From a virus: a stretch of DNA of 42,746 nucleotides. This document shows, piece by piece, positions 1 to 42,746 of this stretch. Every line of letters starts with the position of its first letter. The first letter of the stretch is position 1. The translations under genes were made by a program, and so were the position numbers. The notes below the pieces were generated by a model. The model was not told where the DNA came from and searched no databases. It saw only the letters and a list, made by a program, of their open reading frames with translations. The DNA is taken from the IMG/VR virus record IMGVR_UViG_3300037300_000416, positions 1 to 42,746 of that record. One strand, given 5' to 3'.

Positions 1-83
1 ACCCAGAGCAGCACCTGCCGCTCCAACCGGTGTCAAACGGCATGCCGTCTCACCCCAAAAAACCGCCGTCCCAACTGGGCAGT

Positions 84-120
84 TTTAATTGTCGTCGGCG
101 ACCAGCTTTAATTGTCGTCG
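84..120. repeat. Short direct repeat TTTAATTGTCGTCG x2
   Basis: The 14-base sequence TTTAATTGTCGTCG occurs at 84-97 and again at 107-120, a spacing of 23 bases, just ahead of the first gene. Two helical turns between copies could suit a regulator binding upstream of that gene, but this is inference. Nothing else is recognisable in bases 1-150. Confidence 0.5.
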
Positions 121-150
121 CACAAACGGACTGCGGAAGTGAATTGGGAA

Positions 151-726
151 ATGGACCCGGGGAGCAGTGTCGTCAAAACCCGCATCGGCCGTCCCGTGAT
201 CCAGGATGTGTTGTTCTACGATCAAAGCACCGGAGAACTTGAAATCGAAGCCTCTCAACAGAAGCACAGGGAAGTCCTGCGCAATTCATTCGCGGAGGGA
301 GTGATGGGAGATGACTCGTTCTTCCCGATTGAAGAGCAGACACGGGTACTAAACCTCAAGAAACTGATCGAGCTGGATTTCAAACTGCCCGTGCGGACTG
401 GGCATCAAGTGCAAATTACCGCCGTGACGCTCAGTGAATTGATTGCAAGGAGGCCGTTCACAGCGATTCTTTCGGCAAACCGTCAGGACGTGGTCGAGAT
501 TTTGCGGGCAAAGAACGCCTCGGGTTTACTCAACCGCAGTTCGATCAGAAAAGTCCGCATCGAGTTGATTCTCGGAACTGGGCGTCTCGACCGCAAATCC
601 ATCGAACTGAGCGGCGACAACCGCATAAAATTCAACCGCGCAAGCCATGCCGACGAAGTCTATCGCTACCTCCGCCACTGGACCCTTATGGGAAACCGCA
701 GAGTGGAAGAGCATAGTGCTGCATGA
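151..726 (+). CDS. Hypothetical protein, 191 aa
   Basis: I do not recognise this protein. The frame is open from a TTG at 112, and I chose the first ATG at 151. The sequence is soluble, mixed alpha/beta in character, with no signal peptide or membrane segment. It ends DEVYRYLRHWTLMG and a short charged tail. Its last 80 bases overlap the next gene in another frame. It may have lost an N-terminal part, since the upstream end of the window is close. The neighbours are two paralogous unknown genes on the same strand, so the three may form one operon ending at the terminator near 2600. Confidence 0.45.
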   Translation: MDPGSSVVKTRIGRPVIQDVLFYDQSTGELEIEASQQKHREVLRNSFAEGVMGDDSFFPIEEQTRVLNLKKLIELDFKLPVRTGHQVQITAVTLSELIARRPFTAILSANRQDVVEILRAKNASGLLNRSSIRKVRIELILGTGRLDRKSIELSGDNRIKFNRASHADEVYRYLRHWTLMGNRRVEEHSAA

Positions 727-1435
727 GCTGAGTGCCGGAATGCCTTGTGTTTTCCCGGCCTGCGCTTTCGGCATTGGTCCCATGGCCGAGATGGTCAGGG
801 GCGGGCTATTTGCGCGAGGATTTCCGCCCGACAGCGGCGATCACATCGGCTTAGAGATCGACGGCGAGATGAGCGAGTTCTGCGTCTATCGCGTTCGTGG
901 CGAGTTTCATTGCGAAGAAGTTCGGGATGCCAATCCACGCCGACTGCGCCATTCAGAGGATGACTTGACGATGCACACGCTCGACAGGACGGGGTTCTAC
1001 AATTTTGTCGCGAAGGATCTCGGCATCACCGGACAGGTTATTGAACTCGGAAATGGCATCTGGGAGCTCGGTCGAAAACGATTGCCCGGACGAGACAACT
1101 CCAAAGTGATTTTTATCGAGAACAGCGTGCCTACCGCAGCTCTGGAACTGACTTTAATGCGTGATCCGTTCAAGACGCTATGCCTGCTGCATTACAAAAA
1201 ATCTCCGATGCACGACTGGCATTCGGATAAGACCCTGGTCCGTGGCGTGATCGAGGTTAAGAACGGTCGCTATTCGAGCGACGTGTTCGAGGATTTGTCC
1301 GCATCACAAAAGAGTAACTTGCACCTTGAACCTCATTCGGCAAACGAAATGAATAACTCCAATCAATCTCTACATATTTTGAAACCAGAATTAAGTTCAT
1401 ACGATTCCAAAAAATCAAAAAACAAAATTTCTTAA
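647..1435 (+). CDS. Hypothetical protein, first of two tandem paralogues (no HTH)
   Basis: A 262-aa protein of unknown function, homologous along its length to the next gene. Shared blocks include EWKSIVL near the N-terminus, DLGITGQVIELGNGIWELGR against DLGISGQIISVSQGIWELGR, and a block ending VEVVNGR or IEVKNGR. It lacks the HTH tail of its partner and instead ends in a Ser/Asn/Lys-rich, AT-rich stretch with two runs of six A near 1409-1420. The ATG at 647 overlaps the previous gene by 80 bases. The EWKSIVL block shared with the paralogue argues that the N-terminal region is really translated. A frameshift at the A-runs would join it to the downstream frame. Confidence 0.55.
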   Translation: MPTKSIATSATGPLWETAEWKSIVLHELSAGMPCVFPACAFGIGPMAEMVRGGLFARGFPPDSGDHIGLEIDGEMSEFCVYRVRGEFHCEEVRDANPRRLRHSEDDLTMHTLDRTGFYNFVAKDLGITGQVIELGNGIWELGRKRLPGRDNSKVIFIENSVPTAALELTLMRDPFKTLCLLHYKKSPMHDWHSDKTLVRGVIEVKNGRYSSDVFEDLSASQKSNLHLEPHSANEMNNSNQSLHILKPELSSYDSKKSKNKIS

Positions 1436-1524
1436 CTATACAATCTCCAGATTTTATCGAGTGGAAAAGCATAGTTCTTAAAGGCGGTATTTTCTTTCAA
1501 GCTTTCAAACTAGGACTCGATAAT

Positions 1525-2532
1525 ATGATGAAGCTGGTTGATGCAAAAATTTTTAAGCCAGCAGAACCCTTAGACGATTTACCTGAAATACTTAACCTAG
1601 ATATCACCGGAGAATTTGAGTGCCATTTAGTAAATCAAGTAGGTGACAAAATTCAGTGTACTAGAGACGGCACTATATGGCATCAAACGAATGGTAAATT
1701 TTGGGAGACAGTCTATGAATTTACAATAAAAGAGTTTTCTGCACACCAATTGGTTAAGGAGAAATTTTACGCTGTGATGGCCGAAGATCTGGGTATTTCA
1801 GGTCAGATCATATCGGTTTCACAAGGAATTTGGGAGCTAGGCCGTTGGTCGTCAGCCGATACAACAGCCAAGGTGTTATTTGTAGAGGCGGGTGTGAACG
1901 ACGCCGAGCTAAGGTTATTGCTCCATACGGACCCGTTCAATGTGATCTGCGTGCTGCATCATGGCGCAATCTCGCTCTATCCGAAGGTCGAGGAAAAAGC
2001 AATTGCCTGTGGCTGCGTTGAGGTGGTAAATGGTCGAATGGAGACGCAAACCTTCATGGACTTCAAGGCGATTCGTATTCCTCAGGACCCTAGGTCTCCA
2101 TCAATTATCGACCTGAGCCATCAAATGGCGGAGGGCTTCGAAAGCATACGCAAGGCATCCATCCAAGAACTGGTCGCTACAAACGGGATACTAAAGGAGC
2201 TGGAAGCCATCTCAGGGCGTGCGGACGAGTTTTTCACTCAATTGATCGCAGGCTTTGGCTCCGATAAAAGCATGGCGGATCTTTTCATGCAGCTGCTGAC
2301 CAAGAGACCCGATGGTAAACCATTTTCATATGCTGATGTGGGAAAGCAGATGGGTATCTCCCCGCAGGCAGTGGGGGCGAGGTTTCGGAAAATGGGGGGG
2401 AAATATCCAGCCGCCCACCGACATCTCAAGTCGCTCCGGGCTCAGGAGAAGACGACCCAGCTCTCCGCGATCTCTCCCACGCAAAGGAGAAAAAATGGCG
2501 TCGACGAGTGCTACGGCTACGACGCTGATTGA
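1525..2532 (+). CDS. HTH-containing hypothetical protein, second tandem paralogue
   Basis: The first ATG gives 335 aa. Residues 1-190 match the preceding gene, and residues about 265-310 form a predicted helix-turn-helix (SYADVGKQMGISPQAVGARF), suggesting DNA binding and a regulatory or replication role. The homology to the paralogue continues upstream of this ATG in the same frame (EWKSIVL at about 1459-1479). That stretch, back to the stop at 1354, has no ATG, GTG or TTG, so the true gene may be the second half of a frameshifted fusion with 647-1435. The 5' part is noticeably more AT-rich than the 3' part. Function is inferred only from the HTH. Confidence 0.6.
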   Translation: MMKLVDAKIFKPAEPLDDLPEILNLDITGEFECHLVNQVGDKIQCTRDGTIWHQTNGKFWETVYEFTIKEFSAHQLVKEKFYAVMAEDLGISGQIISVSQGIWELGRWSSADTTAKVLFVEAGVNDAELRLLLHTDPFNVICVLHHGAISLYPKVEEKAIACGCVEVVNGRMETQTFMDFKAIRIPQDPRSPSIIDLSHQMAEGFESIRKASIQELVATNGILKELEAISGRADEFFTQLIAGFGSDKSMADLFMQLLTKRPDGKPFSYADVGKQMGISPQAVGARFRKMGGKYPAAHRHLKSLRAQEKTTQLSAISPTQRRKNGVDECYGYDAD

Positions 2533-2596
2533 CGACTTGATTGACGACTTGGTTGTCGAGGTTGACGAGTTCAAACGACTGAAAATCAGGCACTAG
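2495..2596 (+). CDS. Small acidic ORF, 33 aa, with strong ribosome site
   Basis: A 33-codon frame starts at ATG 2495, preceded at 2483-2489 by AAAGGAG with five A residues as spacer. This is one of the few good Shine-Dalgarno sites in the window. It encodes a Ser/Thr-rich start followed by an amphipathic acidic helix (LIDDLIDDLVVEVDEF) and a basic end. The start lies inside the 3' end of the HTH gene in another frame, and the stop sits on the rising arm of the terminator at 2588. A start signal and a terminator bracketing such a short frame make it a plausible small protein. No homologue is known to me. Confidence 0.5.
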   Translation: MASTSATATTLIDDLIDDLVVEVDEFKRLKIRH

Positions 2597-2620
2597 GAGA
2601 AATCCAGTGCCTATTTTTTT
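2588..2620 (+). terminator. Intrinsic terminator after the left operon
   Basis: The arms AGGCACTaGGA and TCCAGTGCCT enclose a GAAA loop, followed by A and seven T. This is a textbook rho-independent terminator closing the 151-2596 gene group and separating it from the phage replication genes. Confidence 0.85.
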
Positions 2621-2678
2621 GACACGGCGGGAAACATGAGGGGCACGCAATTCGGCTCCTCGGAACTACCCGCCCGAG

Positions 2679-2864
2679 ATGAATACATCCCAATCACCGT
2701 CATTCCGTCCACGCCGCCAACGCGGCCAAAAATCCACCCCCCACGAGCTGGCACTTTCCGACGAGCGCGCCCGCCAGTTGGCCGACATCGGGGCAAATAA
2801 TGGAGAGGACGCTGACGAAATTTCAGCATCCGACGCCTTCAAGGAATTCCCTCCGCTCCCCTGA
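2679..2864 (+). CDS. Small hypothetical protein, 61 aa
   Basis: A short charged protein with a basic N-terminus (FRPRRQRGQK) and an acidic C-terminal half (LSDERARQLADIG...DADEISASDAFKEF). It precedes the SSB-like gene by about 80 bases, on the same strand. There is no recognisable domain and no Shine-Dalgarno site. Supported only by position and natural-looking composition. An alternative frame from ATG 2636 (54 codons, 11 bases after a TTGACA) overlaps it and looks less protein-like. Confidence 0.4.
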   Translation: MNTSQSPSFRPRRQRGQKSTPHELALSDERARQLADIGANNGEDADEISASDAFKEFPPLP

Positions 2865-2946
2865 CCGATTTCTGCCGTCGGTCGGGCTGTGCCGGCGGTG
2901 GGTCCATTGAAGCGGCCACCTCACAAAACAAAATCATATCATTACT

Positions 2947-3666
2947 ATGAAACTATCCGCATCAGGATCTACCACCCCATTCGAAGCTCATCCAGAATTT
3001 GACGGCCAAGCTGTCTGTGTGGACGTGACTCCGCTCAAGAAAACCCAATCCAGCTATGGCGAGCGCGAGACATTTCGCCTCGTGTTTGAGACTGCAGAAC
3101 TCCGTCAGAATGGAAGTCCGTTCCTTCTCTTCAGCCGCACGTTCACTCCATCGTTGCACGAAAAGGCAGCTCTCCGCGCCTTCCTAAAACAATGGTTCGG
3201 ACGCGACCTGACTGCTGCCGAACAGAATGAGTTCGATACGGATTCACTCATCGGTCGTCCCGCGCGGGTGTCGGTGATCCACAGCGACTATAACGGCACC
3301 GTCTTTGCGAACATCGGATTGATCCGCGCTGACAAGTCGGGTGAGCCGCTGAAGCCATCTGGAAAATACATCCGCCAGAAGGACCGGCAGAACAACGACG
3401 AGAAGTTCCGACCAGTCTCCAATAACAACGAGTCCCCTACCCCGTCCGATTGGCGTCGTGTGAAGGTGCACGTCGGTAAACACACCGGAATCGATCTGGG
3501 CGAACTGGACCGCGAATCGGTGGAGGCTCTACTCACAAAGTGGCTACCTACGGCCATCGAAATGGAAAAGCCACTCAAAGCCGACCGTGAGATGATTGCC
3601 GCTCTCCAGCAGGCCAAGGAGGCTCTCTCGTCCGAGGATGAGGAAAGCGACGAAATCCCATTCTGA
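2947..3666 (+). CDS. Phage ssDNA-binding-like protein (predicted OB fold)
   Basis: 239 aa. The N-terminal 150 residues follow the pattern of a phage protein family found beside Cas4/RecB-like exonucleases and helicases: an opening with F-x-x-x-x-x-F-x-G-x-A-V-C-V-D-V, then FRLVFET, SRTFTPSLHEKAALR, and a GRPARVSVIHSDYNGTVFANI strand pair. I infer a single-stranded DNA-binding role from this family and from the acidic C-terminal tail (EDEESDEIPF), which resembles SSB tails that recruit partners. The next gene begins 13 bases later. It is the first gene of the replication module. The exact biochemical activity is not proven by sequence. Confidence 0.6.
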   Translation: MKLSASGSTTPFEAHPEFDGQAVCVDVTPLKKTQSSYGERETFRLVFETAELRQNGSPFLLFSRTFTPSLHEKAALRAFLKQWFGRDLTAAEQNEFDTDSLIGRPARVSVIHSDYNGTVFANIGLIRADKSGEPLKPSGKYIRQKDRQNNDEKFRPVSNNNESPTPSDWRRVKVHVGKHTGIDLGELDRESVEALLTKWLPTAIEMEKPLKADREMIAALQQAKEALSSEDEESDEIPF

Positions 3667-3679
3667 TCATCCAGCCACC

Positions 3680-4543
3680 ATGATCATCGTCCCACGAGAA
3701 TCCTCCTCGCACTGGTATTTCCCGAACGGCACGCCCCTTCATCAGGTGCCACGTGCCGACGGGAAGGGCGAACGCTCAACCAGCCTACGAGACGCCCGAA
3801 AACTCGGCTTGTTCCCATCTGTCACCAATGTCCTCGGCGTGATCGCCAATCCAGGGCTGTCGGCATGGAAGATGGAACAGGCCATCCTCTCGGCACTCAC
3901 CCTGCCGCGCCATGAAGATGAATCGCTCGATGCGTTCGCCGCTCGGGTAGTCACCGACATGAACGGCGAGGTGAAATCCGCTGCTGACCGGGGAAGTGCC
4001 GTCCATGCCGCCATCGAGGGATACGCCCAAGGTGGCTGGCTGCCGGAGGACAAGGAGATTGCCCGTCTCTTTGAACCGGCCCGCCAGTGGTTTGACGCGG
4101 AGGTGATTGCCGTCCACTCGGTGGAAATCGCCACCGGTCACCTCGAATGGGGATACGCCGGGCGCGTGGACATGGTGGCCACATTAAAATCCACAGGCCG
4201 CCCCACGGTGGTGGATTTCAAGACTCAGAAGACGCGTCGCGACAAGGATGGGAACTTCAAGCCGATCCTTCACGACACGTGGCCATTGCAACTCGAAGCC
4301 TACCGTCAGGCACTCGCGTCGCGGGACAAGGGACTGGACGATGCTGCCATCGCCTCCGTGGTGATTGGTTCCACCGAACCGGTTCCAGTGGTGATGAAGG
4401 TGTGGGATGATGCCGACAAACCCGGCTTCTTCCGCGCCTTCCTCGCCGCCCGCGACTTGTGGGTCTGGCAGAAAAACTACTGCCCGGTGAAGGACTCGCC
4501 GGACGCAGGTGACGAGCCGCCGACCGCGTTGGTCCCGGCCTGA
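3680..4543 (+). CDS. PD-(D/E)XK nuclease, Cas4/RecB-like phage exonuclease
   Basis: 287 aa from ATG 3680; the frame is open further upstream but only across the end of the previous gene. The nuclease core is visible: GRVDMV with Asp164, then VVDFKTQKT with Asp179 and Lys181 forming the D...DxK metal site, and QLEAYRQAL as the conserved motif with Gln/Tyr after the core. An earlier HAAIEGYAQG helix is also typical of the family. It probably resects or trims DNA ends during phage replication or recombination, working with the SSB-like protein upstream and the helicase downstream. Confidence in the fold is high; the substrate is inferred. Confidence 0.8.
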   Translation: MIIVPRESSSHWYFPNGTPLHQVPRADGKGERSTSLRDARKLGLFPSVTNVLGVIANPGLSAWKMEQAILSALTLPRHEDESLDAFAARVVTDMNGEVKSAADRGSAVHAAIEGYAQGGWLPEDKEIARLFEPARQWFDAEVIAVHSVEIATGHLEWGYAGRVDMVATLKSTGRPTVVDFKTQKTRRDKDGNFKPILHDTWPLQLEAYRQALASRDKGLDDAAIASVVIGSTEPVPVVMKVWDDADKPGFFRAFLAARDLWVWQKNYCPVKDSPDAGDEPPTALVPA

Positions 4544-4572
4544 TTAAAAATACCCAACCTAACTACTCACTC

Positions 4573-4740
4573 ATGATCCACCCGTCTTATCCGCAGTCTG
4601 CGTATCGTCGATTCTCGATCCAGGGATTCACCGCTCGCAAAAATCGCCCTCGTCGCCGTTGGCCGATGATCGTCTTATCATTCATCCTCGGTCTCATCGC
4701 GGGCTGGGCGATTCGCGGAGGAGGCGCGTGGCTACCATGA
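4573..4740 (+). CDS. Small single-pass membrane protein, 55 aa
   Basis: Starts at ATG 4573 and stops at TGA 4738-4740, sharing ATGA with the helicase start at 4737. The first 31 residues are Arg-rich and Pro-rich, then PMIVLSFILGLIAGWAI forms one predicted transmembrane helix, leaving a short GGGAWLP tail. The basic N-terminus predicts an Nin-Cout orientation. Its function is unknown. The four-base overlap indicates translational coupling with the helicase and supports it being a real gene rather than spacer. Confidence 0.55.
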   Translation: MIHPSYPQSAYRRFSIQGFTARKNRPRRRWPMIVLSFILGLIAGWAIRGGGAWLP

Positions 4741-5990
4741 GTGGGAGTTTCGTAGCCCGAAGTCCGGCCGACCGCTTCCTCGACCTCGCCAAGGCTGGTG
4801 AGAACACGTTTCTCACGGGTCCAGCGGGGTCCGGGAAAAGCTACCTCGTGAGGGATTTTCTTAAACGTCACCCTGACACCCATGTCACGGCATCCACCGG
4901 AGTAGCGGCCCTCAACGTGGGCGGCATGACCGTTCATCGATGGAGCGGAATGTTGCTCGGACCAGCCAAAGGACAGGATTTTGGTAAGTTTTATGCTCAG
5001 CTTGCAAGGGACGCCAAACCCAACGTGCGTGCCGCCTTCAACCGGGTGCGTGGCTGCAAGCGGCTCGTGATTGATGAAATATCGATGCTCTCAGGCCGTG
5101 CGTTTGACTACCTCGATTTCCACTGCCGCAAGATCCGCGATGACAAACGACCCTTCGGCGGCATCCAGGTGATTGGGACAGGCGATTTTTTACAGCTTCC
5201 GCCCGTTAGGATTAACCCACAGCACGGCTATGACTGGGCCTTTGATTCCCCAGCTTGGATGGAGGCGAATTTCCAGACCGTGGAGCTCCGGCGCATCATG
5301 CGTCAGGATGAACCGGAATTGGTAGCCGCCCTCGGCAAGTTCCGCCGTGGTGAAATCGACTCGGCCACCGAGAAACTACTGCGACCACGGATCAGCCTGT
5401 TCCCGCACCGCGACATCACCCGGCTATTCACCCACAACTCGATGGTGGACCGCTGGAACAACTTTTGTCTCGGCGAGCTACCGGGGCCTGAGTCCGTTAG
5501 GGAGGCGGAAACTTGGGGACCGCAGAGCCAGATCGACTTCCTCGAAAAGAACCTGCTCACGCCAAAGGTTCTGCGTCTCAAGCCGGGGGCCAAAGTGATG
5601 TTCACCGTGAACCGCCCCGACGATGGCTTCGTCAACGGCCAGACCGGCGACGTGGTTTCCATCGGCTTCACCTCCGTGGTCGTCCACACCCAGAACCGCG
5701 AACTGGAGGTGTCGCCCTACCGCTGGCGCTTTGATTCCAACGACCCGGGAACCGCCTGGTTTGAACAACTCCCGCTGCGCTTGGCCAACGCGCTCACGAT
5801 CCACAAAGCTCAAGGTCTCACACTTGACTCTGCCTTCGTTGACGTGAGGGCCGCTCGTGAACCGGGCCAAGCCTACGTCGCCCTATCGCGGGTCCGCACG
5901 CTCGCCGGACTCCACCTCAAAGACTGGCCCAAAGGCGTCTTCGTTTCCCAGCGCGCACTCGATTTCCACTTTCCCCATTCACACCCATGA
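4737..5990 (+). CDS. PIF1/RecD-like superfamily 1B DNA helicase
   Basis: 417 aa, starting at the ATG that overlaps the previous stop. The motifs appear in order: Walker A TGPAGSGKSYLV with Lys34, Ia-type TASTGVAALNVGGMTVHRWSG (quoted in part), Walker B RLVIDEISML with Asp113/Glu114, motif III GTGDFLQLPP with Gln153, ELRRIMRQ, and the C-terminal UvrD_C_2 block ALTIHKAQGLTLD followed by GQAYVALSRVRT. This matches PIF1 family 5'-3' helicases. It probably unwinds DNA at the phage fork or removes obstacles and structured DNA. Length and motif spacing are normal for phage PIF1 proteins. The stop overlaps the start of the fused replicase gene (ATGA at 5987-5990). Confidence 0.88.
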   Translation: MSGSFVARSPADRFLDLAKAGENTFLTGPAGSGKSYLVRDFLKRHPDTHVTASTGVAALNVGGMTVHRWSGMLLGPAKGQDFGKFYAQLARDAKPNVRAAFNRVRGCKRLVIDEISMLSGRAFDYLDFHCRKIRDDKRPFGGIQVIGTGDFLQLPPVRINPQHGYDWAFDSPAWMEANFQTVELRRIMRQDEPELVAALGKFRRGEIDSATEKLLRPRISLFPHRDITRLFTHNSMVDRWNNFCLGELPGPESVREAETWGPQSQIDFLEKNLLTPKVLRLKPGAKVMFTVNRPDDGFVNGQTGDVVSIGFTSVVVHTQNRELEVSPYRWRFDSNDPGTAWFEQLPLRLANALTIHKAQGLTLDSAFVDVRAAREPGQAYVALSRVRTLAGLHLKDWPKGVFVSQRALDFHFPHSHP

Positions 5991-8900
5991 CAGCTTCCAT
6001 TCCGCCCGACATCAACTCGTTAGACAGACTCGCCGCCGCGCAGTTCTACGCCACCACTCTTGGCTGGGCGATCCATCCCATACTGCCGCCTGACCGTGGC
6101 GAACCGCAGGAACGCGGCAAGAAGCCGATCCTCAAAGGCTGGCGCAATCACACCGCGTCTGAGATCACCCCGGATTTCTTAGCGAAGTATTTCGATGGTG
6201 GCTCTACCCACAACATCGGCTGCGTCGTCCGCCCGCCATTCATCCATGTCGATCTCGATAGCAAACCGGATGCCGGGGCCTCAGTGATGGCATGGCTGGC
6301 CACTCAATCGGAACTCGCCACCGTTCCCCGCGAACGCACCGGAGGTGGAGCGCACTTGGCATTCATCTGCCGCGACATCCCGGAAGAAGTGATGAAGTTG
6401 AAAAAGGCACCAACCTGCCAGATCAACGATGCCGTCTCCGCCGAACTCTATCTGGACGGGCTGAACTTGGTTCTCTCGCCGTCCGTGCATAAGAGCGGGC
6501 ACAAGTATTCCTGGGAAGTGACCGGCGACATCCCGGAGGTAAGCTGGCATCAGCTTTGCCGCTGGTTTGGATTTTCCGCTCCTGAAGCCAGGAAGCGTGG
6601 ACGCCCGGGCAAGGAAAAGCCGTGGTGGTCAAAATGGGAACAGGATCTCAGCACTCTCGATCTCGCCGGAGTGATGGAAGAACTCAACTCCCTCGGTGAA
6701 TGCCTCGATCCAGATCATAACAAGTGGTCGGTGCGCTGCCCTTGGGAGGCCAATCACACTGGAGGAGTGGCGGATGCTCCAGGGTCGGATACCATCATCT
6801 TCAACCAGCCGGAAACCATGCCCGGTTTCAAGTGCCTCCATTCTCATTGCGAGGCCAAGGGCATCAAGGACGTGATCGAATGGGCGGAAGAGCAGAAACC
6901 CGGAATCATCAATTCTCGCTGCGCCAACCTCCGTGCTTGGTCGCCGGGAACCACCAACGCCACCGGCAGACCCCGCATCATTCTTCCCGCACTCGGTCGC
7001 TCCAACAGCGAGTTTGGTAAGGAACTGGGTGCTGCCATCGCCCCGGCACTCGATCTCTTTCTGTTTTCTAGCAACGTGGTGGAAATTGCCACCGTGCCTG
7101 CTGCGGACGATAAGGGTGCGATTCCCGGTCACATGATCTCGACGATACGACCCACGGAATTGGTCACCGCAGTCGAGCGCACGGTAGAAACAGGCGTGCT
7201 GCGGGAAGATGACGCGGGTGACGAGGTCTTCATCCCCAAGAGCATGAGCGAGGCCGACGCCAGAATCACGCTGGTGAGTGGAGTCTTCAGCGATTCTCTG
7301 CCCCGCATTCGCCGAGTTCTCGACGTGCCGGTCCCGCATTTCTCAGAGGACGGAAAACTAATCTATCCAAAGACGGGATACGACGAGCGTTTCGGCACCT
7401 GGTTGAATCCTCACGCTCCGAAGCTCAAAACGATGGGCCACAGCGAGGCTCTCCGTTGGCTCCTCCATGATCTTTTCGGGCTGCCCGAGAACGGCGGCTT
7501 CTGGTGGCACGACGAACAAGCACGAGTCCACGCACTCGCCAGATTCATTACCCCTTTCTGCCGGGGACTGATGGGATGGAAGCGCACGCCGCTCTGGATC
7601 TTCGATGGCAACCGCGAGGGTTGTGGCAAGGACACCTGCGCCGATCTCACCCACGTGGTCTACACCGGACGTTCCATCGTCTGCGCCCCGCTCTCCAAGG
7701 AATGCGACGACGAGATGCGCAAACGGATCACCTCGGCCTTGATGGCCGGCAGTCGCTTCTTCCACTTGGCAAACATGAAGGGGCACGTGCGCTACGCCTC
7801 GCTCGAAGCCGCCACCGACAACTCGGGTGTGTGGGAGGACCGTCGCCTTGGGGTGAGTGAAACCCTCACGCTTCCCAACGAGACAGAGTTTTCCTTCTCG
7901 GCCAACAACGCCACATGGGAACCGGACATCGAGCGTCGCTGCCGCCGGATTCGTTTGCGCTTCACACCAGAGGACATCAACGGCCACCGCTACAAATATC
8001 CCGACATCAAAGGCTGGGTCCGCCAACACCGTGCCGATCTTCTTTCGGCCATCGCCGCACTGGTGAACGAGTGGGTGAGGCAGGGTTGTCCGCCTGGTCC
8101 ATCTCCCTTCACCTCGTTCCCGGAATGGGGTCAGGTCGTGGGTGGCATCCTTCATTGCGCCGGATTGCCCGACCCATGTCAGCCGCACGAAGACAGCCAA
8201 TCCTCCGGCGACCAATCCACGCGGGCGATGAGGGAGTTCTTCGAGCTTGCGCTCGACAACTTCGGCGACGGCATGATCCGCAAGCCAGATTTCCAGCAGT
8301 TCGTGAATCAAACCGAAGAGGTTCATGAGCTGTTTGACTGGATCGATTTCGCGACGCGACAGGGTCAGACCAGGTTCGGAAAGCTCATCGTGAAGTTCGA
8401 CAAGCGCGAATTAGGTGGGATCACCTTCCGCCTGAAGCAGTCCTCAAAAAACCGCGCTGATTACAGATTCTTTCGCGAGAATGAGGAAGAACTCCCCACA
8501 CGTCCCCCCGAGGCCAACTCCACCCAAAACACGCGGGGACATGGTGACATTTGGGGACATTCTCCTATAGCTCATGTAGGCGAAAAAAATGCTGATGAAA
8601 AAAATAAAAAAGAGAGTGTATTAAAAGCTCTACATAGAAGTGAGGGACAAACGTCCCCAAATGTCACCATGTCCCCGCGGGCGGTTTTCTGCTCCCTCCG
8701 GAGCGATCTCGACCGTATCGCCATAGACCTAACTGGTGCCTCCCGCATCGCTCTGGACATCGAAACCTATGGGCCCCGCAAAGGCGATGGACTTGATCCA
8801 TGGAAAGGCGACATCCGCCTGCTCTCACTGCGCCGTGAGAATGGAACGATCTGGACCATCGACCTCCGTGCCGTTGGATACGAACTCGGGCCGATCAAAC

Positions 8901-10396
8901 CGATCCTGGAGGAAACCGGCATCATCGCCCACAATGCGAAGTTCGACCTCCTCTGGCTGCGAGTGAAGTGCGGACTCATGCCCAAGAGGGTCCTCTGCAC
9001 GCTTACCGCTGCCCGTCTGCTCGTGGCTGGAACCAAACCCGGCAACAACCTCGACCAATGTCTGGAGCGGTATCTCGGCATTCAACCCGCCGCCGACCAC
9101 AGCCGGTCCGATTGGGCGTCGATGCTGCTCACCGAAGACCAACTCAGCTACGCCGCCCGTGACGTGGCCCATCTCCACGACCTGCTCGCGACCATGGAAA
9201 GCGAGTTAGAGGCGTCCGGATTGGACATCGTGTGGACTTTGGAAAGCTCACTCCTGCCGTGTGTGGTGGGGATGGAAGCCACCGGCATGCACGTGGAGCG
9301 TGAGAAGCTCAGGAAGATCGCGGATGAGGCGCTCAAGCTCGCCTTACAAGCTGCCAACGACCTTCGTGCTGCCCTGGAAAATCCCGGCATCAACCCGGCC
9401 AGTCCTGCTCAGTTGCTCGCGGCGCTGCGGGGGAAAGGCATCAAACTCGAATCCACCGCCGAGGAAAAACTCAAGGAAGCGGACGACGGTCATCTCATCC
9501 CCATGGTGTTGGCATTCCGCGAAGCAAGCAAACGCGCCCAGCAGGCCGAAGCCCTGATCGTTCACATCAAAAAGGACGGCAGGATCCACGGACGATTCGA
9601 ACCGCTTGGCACTGCTACCGGCCGCTTCTCGTCCAAAGAACCCAACCTCCAGAACATCGGGCGCGGCGAAATTCGGGAAGCCTTCACCGCACCGAATGGC
9701 AAGCGCCTCGTCGTGGCTGACTACTCGCAGATCGAGCTTCGGGCCGCTGCTGCCATTGCCGGAGAAACGAAGATGATGGACGCCTATCGGGCCGGTGCGG
9801 ACCTTCACAAACTCACTGCTTCAATCGTGCTCGGCAAACCCGAGGATCAGGTCACCAAGCAAGATCGACAGTTAGCCAAATCAGTAAATTTTGGATTAAT
9901 CTACGGCCAGTCAGCCCCGGGGTTAGTGAAATACGCTGCCACCTCCTACGGCGTTACAATGGATGAGGACGAGGCGACCCGAATCCGCCAGGCGTTCTTC
10001 CGCACCTACTCGCGACTTCGCCAATGGCACGGCACCAGCCACAATCAGGCAGAGTCAGGCATCACTGAAGTAAGGACACGCACCGGCCGCCGACGATTGA
10101 TTCCAACCACCGCATCAGACTGGGAGCGCTTCACCGCGCTGGTCAACACGCCGGTTCAAGGCGGCACAGCCGATGGGATGAAGCGTGCTCTCATCTTGAT
10201 TCACGAACGACTCCCCAAATCCGCCCGCATCGTCTCCACCGTGCATGATGAAGTGGTGGTCGAGTGCCACGAGGAATCCTCCGACGAGTGCCGGGAAATT
10301 ATCACGACCGCAATGGTCGAAGCCATGGCCGCCCTCTTCCCAGAGGTTCCGGTCGAAGTTGAAGCGAACGTTTGCACCACCTGGGCCGATAAATGA
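5987..10396 (+). CDS. Fused replicase: Prim-Pol, D5/VirE-like helicase, 3'-5' exonuclease, family A DNA polymerase
   Basis: 1469 aa. Residues about 10-200 are an AEP-type primase-polymerase: DxD at Asp89/Asp91 in HVDLDSK, GGGAH with His123, then a VLSPSVHKSGHKY block. Residues about 245-305 carry Cys/His-rich CPWEANHT and CLHSHC motifs, perhaps a zinc ribbon. Residues about 480-760 form an AAA+/SF3-like helicase with GCGKDT (Lys548; Asp where Ser/Thr is usual), SANNATWE and an RRCRRIRLRF arginine-finger block. After a charged linker (about 830-905), residues about 915-1080 form a DEDDy exonuclease (DIET Asp924/Glu926, HNAKFD, YAARD). Residues about 1100-1469 are polymerase A: DYSQIELR Asp1245, KSVNFGLIYG Lys1298, HDE 1420-1422. 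All catalytic residues look intact. A single chain could prime, unwind, copy and proofread phage DNA. Confidence 0.9.
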   Translation: MTASIPPDINSLDRLAAAQFYATTLGWAIHPILPPDRGEPQERGKKPILKGWRNHTASEITPDFLAKYFDGGSTHNIGCVVRPPFIHVDLDSKPDAGASVMAWLATQSELATVPRERTGGGAHLAFICRDIPEEVMKLKKAPTCQINDAVSAELYLDGLNLVLSPSVHKSGHKYSWEVTGDIPEVSWHQLCRWFGFSAPEARKRGRPGKEKPWWSKWEQDLSTLDLAGVMEELNSLGECLDPDHNKWSVRCPWEANHTGGVADAPGSDTIIFNQPETMPGFKCLHSHCEAKGIKDVIEWAEEQKPGIINSRCANLRAWSPGTTNATGRPRIILPALGRSNSEFGKELGAAIAPALDLFLFSSNVVEIATVPAADDKGAIPGHMISTIRPTELVTAVERTVETGVLREDDAGDEVFIPKSMSEADARITLVSGVFSDSLPRIRRVLDVPVPHFSEDGKLIYPKTGYDERFGTWLNPHAPKLKTMGHSEALRWLLHDLFGLPENGGFWWHDEQARVHALARFITPFCRGLMGWKRTPLWIFDGNREGCGKDTCADLTHVVYTGRSIVCAPLSKECDDEMRKRITSALMAGSRFFHLANMKGHVRYASLEAATDNSGVWEDRRLGVSETLTLPNETEFSFSANNATWEPDIERRCRRIRLRFTPEDINGHRYKYPDIKGWVRQHRADLLSAIAALVNEWVRQGCPPGPSPFTSFPEWGQVVGGILHCAGLPDPCQPHEDSQSSGDQSTRAMREFFELALDNFGDGMIRKPDFQQFVNQTEEVHELFDWIDFATRQGQTRFGKLIVKFDKRELGGITFRLKQSSKNRADYRFFRENEEELPTRPPEANSTQNTRGHGDIWGHSPIAHVGEKNADEKNKKESVLKALHRSEGQTSPNVTMSPRAVFCSLRSDLDRIAIDLTGASRIALDIETYGPRKGDGLDPWKGDIRLLSLRRENGTIWTIDLRAVGYELGPIKPILEETGIIAHNAKFDLLWLRVKCGLMPKRVLCTLTAARLLVAGTKPGNNLDQCLERYLGIQPAADHSRSDWASMLLTEDQLSYAARDVAHLHDLLATMESELEASGLDIVWTLESSLLPCVVGMEATGMHVEREKLRKIADEALKLALQAANDLRAALENPGINPASPAQLLAALRGKGIKLESTAEEKLKEADDGHLIPMVLAFREASKRAQQAEALIVHIKKDGRIHGRFEPLGTATGRFSSKEPNLQNIGRGEIREAFTAPNGKRLVVADYSQIELRAAAAIAGETKMMDAYRAGADLHKLTASIVLGKPEDQVTKQDRQLAKSVNFGLIYGQSAPGLVKYAATSYGVTMDEDEATRIRQAFFRTYSRLRQWHGTSHNQAESGITEVRTRTGRRRLIPTTASDWERFTALVNTPVQGGTADGMKRALILIHERLPKSARIVSTVHDEVVVECHEESSDECREIITTAMVEAMAALFPEVPVEVEANVCTTWADK
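8532..8679. repeat. 27-bp perfect inverted repeat with AT-rich core inside the replicase gene (candidate origin)
   Basis: The arms are 8532-8558 and 8653-8679, perfectly complementary over 27 bases, separated by 94 bases that are strikingly A-rich in a GC-rich region. The left arm and the two bases after it hold three iteron-like copies: GGGGACAT 8535-8542, GGTGACAT 8543-8550, GGGGACAT 8553-8560; the right arm repeats them inverted. The region encodes the hydrophilic linker between helicase and exonuclease domains, where protein sequence is unconstrained. Phage origins inside replication genes are known (lambda ori in gene O), so I infer an origin with an unwinding core. A mobile insertion or RNA hairpin are alternatives. 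Confidence 0.6.
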
Positions 10397-10944
10397 ACTC
10401 CGACGACTACACACGAAAGCAGAGGGCCCGGGATGCGGAATATCAGCGCGAATACAAAGCGTGGATCAAATCGCTACCCGCCGACGAACGCCGCAAGCTC
10501 GAAGCACAAGGACTCGCAGAACCTTGCGTTGCCCTGCACGGAAATGGATCGGCCAACGGTGACGCCGCCGAAAGCCCGCTCATGCGCCAGGGAGATGACC
10601 CCGCCCTCATGCCGGAACCGGAGCCGGAACCTAGCAACGAATCCTGCGACGCCGAATCGGTTCACAGTGCGATCCGCCGCGTGGTGGCTGAAATCCTCTG
10701 CCACAACAACGCCCGCCTCACCACCGAGTGCATCGCCTTGGTCAGCGGCCTGGCCTACACCGGCTCGTCGATGACCGAGATCGCCAAGCGCCACGGCATC
10801 TCCCGTGCGGCGGTTTCAAAACGATGCGTAGAGCTAACCGAACTGCTCGATCTTCCACCGTCCCGCGCCATGCGTTCGTTGACAGCCCGCAAGCGGTATC
10901 GTGACGCCCGAATCAAATCCACCAGATCCCATGAACAACTTTGA
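10393..10944 (+). CDS. HTH DNA-binding protein, 183 aa
   Basis: The start ATG overlaps the replicase stop (ATGA). Residues 1-40 are charged and helical, 45-85 are low-complexity and acidic with PEPEPEP, and residues about 92-160 contain a helix-turn-helix, MTEIAKRHGISRAAVSKRCVEL, of the type seen in sigma region 4 and small phage regulators. The C-terminus is basic (TARKRYRDARIKSTRSHEQ). It is likely a phage transcription regulator or a replication accessory protein. The HTH is clear; the target is unknown. Its end overlaps the next gene by 14 bases. Confidence 0.6.
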   Translation: MNSDDYTRKQRARDAEYQREYKAWIKSLPADERRKLEAQGLAEPCVALHGNGSANGDAAESPLMRQGDDPALMPEPEPEPSNESCDAESVHSAIRRVVAEILCHNNARLTTECIALVSGLAYTGSSMTEIAKRHGISRAAVSKRCVELTELLDLPPSRAMRSLTARKRYRDARIKSTRSHEQL

Positions 10945-11584
10945 CATCAACCAGATCACCAAATTCAAAATCACTCCGCTTGGCATTGAGCAATACAGTC
11001 AGCTCACCGTGGAGGAATGGAAAAACCTCGGTGCATACATTGGCAGTGCCGCCCGTTCCATGGCCTTCGTGATCGGAGACTGGATCATGTATGGCAATAC
11101 TCTACTCGGCACTGTAGGCGAGGGGCAGGATTGCCCGCAATCGGACACCCTGAAGCTCGCAACAGAGTGCACCGGCATCGACATTAAAACTCTCGAATCC
11201 TATGCGCATGTTGCGAGGAAACTGCCGATGGAATGCCGCAGCGAACGGCTATCTTGGGAACACCACAAGGTCATCGCTAAGATACCGCACCACGAGCGCA
11301 CTCAATGGATCGACCTCTGCCACGCCGAGCAGGACGTTGGCCGCCACGTCACGGTCCGCCGACTGCGCAAGTCCCTCAATCTCGGACGCCTCGCCACCGA
11401 CAAGGATCTCGAACCTGACCGTTCCGACAATGGCATTGAGAACCACCTCCCCTTCGTGAACCGCCTCGTCGTCTGGTGGAAACGGATGCAGGCCGACCGC
11501 TTCCTTGCTGACGCCACACCTGAGCAACGCGAAACCCTGAAGCGCGACCTCGAACCAATCATCTCCATCTACAACCAACTCTAA
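10931..11584 (+). CDS. Hypothetical phage protein with ParB/KorB-like HTH character, 217 aa
   Basis: I chose ATG 10931, inside the end of the previous gene; a GTG at 10901 is the alternative. The middle region (TGIDIKTLESYAHVARKLPM, then WEHHKVIAKIP and a stretch reading TQWIDLCHAEQ) looks like the helical DNA-binding domain seen in plasmid and phage partition or regulator proteins, followed by TVRRLRKSL. There is no catalytic motif. The C-terminal third is helical and charged. It sits in the replication operon and may be a DNA-binding accessory factor. Assignment is by pattern only. Confidence 0.5.
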   Translation: MNNFDINQITKFKITPLGIEQYSQLTVEEWKNLGAYIGSAARSMAFVIGDWIMYGNTLLGTVGEGQDCPQSDTLKLATECTGIDIKTLESYAHVARKLPMECRSERLSWEHHKVIAKIPHHERTQWIDLCHAEQDVGRHVTVRRLRKSLNLGRLATDKDLEPDRSDNGIENHLPFVNRLVVWWKRMQADRFLADATPEQRETLKRDLEPIISIYNQL

Positions 11585-11603
11585 CCATATCACCACCACA
11601 CTC

Positions 11604-11768
11604 ATGCAAACCTTCTTCACCACAATCGGATTCCTCGGATGCACAGTGATTACGACCCTCGCGATCTTCAAAGTCATCGAAGCCGTCTGGTTCTTTCAGG
11701 AGTTCCGTAAAGAAACGACCAAAGCACTCGCCCGAATCGATGAACACCTCAACAACCTGAAGCCATGA
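11604..11768 (+). CDS. Small membrane protein, 54 aa
   Basis: ATG 11604 to TGA 11766-11768. Residues about 3-22 (TFFTTIGFLGCTVITTLAIF) form one hydrophobic helix, followed by a charged amphipathic helix (FRKETTKALARIDEHL). The stop overlaps the next start as ATGA. It resembles the short, single-pass, coiled accessory proteins found between phage genes; its function is unknown. The overlap and a clean hydrophobic segment support it as a gene. Confidence 0.5.
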   Translation: MQTFFTTIGFLGCTVITTLAIFKVIEAVWFFQEFRKETTKALARIDEHLNNLKP

Positions 11769-12010
11769 ATGACCACCTCAATGAATGCCAAGCCGCTGTT
11801 GATGCGGTCAAAGAACTCCTCGAAACCCATTTCCAAGAAGCGGAGGACTGCGCCGATGAAGACGGCAAGTTCAGCCTCGGTTTCAGGGTGAGCTTCGACC
11901 GTTCCCATTCACCGACCAAACTGAAGGTGACGTGCCGCGTCGCCAAGGTGACGACCGACGAAATCGAGTGCTCAATTGATGATCCCAATCAGCCGAAGCT
12001 CCTACTCTGA
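11765..12010 (+). CDS. Hypothetical phage protein, 81 aa
   Basis: A small acidic protein with a helical N-terminus (CQAAVDAVKELLETHFQEAE) and a beta-rich C-terminal half (FSLGFRVSFDR...LKVTCRVAKV). It is coupled on both sides: ATGA with the gene before, TGATG with the gene after. No known domain is recognised. The arrangement resembles a small phage protein that might bind or inhibit a host factor, but the sequence does not show that. Confidence 0.5.
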   Translation: MNDHLNECQAAVDAVKELLETHFQEAEDCADEDGKFSLGFRVSFDRSHSPTKLKVTCRVAKVTTDEIECSIDDPNQPKLLL

Positions 12011-12363
12011 TGGCCACCCGCGCCCGTCCAGTGTTCAGAGGTGCCAAGCCGCCAAGCAGGCTGGAGGCACGATTTGAACTGCTTTGGCAGGCGCAGGGTG
12101 GACCGGAATTGGAAAAAGAGTTCCGATTTGACTCAAAACGGCGGTGGAGGGCCGACTTCGCCCACCTCGAATCCAGAACCCTAATTGAGATCGAAGGTGG
12201 CATCTACATCAACGGCCGCCACAACCGACCAGCGGGATTTGCCGCCGATCTGGAAAAATACCTTGAGGCGAGCTTGGCTGGTTGGCGGGTGATCCGCCTC
12301 GGACCGAACGAGCTAACTGAGGCTCACATCGAGCGTCTCGTTTCTCTGGTGCGTCCTGGTTGA
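12010..12363 (+). CDS. Phage endonuclease, VSR/DUF559-type PD-(D/E)XK fold
   Basis: 117 aa. The block running from FRFDSKRRWRADFAH through LIEIEGGIYINGRHNR to GFAADLEKYLEASLAGWRVIRL matches a common phage endonuclease family: RxDF(A) gives the catalytic Asp, the ExEGG strand supplies the acidic/E residue, and the GRH..G..D.EKY helix is conserved. It probably nicks or cleaves phage DNA intermediates (recombination, mismatch or junction processing). Its ATG uses the last base of the previous stop. It ends with the TGA that is part of a GTTGAC box preceding the epimerase. Confidence 0.8.
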   Translation: MATRARPVFRGAKPPSRLEARFELLWQAQGGPELEKEFRFDSKRRWRADFAHLESRTLIEIEGGIYINGRHNRPAGFAADLEKYLEASLAGWRVIRLGPNELTEAHIERLVSLVRPG

Positions 12364-12365
12364 CT
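12360..12365 (+). promoter_or_regulatory. GTTGAC box, 13 bases before the epimerase start
   Basis: GGTTGACT followed by 13 bases and ATG 12379. The TGA inside the box is the stop codon of the endonuclease. One of ten such boxes before phage start codons; its role is unknown. Confidence 0.5.
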
Positions 12366-12378
12366 CCCAACGCGGGGC

Positions 12379-13245
12379 ATGACTCCGCTTTCCATCCTCG
12401 TCACCGGTTCCTCAGGATTCATCGGCACTCACGCCGTGCGGCACTTTCACGGGGCCGGGCACAAAGTCACCGCACTCGACTACCTGCCGCCGAAGGAGCC
12501 GCTTCCAGACGGTGTGAGGTTCGAACAATGTGACATCCGGGAGGGTATGTTCCCGAACCTCTGCTTCGATGTCGTGGTCCATCTGGCAGCACTTGCCGGT
12601 GTGCGGCCCTCCATCGACCGCCAGCTCGACTATGAGATCACCAACGTAATCGGCACAATCAGGCTGTTGGACTTCTGCCGCCGCATGCACGTCCCTACCT
12701 TCGTCTTCGCATCGTCCTCCAGCATCTATGGGCCGGATTCACCGCTGCCCTTCGCAGAGGACGGCCCAACCGACCCGTGCAGTCCATACGCGCTCACCAA
12801 ACTCCATGGCGAACACTGGTGCCGTCTCTACTCCCGCCAACACGGCATCAAAGTGCGGGCACTGCGCTTCTTCTCCGTCTGGGGACCCGGCCAACGACCC
12901 GACCTCGCGCTTGAATCCTTCCAGCGGGCCATTGAGAAGGATCAGCCTGTGAAGGTTCTGGGAGACGGTAGCCAACGTCGTGACCTCACCCACGTGTCCG
13001 ACGTGGTCCGCGCCATCGAGCTTGCCATCGGGTTCCAGGGAGGCGGATTCGAGGCCTTCAACGTGGGGACTGGCGTGAACCATTCCGTGATGGACATGAT
13101 CGCCCACGCTTCCTCAAAAACGGGCAAAAAACCGGTCATTTTACACTCTGCTTTACACCCAGCCGACGTCCCTGAAACGCTAGCGGATACTCAGAAATCC
13201 CATATTCTACTAGGGTTCCAGCCGCTTCACCCGTTCCAAATCTAG
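12379..13245 (+). CDS. NAD-dependent nucleotide-sugar epimerase/dehydratase (extended SDR)
   Basis: 288 aa. The NAD site is GSSGFIG (Gly10, Gly13, Gly16), the catalytic pair is Tyr137/Lys141 in SPYALTKLHGE with Ser residues in ASSSSIYG at 112-118, and VHLAALAGV is the expected beta4 strand. This is the UDP-glucuronate/UDP-glucose epimerase branch of extended SDRs, cytoplasmic, making sugar precursors for envelope polysaccharide. It is about 20-40 residues shorter than usual at the C-terminus. The GTTGAC box in front ties it to the phage genes, so it is probably phage-carried and used to alter the host surface (receptor masking) or to supply a sugar for DNA or capsid glycosylation. Substrate unknown. 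Confidence 0.85.
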   Translation: MTPLSILVTGSSGFIGTHAVRHFHGAGHKVTALDYLPPKEPLPDGVRFEQCDIREGMFPNLCFDVVVHLAALAGVRPSIDRQLDYEITNVIGTIRLLDFCRRMHVPTFVFASSSSIYGPDSPLPFAEDGPTDPCSPYALTKLHGEHWCRLYSRQHGIKVRALRFFSVWGPGQRPDLALESFQRAIEKDQPVKVLGDGSQRRDLTHVSDVVRAIELAIGFQGGGFEAFNVGTGVNHSVMDMIAHASSKTGKKPVILHSALHPADVPETLADTQKSHILLGFQPLHPFQI

Positions 13246-13580
13246 CAGTTTGAGCGTGAAAAAAGTGTAAAGCTGAAAATGGCTCCTTTCATAGGATTTG
13301 GATGGGGGTGGGGAGACCCAAGGACTGAGACGGGGTCGTAAATAGATTTCCTCCTCATTATCAGTCACTTGTGGCGCTATCAACGATCGTTTCGCCACCA
13401 TTCCTGCTAGATCTCAAGCAGTCCAGTGGGTTCTTGGCGCTCTTGACACCCATCGCCAGAGGTCCGGATTTTATGCCGTCGGCCCGCTTGACCGCGGCGA
13501 GGAGCAAGCAACTGCAAGCCACCTGCACGGCCTGTTCACGCCACAAAGTTCTCACAAATTCTCCTGAAGAACCAAAAACT
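13246..13580. other. Gene-poor junction between phage early genes and toxin operon
   Basis: About 335 bases with no gene I can defend. A 116-codon plus-strand frame and a 64-codon minus-strand frame are present but have no recognisable domain and run into neighbouring genes antisense. The minus frame (ending NGGETIVDSATSD) might be the worn end of an older gene. The border where phage-strand genes stop and minus-strand cargo begins is here. Confidence 0.4.
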
Positions 13581-13856
13581 TTAGTCTGGTCTGATCTCTT
13601 TCACGTAGGCTTGATACACTGGCCAATAGTCTCTTATAAAATCATTTCTCAAAAAACCTTTTTTGATCAAGGCGCGGTCCAGTCCCTCCTTGCCAAAAAA
13701 AGAACCATAAATCCCACCTAGATAGTTAAACTGCTCGCTAGGTGTCATTGAACAAAACAGCACTTTATCAAAGCCCCGACTACCAGAATCAAACAGACAA
13801 TGAGCCTTCCAAAGTTCTTGTAATAATTTGACTAGTTGGTCTTGTGTATTGTCCAT
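13581..13856 (-). CDS. Putative immunity protein A (paralogue 1 of 3), 91 aa
   Basis: A small cytoplasmic, helical protein that shares a signature with the next two genes: YGSFFGKEGLDRALIKKGFL followed by RNDF. It is the most divergent copy and the last of the toxin operon. Small, duplicated, non-secreted proteins following a large secreted toxin on the same strand are typical immunity genes of polymorphic toxin systems, so I infer that it binds and neutralises a toxin C-terminal domain. It starts seven bases after the stop of the next upstream gene in the operon. Not a family I can name. Confidence 0.6.
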   Translation of the reverse strand: MDNTQDQLVKLLQELWKAHCLFDSGSRGFDKVLFCSMTPSEQFNYLGGIYGSFFGKEGLDRALIKKGFLRNDFIRDYWPVYQAYVKEIRPD

Positions 13857-13863
13857 GAGTTCG

Positions 13864-14163
13864 TTACCCCGAAGGAGGTAGATAGCATTTGATTACATGA
13901 TTGAATTCCGTATCAAAATCATTACGAAGTAAGCCTTTCTTGAATAAAGCAAAGGCTCGCTCACCTTTTCCGAAGAATGCACCATTGATCCAACCAAGCT
14001 TGCCACGCTGCGTTTCGAATGGCAGACCGAAGAAGCTACCATCCCTGATTCCGGGCAAGCAGTCTAGAATATCTTTGCCTAAATTGGGTCGAAACTCATC
14101 GCATTCCGCCGCTTGTATCAGCTCAATCACCATGCTTTGTATCTTTATCTGAATATCATTCAT
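13864..14163 (-). CDS. Putative immunity protein B (paralogue 2 of 3), 99 aa
   Basis: Shares GAFFGKGERAFALFKKGLL-RNDF with copies A and C, and its N-terminus (IQIKIQSMVIELIQAAE) matches the N-terminus of copy C (IQKEIQKIVLELIQAQ). It sits directly downstream of the orphan toxin tail at 14172-14297, which suggests it is the cognate immunity gene of that lost toxin variant. Cytoplasmic, no signal peptide. Confidence 0.62.
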   Translation of the reverse strand: MNDIQIKIQSMVIELIQAAECDEFRPNLGKDILDCLPGIRDGSFFGLPFETQRGKLGWINGAFFGKGERAFALFKKGLLRNDFDTEFNHVIKCYLPPSG

Positions 14164-14171
14164 ATGAATGC

Positions 14172-14297
14172 TTAGTTTGGAGAAAGACTATTAACAACTA
14201 GAGTATTCCAATCAATTCCTCCGCCATTGACCACATCATCTTCAATCCACACCTGCCTGCCGCCACCAATGTATTTACAGCCCATTTTCACTGCAGC
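14172..14297 (-). pseudogene. Orphan toxin C-terminal fragment, about 41 codons
   Basis: Read on the minus strand without a start, this stretch gives AAVKMGCKYIGGGRQVWIED followed by DVVNGGGIDWNTLVVN and a stop. The end of the 1709-aa toxin reads VAAKMDGKWVGSGRQVWIED then DVVNDSGIDWANAVVN. The two are homologous, and both occupy the same place just before an immunity gene. It is a remnant of a displaced toxin tip left between immunity genes B and C, partly overlapping the end of C. Orphan tips like this are known from Rhs and CDI loci. Confidence 0.8.
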
Positions 14298-14608
14298 CCT
14301 TGGGAATCACGGTATTTTGTGTAAAGATCTCGGAATCTTGTTTCAAAATCCTCAGGAAGAAGCCCCTCAATGAAAAGAGGTATCGCTCTTTCGCCTCTGC
14401 CAAAGAAAGCAATTTTAAGACAGAAAAGTGTATTATATTGAATATCTCTTGGCAATCTAAAGAAACGTCCATCTTGTATCTCATTCTTGAGTTCAATGAG
14501 GTCTTCAAAACTTCCCGGAGGGTTTTTCCGCTTTAGTTTAACATAATCAACCTGGGCTTGGATCAGTTCCAATACTATTTTCTGAATTTCTTTCTGTATT
14601 GCGTTCAT
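14288..14608 (-). CDS. Putative immunity protein C (paralogue 3 of 3), cognate to the intact toxin, 106 aa
   Basis: I chose ATG 14608, seven bases after the toxin stop; an upstream ATG at 14647 would overlap the toxin. It carries KIAFFGRGERAIPLFIEGLL followed by PEDF, the shared signature, in a helical 106-aa protein. Position immediately after the toxin gene marks it as the immunity protein for that toxin (inference from polymorphic toxin loci). Its last codons coincide with the joint to the orphan toxin tail, so its C-terminus may have been altered by the recombination that left that fragment. Confidence 0.65.
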   Translation of the reverse strand: MNAIQKEIQKIVLELIQAQVDYVKLKRKNPPGSFEDLIELKNEIQDGRFFRLPRDIQYNTLFCLKIAFFGRGERAIPLFIEGLLPEDFETRFRDLYTKYRDSQGLQ

Positions 14609-14615
14609 TATGAGT

Positions 14616-17600
14616 TTATCCGGGTGGCAAGACATTAACAACAGCATTCGCCCAATCTATTCCAGAGTCATTAACAACATCATCTTCGATCCATACTTGC
14701 CTACCGCTTCCTACCCACTTCCCGTCCATTTTGGCTGCAACGCCAGTGAAGATGTAGCTTCCTGTAGGAATTTCGATCTCAATCCAGCTATCATAATTTG
14801 GCTGGAAAGAATTATACTTTAATGAACCGAGTGCATAATCAGCTTCCGCCTGCGCCTTGCTAATTGGAGCCTCAAGGAGCAGGAAATTACTCTCTTTACG
14901 CCCTGTTAAACCATCAAAGATGCGATATGCTTTTGTTGGTTCTTTAGTTTTATAGCAAATGACAGCCTGATTTGAGAAGGTTGATAACAGTTCATATCCA
15001 CCTCTATTTCCAGGTCCGTGGGCGCTCATCTGCTGGTTGGTTGCGAGCTTACGCATCTTTTCAACGGCAACCGAATCCGTATGATCGGCAAATAGATTCA
15101 CAACTTCCAAGTTTCGGGTGATTTCATTATCATCAACATGATTGTTAATCTTTTGCACCGGAAAGTCCGGAAACTTCTTGCACAACCTGTCGATTCCCTC
15201 AATGAGTGTTCCGTCGATCTTATTGATAAACTTGAACGCCCTGGCGGTGGAACTCGGGACTAGAGGAATGAATCCCACCATCGCCATGTAGTCGCCCTGG
15301 CGCACGTTGTTGATGGTGATGGCGTAGTCCACATACTCGTTGGTGATGCTGACGGCGATCTCGCCGCCTACCGAAAGAGTCGTTTCGACATGCTTCGCGC
15401 ATTTTGCGATGTTTTCCACGCAGTGCTTCTTATGAAGAAGGAGACCGTCAATCCCGGTGCCTCCACCGGTCTTTTCCGCAAGCCACTCTTTATATTCCTC
15501 CTGCTGATAGACCCATGCCATCAGAAGTCCCGCAAGCTGCATCTCGTTGCGAATCTGATCCGATGAGAAGAATTTCGTTTCCTCCTTGTCGAGATTCAGG
15601 CAGCGCGATGTCTTGCTGCGCTTGCTGAAATAGGGAATACCCGAATAATCAACTTCCGTGTCTTCGATGTCGACAATTGATCCCAGCCAGACATCGGATC
15701 GGGCATAAACATAGAGCTCTTGCTGTCCAGACAACTTGTCTTGACCAGTGTATTTACCAAGCAACCATTCGTTGACATTCTGATCGAGTAGATTGACCCA
15801 GCTTGCGATCGCTGACTTCTCGTAAGTCAGTCCTTTGCTACGGAGATAGAGGAGGATGTTGTTACCTCCCGTGAGCTCGTCGCTATCGGCGTAGTCGTCG
15901 ATGATGTAGCCGTATTGGTATCGCAGGTCACTGTTCTCGAAACCGAGAGTTTCTATTTCCAGTTTTCCGGCGATTGCGGCGCCGGGATCTCCGAAGGCGA
16001 TGCCGTTGAGAGTTCCGGGCTCGGAGGCGGCGGTTGCGGTCAGGACTTCGCCGTCAATGCTGACGAGCGCGTCGTTGCCAGTGCCGGAGAAGTTGAACTG
16101 CAGGGTGTGAAATTTCCCGTCGATGAGTCCAGAGGGGAACGTCGCCGAAGGAAGTGCGATGGTAGTTCCCTGAACCTTGACTTGCGCGGGGGCCACTTGG
16201 CAGGTCCATGTCCGGGTGCCGTCACCGGCGGCGAGTTGAAATGCGCCGTCAGCACCGTTGGCCGCATCGTGCGTGAGCAGTTTGAAACGCAATGAAACCG
16301 CTCGTGCGCCGCTCAGGTTCCATGGTGCGGTGGCGGAGGTGCTTGCGTAGTAGGCGGTGTCCTCCGCCGTGGTGTCGAGCTTGATGATGCCCGAGGCGCT
16401 GACCGCCCGCGCCGGATCGATTACTGTGTTGACGACGGTCCATGGCGTGGGATTGGATTGGAGGTGATCCGGCAACGACGAGCCGCGCATGGTCCATGAG
16501 TTCGGCTGCGGGGGTCCGGTACCGGGATCAACGTAGGGCTGGTGGGTCTTGGGGACGAAGTCCTCGAAGCCGTTGTGGAATTGGTAGGTTCCGGCTATTT
16601 CGAGAGCCAAGGCGTTCTTTGCTGAGGCTGGAAGATCGCCATCGGTCTGAACGCGATCAAGCTCTTCGGCAAGGGCGGCACCATGGGTTCCATCGGCATC
16701 GAATGTCTGGCTGCGTTGTTCGCGACCCTGCGCCAGATAAAATTGATCGAAGGCTTGAAAGGTGCGCCCCGGCGGCCCGCGTACGAGGAAGGAGCGTTTT
16801 AGCGGTGAGTTATCGAACATGTCGTTCAAATCCGTCATGCCCACCACTTGGCAGCCGCTGGTGGCGAGCGCGTCGCCAAGGGCGGAAAGGTCGGCGTTGG
16901 CAGCGACGGGATACCAGATGTCGCCTATGCGCCCGGTGACTCCATCGAGCACGGTGTCCTTCTTGCGGTTGGCGGAAAACACGCGCACACCCGCCTTGTC
17001 GGGCGCGGGGAAACGGAAGCTGTCATGGCGTCCGGCGTGGTTGAAGAGTTCCGAATCGCCGAAGCTGAACGCGAGTCCGTTGTAGCCTTCCTCGCATTCG
17101 ATGTCCTCCACATCGAAGGAAACGACAGCGTTTTTCCCCTCTTCGGGAAGGGCTTGCCAAGCGTTCTTATAGGGAGTCAACAGTTTCGCCTGCACATCCT
17201 CCAGCGTTTCATCTCCGCGATAGGTGGTGAACGCGGCCTTGATGACCGGATCACCTCCCATCCGGCGGGCCTTGAACGAAAGGACCGGATTCAAGTTGGT
17301 CGTCTCCACAACCTCCGCAGGATCGGGCGAAATCAGTTCGATGCCGGACAGGGGAAGTTCGAGGACGGAAGCCGCGACGCCCGGATAGGAAGTCTCGATA
17401 GTTAGATCGTCCTCCAGTTCCGAGACGAACAGAGGTTTGTCCGTTGGAATGGCGTCGATTTGCGCGGGAGTGGCGGTTTCTGGCTTGAGGACAGCAAGAA
17501 ACGGATTGGTTCGATACCACCATTCACCAAACGGACCTGGCCAAATGGATTCGAAACCCGGCTGCGAGGATTTAGCACCCACATTTAAAGTGACTTCGGT

Positions 17601-19745
17601 CGAGTCTTCACCGGGAGCGGCGAAAATGACCGGATAGATTGGTCTTTTAGGAACCCTAAGAGGTTCTCCAATGATCGAATATCCACTTCCTTCGTCGCCT
17701 TCAATGACGAGGGTCTCGTATCCTCGGGCTCCAAGTGCGTTTTCGATGGCGACGGTGATTTCGTTTCGGCCAGGATAGAGTTTGTAGGTATGCCCTTGCA
17801 GTCGGTAAACCCCGGGCTTGTCCCCGGCAACCAAGTCCGCGCTGCGACTGTTGACCCATGCTCGCGGAGTCGTGGACTCCAAAACGTCGGCCAGCGGATC
17901 GTATACCTTCGCTGAAAGAGTGATCTGACTGCCAGAGATGCTTTTCTGGTAGATTTCAACACCCGGCATTGGCACTTCGCGAGGCACGGCGGATACGCTC
18001 TCGAATCGATAGTAGGTGTCGCTTCCATCATCAGCGATGACAGGCATTCTCTTCTGCAAACCTGCCGATACGCCTTGGATGAATACTTGGGTCCTCCCAC
18101 CCTTGGTGAAGTCCATGGTTGCCAGCTTCCATGGGTCTTGCACCCGGTAAGAGGCGAACCGGGACATGTCCACATTGTTCCAGCCGCCGACTGCCTCGCC
18201 ACCCTCGCAGCGGAGTTCCACGAGTCCTTGTCCCGCGTCAGGCCACTCTCCTGTCTGGTAGTCCCGGTCCCATCGCATGACCAGGAAGTGGAAGCTGCGT
18301 GAGTAGCCGGTGGGTGGCGCGGTGTACTCGTATTGGCCGGGGGCCTGCGGGTTGAACCGCACCCAGCGCCAACGCATCGCCTTCATCCTGCGGTCGCCGC
18401 ACCTTCCAGTATTTTGCTCCGGCCATGAAAGCCAATCAAAGAGGGGGGACTTATTGGATTTGTAATCTTCACGTATCCATTCAGCGATCGATGCGTCGAG
18501 CGCTGCTGGGTCAAGATCGCCGGGCGGCGCGGCTCTCTGCCATCCGTTTTGATCCTCCTCCCAAGTCCGAGATTTAAAACGGCTCCAGAGTTCCTGGACA
18601 GTGATGGGATTGGAAAGCTCGGTTCGTATCGTTTCAACCGCTGTTTCGGTGCCGCTGCGCACAACATTATCATCCTTTTTGATCGTCCATGGTCGCGTGG
18701 TGGTTGTGGTGGTGGTCGTGACTGTCGCCGTCGGCGGTGTTGGCGTTTCCGTAGTTTGCGTCGTTCCCCATTCAATTGACTCTCCCTGCCCCAAAACAAT
18801 TCCATGGTTGCTCTGCCAAGCAATTCGTCTGACTCCTTCCACCTTCTGCGGCTGGGCCTCCAGCTCCCCTGTTTCGTTTTGGCAGGTGTCAGTGACACTA
18901 TAAACCGCATCATCAACCGCTTGGTATCTTGGCGAATCCGTGATTGAGTAAGTTTCGGAATAGACTTTGGTCAGGTATCGTTGGCTTTCATCAACCCCGG
19001 TCAATGCCCTGTGCCAGGGCAACGCCTCCAGAGTATTGTACTCTGACAGCGTCTCGATCATGATTGAATAAATCTCGTTGTCGGGAATGCCGTCTCCATT
19101 GCCGTCCTGCGTATCAGCGAATGGATCGTTGCCAGCCAACAATGCATCTGCGTCGCTGATTCCATCGTTGTTCGTGTCCGAGAAATAAGGACTGCTTCCA
19201 ATTTGCCGCTCCTCGGCATCTGTCAATCCGTCGCTGTCCGTGTCCGTGTCCGTGACCGCGACGCGCCAGAAGCATTTCTCGGACTGACTGATGGGAAAAC
19301 CGTAGGTGACCCCGCCGCCGGATGCGATGAAGGGATCACCCACCGGCAGCCAGCTTTCCGGTGTGAGATCGGGCGAGTAAAAGAGCGTGTATTGCTTTCC
19401 GGCCTGGGTCGGCCAGGTGACGGTGACGGCTTCCGGGCTGATTAGATAGACCTCGCTGTTTTCGTCCGGTTCGCTCCACACCGGGAGGACGTGACCAGTG
19501 ACAGGCTGGATCATGCCGTCGGGGGGATTCGGCGCGAAAGGATTTGTGCCTGCGGCGGCTTCATGCGCGTTGGTCCAGCCGTCGGAATCGTAGTCGGCCT
19601 GGGGATCGAAGTTTTGGAGAAACAATTCTCCCGCGTTGTATTTTCGTTCCCATAGATCACTGACGCCGTTGCTGTTGGTATCAAGGATCGCGAAGGCAGC
19701 GGGTGTCAGCAGCCAGCACGAAAGAGCAAGAAGCGTGCGCTTCAC
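14616..19745 (-). CDS. Large secreted polymorphic toxin, 1709 aa
   Basis: Signal peptide at residues 1-19 (MKRTLLALSCWLLTPAAFA). Residues about 20-60 and 165-222 are DxDxDG calcium-binding repeats of thrombospondin-3 type. A Thr-rich run lies near 340. Residues about 1080-1270 look like a LamG/concanavalin beta-sandwich (SLRFKLLTHDAANG, FHTLQFNFSGTG). After a linker with a hydrophobic stretch, residues about 1578-1709 are the variable tip, with AYRIFDG and GSGRQVWIED. The tip may have an ADP-ribosyltransferase-like fold, by pattern only. The tip is duplicated as an orphan fragment and followed by immunity genes, which marks it as the toxic part. Exported by Sec; the later release route is unknown. 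Start overlaps the upstream stop by four bases. Confidence 0.8.
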   Translation of the reverse strand: MKRTLLALSCWLLTPAAFAILDTNSNGVSDLWERKYNAGELFLQNFDPQADYDSDGWTNAHEAAAGTNPFAPNPPDGMIQPVTGHVLPVWSEPDENSEVYLISPEAVTVTWPTQAGKQYTLFYSPDLTPESWLPVGDPFIASGGGVTYGFPISQSEKCFWRVAVTDTDTDSDGLTDAEERQIGSSPYFSDTNNDGISDADALLAGNDPFADTQDGNGDGIPDNEIYSIMIETLSEYNTLEALPWHRALTGVDESQRYLTKVYSETYSITDSPRYQAVDDAVYSVTDTCQNETGELEAQPQKVEGVRRIAWQSNHGIVLGQGESIEWGTTQTTETPTPPTATVTTTTTTTTRPWTIKKDDNVVRSGTETAVETIRTELSNPITVQELWSRFKSRTWEEDQNGWQRAAPPGDLDPAALDASIAEWIREDYKSNKSPLFDWLSWPEQNTGRCGDRRMKAMRWRWVRFNPQAPGQYEYTAPPTGYSRSFHFLVMRWDRDYQTGEWPDAGQGLVELRCEGGEAVGGWNNVDMSRFASYRVQDPWKLATMDFTKGGRTQVFIQGVSAGLQKRMPVIADDGSDTYYRFESVSAVPREVPMPGVEIYQKSISGSQITLSAKVYDPLADVLESTTPRAWVNSRSADLVAGDKPGVYRLQGHTYKLYPGRNEITVAIENALGARGYETLVIEGDEGSGYSIIGEPLRVPKRPIYPVIFAAPGEDSTEVTLNVGAKSSQPGFESIWPGPFGEWWYRTNPFLAVLKPETATPAQIDAIPTDKPLFVSELEDDLTIETSYPGVAASVLELPLSGIELISPDPAEVVETTNLNPVLSFKARRMGGDPVIKAAFTTYRGDETLEDVQAKLLTPYKNAWQALPEEGKNAVVSFDVEDIECEEGYNGLAFSFGDSELFNHAGRHDSFRFPAPDKAGVRVFSANRKKDTVLDGVTGRIGDIWYPVAANADLSALGDALATSGCQVVGMTDLNDMFDNSPLKRSFLVRGPPGRTFQAFDQFYLAQGREQRSQTFDADGTHGAALAEELDRVQTDGDLPASAKNALALEIAGTYQFHNGFEDFVPKTHQPYVDPGTGPPQPNSWTMRGSSLPDHLQSNPTPWTVVNTVIDPARAVSASGIIKLDTTAEDTAYYASTSATAPWNLSGARAVSLRFKLLTHDAANGADGAFQLAAGDGTRTWTCQVAPAQVKVQGTTIALPSATFPSGLIDGKFHTLQFNFSGTGNDALVSIDGEVLTATAASEPGTLNGIAFGDPGAAIAGKLEIETLGFENSDLRYQYGYIIDDYADSDELTGGNNILLYLRSKGLTYEKSAIASWVNLLDQNVNEWLLGKYTGQDKLSGQQELYVYARSDVWLGSIVDIEDTEVDYSGIPYFSKRSKTSRCLNLDKEETKFFSSDQIRNEMQLAGLLMAWVYQQEEYKEWLAEKTGGGTGIDGLLLHKKHCVENIAKCAKHVETTLSVGGEIAVSITNEYVDYAITINNVRQGDYMAMVGFIPLVPSSTARAFKFINKIDGTLIEGIDRLCKKFPDFPVQKINNHVDDNEITRNLEVVNLFADHTDSVAVEKMRKLATNQQMSAHGPGNRGGYELLSTFSNQAVICYKTKEPTKAYRIFDGLTGRKESNFLLLEAPISKAQAEADYALGSLKYNSFQPNYDSWIEIEIPTGSYIFTGVAAKMDGKWVGSGRQVWIEDDVVNDSGIDWANAVVNVLPPG

Positions 19746-20644
19746 TTGGACTCTCCTTTCTCATTGGCGGCGGGTTTCTCCGTGCGCCAGAAGTTGAGGG
19801 TGATGTCCTTGGGCTGGGGTGGATTGGCCTTGAGGTATTCCTCGCGCTCGATGCGGGCGCGTTCACGACCTTCGTAAGCAGTTCTCAGCTGCGCCAGTTC
19901 GCTGTTGTAGAGGTCATGAAGGGACTGGATGACGACAAGTTCCTCGGCGGTAGGGTTGGCGTCGCCGGTGATTTGGAAGGTGGCCTTGCCCTCGGGGAAA
20001 TCGGGAAGGTCCGGGGCGTCGTATTCCCGGCCTTTGGCGGCGTAGAGTTCGGCCATGCGGTCGATGTCCACATTACCCCAGCCCATCAGCGTGTGATGGG
20101 TGTCACCGGCGGTGTCGGCGAAGGAATTGATACCCCCGGCGATCAGGGCGAAGTCGGCGGAAGACCAGAAAGTGATCGTTCCCTTGCCGCCCATCGGCCA
20201 CCAGCGGACAAGCGTGCGCGGCGGGCTGTCTTTGGAGCGGAAAACAGTGGCACCGAGAAACAACAGCTCGTTCTTGGGATGGGTTTCGCGGTATTCGGCG
20301 AGGCGCACGCTGAATTCAGCATCCTGTTCGACGGTAGTGGGTTCCGCTGGCGGCGGAGGAGGTGGCAGGTCGATGGGCTTGATTTCCCGGATCGTGATCG
20401 TGCGTCCGCCCTGCTCGTGGGTGGTGGTGGAGAGAACGTCCCGCGCGGCAACATGAAATTCGGGTTTCGGCGGTGCGGGAGGTGGTGGCGTGCCGTCTGG
20501 TATTTCACCGAGGATGCGGGCGGTGGTGGGCTCGGTAGCGGGTGCCGTGGTGAGGTCTCCAGATTTTTCGACATCTGCAACCTGCGAACGGACAACGACC
20601 GCAGTGGTCAGCGATGCCATGAACACGAGTGGGAATGTTTTCAT
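19742..20644 (-). CDS. Secreted proline-rich partner of the toxin, 300 aa
   Basis: Signal peptide in residues 1-20 (MKTFPLVFMASLTTAVVVRS). Residues 45-110 are rich in Pro/Thr with PPPPAPPKP and LPPPPPPAEP. The C-terminal half is a mixed domain with VRWWPMGGKGTITFWSSADF, then a charged coiled-coil-like helix (LRTAYEGRERARIEREEYL). It is first in the toxin operon, preceded by a strong ribosome site (AGGAGG, seen as CCTCCT at 20653-20658), and its stop overlaps the toxin start. It probably helps export, display or stabilise the toxin. No named family is recognised. Confidence 0.65.
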   Translation of the reverse strand: MKTFPLVFMASLTTAVVVRSQVADVEKSGDLTTAPATEPTTARILGEIPDGTPPPPAPPKPEFHVAARDVLSTTTHEQGGRTITIREIKPIDLPPPPPPAEPTTVEQDAEFSVRLAEYRETHPKNELLFLGATVFRSKDSPPRTLVRWWPMGGKGTITFWSSADFALIAGGINSFADTAGDTHHTLMGWGNVDIDRMAELYAAKGREYDAPDLPDFPEGKATFQITGDANPTAEELVVIQSLHDLYNSELAQLRTAYEGRERARIEREEYLKANPPQPKDITLNFWRTEKPAANEKGESK

Positions 20645-20830
20645 TGGAACTGCCTCCTCATATCCTCTGTCGCAGCACTAGGTCAACTGACCAAATCGGC
20701 ATTCGCTTGATCGAACCAAGCAACGACTGGCGGTTTCGGTTCAAACGATAAAGGATGCGCGAAAATTGCGAAAACATGCGAAGTCCGTCAACTTACAGGT
20801 ACCAGCTCATGTCTGATAATGTAAGATGAC

Positions 20831-21475
20831 TCAGCCCAACCACATCTCCAAATCCGCCATCGCTGCCCTGACGTTTCCTGCTGCTCCGGCCGCAATCATA
20901 CGGGTGGTGGCAATAGGGACAGCCCACCGTCTCGCGAGGAAGGCCGCGAGAACCTCGTTTTCCGGTGGGTGGAGACGGACTGATTGGAACCGGGTTTGGA
21001 ATCGTTCGGTTAGACTGCCGAGGTCGAGGTTCGTCGTGCCGAGGAACGCATGGCCGGGTTTCATCCGGTCGAGGTAGGTGAGCAGCATGTCCTGCGCATC
21101 CTTCGAGCAGCGATCTAACTCATTGACGACTTTGACTGACCACGATCCGAAGAGCGATCCATAGGCGAGCGAGCGTGTCCATTCGCGGGCGAGTTCGAGT
21201 CCAACTTCCTTGCCGTTCACATCATCGATGGCGACAGGGTGGTCAGCGAGTGTGCGGGCGACCATGTTCACCAAACTCGTCTTGCCGATGCCGGGAGCGC
21301 CGGAAATCAGGAGCTTGAGCGGTTGGTCGGGGTTCGTCCGCAGTCGCTCGGCCTTTCGCAAAAGCACTTCAGCCACTTTGCCCGCCTGCCCTATGAAATC
21401 CGCAGGACAGGACGGAACGAAGCAGGTGGGCACAACCGGTGGCTTACGCGGCATCACTCGCCGCCTTTCCTGCAC
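20831..21475 (-). CDS. AAA+ ATPase, clamp-loader/RarA-like core
   Basis: 214 aa from GTG 21475; ATG 21454 is an alternative start. Walker A is SGAPGIGKTSL, the Walker B region is VVNELDRCSKDAQDMLLTYL, and sensor 1 is FLGTTN. Then comes RFQTRFQSVRLHPP with an arginine-finger-like position and a small helical lid. This is an AAA+ core like RFC small subunit, RuvB or RarA/MgsA, without the C-terminal oligomerisation domain. A separate MgsA C-terminal-like protein is encoded at 26667-27224, so the two may work together at stalled forks. Last gene of the minus-strand accessory operon. Confidence 0.75.
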   Translation of the reverse strand: MQERRRVMPRKPPVVPTCFVPSCPADFIGQAGKVAEVLLRKAERLRTNPDQPLKLLISGAPGIGKTSLVNMVARTLADHPVAIDDVNGKEVGLELAREWTRSLAYGSLFGSWSVKVVNELDRCSKDAQDMLLTYLDRMKPGHAFLGTTNLDLGSLTERFQTRFQSVRLHPPENEVLAAFLARRWAVPIATTRMIAAGAAGNVRAAMADLEMWLG

Positions 21476-21623
21476 GGGTGGAGAGGATCAGATCGGCGAT
21501 GGCCTGCGCTCCTTTTCGATAGAGCACCACGGCTAACAACTCGCCATCGACATACACGGCCCAATGGCGGGTGCGGTATCCGTCCGGCTTGTGATAGGGT
21601 TTGACCTCGATCATGCTGACCAT
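21444..21623 (-). CDS. Small hypothetical phage protein, 59 aa
   Basis: Starts at ATG 21623 (or 21614) and stops at TAA 21444-21446. The sequence contains YRTRHWAVYVDGELLAVVLY followed by RKGAQAIADLI, a compact beta-beta-alpha pattern seen in many short phage proteins. It overlaps the gene before by 13 bases and the ATPase after it by about 30, as in a tightly packed operon. No function can be assigned. Confidence 0.55.
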   Translation of the reverse strand: MVSMIEVKPYHKPDGYRTRHWAVYVDGELLAVVLYRKGAQAIADLILSTRAGKAASDAA

Positions 21624-22111
21624 CCCTCCCTTCTGGCACGTGCGTTCAATTCGCGGACGTTGAGGCCGTATTTCTCTGCGGTCTTGCGCGGATCCCCGTA
21701 GCGGCGGAAGTGGCGTTTCACCAAATTCCAGTCAGGCTCCGGTGGCGTATCCGGTAGAATGGAGAGCGGGTCGAAGCGTGTGGGACGCTCTGGTTGATCC
21801 GGCGTGTGTTCCAACGCGGCGAGGCGGCGGAGGATCGGTTTCAATCGTTCCATCACAAGTGCCTCCACATCAGCGGGCACAGGCGTTTGAATCGGCGCTC
21901 CACCGGCGAGTTCGGCAATCCTGGCGTCCACGATCTCGCGGATCAGATCCACGGGGATTTCGGTGATGGAATACACGACCCCGCTCAGGCTTTCGAGGCC
22001 GAGCAGTTTCTTCATTTCCCGGCGTGCATCGCGGGGGCTGTCCGCTTGGAGACGATCATCAAAGACAATCTCGGTTCCACGGCTGGCTATCAGTTTGTAG
22101 GTGCGTTTCAT
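21611..22111 (-). CDS. Hypothetical phage protein, 166 aa
   Basis: ATG 22111 gives MKRTYKLIASRGTEIVFDD, then a helix with SPRDARREMKKLLGLESLSG, a middle region with VDLIREIVDARIAELAGG, and a basic C-terminal region ending KTAEKYGLNVRELNARARRE that could be a small HTH. The much longer open frame upstream of 22111 is antisense-like, Arg/Pro-rich noise overlapping two other genes. It begins inside the stop of the excisionase-like gene (ATGA on the minus strand). Possibly a DNA-binding accessory protein; not recognised as a family. Confidence 0.55.
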   Translation of the reverse strand: MKRTYKLIASRGTEIVFDDRLQADSPRDARREMKKLLGLESLSGVVYSITEIPVDLIREIVDARIAELAGGAPIQTPVPADVEALVMERLKPILRRLAALEHTPDQPERPTRFDPLSILPDTPPEPDWNLVKRHFRRYGDPRKTAEKYGLNVRELNARARREGWSA

Positions 22112-22347
22112 GGTTTTGCTTGGTGTTGAATGGTTAGGGTTGCGAGAACGGCTTCCACATCGGCGAGGCGGAATCTCACGGCTTTGCCGAGTTTGATGTA
22201 GGGAATGAGTCCACTCATGCGCCACGAGTAGAGCTGACGGCGGCAGATCCGCAGGTAATCCGCCAGTTCCTGCTCGGTGTAGAGGTGCTGGTGATCCTCG
22301 CGGGGAGAGCCGACGAGCATCGGCGAGAATTGGATGGTGGCTTTCAT
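22108..22347 (-). CDS. Excisionase/MerR-like winged HTH protein, 79 aa
   Basis: ATG 22347. Residues 22-72 read LYTEQELADYLRICRRQLYS followed by WRMSGLIPYIKLGKAVRFRL and ADVEAVLATL, the clear HTH_17 (excisionase/MerR-like) fold used for binding short DNA sites. It may be the phage excisionase, directing excision with an integrase outside the window, or a repressor of the accessory operon. Overlaps both neighbours by four bases. Confidence 0.75.
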   Translation of the reverse strand: MKATIQFSPMLVGSPREDHQHLYTEQELADYLRICRRQLYSWRMSGLIPYIKLGKAVRFRLADVEAVLATLTIQHQAKP

Positions 22348-22784
22348 GGCTGTTCTGCGTTGAAGCATTCTTCCGCCCATTCGCGGGCGGCCTGGGTGAT
22401 GGTGGTGACGAACTTCGCTTGGTCGGCCGCCAGCGGGTTTCCGCCAAGTAAGTCATGGAAGCTGTTGAGTGCCGACACCACGGCGGCCTCCAGCAGGATT
22501 TCCGGGTCGTCGAGTTCAAGCGCCGTTTCCCAGTAGCCGATGCGCTCGCGCAGCACCGGGAACTTGTGGGCGTCTGGCAGCGGCATGTTCCGCAACGGGC
22601 CGTTCTGGAAGCTCTTGCGTCCGATCGTCGCGATTGCGGGGATGAAGTCCCGTCCCTTGGCGCTCGCCCACAGCAAGGCATGGGCGTCGATTTCAAGGTC
22701 GGGCTGGAATGTGCGATTCACGGGGTCGCCGATCTGCACATGGTATCTGGTAGTCATGTTCATGGTTTGCATTTGTTGGTTCAT
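22344..22784 (-). CDS. Hypothetical phage protein, 146 aa
   Basis: Several in-frame ATGs (22784, 22772, 22763, 22757) are possible starts; none has a strong ribosome site. The first 60 residues are beta-rich (RYHVQIGDPVNRTFQPDLEI), the rest is helical with an acidic ALELDDPEILLEAAVVSALN and a C-terminal TITQAAREWAEECF. No family is recognised. First gene of the tightly overlapping group 20831-22784. Confidence 0.5.
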   Translation of the reverse strand: MNQQMQTMNMTTRYHVQIGDPVNRTFQPDLEIDAHALLWASAKGRDFIPAIATIGRKSFQNGPLRNMPLPDAHKFPVLRERIGYWETALELDDPEILLEAAVVSALNSFHDLLGGNPLAADQAKFVTTITQAAREWAEECFNAEQP

Positions 22785-22815
22785 GGTTTCGTTGGAGAGG
22801 GCACATGCGGTTGGC

Positions 22816-23439
22816 TCAGGTATCCGAGTTGCCGCAGGTGTCCGGGAGATCGAGAAAAGGCTGGTGGTGCGTTGAGCGGCAGGGAGCCGGTTCTTTCAGG
22901 CCATAGGTGAAGCCGAGGTTGCTCACCTTCATGCCCCGCCATTCGCGCCAGTCGCCGAAGAGTTCGGTGAAGTCGCGGTCGAAGAACACCCAGCGGCCGG
23001 GGAGACGGTTGAGCACATCCATACCGCAGAGATCGACCACGGACGCGGCAACTCGGGTGTCGGATAGAAGTCCGTCGGGCTGTCGATTCCGTGGCATCCG
23101 GCGCAATAACTCGCGCCACTGGCTCCACGTTCCGTTGTGGAACAGCACGGCGCGGGCATGACCGGACAAGCGGGTGGTCGCTTTGCTAGAAACTGGAAAA
23201 GGGTGGCACAGCTTCGGCGTCACCTCACCCACGCTCGCCCACCGGAAGTGGATCACAATTTCGCCGGGAAGTTCGGCGATCAGAATTTCAAGATCATCAG
23301 GTTCGAGTCCCTTGAACCAGCGCACCACTCCATCTTCGCGCCACGCCACACCGGCCCCGTGGGGATTGGCTTCGTGGCAGGCATCAAGGGTGGCGCGATC
23401 AGGGCGCACGTTCTCAGGGCATACTAGGATTACACACAT
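22816..23439 (-). CDS. Class II glutamine amidotransferase-like protein, 207 aa
   Basis: Begins MCVILVC, putting Cys2 at the mature N-terminus as the Ntn-hydrolase nucleophile. The other class II signatures follow: NPHGAGVAW (NPDGxG-like), IHFRWASVGEV (the Arg/Thr glutamine site, here R-W-A-S), and VLFHNGTW with the oxyanion HNG. Such domains release ammonia from glutamine, or hydrolyse related amides. It is directly beside an amidoligase-like gene, so I infer that the pair forms or breaks gamma-glutamyl or other amide bonds on a peptide, protein or wall target. This pairing has been described for amidoligase operons. No synthetase domain is fused. Confidence 0.72.
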   Translation of the reverse strand: MCVILVCPENVRPDRATLDACHEANPHGAGVAWREDGVVRWFKGLEPDDLEILIAELPGEIVIHFRWASVGEVTPKLCHPFPVSSKATTRLSGHARAVLFHNGTWSQWRELLRRMPRNRQPDGLLSDTRVAASVVDLCGMDVLNRLPGRWVFFDRDFTELFGDWREWRGMKVSNLGFTYGLKEPAPCRSTHHQPFLDLPDTCGNSDT

Positions 23440-23455
23440 GGCTTTCGGGGGTGGG

Positions 23456-24400
23456 TTAGAGGTTGGCGTAGGGAAAACGGGAATCGAAGCGGCGGCACAT
23501 CCGGTCGGCTATCTTCCGGTAGTGCTTGAATTCCGAGTGCAGGGGGCCGACCAGACCCAGGGCGACATCGCGCTTTGATCCGGTCCATCCGAGGTAATCC
23601 CAGAGGAAGCGGACTGCGTCCTTCGCGGTGGCCGTGCGTTTCGCCTGCGACTTGTTTTTACCGAAAGCACCGAGGCATTCGATTTCGGCAGCGCGGCGGC
23701 AAAGCCCTAACACCGTGGCAAGGTGGTGCAGTAATTTGTGGCGGTTGAGTGTGCCGGCGAAGACCCGAAATTCGATCACTCCATGGGAGAAGAGTTTTTG
23801 GAAGTTGATCATCCCGCGTCCACATTGACGGGCGGCATCGCTCTTGCGTTGAGGATTGCTGTTGCGCTCCATCTGGCGGACCAGAGTTCCAACGTCCTCG
23901 CCGAGAGTGTGGCTGTATCGGTTCAGGTGGCGTCCTGTCCCCGTTTGACCGTAGAGGCTCATGGCGTGCCAGCGGGTGATGTGGGCGAGCTTGCGAGCGT
24001 ATTCGCTCATCGCTTGTGGATCGTTGGTGCCGATGATGGATTCGACGCCCACGGTGATATGGCATCCGCACGAGCCGTTCACGTTCGCCCCGATGGCGTT
24101 CACCCATTCCAAGAATTGAATGAGATGTTCGACGCCCTCGCCGCCTTTGAGGATGGGTGAAACAAATTCACATGCCATGCGGCCAGGGCGGATGCGGATG
24201 GAACCGTCACGCTCGGCTTTCCAATAGTTGCCGTTGAAGGTGGGAGCATTGACGCTCTGGCGCGATTCAGTGGCAATGCCCTCAACCACGGAAGTGCCGA
24301 CGTGGTAGGCACCGACTCCGATGTCGGACGTGTTTGGAATGGTGGTTTCGAGTTCGACGCCGAAGGTGATGGATTCGGCTTTGGGATCTTGTGCTTTCAT
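23456..24400 (-). CDS. Putative amidoligase (COOH-NH2 ligase, glutamine-synthetase-like fold), 314 aa
   Basis: ATG 24400; a longer frame upstream runs into a repeated leader. The amidoligase_2 pattern is visible: FGVELETT at the start, CEFVSPILKGGEGVEHLIQF, GANVNGSCGCHITVGV, and IEFRVFAGTLN. The Glu/His/Arg residues in these blocks are those that bind metal-ATP in the family. The enzyme would join an amine to a carboxylate using ATP. Its neighbour, a class II amidotransferase, could provide ammonia or remove the product. The phage target is unknown; wall peptide, a phage protein or a nucleotide are all possible. Confidence 0.75.
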   Translation of the reverse strand: MKAQDPKAESITFGVELETTIPNTSDIGVGAYHVGTSVVEGIATESRQSVNAPTFNGNYWKAERDGSIRIRPGRMACEFVSPILKGGEGVEHLIQFLEWVNAIGANVNGSCGCHITVGVESIIGTNDPQAMSEYARKLAHITRWHAMSLYGQTGTGRHLNRYSHTLGEDVGTLVRQMERNSNPQRKSDAARQCGRGMINFQKLFSHGVIEFRVFAGTLNRHKLLHHLATVLGLCRRAAEIECLGAFGKNKSQAKRTATAKDAVRFLWDYLGWTGSKRDVALGLVGPLHSEFKHYRKIADRMCRRFDSRFPYANL

Positions 24401-24448
24401 TGGTGGATCTGGTTGGAATCTGAGGCCGGTGAGGGCAGAGGTGCCCGC

Positions 24449-24575
24449 GTTCCGACATCCTCCTTCCTGCCAGCCATCCGCGTCGTTTGTCGCGCACCAT
24501 CCGCACGCCAATTCGCACCATTTTTGTCGGCCATTTATTACCGTTAGATGCTGTTGGCATGCGGATTGAACGGGG
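24449..24575. repeat. Leader repeat, copy 1
   Basis: From GTTCCGACATCCTCCTTCCT onward, about 125 bases match the block at 26048-26174 with scattered changes. Both lie just upstream of minus-strand genes (amidoligase here, ligase there). Each ends in the element GTTGGCATRCGRATTGRAC (24553 here). On the minus strand a TAATAA-like -10 lies near 24535. It probably holds a shared promoter and operator. Confidence 0.65.
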
Positions 24576-24620
24576 CAATGATTGACAGGTCTCTGGGTAA
24601 TCCGCTGGATTCCTCACCAC

Positions 24621-25127
24621 ATGCCGAAGCTCACCCCGGATCAAATGGCGGCGGCCATCAGCAGGCAAATGAAGTTGGCCACCAGCGAGGCGCTCAATGC
24701 CCGGTGCGATGAACTTGCCCTGCTTCAGAAGGTCATGTTCATGGAGCTCGTGAGTTTTGTGAGAGATGGGGCCACCGACGACCAGATCACCGAGCTGATC
24801 GGGTTCCTTTCCGTGATGCAGTATCTGGCCGAGGGCATTTCCAAAGGGGTAGACAGACCCGTCAAGATGCCAGAGTTTCGCGAGTCGGTTAAGCGGGCGA
24901 TCTTCTGGTTCAAAACATTCGACTCAGACGATCCGGCCGATCAGAAACAAATGATGGGTAGCTGGCTGGAATCGATGGAGCAGCAAGGCGAACCGGTTAT
25001 CTGGGCATGGGTGACCAATATGCTCAAGAAACATGACATCCTCACATGCTCACTTGCCGAGGGGATGGTTGTCACCATCTACGCGGTTGCCGACGTGTTC
25101 AGCAGGAGGTTTGCGAAAGTGCAATGA
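24621..25127 (+). CDS. Hypothetical helical protein, 168 aa, opposite strand to its neighbours
   Basis: ATG 24621 follows TTGACA 24582-24587 and a weak TGGATT 18 bases later, a possible own promoter. The protein is almost entirely helical: TPDQMAAAISRQMKLATSEA, ITELIGFLSVMQYLAEGISK, and a C-terminal LAEGMVVTIYAVADVFSRRF. No catalytic motif, no signal peptide. Being the only plus-strand gene within the 20.8-28.7 kb minus-strand block, it may be an independently controlled gene such as a superinfection-exclusion or anti-defence factor, but that is speculation. Confidence 0.5.
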   Translation: MPKLTPDQMAAAISRQMKLATSEALNARCDELALLQKVMFMELVSFVRDGATDDQITELIGFLSVMQYLAEGISKGVDRPVKMPEFRESVKRAIFWFKTFDSDDPADQKQMMGSWLESMEQQGEPVIWAWVTNMLKKHDILTCSLAEGMVVTIYAVADVFSRRFAKVQ

Positions 25128-25140
25128 GGCGTGGACAAAT

Positions 25141-26022
25141 TCACATGTCCCATGCCTCGCGAAACCCGATGAACTTCGGGAATCTCGGTGCATCCTTGGC
25201 ACCGCTCGGCTGGTGGCTAAACTTCACCACCCGTCCTATCAGGGAGTCGCGGTCCATCCAGAGCGTGACCCGGTCGATTCCACCGACGATGTGATTGTAG
25301 CCAAGCCGAAATTCCACGCCGGTGGATAGGTGCCGGACAATGAAGCCGCCGAGTTCGCCCCGGCCAACCATCCCAGCTTGGGCGAGGCTGCGTTTCGTGC
25401 GTCCAAAGGCATCCAGTTCGGCGGCGTTCTGGTTGGTCATGCCCTCGTAGGGTTCAAGCACCACGGCCTCCGCGTCCTCAAAGCGTTTGATCTTGAGAAG
25501 CCACGCTTCGCGCTCGGTGGACCGTCCGCACTTGTAGGGTGAGTGGGTGGAGCGAACCATCACGCCCTCGTATCCCGCAGCGATGCATTCTTCCTCGTAG
25601 GTGGCCAGTTCGGCGGCATTTCGAATGATTACTGGCAGCACCTTCACCACTTGGTCATGATCCGGCAGCGCGGCCAGGCGCTTCATCCGTTCGGCATAGG
25701 GCGTGGCGGTGGATTCATCCACGTAATCGAAGACGTGGAAGACAAAGTCCGGCTGGCCATCCCGGCGACCGATCGCGCTCGTGGTTTCCGAGAACGTACC
25801 GTCGCGCAGCATGAGTTCGCCGTCCACGCCGTCGGGCAAGTTGGCTTCGATCCACTCACGGGCGAAGCGATTGGAGATTGGCTTGAACGAGCGGCTGAGT
25901 GCTTTGCCACCGATCTTGAGACAGCGGATGCCGTCGAGTTTCGGCGTGGCGAGCACGGGGAATGGGAGGAGGTGTGGGTTCTCGCACTTGGAGGCGAGCA
26001 TCGGCTTTGATATGGCATTCAT
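25141..26022 (-). CDS. ATP-dependent DNA ligase, phage type, 293 aa
   Basis: ATG 26022. The adenylation lysine is Lys28 in TPKLDGIRC (KxDGxR). Other ligase motifs follow: DGELML (III), FHVFDYVD, YEGVMVRS (IV), and WLLKIKRF (V), then a C-terminal OB-fold region with GRGELGGFIVRH. The size fits small T7/T4-like phage ligases without extra domains. It seals nicks during phage replication and complements the fused replicase. Preceded by the second copy of the leader repeat, so it may be expressed together with the amidoligase group under the same control. Confidence 0.88.
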   Translation of the reverse strand: MNAISKPMLASKCENPHLLPFPVLATPKLDGIRCLKIGGKALSRSFKPISNRFAREWIEANLPDGVDGELMLRDGTFSETTSAIGRRDGQPDFVFHVFDYVDESTATPYAERMKRLAALPDHDQVVKVLPVIIRNAAELATYEEECIAAGYEGVMVRSTHSPYKCGRSTEREAWLLKIKRFEDAEAVVLEPYEGMTNQNAAELDAFGRTKRSLAQAGMVGRGELGGFIVRHLSTGVEFRLGYNHIVGGIDRVTLWMDRDSLIGRVVKFSHQPSGAKDAPRFPKFIGFREAWDM

Positions 26023-26047
26023 TGTTCTGTGGGTCGGAGGGTTGAGC

Positions 26048-26174
26048 GTTCCGACATCCTCCTTCCTGCCAGTCAATTTCGTCGTTTGTCGCGTGCCATC
26101 CGCACGCCGGTTCGCACCATTTTTGTTGGCTATTTCCCGTAGGTTCGTGCCGTTGGCATACGAATTGAACAGGC
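26048..26174. repeat. Leader repeat, copy 2
   Basis: Second copy of the block at 24449-24575, upstream of the DNA ligase on the minus strand. Both copies begin GTTCCGACATCCTCCTTCCT and end with GTTGGCATACGAATTGAAC (26152 here). Too well conserved to be chance; not coding in any convincing way. Confidence 0.65.
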
Positions 26175-26334
26175 TGAAAACCGGCCATGAAATGACCGCA
26201 AAATCAGCACCCTCTGGAATGCCGCGTTATCAGCCGTAGGAACACACGACCCCCGCACAAGGGATGGCAATATGGTCGGCCCTCACATCCACCATCCGCA
26301 TTTGTTAGTTTGCCGTTAGGCGCGGAAAATCTCC

Positions 26335-26357
26335 GTTGGCATACGGATTGGACAAGC
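26335..26357. promoter_or_regulatory. Third copy of the leader-end element
   Basis: GTTGGCATACGGATTGGACA at 26335 repeats the last part of the leader repeat (also at 24553 and 26152) without the rest of the block. The region 26175-26334 holds nothing else I recognise. Likely a binding site for a phage regulator or RNA polymerase. Confidence 0.55.
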
Positions 26358-26361
26358 GGCG

Positions 26362-26643
26362 TCAGTATTCTTCAGGAAGCAAAATTGTCGTCATGCTCCG
26401 GTCGTGTTCGGTGATGATATAAAGCCGGTCGCCGCCCTCGGTGCGGTAACAACTCAGCAGGCGAGTGCCGTCATTGAGCGAGTGCTCGTTCGCCTGCTTG
26501 TCCTCGGAGCAGAGTTCCTCGCCCCAATCACCGCAATGATGACGGCGGAGGAATTTTGAAAGGTCCACGTTCAGCGCAAGTGCGCCGGGGGTGGCGTAGA
26601 TTTTCCCAAGCGGGAATCGGGGTTGCATCAGTTGGTATGGCAT
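26362..26643 (-). CDS. Plasmid/phage-type conserved protein, 93 aa
   Basis: The sequence matches a small conserved family found on plasmids and phages: GKIYATPGALAL, RRHHCGDWGEE, a middle stretch with ANEHSLNDGTRLLSCY, and RLYIITEHDRSMTTILLPEE. The fold is probably a compact alpha/beta domain; the biochemical role is unknown. ATG 26643, same strand as its neighbours, with 23 bases to the upstream gene. Confidence 0.65.
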   Translation of the reverse strand: MPYQLMQPRFPLGKIYATPGALALNVDLSKFLRRHHCGDWGEELCSEDKQANEHSLNDGTRLLSCYRTEGGDRLYIITEHDRSMTTILLPEEY

Positions 26644-26666
26644 TGGATCTTGGGGTTGGTGGTTTA

Positions 26667-27224
26667 TCAGGAATCAATCAGGTTGTCGAACAGGCCGGGG
26701 ATGAAGGGATTGAGAGCTTCCTGTTCAGCTTTGAAGAACTCGGCCTTGGTCTTGCCCGCAGCACGACCCTGCGGCGTGTGGCAGTCGTAGGCGTAATCGG
26801 GAATGGGGATGTATTCGCCAGCCGCTTCGAGTTCGTCGGTGAGGGTTTCCGGGTCCAACCCGGCCTGCTGGTCATAGACGAAGTTTTGCAGGTGGTCAGG
26901 ATCGCGGCTCTTCTTGGCGAGACTCAGCAAGATCACCGCCTTGGAGACGAAGATACGGCCCTTTGGCGTCTTCGATGGCGTGTTTCGATTGATCTCAGTG
27001 TAGCTGTCGTGCAGCGCCTTGACTTCCGCCGTGAGGATTCCCCAGCAGTCCTCCGCGCTCACGGTGAGCAGACGCCTCCAGACATATTGCCCGAATCCGC
27101 TGGCCCAAAGTTCGAGCGCCCAATATCCGGCCAGCTTTGCGTCACCGCGCCGGATCGCCTTCTGCATCGCGCTGGACACTCCAGGGAAGGAGTAACCGCG
27201 CTTGGTGTGTAAGTGATAACTCAT
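26667..27224 (-). CDS. MgsA/RarA C-terminal-like protein, 185 aa
   Basis: The N-terminal half (AMQKAIRRGDAKLAGYWALE followed by LWASGFGQYVWRRLLTVSAE and DCWG) matches the helical C-terminal domain of MgsA/RarA ATPases, which drives tetramer formation and contacts SSB. There is no ATPase domain in this protein, but a clamp-loader-type AAA+ core is encoded at 20831-21475 in the same block. The C-terminal half ends in an acidic region with TKAEFFKAEQEALNPFIPGL. I infer a role in phage fork maintenance, perhaps as a split RarA. Confidence 0.7.
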   Translation of the reverse strand: MSYHLHTKRGYSFPGVSSAMQKAIRRGDAKLAGYWALELWASGFGQYVWRRLLTVSAEDCWGILTAEVKALHDSYTEINRNTPSKTPKGRIFVSKAVILLSLAKKSRDPDHLQNFVYDQQAGLDPETLTDELEAAGEYIPIPDYAYDCHTPQGRAAGKTKAEFFKAEQEALNPFIPGLFDNLIDS

Positions 27225-27278
27225 CGTCTGTTAGCTTGCCAGTGTTGCACACGACGTGGAAGCAGTTTGGGCCACCAT

Positions 27279-28073
27279 TTATCGCAGCTTCACCGATTGG
27301 CGACGGGGTGCGTCCATCGAAACTCGATCTTGGCTCTTGTAGGACTCCAGACGGATGTGCGCCTTCCACTTACGCTTGATGTATCGCTTCTCCGTGGCGA
27401 TGCGCTCCTCACTGCGGAACAAGCTGTTGCCCCCGAGGTTCTTGTCGCGTTCCTGGACAAAGCAGAACCTCGCTTCGTTCCACACGAGCCGGTTGTCCAT
27501 GAGTTCCTGCAACGTGGCGTCGATGTCGCACTTGCATTTGAGAAGTTCGTCCCACTTCGGCACGCCGCCCTTTTCATCGCGCACCACACCCACCGCGCCG
27601 CCGACCCAGTGGTTCACACCGAATGGATCATTTCGCTGCAATAGCCGCGGATCGCTTCGCTGGTGCCAGCCGAACAACCGAGCCCCTGCCCCACGCGCAC
27701 ACCACGCCGAGTTTTCGAGCATGGCGATGGTTTCGGCGATGGAGAGTTTCCGGCACCGAAGGGACACCATGCACACGCACGCGGAAATATCGTCGTCGAG
27801 CATGACGATGGCGTCGTCCTTGAAATGTTTCAGCACCCAGTTCCGCACGGCGCTGATGCCGGCGATCTCGTCGGGGATGGTTTCGATTTCCAGCCCGGTG
27901 TGCCGGTAATGCTCAGCCTCGCTTGCGGGAACGAGCAGCGTCGCCGTCGGGAACAGCTTGTGGCTGGTGATCGAGCGGCTTCGGCTCCGTGACAGGATCA
28001 CCAAGCGAAGTTTCAACGGGCGGAATTCCGGCCATGCTGGCGCGGCGGCAGAGTTCGATAAGTCGTTTTCCAT
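27279..28073 (-). CDS. Glycosyltransferase of the phage TET-associated type (TAGT-like)
   Basis: 264 aa from ATG 28073; TTG 28016 is an alternative that shortens the 160-base overlap with the ParB gene. The core begins LRLVILSRSRSRSITSHKLF, then VPASEAEHYRH, VRNWVLKHF, and IVMLDDDIS with the DxD metal and sugar-nucleotide site of GT-A enzymes. Later come GGAVGVVRD and RFCFVQERDKNLGGNS, all in the order of the TAGT family that glycosylates modified bases in phage DNA. No TET oxygenase, thymidylate-synthase homologue or DNA methylase is seen nearby, so the acceptor is unknown. The epimerase at 12379 could supply the sugar. Confidence 0.6.
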   Translation of the reverse strand: MENDLSNSAAAPAWPEFRPLKLRLVILSRSRSRSITSHKLFPTATLLVPASEAEHYRHTGLEIETIPDEIAGISAVRNWVLKHFKDDAIVMLDDDISACVCMVSLRCRKLSIAETIAMLENSAWCARGAGARLFGWHQRSDPRLLQRNDPFGVNHWVGGAVGVVRDEKGGVPKWDELLKCKCDIDATLQELMDNRLVWNEARFCFVQERDKNLGGNSLFRSEERIATEKRYIKRKWKAHIRLESYKSQDRVSMDAPRRQSVKLR

Positions 28074-28692
28074 GGAGCACACGGCCAATGCCGATTTTTT
28101 TGGTTCTGCGGTTGATCGAGTAGTCAACCTCATGCACCCCCATGAGTTGAAGCACCTGCATCCAATCCCGCAGGTCGTGGAACATGAACACAAGGTAGTC
28201 GTGAGTCTCGAACGCCTGGCATTCCATCCGGGGGATCGTTTCGAGTTCGTCCTCGGGATTTCCAGCGTCGTCCATCAGCTTTCGGATCTCGTCCTCCATG
28301 AAGCCTGTCAGCTCGATGTCGAAGTCGGGATCGGCATCGGCGATGGATTTGAGCACTCGGCGCAGATCGTCTTCGTCGAGTTCAGCAAGTTCCGACAGCC
28401 GGTTGTCGGCCAACAGGTCGGCGAGTTCTTCGGCTTCGCTGGCATAGTCCTGCTCGTCCACAGGGATCGTTTCGCAGCCAATCAGAAGCGCTGCCTCCAG
28501 CCGTCCATGTCCTCTCACAATCAGCCCAGAGCGTTTCGAGACGGTGACGGGATTGCGCCAGCCTTGTTCCTGGATGATCGACGCGAGAAGCTGGATCTGG
28601 TGGGCGCTGTGCCGGTTTGGATTGACCGGGTTGGGTTTCAGCGTGTTCGGATCAACGAGGGCGGTGTGGGCGCAATGCACGGGGATGCTCAT
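27913..28692 (-). CDS. ParB-like nuclease-domain protein, 259 aa
   Basis: Residues about 12-110 form a ParB N-terminal domain: LKPNPVNPNRHSAHQIQLLA, SIIQEQGWRNPVTV, RSGLIVRGHGRLEAALLIG with the GHGRL box, and VDEQDYASEAEELADLLADN. No ParB HTH follows; instead there is an acidic linker and a middle domain with YLVFMFHDLRDWMQVLQLMG, and a disordered end. Such ParB-like proteins in phages usually accompany DNA methylases or base-modification genes rather than partition. Here the next gene is TAGT-like. ATG 28692 is preceded by a GTTGAC box. Confidence 0.75.
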   Translation of the reverse strand: MSIPVHCAHTALVDPNTLKPNPVNPNRHSAHQIQLLASIIQEQGWRNPVTVSKRSGLIVRGHGRLEAALLIGCETIPVDEQDYASEAEELADLLADNRLSELAELDEDDLRRVLKSIADADPDFDIELTGFMEDEIRKLMDDAGNPEDELETIPRMECQAFETHDYLVFMFHDLRDWMQVLQLMGVHEVDYSINRRTKKIGIGRVLHGKRLIELCRRASMAGIPPVETSLGDPVTEPKPLDHQPQAVPDGDAARSRKRG

Positions 28693-28706
28693 GACCCGGT
28701 GCCGGG

Positions 28707-28712
28707 AGTCAA
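28707..28712 (-). promoter_or_regulatory. GTTGAC box, 14 bases before the ParB-like gene
   Basis: On the minus strand GGTTGACT, then 14 bases, then ATG 28692. The only box found on the minus strand; it closely matches the epimerase box (GGTTGACTCCC in both). Confidence 0.5.
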
Positions 28713-28727
28713 CCTTGACACCAATCG

Positions 28728-29195
28728 CTACTTTTTCGGGCTGCTAAAGAGGCCAGAGACAAATCCAATAGCCGCAGCTAGAAATTTGGTGGCATCGTGA
28801 ACATCCTGGTCTTCATTCAGCTTTTCTAATTTCGCTTTGATATTCACACGCTGCCATTTCACAGCAGATCGCCAATAATCAGACCCCTCACATTATGAGA
28901 TAATGATCTTCATTGCAGCATCGAGTGGAACTCCCCCAGTTGGAGATTCGTATTGGCCGCCTTCGGAAAATTCCTGATACCGCAAATAGAAATTTTCACT
29001 CACCGATCCAGCAGCACCGATGTAGTCGGTTTTGGAAGTCAGGATTTCAAAACAACTGACCTGCTTTCCCCCAGGAAGACTCATGAGTTCTTCCAAAATC
29101 TCTTCGGTGCTGGGATTCTCAATGCAGTTTACTACACGCTCAGACCCATGTGGCCCAACGTAGGTGTTAAGTTGCTGACGCTTTTTCGCTGCCAT
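28728..29195 (-). pseudogene. Imm1-like gene interrupted by an in-frame TAA
   Basis: ATG 29195 opens a 100-codon frame ending at TAA 28893-28895. The same frame then continues for 54 more codons (CEGSDYWRSAVKWQRVNIKA onwards) to TAG 28728-28730 without another stop. The first part (IENPSTEEILEELMSLPGGK, then FYLRYQEFSEGGQYESPTG) resembles the Imm1 immunity family, and the part after the stop contains the W-Q block expected near the end of that family. I read this as one gene of about 155 codons broken by a nonsense change. A truncated but working 100-aa protein is also possible. The family match is by eye. Confidence 0.45.
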
Positions 29196-29267
29196 ATGGT
29201 CGTAGTGATTTGGATACCACTGTGGATAAATTCGAGCAAGACGGTATTTTTGTGAGGGCCGACATGG

Positions 29268-29273
29268 TTGACG
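29268..29273 (+). promoter_or_regulatory. GTTGAC box, 16 bases before terminase small subunit
   Basis: GGTTGACG, then 16 bases, then ATG 29290. First gene of the late module. Confidence 0.5.
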
Positions 29274-29289
29274 AGTCCGCAACCTGCGG

Positions 29290-29895
29290 ATGGAAGCCGT
29301 TTCCCCTGACATCGCCAAAAAGCTGCTTTCGCGGGACTTCGCCAATCTGGTCGGTCGCGTCCAGAAGGGTGGCAAACTCACCCGTGTCGAACGGGCGATG
29401 CTGCAATCCATGGCCACCGGCACCGGAGCGGCACCCACTACCGCCGCCAACTACGTCGAGCTGGCCAACATTCTCGGAATCACCCGCCAGTCGGCCCACG
29501 CGTGGAAAAAGCGCAAGGACGCACCAAAGCCAGCATCGAATGGTTTGCATGACGTGGCTGCATGGCGGGAGTTCATGCGTCGCAATGATTTGAAGGGGGG
29601 CGAACCACTCACCCAGGACGCCGCCGACATTGAGACCTCACTCAAAGCCCGCAAGCTGCTCGCCGAAGTTGAGGAACGGGAACTGCGGTTAGGGATCAAA
29701 CGAGGTGACTTCGTGGCGGTCGAGGAAGTCAGGCAGGCATGGACTGAGTTCGTGGCGCAGGCAACGTCGATGCTTCGCAAGAAGTTCGAGCAGGAATTGC
29801 CGCCGATTCTCTCGGGCCTCGACGCCACCGGCATTCAGGAAGAAGCCCGCCGCGCCATCGACGAGGTGTTGACGATTCTCCACGAGGGCGAATGA
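29290..29895 (+). CDS. Terminase small subunit (Nu1-like)
   Basis: 201 aa. Residues about 45-75 form an HTH (YVELANILGITRQSAHAWKK) for recognising the packaging site. The following helical region with KARKLLAEVEERELRLGIKR and GDFVAVEEVRQAWTEFVAQA matches the Nu1-type oligomerisation domain common next to GpA terminases. It binds the phage DNA and recruits the large subunit, whose start overlaps its stop (ATGA at 29892). The gene order, terminase small then large, is typical of lambda-like late operons. Confidence 0.8.
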   Translation: MEAVSPDIAKKLLSRDFANLVGRVQKGGKLTRVERAMLQSMATGTGAAPTTAANYVELANILGITRQSAHAWKKRKDAPKPASNGLHDVAAWREFMRRNDLKGGEPLTQDAADIETSLKARKLLAEVEERELRLGIKRGDFVAVEEVRQAWTEFVAQATSMLRKKFEQELPPILSGLDATGIQEEARRAIDEVLTILHEGE

Positions 29896-31715
29896 AGACC
29901 ATCGAACCTGCACGCAAGAAGCTCGAACGGATCTGGCGGAATGCTTGGCGTCCCCCGGATCGTCGTCCCCCGTGGGCGTGGTGCGAGGAACACATCACCT
30001 CGATCCCCTACTCTCCCATTCCCGGCCGGTTCCGCTCGGCCAACTCGCCATGGATGCGCGAGCCGATGGAAGCATTGGTCGATCCGAAGATCCGCATCGT
30101 GAGCATCATCGCCGCGATCCAAAGCGGCAAAACCAGCGTGGGTGAACTCGGCCTCGCCCACATCATCGCCAACCATCCAGGCCCCACGCTCTGGCTCGAT
30201 CAGACCGACGACGACGCGAAAGACCAAAGCGAAAGCCGACTCCAGAAACTCTTCGATGAATGTGAGCCTGTGAAGGCACTCTATCCGGCCAATCGTCACA
30301 AGAAACGCAACAACACAATCCACTTCGCCAACGGCATGACGCTCTGGGTGCTAGGTGCAAACAACAAGACGAACCTCCAGCGGCGCTCGATTCGTTGGTT
30401 AGTCTGCGATGAGACATGGCGCTACAAAAATGGTCACATGGCGGAAGCGGAAGCCCGTGTCACCGCGTTCGGTTGGCTTGGCAAGTGCCTGTTCATGAGC
30501 CAAGGCGGCGAGGAGGATGACGACACCCACAGGAAGTTTGAAACCACCAACATGCGTGAGTGGACGTTCGCCTGTCCCCACTGCCACCACCGCCAACCCT
30601 TCAAGTGGGACCAGGTGGAATGGAGCAAGGACGCCCGCGATGAATCCGGTCAGTGGGATTTCCAGAAAGTCAGGGACACCACTACGATGCATTGCGTCTC
30701 GTGCAACCACTACTTCAATGACAGCGACCGAACCCGCCGTGAACTCAGCCTCACCGGTTGCTACATCACCACCAACCCAAACGCCCCAAAGGAAAACGTG
30801 GGTTTCCACTGGAATGCCCTCTGCGCCATGAGCTGGGGACGCTTGGCCGAGCTGTATCTCCGCGCAAAAACCGCCGCCCGCAAAGGAGACGTGAGCTTGA
30901 TCCAACAGTTCTACCAGAAGCGACTGGCGCTGGCGTGGCGGGAATACCTCGAAGACTACCGCTTGGAGATCATCCCCGGCGGCTATCTCAAAGGCGAAAT
31001 CTGGGACGGCGAGGCAGGCGTGGATGCCCAAGGGCGCTTGGTTCCGGCTGGCGAACCGTGTGCCTGTCCACTGCGGATCCTCACGGTGGACTGCCAGATG
31101 GACCACCTTTGGCTGGTCGTGCGCGCATGGGCCGAGGACGGATCGAGCCGATTGATCTGGGACGAGCGGATACTCACTTTCACCGACGTGGAGAGCGTGC
31201 AGGAGCGCTTTGGCATTCACCCGAACCTGGTGTTCATCGACGCCGGATACGCCACCTACGACGTCTATCGTGAATGCGCGGCCCACGGATGGACAGCACT
31301 CTTGGGCGACAAGCGCGCCACCTTCACGCACAAGGTGAAAGGCCGAAAATCCGTCGAGCGGTTCTATTCGCCGCGAAGGAAGGTGGTGCTCGGCCGCGGC
31401 CAATCGTGCTCGGTGTTCTACTGGTCCAACCTCAACATCAAGGACACACTCGCCCGCCTTCGGCGAAACCAAAACCCCGAGAACGGGCCGGTGTGGGAGG
31501 TGCCTGACGATATCGACGAGGAATATCTCGCCCAAATGGAAAGCGAGCACCGGATCAAGAAAGGCGGCAAGTGGATTTGGGAGCGTATCGGGTCTCGCGC
31601 CAACCACCTCTTCGATAACGAGGCAATGCAGGTTGCCGCCGCCACCATGCTCAAGATCGTGGGGCGCGAATCAGTGGGAGAGCCCGCCGTTGACACTCAG
31701 GACGAGGCATCATGA
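29892..31715 (+). CDS. Terminase large subunit (GpA family)
   Basis: 607 aa. The packaging ATPase half has the GpA-type Walker A AAIQSGKTS with Lys80 and GPTLWLDQTDDDAKDQSESR. Two CxxC pairs (ACPHCHH, HCVSCNHYF) near residues 225-280 suggest a zinc-binding insert common in GpA proteins. The nuclease half begins at LRILTVDCQMDHLWL with its catalytic Asp, then DAGYATYDVYRE. It cuts concatemeric DNA at the packaging site and pumps it into the head. Full length for the family, no break. Confidence 0.88.
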   Translation: MKTIEPARKKLERIWRNAWRPPDRRPPWAWCEEHITSIPYSPIPGRFRSANSPWMREPMEALVDPKIRIVSIIAAIQSGKTSVGELGLAHIIANHPGPTLWLDQTDDDAKDQSESRLQKLFDECEPVKALYPANRHKKRNNTIHFANGMTLWVLGANNKTNLQRRSIRWLVCDETWRYKNGHMAEAEARVTAFGWLGKCLFMSQGGEEDDDTHRKFETTNMREWTFACPHCHHRQPFKWDQVEWSKDARDESGQWDFQKVRDTTTMHCVSCNHYFNDSDRTRRELSLTGCYITTNPNAPKENVGFHWNALCAMSWGRLAELYLRAKTAARKGDVSLIQQFYQKRLALAWREYLEDYRLEIIPGGYLKGEIWDGEAGVDAQGRLVPAGEPCACPLRILTVDCQMDHLWLVVRAWAEDGSSRLIWDERILTFTDVESVQERFGIHPNLVFIDAGYATYDVYRECAAHGWTALLGDKRATFTHKVKGRKSVERFYSPRRKVVLGRGQSCSVFYWSNLNIKDTLARLRRNQNPENGPVWEVPDDIDEEYLAQMESEHRIKKGGKWIWERIGSRANHLFDNEAMQVAAATMLKIVGRESVGEPAVDTQDEAS

Positions 31716-32146
31716 GTGCCTTCTCCGATTGGTTCGAGTCCCAAGAATTCCGTCACTTCGGTGCCCGCGAGTTCGAATCCTACTTCGCGGCGCAGCGAAG
31801 AGGCGTGACCAACAGTGCGCCACCCAAAAGCCTCTGGAAGAACATCGTGCCCACGCTCCGGATCGTCGATGATTTGCGCCAATCGTTCGGCAAACCCTGC
31901 CGGATCCTCAGCTCGTATCGCTCGCCGGACTACAATCGGGCAGTTGGCGGTGTCCCTCTCAGCCAGCACAGGAACTTTACCGCCCTCGACATTGCCTTTG
32001 ATGGAGTGAGCCCGAAGCAAGTCTATGATCGGCTGTTGGAGTGGCGCAGAGCGGGCAAGTTTGTGGGCGGGCTTGGAATCTATCCATCGTCTGGCTTCGT
32101 CCACATCGACACGCGGGGCAGCAATGCCACTTGGAGCGGTCGTTGA
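31712..32146 (+). CDS. M15-type peptidase (endolysin or tail/wall hydrolase)
   Basis: 144 aa. The metallopeptidase ligands are visible: SQHRNFTALD gives His86 and Asp93, and GFVHIDTRG gives His131. SYRSPDYNRAVGGVP is the usual preceding loop. Such D-Ala-D-Ala/L-Ala-D-Glu peptidases cut peptidoglycan peptides. No signal peptide, so it may need a holin (not seen in the window) or act from the virion. Placed between terminase and head genes, an unusual position for the lysis gene. Overlaps the terminase by four bases. Confidence 0.8.
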   Translation: MSAFSDWFESQEFRHFGAREFESYFAAQRRGVTNSAPPKSLWKNIVPTLRIVDDLRQSFGKPCRILSSYRSPDYNRAVGGVPLSQHRNFTALDIAFDGVSPKQVYDRLLEWRRAGKFVGGLGIYPSSGFVHIDTRGSNATWSGR

Positions 32147-32150
32147 TCCG

Positions 32151-32156
32151 TTGACA
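32151..32156 (+). promoter_or_regulatory. GTTGAC box, 13 bases before the gpW-like gene
   Basis: CGTTGACA, then 13 bases (CCCGCCCTCGGTC), then ATG 32170. Shares GTTGAC-x-CCC with the epimerase and ParB boxes. Confidence 0.5.
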
Positions 32157-32169
32157 CCCGCCCTCGGTC

Positions 32170-32430
32170 ATGGCGCGAGGTTTATTCATCACCGGCTTCA
32201 CCGTATCCGAGGTTCTGGCAATCCAACAGCGAGCGAAGGAATTCCTGCTCGAAGGCAAGACGATCATGAACTGGAACGACGCAGACACCTCGGTGGCCAA
32301 GCAGTTCACCATGCCGGTCGATCAGGTGCTTGAGGAATGCGCCCACGCCCTCCGTGTTCTGGACCCGGCCACCTACGGCAGACTTCGGACCACGGCGGCT
32401 TCCTCCATCCCAGGCTACCTGCCAAAATGA
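32170..32430 (+). CDS. gpW-like head-tail joining protein, 86 aa
   Basis: The stretch VSEVLAIQQRAKEFLLEGKT followed by IMNWNDADTSVAKQFTMPVD and QVLEECAHALRVLDP matches the small gpW-like family encoded between terminase and portal in lambda-like phages. The protein would sit at the portal vertex and link head and tail. Overlaps the portal start by four bases (ATGA). Confidence 0.65.
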   Translation: MARGLFITGFTVSEVLAIQQRAKEFLLEGKTIMNWNDADTSVAKQFTMPVDQVLEECAHALRVLDPATYGRLRTTAASSIPGYLPK

Positions 32431-33920
32431 TGACCCTCAAACAAATCGCCCGCAAGTGGCTGCCGCCCGTCCTTCTCCCCACTGCTTGGAGTTCTCCCTT
32501 CGAGTCGGCAAACTGGTCGCCCCGTCGTGGCTTGGTTCCGGGTTTTGCCCCCACCGACGCCCGCAACGAACTCACCTCTTCAGTGCGCAGTGAGCTTGTC
32601 CGCAAGTCTCGCTACCTCCACAAGAACTCCGGGTTTGTCCGCGAACTGGTCGCCAACATGGCCATCTATTCGACCGGTGATGGCATCCGAGTCCAGGCAC
32701 AGTCGCCAGATCCAGAGTGGAACCGAACTGCGGAAGCCTACTTCGCCCTTTGGTCGGCCCGCTGTGAAATCACCCGGCGCTTTTCCTTTGAAGAATGCCA
32801 GTCGCTCGTCTGCCGGGGCATGGACATCGATGGCGAATATTTTATCCACAAAACCCGCGACGCCGATGGAGAGCCTCGCATCCAGCTGATCGAGTCCCAC
32901 CGCGTCGGCGACGAATTCGGCACCAAGGAAACCATCGACGGCGTGGGTCTGGATGCCTGGGGTGCACCGATCTTCTGCCGCGTCTTGGAGGATTCGGGAA
33001 AAGCCCGGGACCTGCCAGCGTCCTCGATCCTGCATGTCCACGAACCGGAATGGGCCGGCGGCGTGAGGTCCCATCCCACCATTCAGCATTCCATCAACCA
33101 CGCCCTCGATGAGATGGAATTACTGGCGCTCGAAAAACACGCAGTAAAGGACAACGCCGATATTTCCCGGGTGCTCAAAACTGCCCGTGGGGAACTGGAC
33201 GACAATGGAGACTTCGTTGTTGGGGGCGCAGCGGGCGATCATGATCCAAGCGACCCAATCACACTTCAGAAAATCGTGGGGGGAAAGCTGGTGGCTCTCA
33301 AACCTGATGAGTCCATCGAGAGCTTCCAATCCAATCGGCCATCTCCTACATTCACCGGCTTCCTGGAGCACCTACGGCGGGACTCAGCGCTGGGTGTGAT
33401 CCCATTCGAGTTTGCGGCAGATTCCAGCAAGATTGGTGGAGCGGGCGTGCGCTTGATCGTGGCCAAAGCTGACCGCCGCTTCTCATTCCGGCAGATGATT
33501 CTCGAACGCCGCCTCATCCAGCCGGTCTGGACCTACGTGATCGGCGATGCCCTCGACCGCGGACTCCTGCCGCCCATTGAAGGATGGTGGAAGATTGGTT
33601 CGGTCTGCCCCCGCAGGGTCTCAACGGATGCTGGCCGTGAAGCACAGCAAAACAGAGCAGACGTCGAGATGGGATTGAAGACTCTATCGGATCACTACGC
33701 CGAGCTAGGTGCGGACTTTGGCGAAGAGATTCTGCGCCGGGGAGCCGACGCTAAGCTCATTATCGAAACCGCCGCAAAATACGGTGTTCCGGTCGAAATG
33801 CTCTGGAAGCCATCGGTTGGCCCACCGCAAGCGCAGCAACCGTTGACACCGCAACAGGCGGGTGAGCAACCGAGCAGAAACGCAAGACAAGGCGGAAATC
33901 AATCGTCTAAAGTCACTTGA
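32427..33920 (+). CDS. Portal protein (lambda family)
   Basis: 497 aa from ATG 32427, overlapping the previous stop. Lambda-portal features include DARNELTSSVRSELVRKSRY near the start, GDGIRVQAQSPDP, CRGMDIDGEYFIHKTRDADG, the stretch beginning IQLIESHRVGDEFG, and the C-terminal AGREAQQNRADVEMGLKTLS. It forms the dodecameric ring through which DNA is packaged. Its last 20 codons are read through the beginning of the HNH gene in another frame, so the HNH insertion seems to have replaced the native portal tail. Confidence 0.85.
   Translation: MMTLKQIARKWLPPVLLPTAWSSPFESANWSPRRGLVPGFAPTDARNELTSSVRSELVRKSRYLHKNSGFVRELVANMAIYSTGDGIRVQAQSPDPEWNRTAEAYFALWSARCEITRRFSFEECQSLVCRGMDIDGEYFIHKTRDADGEPRIQLIESHRVGDEFGTKETIDGVGLDAWGAPIFCRVLEDSGKARDLPASSILHVHEPEWAGGVRSHPTIQHSINHALDEMELLALEKHAVKDNADISRVLKTARGELDDNGDFVVGGAAGDHDPSDPITLQKIVGGKLVALKPDESIESFQSNRPSPTFTGFLEHLRRDSALGVIPFEFAADSSKIGGAGVRLIVAKADRRFSFRQMILERRLIQPVWTYVIGDALDRGLLPPIEGWWKIGSVCPRRVSTDAGREAQQNRADVEMGLKTLSDHYAELGADFGEEILRRGADAKLIIETAAKYGVPVEMLWKPSVGPPQAQQPLTPQQAGEQPSRNARQGGNQSSKVT
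33843..33848 (+). promoter_or_regulatory. GTTGAC box, 13 bases before the HNH gene
   Basis: CGTTGACA, then 13 bases, then GTG 33862. It lies within the portal coding sequence. Confidence 0.5.
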
Positions 33921-34566
33921 ACGAGGACGCAGATACAGGCAGCGGCATCGCGAGAGACTACTCCAAAAGCGCCGTGAATGGAGAGACCTGAATCGCGAAC
34001 TTGTCCGCAAAGAAGCGGTGGCTAGGTATTGGAGAAACCCTGATCACGTAAGAGCGCTTGCAAGAGCAGCATACCGCCGCAATCCAAAGCGAGTCCTAAC
34101 ACATGAGCAAAAATTGGCGGCGAGGGATAGGGTTAGGCGCTATCGTAAAAAGCACAAAGATCGACTTAGGAAGCTTGATCGTGAACGTTTGAAAAATGAT
34201 AGGTCTTATCTATTCGCGAGACAATTACGGTCGCGTGTTGGAAAAGCCGTGAAACATCAATACGCAGAAAAAGCAGGGAAAACGATGGACCTAATAGGAT
34301 GCGCCGTAAAGCAACTCCTGACTCATCTCGAATCCCAATTCCTTCCTGGAATGACGTGGGAGAACTACGGCAGATACGGATGGCACATCGACCATATCAT
34401 CCCATGTGCGGTGTTTGATCTGAGTCGGGTCGAACACCAGAAGAAGTGCTTTCACTATTCGAACCTCAGACCAGCTTGGTCCCACCACAACGAAGGGCGT
34501 GGAAGTCGAATTGAGGGTGAACTGCCGCTGATCTATCGAAACAAGAAAAGCAAACAGCCGCGTTGA
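33862..34566 (+). CDS. Free-standing HNH endonuclease inserted in the head gene cluster
   Basis: 234 aa from GTG 33862. Residues 1-140 are Arg/Lys-rich helices (RGRRYRQRHRERLLQKRREW and repeats of similar type) that probably hold DNA. The catalytic part is WHIDHIIPC (His175, Asp177, His178), then FHYSNLRPAW with Asn201. The 234-aa length and its place between portal and protease mark it as a selfish homing-type insertion. It is more AT-rich than its neighbours, especially 33980-34300. It overlaps the portal end by 59 bases. A GTTGAC box stands 13 bases ahead of it, and another one of the same spacing ahead of the protease after it. Confidence 0.8.
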   Translation: MSNRAETQDKAEINRLKSLERGRRYRQRHRERLLQKRREWRDLNRELVRKEAVARYWRNPDHVRALARAAYRRNPKRVLTHEQKLAARDRVRRYRKKHKDRLRKLDRERLKNDRSYLFARQLRSRVGKAVKHQYAEKAGKTMDLIGCAVKQLLTHLESQFLPGMTWENYGRYGWHIDHIIPCAVFDLSRVEHQKKCFHYSNLRPAWSHHNEGRGSRIEGELPLIYRNKKSKQPR

Positions 34567-34568
34567 CA
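34563..34568 (+). promoter_or_regulatory. GTTGAC box, 13 bases before the S49 protease
   Basis: CGTTGACA, then 13 bases, then GTG 34582. The TGA within the box is the stop codon of the HNH gene. Confidence 0.5.
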
Positions 34569-34581
34569 GCCATTCCTGAGC

Positions 34582-35862
34582 GTGAACTCGCTCCTCCTGC
34601 AAAACCCTCAGTGGCTAATCCAGCCTGAAGCACTGCGCTCAATGGTGGCTGCGGCGGATTCTTTTCGTGCGCTTGACAATCCAGTGGTCCGGGATCAGCC
34701 CGTCAGCTCCCTGCTTTCCGTTGAGGATGGTGTGGCGACGATCTCGATCAACGGGCCAATCATCCGCAAGCCCGACATCTTCGCCCGGGTGCTGATGGGC
34801 GCTACCGACTCTGAGGAAATTGGAGCGGCTATTCAGGAAGCGGGTTCCCGTCCCGACATCAAGGCGGTGTTCTTGGACATCGACTCTCCCGGCGGCACGG
34901 TGGCCGGCACTCCTGAACTGGCGAACGCCGTGGCATCGCTCGATAAGCAGAAGCCGGTCTACGCATTTTCCTCCGGCCTCATGGCATCCGCCGCCTACTG
35001 GATCGCCAGCCAGGCCCGCGCGATCTATGCCACCCCATCCGCGCAGGTCGGTTCTATCGGCGTGGTGCAAGCGGTGGTTGATCGCTCAGCGGCTATCAGT
35101 GCGGCAGGCATCAAGGTGGAGGTTTTCTCTGTGGGGAAATACAAGGCGATGGGTGCTCCAGGCACTCCACTCACCGACGACCAGCGCGAATTGATCCAAT
35201 CGAACCTCGCTGAAATTGCCGGGGAGTTTCATGCGGCCGTGCTGGCAAAAGGACGCTCGATCCCACCCGAAGCTATGGAGGGTCAAACTTTCAGCGGCAA
35301 GCAGGCACAGCGGGTCAATCTGGCAGGTATGGTTCCGGATCGCGCCGAAGCCATGCGCCGTCTCAAGGTCTATTACGCGTCGGTTGACAGGGGAGCCCGT
35401 GCGATGACCGCACTTGAAGACCAACTTGCCGAAGCCCTCACCCAGGTGGATAACCTCACCCGGGACTATCAGGCGCAAACCGAACTTTTCACTGAAAGCT
35501 CTGCGACTCTCGATTCGCTGCGCGGTGAAGTGGAAATTCTCTCCGCTCAAGTCGAGACACTTGGCGTCGAACGGGATTCCGCCGCCCAAGAAGCTATCGC
35601 CCTCCAAACCCGCATCGCAGACCTTCAAGCATCCCAAGTGGATTTCGACCGCAGGCTGCAACTTGAAGTGGCCCGCGTCGTCGCCTCCACCGGCACCATG
35701 CTCCCCGCCAACGTCACCCCGGCTGGCCACCAGTCACAGGCCGCTCAGACGCCGTCCCTCCACGACCTCGTCACCCAATACGAGCAGCTCGTCACCGAGC
35801 ACAAGCCCGTGGAAGCCGCCGCCTTCTACCAACAACACCTCGCCAAACACTTCACCCGCTAA
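34582..35862 (+). CDS. S49 head maturation protease fused to scaffold region (lambda gpC-like)
   Basis: 426 aa from GTG 34582. The SppA-like protease has catalytic Ser136 in SSGLMASAAYWIAS and Lys188 in SVGKYKAMGAPGTP, with DIDSPGGTVAG and AQVGSIGVV as substrate loops. From about residue 275 it becomes a long coiled coil (LEDQLAEALTQVDNLTRDYQ, RGEVEILSAQVETLG) ending in a helical tail, the layout of lambda gpC with an internal Nu3-type scaffold. It cleaves scaffold and itself inside the procapsid. An internal ATG at 35404 with its own GTTGAC box is annotated separately. Confidence 0.85.
   Translation: MNSLLLQNPQWLIQPEALRSMVAAADSFRALDNPVVRDQPVSSLLSVEDGVATISINGPIIRKPDIFARVLMGATDSEEIGAAIQEAGSRPDIKAVFLDIDSPGGTVAGTPELANAVASLDKQKPVYAFSSGLMASAAYWIASQARAIYATPSAQVGSIGVVQAVVDRSAAISAAGIKVEVFSVGKYKAMGAPGTPLTDDQRELIQSNLAEIAGEFHAAVLAKGRSIPPEAMEGQTFSGKQAQRVNLAGMVPDRAEAMRRLKVYYASVDRGARAMTALEDQLAEALTQVDNLTRDYQAQTELFTESSATLDSLRGEVEILSAQVETLGVERDSAAQEAIALQTRIADLQASQVDFDRRLQLEVARVVASTGTMLPANVTPAGHQSQAAQTPSLHDLVTQYEQLVTEHKPVEAAAFYQQHLAKHFTR
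35384..35389 (+). promoter_or_regulatory. GTTGAC box inside the protease gene, 14 bases before the internal scaffold start
   Basis: GGTTGACA at 35382-35389, then 14 bases, then the in-frame ATG 35404. A box inside a gene at exactly the usual distance from an in-frame ATG supports a second translation start. Confidence 0.5.
35404..35862 (+). CDS. Predicted internal scaffold protein (Nu3-like), 152 aa
   Basis: In-frame ATG 35404 within the protease gene opens MTALEDQLAEALTQV and runs to the common stop. The product is nearly all heptad coiled coil (TLDSLRGEVEILSAQV...QTRIADLQASQVDFDRR), then a disordered Pro/Gln region and a basic helical end (FYQQHLAKHFTR), just as in scaffolds that bind coat proteins by a basic C-terminal helix. 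In lambda, Nu3 is made from an internal start in gene C. The GTTGAC box 14 bases ahead of this ATG matches those before other structural genes. Start not proven. Confidence 0.65.
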   Translation: MTALEDQLAEALTQVDNLTRDYQAQTELFTESSATLDSLRGEVEILSAQVETLGVERDSAAQEAIALQTRIADLQASQVDFDRRLQLEVARVVASTGTMLPANVTPAGHQSQAAQTPSLHDLVTQYEQLVTEHKPVEAAAFYQQHLAKHFTR

Positions 35863-35868
35863 TTCGCC

Positions 35869-36765
35869 ATGCCCAACTCGAACGCCACGGTTAATTCCGC
35901 CATCATCGCCCAGACCGCGCTCAACACGCTACTGGCCCGATTCCCGCTCCTCGGACAAATCGCCACCGACTTCAGTTCGGCCAGCGTGAAGTTCAACCAA
36001 GACATCGTCACCCACATCGTCACTCCCACGGTGGCCAAGGATTTCGTTCCTGCCACGGGTTACGTCCCGGATGACCAGGCACAGGTCGATGTGAGCGTGA
36101 AGATCAACAAGCACGCCTACGCGGGCTATGCCATCACCGACGTGGAGCGCTCCACCAGTCAGATCGATCTCAACCAACGCTATGCCGACAAAGTGGCTTA
36201 TGCCCTCGGCCGCAAGGTGAGCGATGACCTGATGGCTCTCATCATCAACGCCAACTTCACCAACAAAACGGAAATTGCCGCCGCCTCGTTCGGTCGCAAC
36301 ACCGTGGTGGACATCGGCACCAAGCTCAACAAGCGGTTCATCCCGGACATGGGCCGCTTCATGTTCGTCAACTCCGATTACTACAACGCCCTGCAAAAGG
36401 ATGAGGCGCTCTACAAGGCGTTCATCACTCCCGCAGCGGGCAACGTGGTGGTTTCGGGGGTGCTGCCCGACGTGAACGGCTTTACCGTGATCGAATACTC
36501 GGCCCTACCTGAAAACGGCGAGCGTCTGGTCGGCTTTGCCGGTATCCGGGAGGGACTCATCATGGCCGCCCGTGTGCCAGATGTTCCATCCAACACCGGC
36601 GACACTGTGATCCGCGTCGTCACTGACCCACGCACCGGATTGTCCGTGCAAGTCCGTGACCGCTACGATGGACGCCTCGGCAAGCAGGAAGTCAGCTTCA
36701 CGCTGATGTATGGCTTCGCGGCAGGCAACAAGCCCGTCATGGAGCGGATCACCCGTCCGGCATAA
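35869..36765 (+). CDS. Major coat protein (P22-coat-like, HK97 fold)
   Basis: 298 aa. The family pattern is seen in VNSAIIAQTALNTLLARFPL at the N-terminus, a long helix with LNQRYADKVAYALGRKVSDD, a block with RFMFVNSDYYNALQKDEALY, and GFTVIEYSALPENGERL, ending in the beta-rich RVVTDPRTGLSVQVRDRYDG region. It forms the capsid shell. Position after the protease/scaffold and before a strong terminator fits a highly expressed coat gene. Start has no Shine-Dalgarno site. Confidence 0.8.
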   Translation: MPNSNATVNSAIIAQTALNTLLARFPLLGQIATDFSSASVKFNQDIVTHIVTPTVAKDFVPATGYVPDDQAQVDVSVKINKHAYAGYAITDVERSTSQIDLNQRYADKVAYALGRKVSDDLMALIINANFTNKTEIAAASFGRNTVVDIGTKLNKRFIPDMGRFMFVNSDYYNALQKDEALYKAFITPAAGNVVVSGVLPDVNGFTVIEYSALPENGERLVGFAGIREGLIMAARVPDVPSNTGDTVIRVVTDPRTGLSVQVRDRYDGRLGKQEVSFTLMYGFAAGNKPVMERITRPA

Positions 36766-36790
36766 GATTTTGGGTTAGGTTGTTCATGGG

Positions 36791-36830
36791 ACGCCCTCTT
36801 CAGGAAACTGGAGGGGGCGTTTTTTGTTTT
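36791..36830 (+). terminator. Strong intrinsic terminator after the coat gene
   Basis: ACGCCCTCTTCAG, loop GAAA, then CTGGAGGGGGCGT and a T-rich run (TTTTTTGTTTT). A good hairpin with U-tract; it shares the GAAA-loop design of the terminator at 2588. It would lower transcription of the genes past the coat. Confidence 0.85.
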
Positions 36831-36834
36831 GACA
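36829..36834 (+). promoter_or_regulatory. GTTGAC box, 14 bases before head completion gene
   Basis: TTTTGACA, then 14 bases, then ATG 36849, directly at the end of the terminator T-run. Confidence 0.45.
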
Positions 36835-36848
36835 GCATCACCCACGGC

Positions 36849-37160
36849 ATGGGCATCGAATCGGAAATTCTGGCAGACTTCGGCCACCTGCTATCAGAGC
36901 ATGGTGTGAAGGCGCGGTGGAAGGACATCAGCCTGCTCGTGCTCGTCAGCCGCGTGCGCAACGACCAGCAGATCGACATGGGCGGATTCGTCGAATCACC
37001 AGACCTCAGCCTGCGCGTGCCGAAGCGGGCATTCCCAGCCGCCATGCCAAAATTCGGTGAACGCATCGAAGTGGACGGCACTGAATACCGCATCACCAAA
37101 GTCTCGGCCCACCCGCGCTCACCTCTGCTCACACTTACTCTCAGCACCACCGATGAGTGA
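36849..37160 (+). CDS. Head completion/head-tail connector protein, 103 aa
   Basis: ATG 36849 is chosen because it follows the terminator and GTTGAC box; the open frame upstream crosses the hairpin. The protein has an amphipathic N-terminal helix (IESEILADFGHLLSEHGV) followed by beta strands (VDGTEYRITKVS, PLLTLTLSTTD), as in small connector proteins encoded after the coat protein in lambda-like phages (gpFII-like). Function by position and size. Overlaps the next gene by eight bases. Confidence 0.6.
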   Translation: MGIESEILADFGHLLSEHGVKARWKDISLLVLVSRVRNDQQIDMGGFVESPDLSLRVPKRAFPAAMPKFGERIEVDGTEYRITKVSAHPRSPLLTLTLSTTDE

Positions 37161-37935
37161 TGTTCGCTTCACCGCCAAGCTCAAGGGAGCATCCGACGTG
37201 GCCAGACTGCTACGCCGCTATCCAGAAAAGGTGGGACGGACATTGCTGTCCCTGGTGAAGCAGGAAGCGCGTGGCCTATCTGTGGAACTCGCCCGCAACA
37301 CCCGGCCGTTTGGGTTCTCAGAAAAGGCCCGCAAGACCGGCGAGGATGCGGTAGCCAAAGACATCAGCGGCGTGTTCGCCCTGCCATCGGATGCCTTCGC
37401 GGAAATCCGCAAGTCCAATCCGGCGGCGGCAGATCGCTTGTGGTCAAACATCCAGAACCGGCGCTTCTCACGAGCGGAAAACAATCTGCGCCAAACCAGT
37501 TCCGGTTGGAAGGATCTCTCGGTCGGCCGCCTCGACCCGAAGCTTCACCGATGGGGGCAGTTGGGCGCGGCGAAACCGAAGCAGATCGTCACCAGCGCGA
37601 AGGCCCGCGAGAGCTACATCGCCAAGATCCAGAAGCGGGTCGGCTTCGCCAAAGGATCATGGATCAACGCGGGCAAGGCGATTGGCGGGCGGGTGCGGGG
37701 TGCCGCGCAATGGACAACCCGGCACAAGCAGGCCCCCGGCAGCGCCGCAATCAAGACCGGCGACAAGCCCGCCGTCACGCTGATCAACAATCTCGACTAC
37801 ATCGACGACGTGACCACCTACAAGACCGTCAATCTCGCACTCCAAGTGGCGGCAGGGCGATTGCGCAAGGCTCTATCCACCTCGCTGCGGAAGGTCAACG
37901 ATCAGGCCAACAGGCGATTCGGCAGGACCGGTTGA
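37153..37935 (+). CDS. Minor tail protein (HK97 gp10/lambda gpZ-like role), 260 aa
   Basis: ATG 37153 within ATGAGTGA. The N-terminal KLKGASDVARLLRRYPEKVG and VELARNTRPFGFS patterns resemble phage minor tail proteins of the gp10 or Z type. The middle is basic (ASKQ-rich region with RWGQLGAAKPKQIVTS, RVGFAKGSWINAGKAIGGRV), and the C-terminal part is an amphipathic helix with NLALQVAAGRLRKALSTSLR. It probably sits at the top of the tail tube. A hairpin follows the gene. Family match is approximate. Confidence 0.55.
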   Translation: MSDVRFTAKLKGASDVARLLRRYPEKVGRTLLSLVKQEARGLSVELARNTRPFGFSEKARKTGEDAVAKDISGVFALPSDAFAEIRKSNPAAADRLWSNIQNRRFSRAENNLRQTSSGWKDLSVGRLDPKLHRWGQLGAAKPKQIVTSAKARESYIAKIQKRVGFAKGSWINAGKAIGGRVRGAAQWTTRHKQAPGSAAIKTGDKPAVTLINNLDYIDDVTTYKTVNLALQVAAGRLRKALSTSLRKVNDQANRRFGRTG

Positions 37936-37943
37936 AAAATAAA

Positions 37944-37971
37944 AGGACGTCCTCAACCGTGAAGACGTCCT
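37944..37971. other. Hairpin between tail genes, no U-tract
   Basis: AGGACGTC and GACGTCCT pair perfectly around a 12-base loop, with A-rich DNA before and mixed DNA after. Without a T-run it is a poor terminator; it may mark mRNA processing or a weak terminator for the other strand (A-run upstream). Confidence 0.5.
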
Positions 37972-38067
37972 CTTGGCGCTGGCAATCCCTTATCAGCACC
38001 GAGACTACTAGGAAATCCGCACCAGTTTATCAAGGGGGTTGTCTGAATGATCCGCACACAAGCACGG

Positions 38068-38073
38068 TTGACG
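38068..38073 (+). promoter_or_regulatory. GTTGAC box, 16 bases before tail terminator-like gene
   Basis: GGTTGACG, then 16 bases, then ATG 38090. Confidence 0.5.
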
Positions 38074-38089
38074 CGGAATCACGGACAAG

Positions 38090-38515
38090 ATGCCCAACCT
38101 GATCGAAGACCGCCTTTCGTCACTGCTTGCTGAGTGGATCGACACCAACCGCCCCGAGGATCTACCCAATTCGATTCCAGTTCATGTCGCCCGCCGCGAT
38201 GAAATCCGCACTCGTCCATGCGTGGTTCTCAATACGTCGGAAGCCAAGCCGATCCCGGCCATGCCCCACACCGCACGGGTAAAACTCGACGTGCATCTAT
38301 TTTCCCAAGTGGATGACACGCCAGCCGAAACACACGCCGAGTGGGCAGGAAAACTGGCGGTGTTGCTCGGTGGCAAGTCGGTAATTCAATCGGCGTTGGA
38401 TTCCGAAACCTTCGTTCTCCATGACCTACTAGACCGCGAAAGCGTGACCACACCGGATGAAGCACGAGGCCGCGAATCGGTTCTCAGCTACGAGGCCGTA
38501 GTGTCGGCTCTCTGA
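38090..38515 (+). CDS. Tail terminator-like protein, 141 aa
   Basis: A small alpha/beta protein with N-terminal LIEDRLSSLLAEWIDTN, a strand pair around PCVVLNTSEAKP, VKLDVHLFSQVDDTPAE, and a final LSYEAVVSAL strand. The order and size are those of tail terminator/minor tail U-like proteins that cap the tail tube. Position between the minor tail gene and the tube-like gene supports this. No catalytic motif. Identification is by position and secondary structure. Confidence 0.5.
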   Translation: MPNLIEDRLSSLLAEWIDTNRPEDLPNSIPVHVARRDEIRTRPCVVLNTSEAKPIPAMPHTARVKLDVHLFSQVDDTPAETHAEWAGKLAVLLGGKSVIQSALDSETFVLHDLLDRESVTTPDEARGRESVLSYEAVVSAL

Positions 38516-38521
38516 CTCCGG

Positions 38522-38527
38522 TTGACA
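38522..38527 (+). promoter_or_regulatory. GTTGAC box, 16 bases before tail tube-like gene
   Basis: GGTTGACA, then 16 bases, then ATG 38544. Confidence 0.5.
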
Positions 38528-38543
38528 CGCCGCACGCGGTCAA

Positions 38544-38927
38544 ATGGCCGCGACATTCCTTGGCACAACTGGCAACTGGGGCATCCCTCAGGATGAAGCC
38601 GGCATCATCATCACCGACTTTTCCATCGACTACTCCAACCAGGAGAAAATGGTCTTGGACAAGGGCGGTGAAATCATTGGTCTCGCGCTCTATCAGGAGA
38701 AAGCCGAAATCAAGCTATCCGGACTGGTGAAGAAAACCGGCCCGTTCTCGGGCAAAATCGGCGCGGCACTCGCCCTCACCAATGCAGTCCCGGCCCACAT
38801 GCAGTCCAGCGGCGGAATCACGATCATCAAGCAGATCAGCCGCGCCCTCAACAACGAGGACTTCGAGAAAATCGACATCACCGCGACCAATTACCCGCTG
38901 GTCGTTTCCGGTGGCGGCGGCCCGTGA
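38544..38927 (+). CDS. Tail tube-like protein, 127 aa
   Basis: Mainly beta strands (IIITDFSIDYSNQEKMVLDK, LALYQEKAEIKLSGLVKK, ITIIKQISRAL) with a Gly-rich end, as expected for a small tail-tube subunit. It lies directly before the unknown 38956 gene and the tail chaperone, the usual place for the tube gene. The size is at the low end for tube proteins. No sequence signature allows a firm call. Confidence 0.5.
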   Translation: MAATFLGTTGNWGIPQDEAGIIITDFSIDYSNQEKMVLDKGGEIIGLALYQEKAEIKLSGLVKKTGPFSGKIGAALALTNAVPAHMQSSGGITIIKQISRALNNEDFEKIDITATNYPLVVSGGGGP

Positions 38928-38955
38928 ACCAACCTTTCCAACCTGAGATACCGAT

Positions 38956-39357
38956 ATGAACGCCATCACCCACATTTCATCCACCGCCACCAGCAACACC
39001 TGCCTTGCCGCCGCATTGACGGCCGTTGGCATTCCGCTTGCCGAGAAGCCCTTCGTCCGCGTTGTCGGCGACGGCATCCGAGGCGAGCGCACCGTTTGGT
39101 TCTTCGACCCACAAAGTCCCGACGGCAAATTCCAGACCAAGGACCTCATCGAGGCGTGGAATGACGACGCCTGGCACCTCGCTAATCCAGAGCATCCGTT
39201 CGCCTACATCAAGTGCGCCCTGCTCAATCGCCAGCGCCTCGTGGACAAGGTGAAGCAAGATGTGCCGCTCGCCTGCGTGAAGCGCCGGGGGAAGATCGCT
39301 TTCATCCCGCTTGATGCCTCGCCAGCCACCGAAGACCAGTTCCTCCGCTACCTCTGA
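38956..39357 (+). CDS. Hypothetical phage protein, 133 aa
   Basis: I do not recognise it. It begins with a Ser/Thr-rich helix (STATSNTCLAAALTAVGIPL), followed by strands VRVVGDGIRGERTVWFF, a helix with TKDLIEAWND, and a C-terminal IAFIPLDASPATEDQFLRYL. Soluble, no signal peptide. Sits six bases before the tail chaperone and 28 after the tube-like gene, so it probably serves tail assembly or replaces a tail gene. Confidence 0.5.
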   Translation: MNAITHISSTATSNTCLAAALTAVGIPLAEKPFVRVVGDGIRGERTVWFFDPQSPDGKFQTKDLIEAWNDDAWHLANPEHPFAYIKCALLNRQRLVDKVKQDVPLACVKRRGKIAFIPLDASPATEDQFLRYL

Positions 39358-39363
39358 GATCCC

Positions 39364-39783
39364 ATGAACGACACCGACCGCCAAAAGCACCTATCCACCG
39401 CCTTCCACGACGTGGAAACCATCGTCGCGGGTCATGCCATGCGCCCGTTGTCGCTGGCGAGCTACGACGTGCTTCTCCGCACCGGCAACCCGCTCGTGAA
39501 GGGTGAGATGCCCACCGACGGCACCCCTGAGTTCACCTCTGCCATCATGGGCTTCGTCTTCACCCATTGCGCCCCATGGCCGGAAGTGGTGCGGGCGTCG
39601 TTCAACGACCAGGGATTCCGGGAAGCCGCCCTCATCTTCTGCGGTGCCCTCACCCCGGCCGATTTCCAGACTGCCTTCAAACGCCTTGAAGAACAGAGCC
39701 GTGAACTGGAGGCGGCACAGGTGGAAACCATGGGGGACATCGGAGGAAAAAAGCCCCTCCGTGCGACGAACCCGGATTCATAG
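39364..39783 (+). CDS. Tail assembly chaperone, short form (G-like), 139 aa
   Basis: A helical protein with FHDVETIVAGHAMRPLSLAS, a loop, TSAIMGFVFTHCAPWPEVVR, and DFQTAFKRLEEQSRELEAAQ. It ends ETMGDIGGKKPLRATNPDS. This is the first frame of a G/GT chaperone pair that folds around the tape-measure protein in long-tailed phages. Near its 3' end the message has A AAA AAG in the correct frame, where a fraction of ribosomes would slip back one base into the following frame. No tape-measure gene follows in the window. Confidence 0.75.
   Translation: MNDTDRQKHLSTAFHDVETIVAGHAMRPLSLASYDVLLRTGNPLVKGEMPTDGTPEFTSAIMGFVFTHCAPWPEVVRASFNDQGFREAALIFCGALTPADFQTAFKRLEEQSRELEAAQVETMGDIGGKKPLRATNPDS
39747..39753 (+). 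other. Programmed -1 frameshift heptamer A AAA AAG
   Basis: GGA AAA AAG is read in the zero frame at 39745-39753, so the heptamer A AAA AAG fits the X XXY YYZ rule exactly. It is the same heptamer that acts in E. coli dnaX. A slip joins the short chaperone to the frame ending at 40028. Confidence 0.85.
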
Positions 39784-40028
39784 CCGCCCAGGTGTTCGCC
39801 GTTGCCGCCGAAACCGGCTGGCCCGAGGAACGGATTCTGTTCATGCCGCTGGCGCGACTCGCTCAGTATCAACACTGTCTGTTGCGGAGGAATGGGGTGA
39901 GAACGACCTGGAGCAGCGCGGGCGGTGGCAGTATGGGACTGCGGGATCAACTGGAGGCGTTGCGGGGATGCTGGATTGGCGCAAATTCATCAAATTCGGC
40001 TAACGAAAGCTTGCCAGACAATGGCTGA
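39753..40028 (+). CDS. Frameshift extension of the tail chaperone (GT-like, T part)
   Basis: From 39753 the -1 frame is open for 91 codons after the shift: APPCDEPGFIAAQVFAVAAE then TGWPEERILFMPLARLAQYQ. This is the T pattern seen in many phages (short linker, aromatic/acidic helix, ...MPLARL.QYQH). It has no good start of its own apart from a GTG at 39792, so it is made as a GT fusion of about 220 aa. The last 20 residues (Ser/Asn-rich) look unnatural and may come from the joint with the neighbouring cassette DNA. Confidence 0.8.
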   Translation, partial: APPCDEPGFIAAQVFAVAAETGWPEERILFMPLARLAQYQHCLLRRNGVRTTWSSAGGGSMGLRDQLEALRGCWIGANSSNSANESLPDNG

Positions 40029-40117
40029 ATCTGCTGTTGCAAACCCATCGCAATGCAACCAACGACCAACCAAAGCCCGTTCTTCCGAATGGGACTTCCC
40101 GGAGAAGTATTCTTCTG

Positions 40118-40173
40118 TGCTGTATTTGTGGGACATATACAGCACGCGCCTGTTACAGGACAAATACAGCACG
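40118..40173. repeat. Inverted and direct repeats before the zinc-ribbon gene
   Basis: GTGCTGTATTTGT (40118-40130) and ACAAATACAGCAC (40161-40173) are perfect inverted repeats 30 bases apart. ATACAGCACGC occurs twice (about 40138 and 40165), and CCTGTTACAGG is a small palindrome between. It may be an operator or promoter region for the gene at 40206. It does not look like an attC site. The interval 40029-40205 has no gene. Confidence 0.55.
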
Positions 40174-40205
40174 CTGTTCAATAAAACTGTTAGCGAAGAA
40201 AAAAT

Positions 40206-40826
40206 ATGATAAACTCCCATTGCCCCGAATGTGATGCCCTCAACGAGATTCCAGAAGCATATCTTGGGCGAGAAGTCACATGTCCTTCCTGCAAGGGTGA
40301 CTACGTGGCGACACGCCCAAGTGGAACTGTGCGAAAGCCGATTCCCGCTACCGCTCCCTTAATACCGCCACCTACTGAGCAAACCATGAAAGAACCAAAC
40401 CAATCTGCCTTTAATCTGACAACAGCGCTACTGGCGATGATTGTGCTTCTATTCATTTACGTTAACAGATCCGCTATCTTCCCCGCTTCCAAGGAGGTAG
40501 GCGATGTCGATATGCCTGCCGCAATGGATGTTCGGCCTGTGGTGCAAATCTGGGAATACAAAATTGAGCGTTACTACAACTCCGAGCAATTCAAGGATGG
40601 AGAGAGCGTATCGGTATACGGAGACGAAGCTAAAGAACAGACCTCTGTGAGAATCGACGTAAAGAAGCTTGATGGGATAGGAGGAGACGGATGGGAGCTA
40701 GTATCGACGTATCTTGAGATGCAGACAGCGTTTTACAACTTTGGCGCGTCAGATCTTCACACCGGAATCAAAGAGAACGTAAGGCCACAAGCAGTCGTAG
40801 CAATCTTCAAACGACCCAAACGCTAA
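40206..40826 (+). CDS. Zinc-ribbon, single-pass membrane protein with DUF4177-like domain, 206 aa
   Basis: Residues 4-35 contain CPECDALNEIPEAYLG and CPSCKGDYVA, a MJ0042-like zinc ribbon. Residues about 72-89 (LTTALLAMIVLLFIYV) are one membrane helix. The C-terminal WEYKIERYYNSEQF and GDGWELVSTYLEM, ending VVAIFKRPK, match the DUF4177-like domain (W-E-Y-K ... G-W-E-L-V ... F-K-R). The zinc ribbon would be inside and the C-terminal domain outside. The stop lies within an attC-like site, and GC content is lower than in the phage genes, as in integron cassette genes. Function unknown. Confidence 0.7.
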   Translation: MINSHCPECDALNEIPEAYLGREVTCPSCKGDYVATRPSGTVRKPIPATAPLIPPPTEQTMKEPNQSAFNLTTALLAMIVLLFIYVNRSAIFPASKEVGDVDMPAAMDVRPVVQIWEYKIERYYNSEQFKDGESVSVYGDEAKEQTSVRIDVKKLDGIGGDGWELVSTYLEMQTAFYNFGASDLHTGIKENVRPQAVVAIFKRPKR

Positions 40827-40907
40827 CAAGTCGGAGCAGGCGACGCCGAGGAAGCCGTCTGATTAAATTTAGCTTGACACCGGCGCGCCTGTCCTATGAC
40901 GTTCGAC
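40821..40907. other. attC-like integron recombination site 1
   Basis: The left end CGCTAAC (40821) and right end GTTCGAC (40901) pair as R sites. L'' GGAGCAGGCG (40833-40842) pairs with L' read in reverse complement, GGACAGGCG, with one unpaired G, the extrahelical base typical of attC sites. The loop between is GCCGAGGAAGCCGTC onwards. It overlaps the stop of the zinc-ribbon gene. Confidence 0.7.
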
Positions 40908-41115
40908 AAAAATCAATCGCCAACACATTTTCTATGAAAACAACAACCCCCATTTCCCCGCCCTCCGGGCCGACCCATTGGCTCTTTCAGGGGCCTCCCG
41001 CAGAAAGCAAACTCCTAGCAGAGAAGCCGTCTGATTAAATTTAGCTTGACACCGGCGCGCCTGTCCTATGACGTTCGACAAAAATCAATCACCAACACAT
41101 TTTCTATGAAAACAA
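40851..41115. repeat. 93-bp direct repeat (two copies, one mismatch), 172-base period
   Basis: Positions 40851-40943 and 41023-41115 are identical except one base (G at 40919, A at 41091). Each contains the loop and right half of an attC-like site, the crossover GTT, a leader and the first bases of an ORF. The distance from one GTT (40901) to the next (41073) is 172 bases. A 34-codon ORF starting MKTTTPISPPSGPTHW lies at 40934-41038 in the first unit, a possible mini-cassette or the decayed start of one. Confidence 0.85.
41023..41079. other. attC-like site 2, right half only
   Basis: The loop, L' (CGCCTGTCC 41058-41066) and R' (GTTCGAC 41073-41079) are identical to site 1. The left half (41003-41022) has diverged and does not pair well, so this site may not recombine normally. 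Confidence 0.5.
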
Positions 41116-41696
41116 AATACAACAAAGTGGCTACCCTAGCTGCTACTCTAATCACATTCGGATCGCTCGCAGGGGGAGCGAATGGGGCATTAATAATTAC
41201 AGACAATGGGAGCACGATCACATTAGATTGGAATGAAACTCTAGTAACGACATCTGTTGTATCGGGAGGGGCACTTCATAATTTGATCTACGAGAATATG
41301 TTTTCAGCTGCACCAGCCCATTCACGCAGTAACCCTATTATATCTAGTTTCTCATCTTCAATTACTGTGAATGGAATTGAAGCTTCACCCACGATTTGGA
41401 CTGGCTGGAATTATCGCCCAGGCGAAGCAGACTTGCTTGATACACAGCAAATAGCCATCATTTGGAATCCAACAATTTCAGCGGGCGTTGGTGACACATT
41501 AGTGTTCACAGGATCTATGACTCTTAACAGCGATTCTTTTTACACCGTTCCTGACCAAGCTCCGTCTATTGTTTGGTTTGGTAGCCAGGGTGTCAAATTT
41601 ACCGCAGACACAGCTGTTGTTCCAGAGCCTTCATCAACTTTCTTAATTGGACTAGGGGTATTGGGTTTTGCGAGCCGCCGAAGAAGAATGAACTGA
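41106..41696 (+). CDS. Secreted PEP-CTERM protein, 196 aa
   Basis: Signal peptide in residues 1-27 (TLAATLITFGSLAGGANGAL). The body is beta-rich with no known domain (ITDNGSTITLDWNETLVTTS, then ITVNGIEASPTIWTGWNY). It ends with VPEPSSTFLIGLGVLGFA followed by SRRRRMN, the PEP-CTERM motif with membrane helix and Arg tail, which sends proteins to exosortase for release or anchoring. This machinery is common in Verrucomicrobiota. The frame begins 27 bases after an attC crossover and ends at the next attC, as a single-gene cassette. Low GC content. Confidence 0.8.
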   Translation: MKTKYNKVATLAATLITFGSLAGGANGALIITDNGSTITLDWNETLVTTSVVSGGALHNLIYENMFSAAPAHSRSNPIISSFSSSITVNGIEASPTIWTGWNYRPGEADLLDTQQIAIIWNPTISAGVGDTLVFTGSMTLNSDSFYTVPDQAPSIVWFGSQGVKFTADTAVVPEPSSTFLIGLGVLGFASRRRRMN

Positions 41697-41786
41697 GTCG
41701 AACAAGCGGATCGTGGCGACGGCGAGGAAGCCGTCTGATTTGATTGGGAGCCTTTTTCCGCCGCCGCCACATCCTTGACGTTCGGT
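41697..41786. other. attC-like integron recombination site 3
   Basis: R'' GTCGAAC (41697-41703) and R' GTTCGGT (41780-41786) pair. L'' GGATCGTGGCG (41708-41718) pairs with L' (reverse complement GGATGTGGCG), again with one extrahelical base, and the inner stem CGACGGCG pairs with CGCCGCCG with a mismatch. The loop repeats GAGGAAGCCGTCTGATT of site 1. It is 90 bases long and starts one base after the PEP-CTERM stop. Confidence 0.75.
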
Positions 41787-41849
41787 AAAAAAACAACTCT
41801 CTATTCCCCGATCTCCTCTCCCAGCCTTCGCCACTGCCCCTCACATATC

Positions 41850-42584
41850 GTGCAACACAATCCACTAATATCCCTAAGAAATTCACTGCTCTTTCTTTTC
41901 CTCACGGTCAGTAATTCTGGCGCGATGATGATTTTCATTAATCTACCATCCAATGAGCAGTTCAGCTTAGATGTGGAGCCGAGTTACTCGACCGAGGATG
42001 TCAAGGCAAAGATAGAGGACAGACGAGGAATTGTGCCGGAGAACCAATATATCTACTTCAGCAGTAGTCTACTCAGTGATGGTCGGACGTTATCGGATTA
42101 CAACATCGGGAAAAATACATTACTACAGGCTCATGTCGTCGGGCCACTAGCAGTCGCATCCTTCAGCTCTTACCCGGCGCTCCTGAATATGTCGATCCGC
42201 GACGCAGCTTCGACCGACGGCAGTGGCTGGATGGTGCTCAATTATCAAAGCTCAGTGGACTTCTCAGTCTTTGGACTTGCTTCACAGACAATCGCACTAC
42301 GAAGTTTCAGTGGCAATGATGAAGGCGTCATCGCCGGTTTCGATCCGAGCCAGTCTTATGAGTGGAATTTTCTTACTGCCCCCAACGGTGTTGCAGGCTT
42401 CAATGCAGGGGTATTTACAGTGGACACGACAGAATTTTCCAACGCCTTCACAGGAACTTTTTCAGTGGTGCAAAGCAGTCCGCAAAGTCTCGCCATCGCT
42501 TACTCAGCGGTTCCTGAACCGTCTACAGTCCTGAGTGGGGCACTAGGTTTGTTCGCGCTGGTCTTTCGCCGGAAGCGTAGCTAG
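41850..42584 (+). CDS. Secreted PEP-CTERM protein with an N-terminal ubiquitin-like domain, 244 aa
   Basis: I chose GTG 41850, which gives a signal peptide (LRNSLLFLFLTVSNSGA); there is no ATG until 41925. Immediately after the signal, MMIFINLPSNEQFSLDVEPS, then a block with VKAKIEDRRGIVPENQ, then LSDGRTLSDYNIGKNTLLQA align with ubiquitin along its length, including VEPS, VKAKI, DGRTLSDYNI and a Lys at the position of K63. Ubiquitin K27 and K29 are kept; K48 is not. The domain lacks the C-terminal Gly-Gly and runs into a beta-rich domain, then VPEPSTVLSGALGLFALVF-RRKRS, a PEP-CTERM sorting tail. It is a cassette gene (starts 70 bases after attC 3). Confidence 0.8.
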   Translation: MQHNPLISLRNSLLFLFLTVSNSGAMMIFINLPSNEQFSLDVEPSYSTEDVKAKIEDRRGIVPENQYIYFSSSLLSDGRTLSDYNIGKNTLLQAHVVGPLAVASFSSYPALLNMSIRDAASTDGSGWMVLNYQSSVDFSVFGLASQTIALRSFSGNDEGVIAGFDPSQSYEWNFLTAPNGVAGFNAGVFTVDTTEFSNAFTGTFSVVQSSPQSLAIAYSAVPEPSTVLSGALGLFALVFRRKRS

Positions 42585-42610
42585 CCTTACTACATAAGAA
42601 ATATAATTAA

Positions 42611-42617
42611 CCGAACA
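42611..42617 (+). other. Possible left end of a fourth attC
   Basis: ACCGAACAAG after the ubiquitin-like gene matches the left end of an attC site (R'' consensus ending CGAAC, then AAG as in sites 1 and 3). No matching right half is found in the remaining 130 bases, so the site is truncated, or the resemblance is chance. A hairpin CCGCGATC/GATCGCGG at 42661-42686 follows. Confidence 0.3.
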
Positions 42618-42687
42618 AGAGTAAGCCCCCGAGCGTCCGCCATTGGAAAAACCTCGGTCGCCGCGATCTCCCGGCCAGGATCGCGGC

Positions 42688-42746
42688 ATGTCACGCACAC
42701 GTCACACCGACAGAGAGAAGGCCCGCATCATCCGGGAGTTTAAAAA
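42688..42746 (+). CDS. Start of an unidentified gene at the window edge
   Basis: ATG 42688 opens MSRTRHTDREKARIIREFK and is still open at the end of the window. Basic and helical; too short to identify. The ATG is one base after the 42661-42686 hairpin. Confidence 0.3.
   Translation, partial: MSRTRHTDREKARIIREFK

Follow-up and report, generated by a model that had tools for sequence, protein, structure and literature searches.

A diverged ubiquitin domain in a predicted exported PEP-CTERM protein encoded in an integron-like array of phage DNA

We describe a ubiquitin-like (Ubl) protein, encoded on phage DNA, that belongs, as a diverged member, to a group of exported proteins widespread in bacteria and marked by an N-terminal ubiquitin domain. 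Its gene lies close to the end of the window, by which we mean the whole 42,746-nucleotide stretch analysed (virus record IMGVR_UViG_3300037300_000416), in an integron-like cassette array within the tail operon. From the sequence, we judge the chances to be slightly better than even that the gene is a host-derived mobile surface-protein cassette carried by the phage, with a product that would be sorted by the exosortase of the host.

The ubiquitin-like PEP-CTERM protein

The reading frame of the Ubl protein is the one originally predicted, at 41850-42584 (Table 1); an alternative TTG start at 41775 falls within the attC-like site at 41698-41785. As read from the sequence, the signal peptide would be cut at the junction SGA|MMIF, directly before the ubiquitin Met1, as in the secreted ubiquitin BfUbb. 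The mature protein has 219 residues past the signal peptide and so is not a free single domain of about 76 residues of the BfUbb type. At its C terminus are a PEP motif, a transmembrane stretch and a basic end, which score 27.4 bits against a cut-off of 20.7 with PF07589 and 18.3 against 16 with TIGR02595. The initial description of an exported protein in which a beta domain is followed by an exosortase signal is thus borne out. A search of a phage database with the Ubl protein gave no match.

Table 1. Features of the tail operon, the cassette array and the Ubl protein in the window
Feature	Coordinates	Strand	Description	Basis
Putative major tail protein	38544..38927	+	Query for finding related phages; named by position	No PHROG hit
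Putative tail-assembly chaperone	39364..39783	+	Left border of the hotspot; named by position	No PHROG hit
attI-like leader	40105..40191	+	17-bp direct repeats at 40131 and 40158; core ...AAAACTGTT ends at 40191, the L134 divergence point	
First cassette gene	40206..40826	+	Zinc-ribbon, probably membrane-anchored	Weak domain hits
attC-like site	40822..40906	+	GCTAACAAG ... GACGTTCGA; arm score 12.0; 3' part repeated at 41023-41115	
Second PEP-CTERM gene	41106..41696	+	Signal peptide, PEP-CTERM; neighbouring cassette	Pfam
attC-like site	41698..41785	+	TCGAACAAG ... GACGTTCGG; arm score 15.8; just 5' of the Ubl gene	
Ubl PEP-CTERM gene	41850..42584	+	244 aa; GTG start at 41850 most likely, stop at 42584	ORF/translation, Pfam
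Signal peptide	41850..41924	+	MQHNPLISLRNSLLFLFLTVSNSGA; predicted cut after SGA, immediately 5' of ubiquitin Met1	Read from sequence
Ubiquitin fold domain	41925..42137	+	Without the LRLRGG tail	Pfam, PDB sequence search, AlphaFold2, Foldseek
Beta-rich domain	42138..42506	+	Common to the Verrucomicrobiota Ubl-PEP-CTERM protein L129	
PEP-CTERM exosortase sorting signal	42507..42575	+	PEP, transmembrane stretch, RRKR	PF07589, E=3e-6
CCGAACAAG	42611..42619	+	Possible left end of the Ubl cassette's own attC	Read by eye

The match to ubiquitin extends over the whole fold and is far above chance, as first claimed. It covers positions 1-68 of the 72 in the PF00240 profile, with 49 bits against a cut-off of 25.4 (E=5e-13); phmmer comparison with single-ubiquitin PDB chains gave E values down to 4e-17; and the same match was found in none of 14 control genomes. 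Structure prediction and superposition on ubiquitin were the checks originally proposed. Given the mature protein and 17 of its relatives found on bacterial and viral contigs, AlphaFold2 modelled mature residues 1-70 with pLDDT 96-98 and the ubiquitin order of strand, strand, helix, strand, short helix, strand, and produced no confident model of residues 75-219, the beta and sorting part. A Foldseek search against solved structures returned ubiquitin (E=7e-9), with TM scores normalized by target mostly at 0.92-0.97 and rmsd values of 0.5-1 Å for the closest structures. According to this model, the domain is a true ubiquitin fold and a member of the ubiquitin family (PF00240).

The residues through which ubiquitin usually acts are largely changed. 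Strand 5 is followed by LQAHVVGPLA and not by LRLRGG, so the reported absence of a Gly-Gly tail stands, and the domain, which has no C-terminal glycine for conjugation by known chemistry, is not a protein modifier. The K27, K29 and K63 positions are kept, the last as had been noted. The I44 patch has been lost (L8P, I44Y, V70H), as has K48 (K48S), all four being residues that most bacterial members retain. Most ubiquitin-binding domains read the I44 patch, and most of them should therefore not read the window domain. Replacement of these four residues, which ubiquitin-binding proteins use, is evidence against ubiquitin mimicry and weakens the original suggestion of a decoy. The sequence instead favours a ubiquitin fold used as a stable module with a new surface, and not as a tag.

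Exported ubiquitin relatives in bacteria

Using a ubiquitin alignment of four rows, we scanned a single genome of each species and obtained 248 confirmed relatives from about 15 phylum-level groups, among them the isolates Pseudomonas protegens, Saccharibacillus, Lachnospira multipara, Neptunomonas and Rhodoferax. In the best 80 of the 248, which were examined further, a hydrophobic signal sequence ends directly before Met1 in 70, with A (65), G, S or C as its last residue, and the LRLRGG tail is kept in 4. Relatives match human ubiquitin at a median of 89% over 72 positions, and many keep L8, I44, V70 and K48. Their C-terminal parts vary and, by eye, include barrel-like ends in F, IPTL- or PEP-type sorting signals, T9SS-like tails and SLH-like repeats. 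Many of the carriers come from water, sediment and other environmental samples. In even samples of genomes, PF00240 was present in 14 of 388 Verrucomicrobiota, 4 of 296 Bacteroidota and 2 of 398 Pseudomonadota, counts that include the centre genomes, already known to be positive. We found no description of this wide group in the literature searched, with subscription papers largely beyond reach.

The domain in the window is 55-57% identical to its nearest kin, which are bacterial exported proteins, as against 49% to human ubiquitin, and its residue 16 is D, in line with 61 of 79 bacterial members but unlike the E of human, yeast and plant ubiquitin. The proposed acquisition from a eukaryote is unsupported by these comparisons. 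In the phylogeny that had been called for, a tree of 72 columns that included yeast, plant and NEDD8 rows, most forks lacked resolution and the window sat on a long branch. For this reason we use identities only; the family may have come ultimately from a eukaryote, a virus or an older bacterial lineage.

A Ubl-PEP-CTERM fusion, which the original prediction had proposed to look for, was also found in Verrucomicrobiota. Genome G193 encodes the same three-part protein in full length (L129), whose beta and sorting part matches that of the window protein with 42% identity along 88 residues (E=4.5e-14), and in G235 a ubiquitin domain is followed by another domain and a VPDTG-type tail (L127). No beta-domain relatives were confirmed in viral contigs. 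We found no exosortase in the phage record; exosortases are present in the Verrucomicrobiota genomes G193, G077, G280 and G235. G193, with four exosortase matches, also encodes many PEP-CTERM proteins. We infer that the phage host belongs to the Verrucomicrobiota.

Several features of the wider group were seen in passing. Exported ubiquitin domains, many near human ubiquitin, occur in isolate genomes (L033, L006, L029, L041, L067, L084 and others), and the Dyella protein L084 consists of a signal peptide and a complete ubiquitin including LRLRGG, followed by a stop. Tandem pairs of exported-ubiquitin genes are found in the Verrucomicrobiota genomes G151 and G280 (L118/L130 and L123/L132). A set of proteins with mostly barrel-like C termini (L020, L025, L034, L036, L039, L062, L064) shares an xVxxxxGIxFTS... 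stretch 5' of the hydrophobic signal, perhaps an extended signal region.

Two annotated exported ubiquitin-family proteins, WP_013483628 from a Ruminococcus albus 7 plasmid and WP_217877103 from Pseudoalteromonas shioyasakiensis, share with the window protein a signal peptide, a ubiquitin domain directly after it and a C-terminal extension; they differ in having other C-terminal parts and in not being phage-borne. We know of no function for either. With PEP-CTERM/exosortase surface proteins (PF07589, TIGR02595), the window protein has in common a signal peptide, a variable beta-rich body and a PEP-CTERM tail; unlike the usual ones, it begins with ubiquitin, and its gene lies on phage DNA that yielded no exosortase.

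The closest characterized parallel to the export of a ubiquitin domain is BfUbb of Bacteroides fragilis, which is exported, cleaved at Met1, devoid of a terminal glycine and antibacterial (PMC5705921, PMC3352274); its authors noted eukaryotic-like ubiquitin in 'a few bacteria' (PMC5705921, PMC3352274). The earlier statement that a ubiquitin used outside the cell has no described role is accordingly wrong. The two proteins are alike in having a bacterial-type signal peptide cut exactly before Met1, no C-terminal glycine, export (predicted here) and a patchy distribution. They differ in that BfUbb is a free 76-residue domain, 63% identical to human ubiquitin, with demonstrated antibacterial activity, whereas the window protein, known here from its sequence, is a more diverged, three-part PEP-CTERM protein on phage DNA.

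A cassette array in the phage tail operon

The gene was at first placed in a bacterium, but the window is a virus record with genes for terminase, portal, head protease, major head protein, DNA polymerase, helicase, ligase and clamp loader, and phage genes flank the array on both sides in the sister contig L134. Names for the putative tail-assembly chaperone, tail protein and tape-measure protein come from position and sequence style, as PHROGs searches with all three gave no hit. Elsewhere in the window, the minus strand has a 1709-aa ORF (14616-19745) without a PHROG match.

The slot between chaperone and tape-measure genes is a hotspot. It spans 39784-42746 of the window, with the array starting at 40192, and was also found in contigs L134-L249, with varied cargo that is unrelated between phages. 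In related phage contigs the gap is either empty, at 224-244 bp, or filled, with 43 distinct intervals of 556 to 6511 bp. Over window positions 28864-40213, L134 shows 99.8% identity; beyond them its content differs, with a lipoprotein-like gene and an attC-like site first, then two PEP-CTERM genes, of which one is interrupted by a stop, a further attC-like site and a tape-measure-like gene. A second sister contig, L133, is 99.96% identical over 12 kb (window 30233-42258) and diverges inside the Ubl gene after residue 136, so the gene may be dispensable. Near the array, all three sister contigs end in IS-like or otherwise unrelated DNA (window 42688-42746, L133 12027-12152, L134 13880-13987); in the window a transposase-like ORF begins at 42688.

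We searched for attC-like sites by their signature (AACA[AC]G, ACGTT and paired arms) with a custom score and alignment. At a score threshold that was lowered after a stricter one had yielded nothing, and that was checked against shuffles and background, there were 2 matches in the window array, 6 in 74 kb of inserts and 2 in 1.12 Mb of bacterial background, with none in 438 kb of other phage DNA. The two sites in the window have AAC...GTT cores and imperfect arms and lie after genes, as in integron cassette arrays, and none was found elsewhere in its 42.7 kb; the original description of a mobile, integron-type cassette is therefore supported. The downstream attC of the Ubl cassette is incomplete, its right half being absent before the contig end. 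A 93-bp repeat (window 40851-40943 and 41023-41115) comprises an attC right half and the start of a PEP-CTERM gene, and looks like the remnant of a deleted cassette.

In an alignment, a leader ending in ACTGTT or ACAGTT is common to eight phages, the window and L134 among them; their sequences part right after GTT, which is what insertion at G|TT would produce. In these eight arrays with an attI-like leader, each of the 19 ORFs that reach 80 aa is on the tail-gene strand, compared with 32 on the plus and 11 on the minus strand in other inserts. Promoters within the array were no more frequent than chance. Among the array proteins, several bear a signal sequence, a lipoprotein sequence or PEP-CTERM (window, L134, L143, L211, L149, L244, L246).

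Neither the window nor the fragments carrying attI-like leaders yielded a tyrosine recombinase, so any integration would have to rely on the host. Searches for an integron integrase (PF00589, TIGR02249) likewise gave no match in the window or L134, contigs that are possibly incomplete, a CALIN-like arrangement; in the tested Verrucomicrobiota genomes they gave only sub-cut-off matches, as in 14 of 14 control genomes. The chromosome of G077 has a series of small ORFs in one orientation, with an attC that shows 79% identity to the phage attC. A good attC-like site also lies about 1 kb upstream of the Ubl gene at the Verrucomicrobiota locus L121. We considered whether Ubl genes are integron cassettes generally and rejected this idea, because the 1.12 Mb around relatives contains only the 2 matches given above; most Ubl relatives thus lie outside attC arrays.

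Virulent phages are known to carry CALINs, clusters of attC sites without an integrase (Qi et al. 2023, PMC9892861). The array shares with these its phage-borne attC cassettes and the lack of an integrase gene. It differs in having an attI-like leader, in occupying one conserved tail-operon slot whose content varies between near-identical phages, and in a cargo that consists largely of exported or PEP-CTERM proteins. The main text of PMC9892861 makes no mention of PEP-CTERM, Verrucomicrobiota or tape measure.

Possible origin and roles of the exported ubiquitin

In our preferred explanation, a host-derived surface-protein cassette, the cassettes would be drawn from the cassette pool of Verrucomicrobiota hosts and inserted by a host integron integrase, which we invoke since none was seen in the phage. 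They would be transcribed together with the late genes, given that all cassettes are on the tail-gene strand. As its signals suggest, the Ubl protein would be exported by the host Sec system, and signal peptidase would expose ubiquitin Met1 as the mature N terminus. Host exosortase would then remove the PEP-CTERM tail and leave the protein at the cell surface or in the matrix with its ubiquitin domain exposed, where the fold would most likely serve as a stable binding (or folding) module and not as a protein tag.

An assembly chimera or eukaryotic contamination, which the original prediction had itself raised against its claim, can be rejected as a negligible risk. A few of the genome hits (L056, L061, L080), with LRLRGG and no signal peptide, do look like contamination, but the window locus recurs in L133, an independent metagenome contig; its bacterial signal peptide and PEP-CTERM share one frame, and L129 is a full-length Verrucomicrobiota homolog. 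The gene might also be a neutral passenger, without a current role for the phage, in a slot that samples host cassettes. We regard this as a distinct though not the favoured possibility: near-identical phages differ in array content, the Ubl gene is cut in L133, and other phages have unrelated cargo at the same site, whereas in the window reading frame, signal peptide, ubiquitin core and PEP-CTERM are all unbroken.

Of the roles that would benefit the phage, remodelling of the host surface during infection, with late-expressed exported cassettes masking receptors or blocking superinfection or the spread of rivals, seems unlikely. The co-orientation of cassettes with late genes and the export or sorting signals of the array proteins would fit, but late expression leaves little time for sorting and exported proteins may just be common in the host pool. 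Somewhat less likely again is a BfUbb-like antibacterial action, in which a displayed or shed ubiquitin domain would inhibit related bacteria and the phage would gain by arming or protecting its host. BfUbb, with the same cut before Met1 and no terminal glycine, kills related strains as a synthetic, bare 76-residue protein (PMC5705921); it is, however, a free single domain, whereas the window domain, only about half of whose residues match ubiquitin, is fused to a beta part and a sorting signal. Moreover, bovine ubiquitin was inactive in the same work (PMC5705921), so the fold alone does not kill. We find it improbable that the protein faces eukaryotes, as a surface mimic or decoy that engages ubiquitin-binding proteins, proteases or receptors of grazing protists. 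Such a role would suit the many relatives that are close to human ubiquitin and keep L8, I44, V70 and K48, but the window copy has neither the I44 patch, nor K48, nor the C-terminal glycine, and the group has many carriers from environmental samples.

Extending the surface-cassette explanation to the phage lineage, we propose tentatively, as less likely than not, that these phages keep an attI-like site in the tail operon, capture cassettes for exported proteins by means of the host integrase and alter the host surface by their late expression, the displayed ubiquitin being one cargo from a large unrecognised exported group. If so, phages would change the host surface with captured host cassettes, exported ubiquitin proteins among them. 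A slot in the tail operon that exchanges integron cassettes would connect phages with the cassette pool of their hosts, and it provides natural pairs of near-identical phages for comparison. Ubiquitin is usually seen as a eukaryotic tag, exported by bacteria in just one or a few exceptional cases. Our data suggest that N-terminal ubiquitin recurs in exported proteins of many bacterial phyla, joined to barrel-like, sorted or surface-layer-like C termini, and they raise a testable question, namely what role extracellular ubiquitin has for bacteria.
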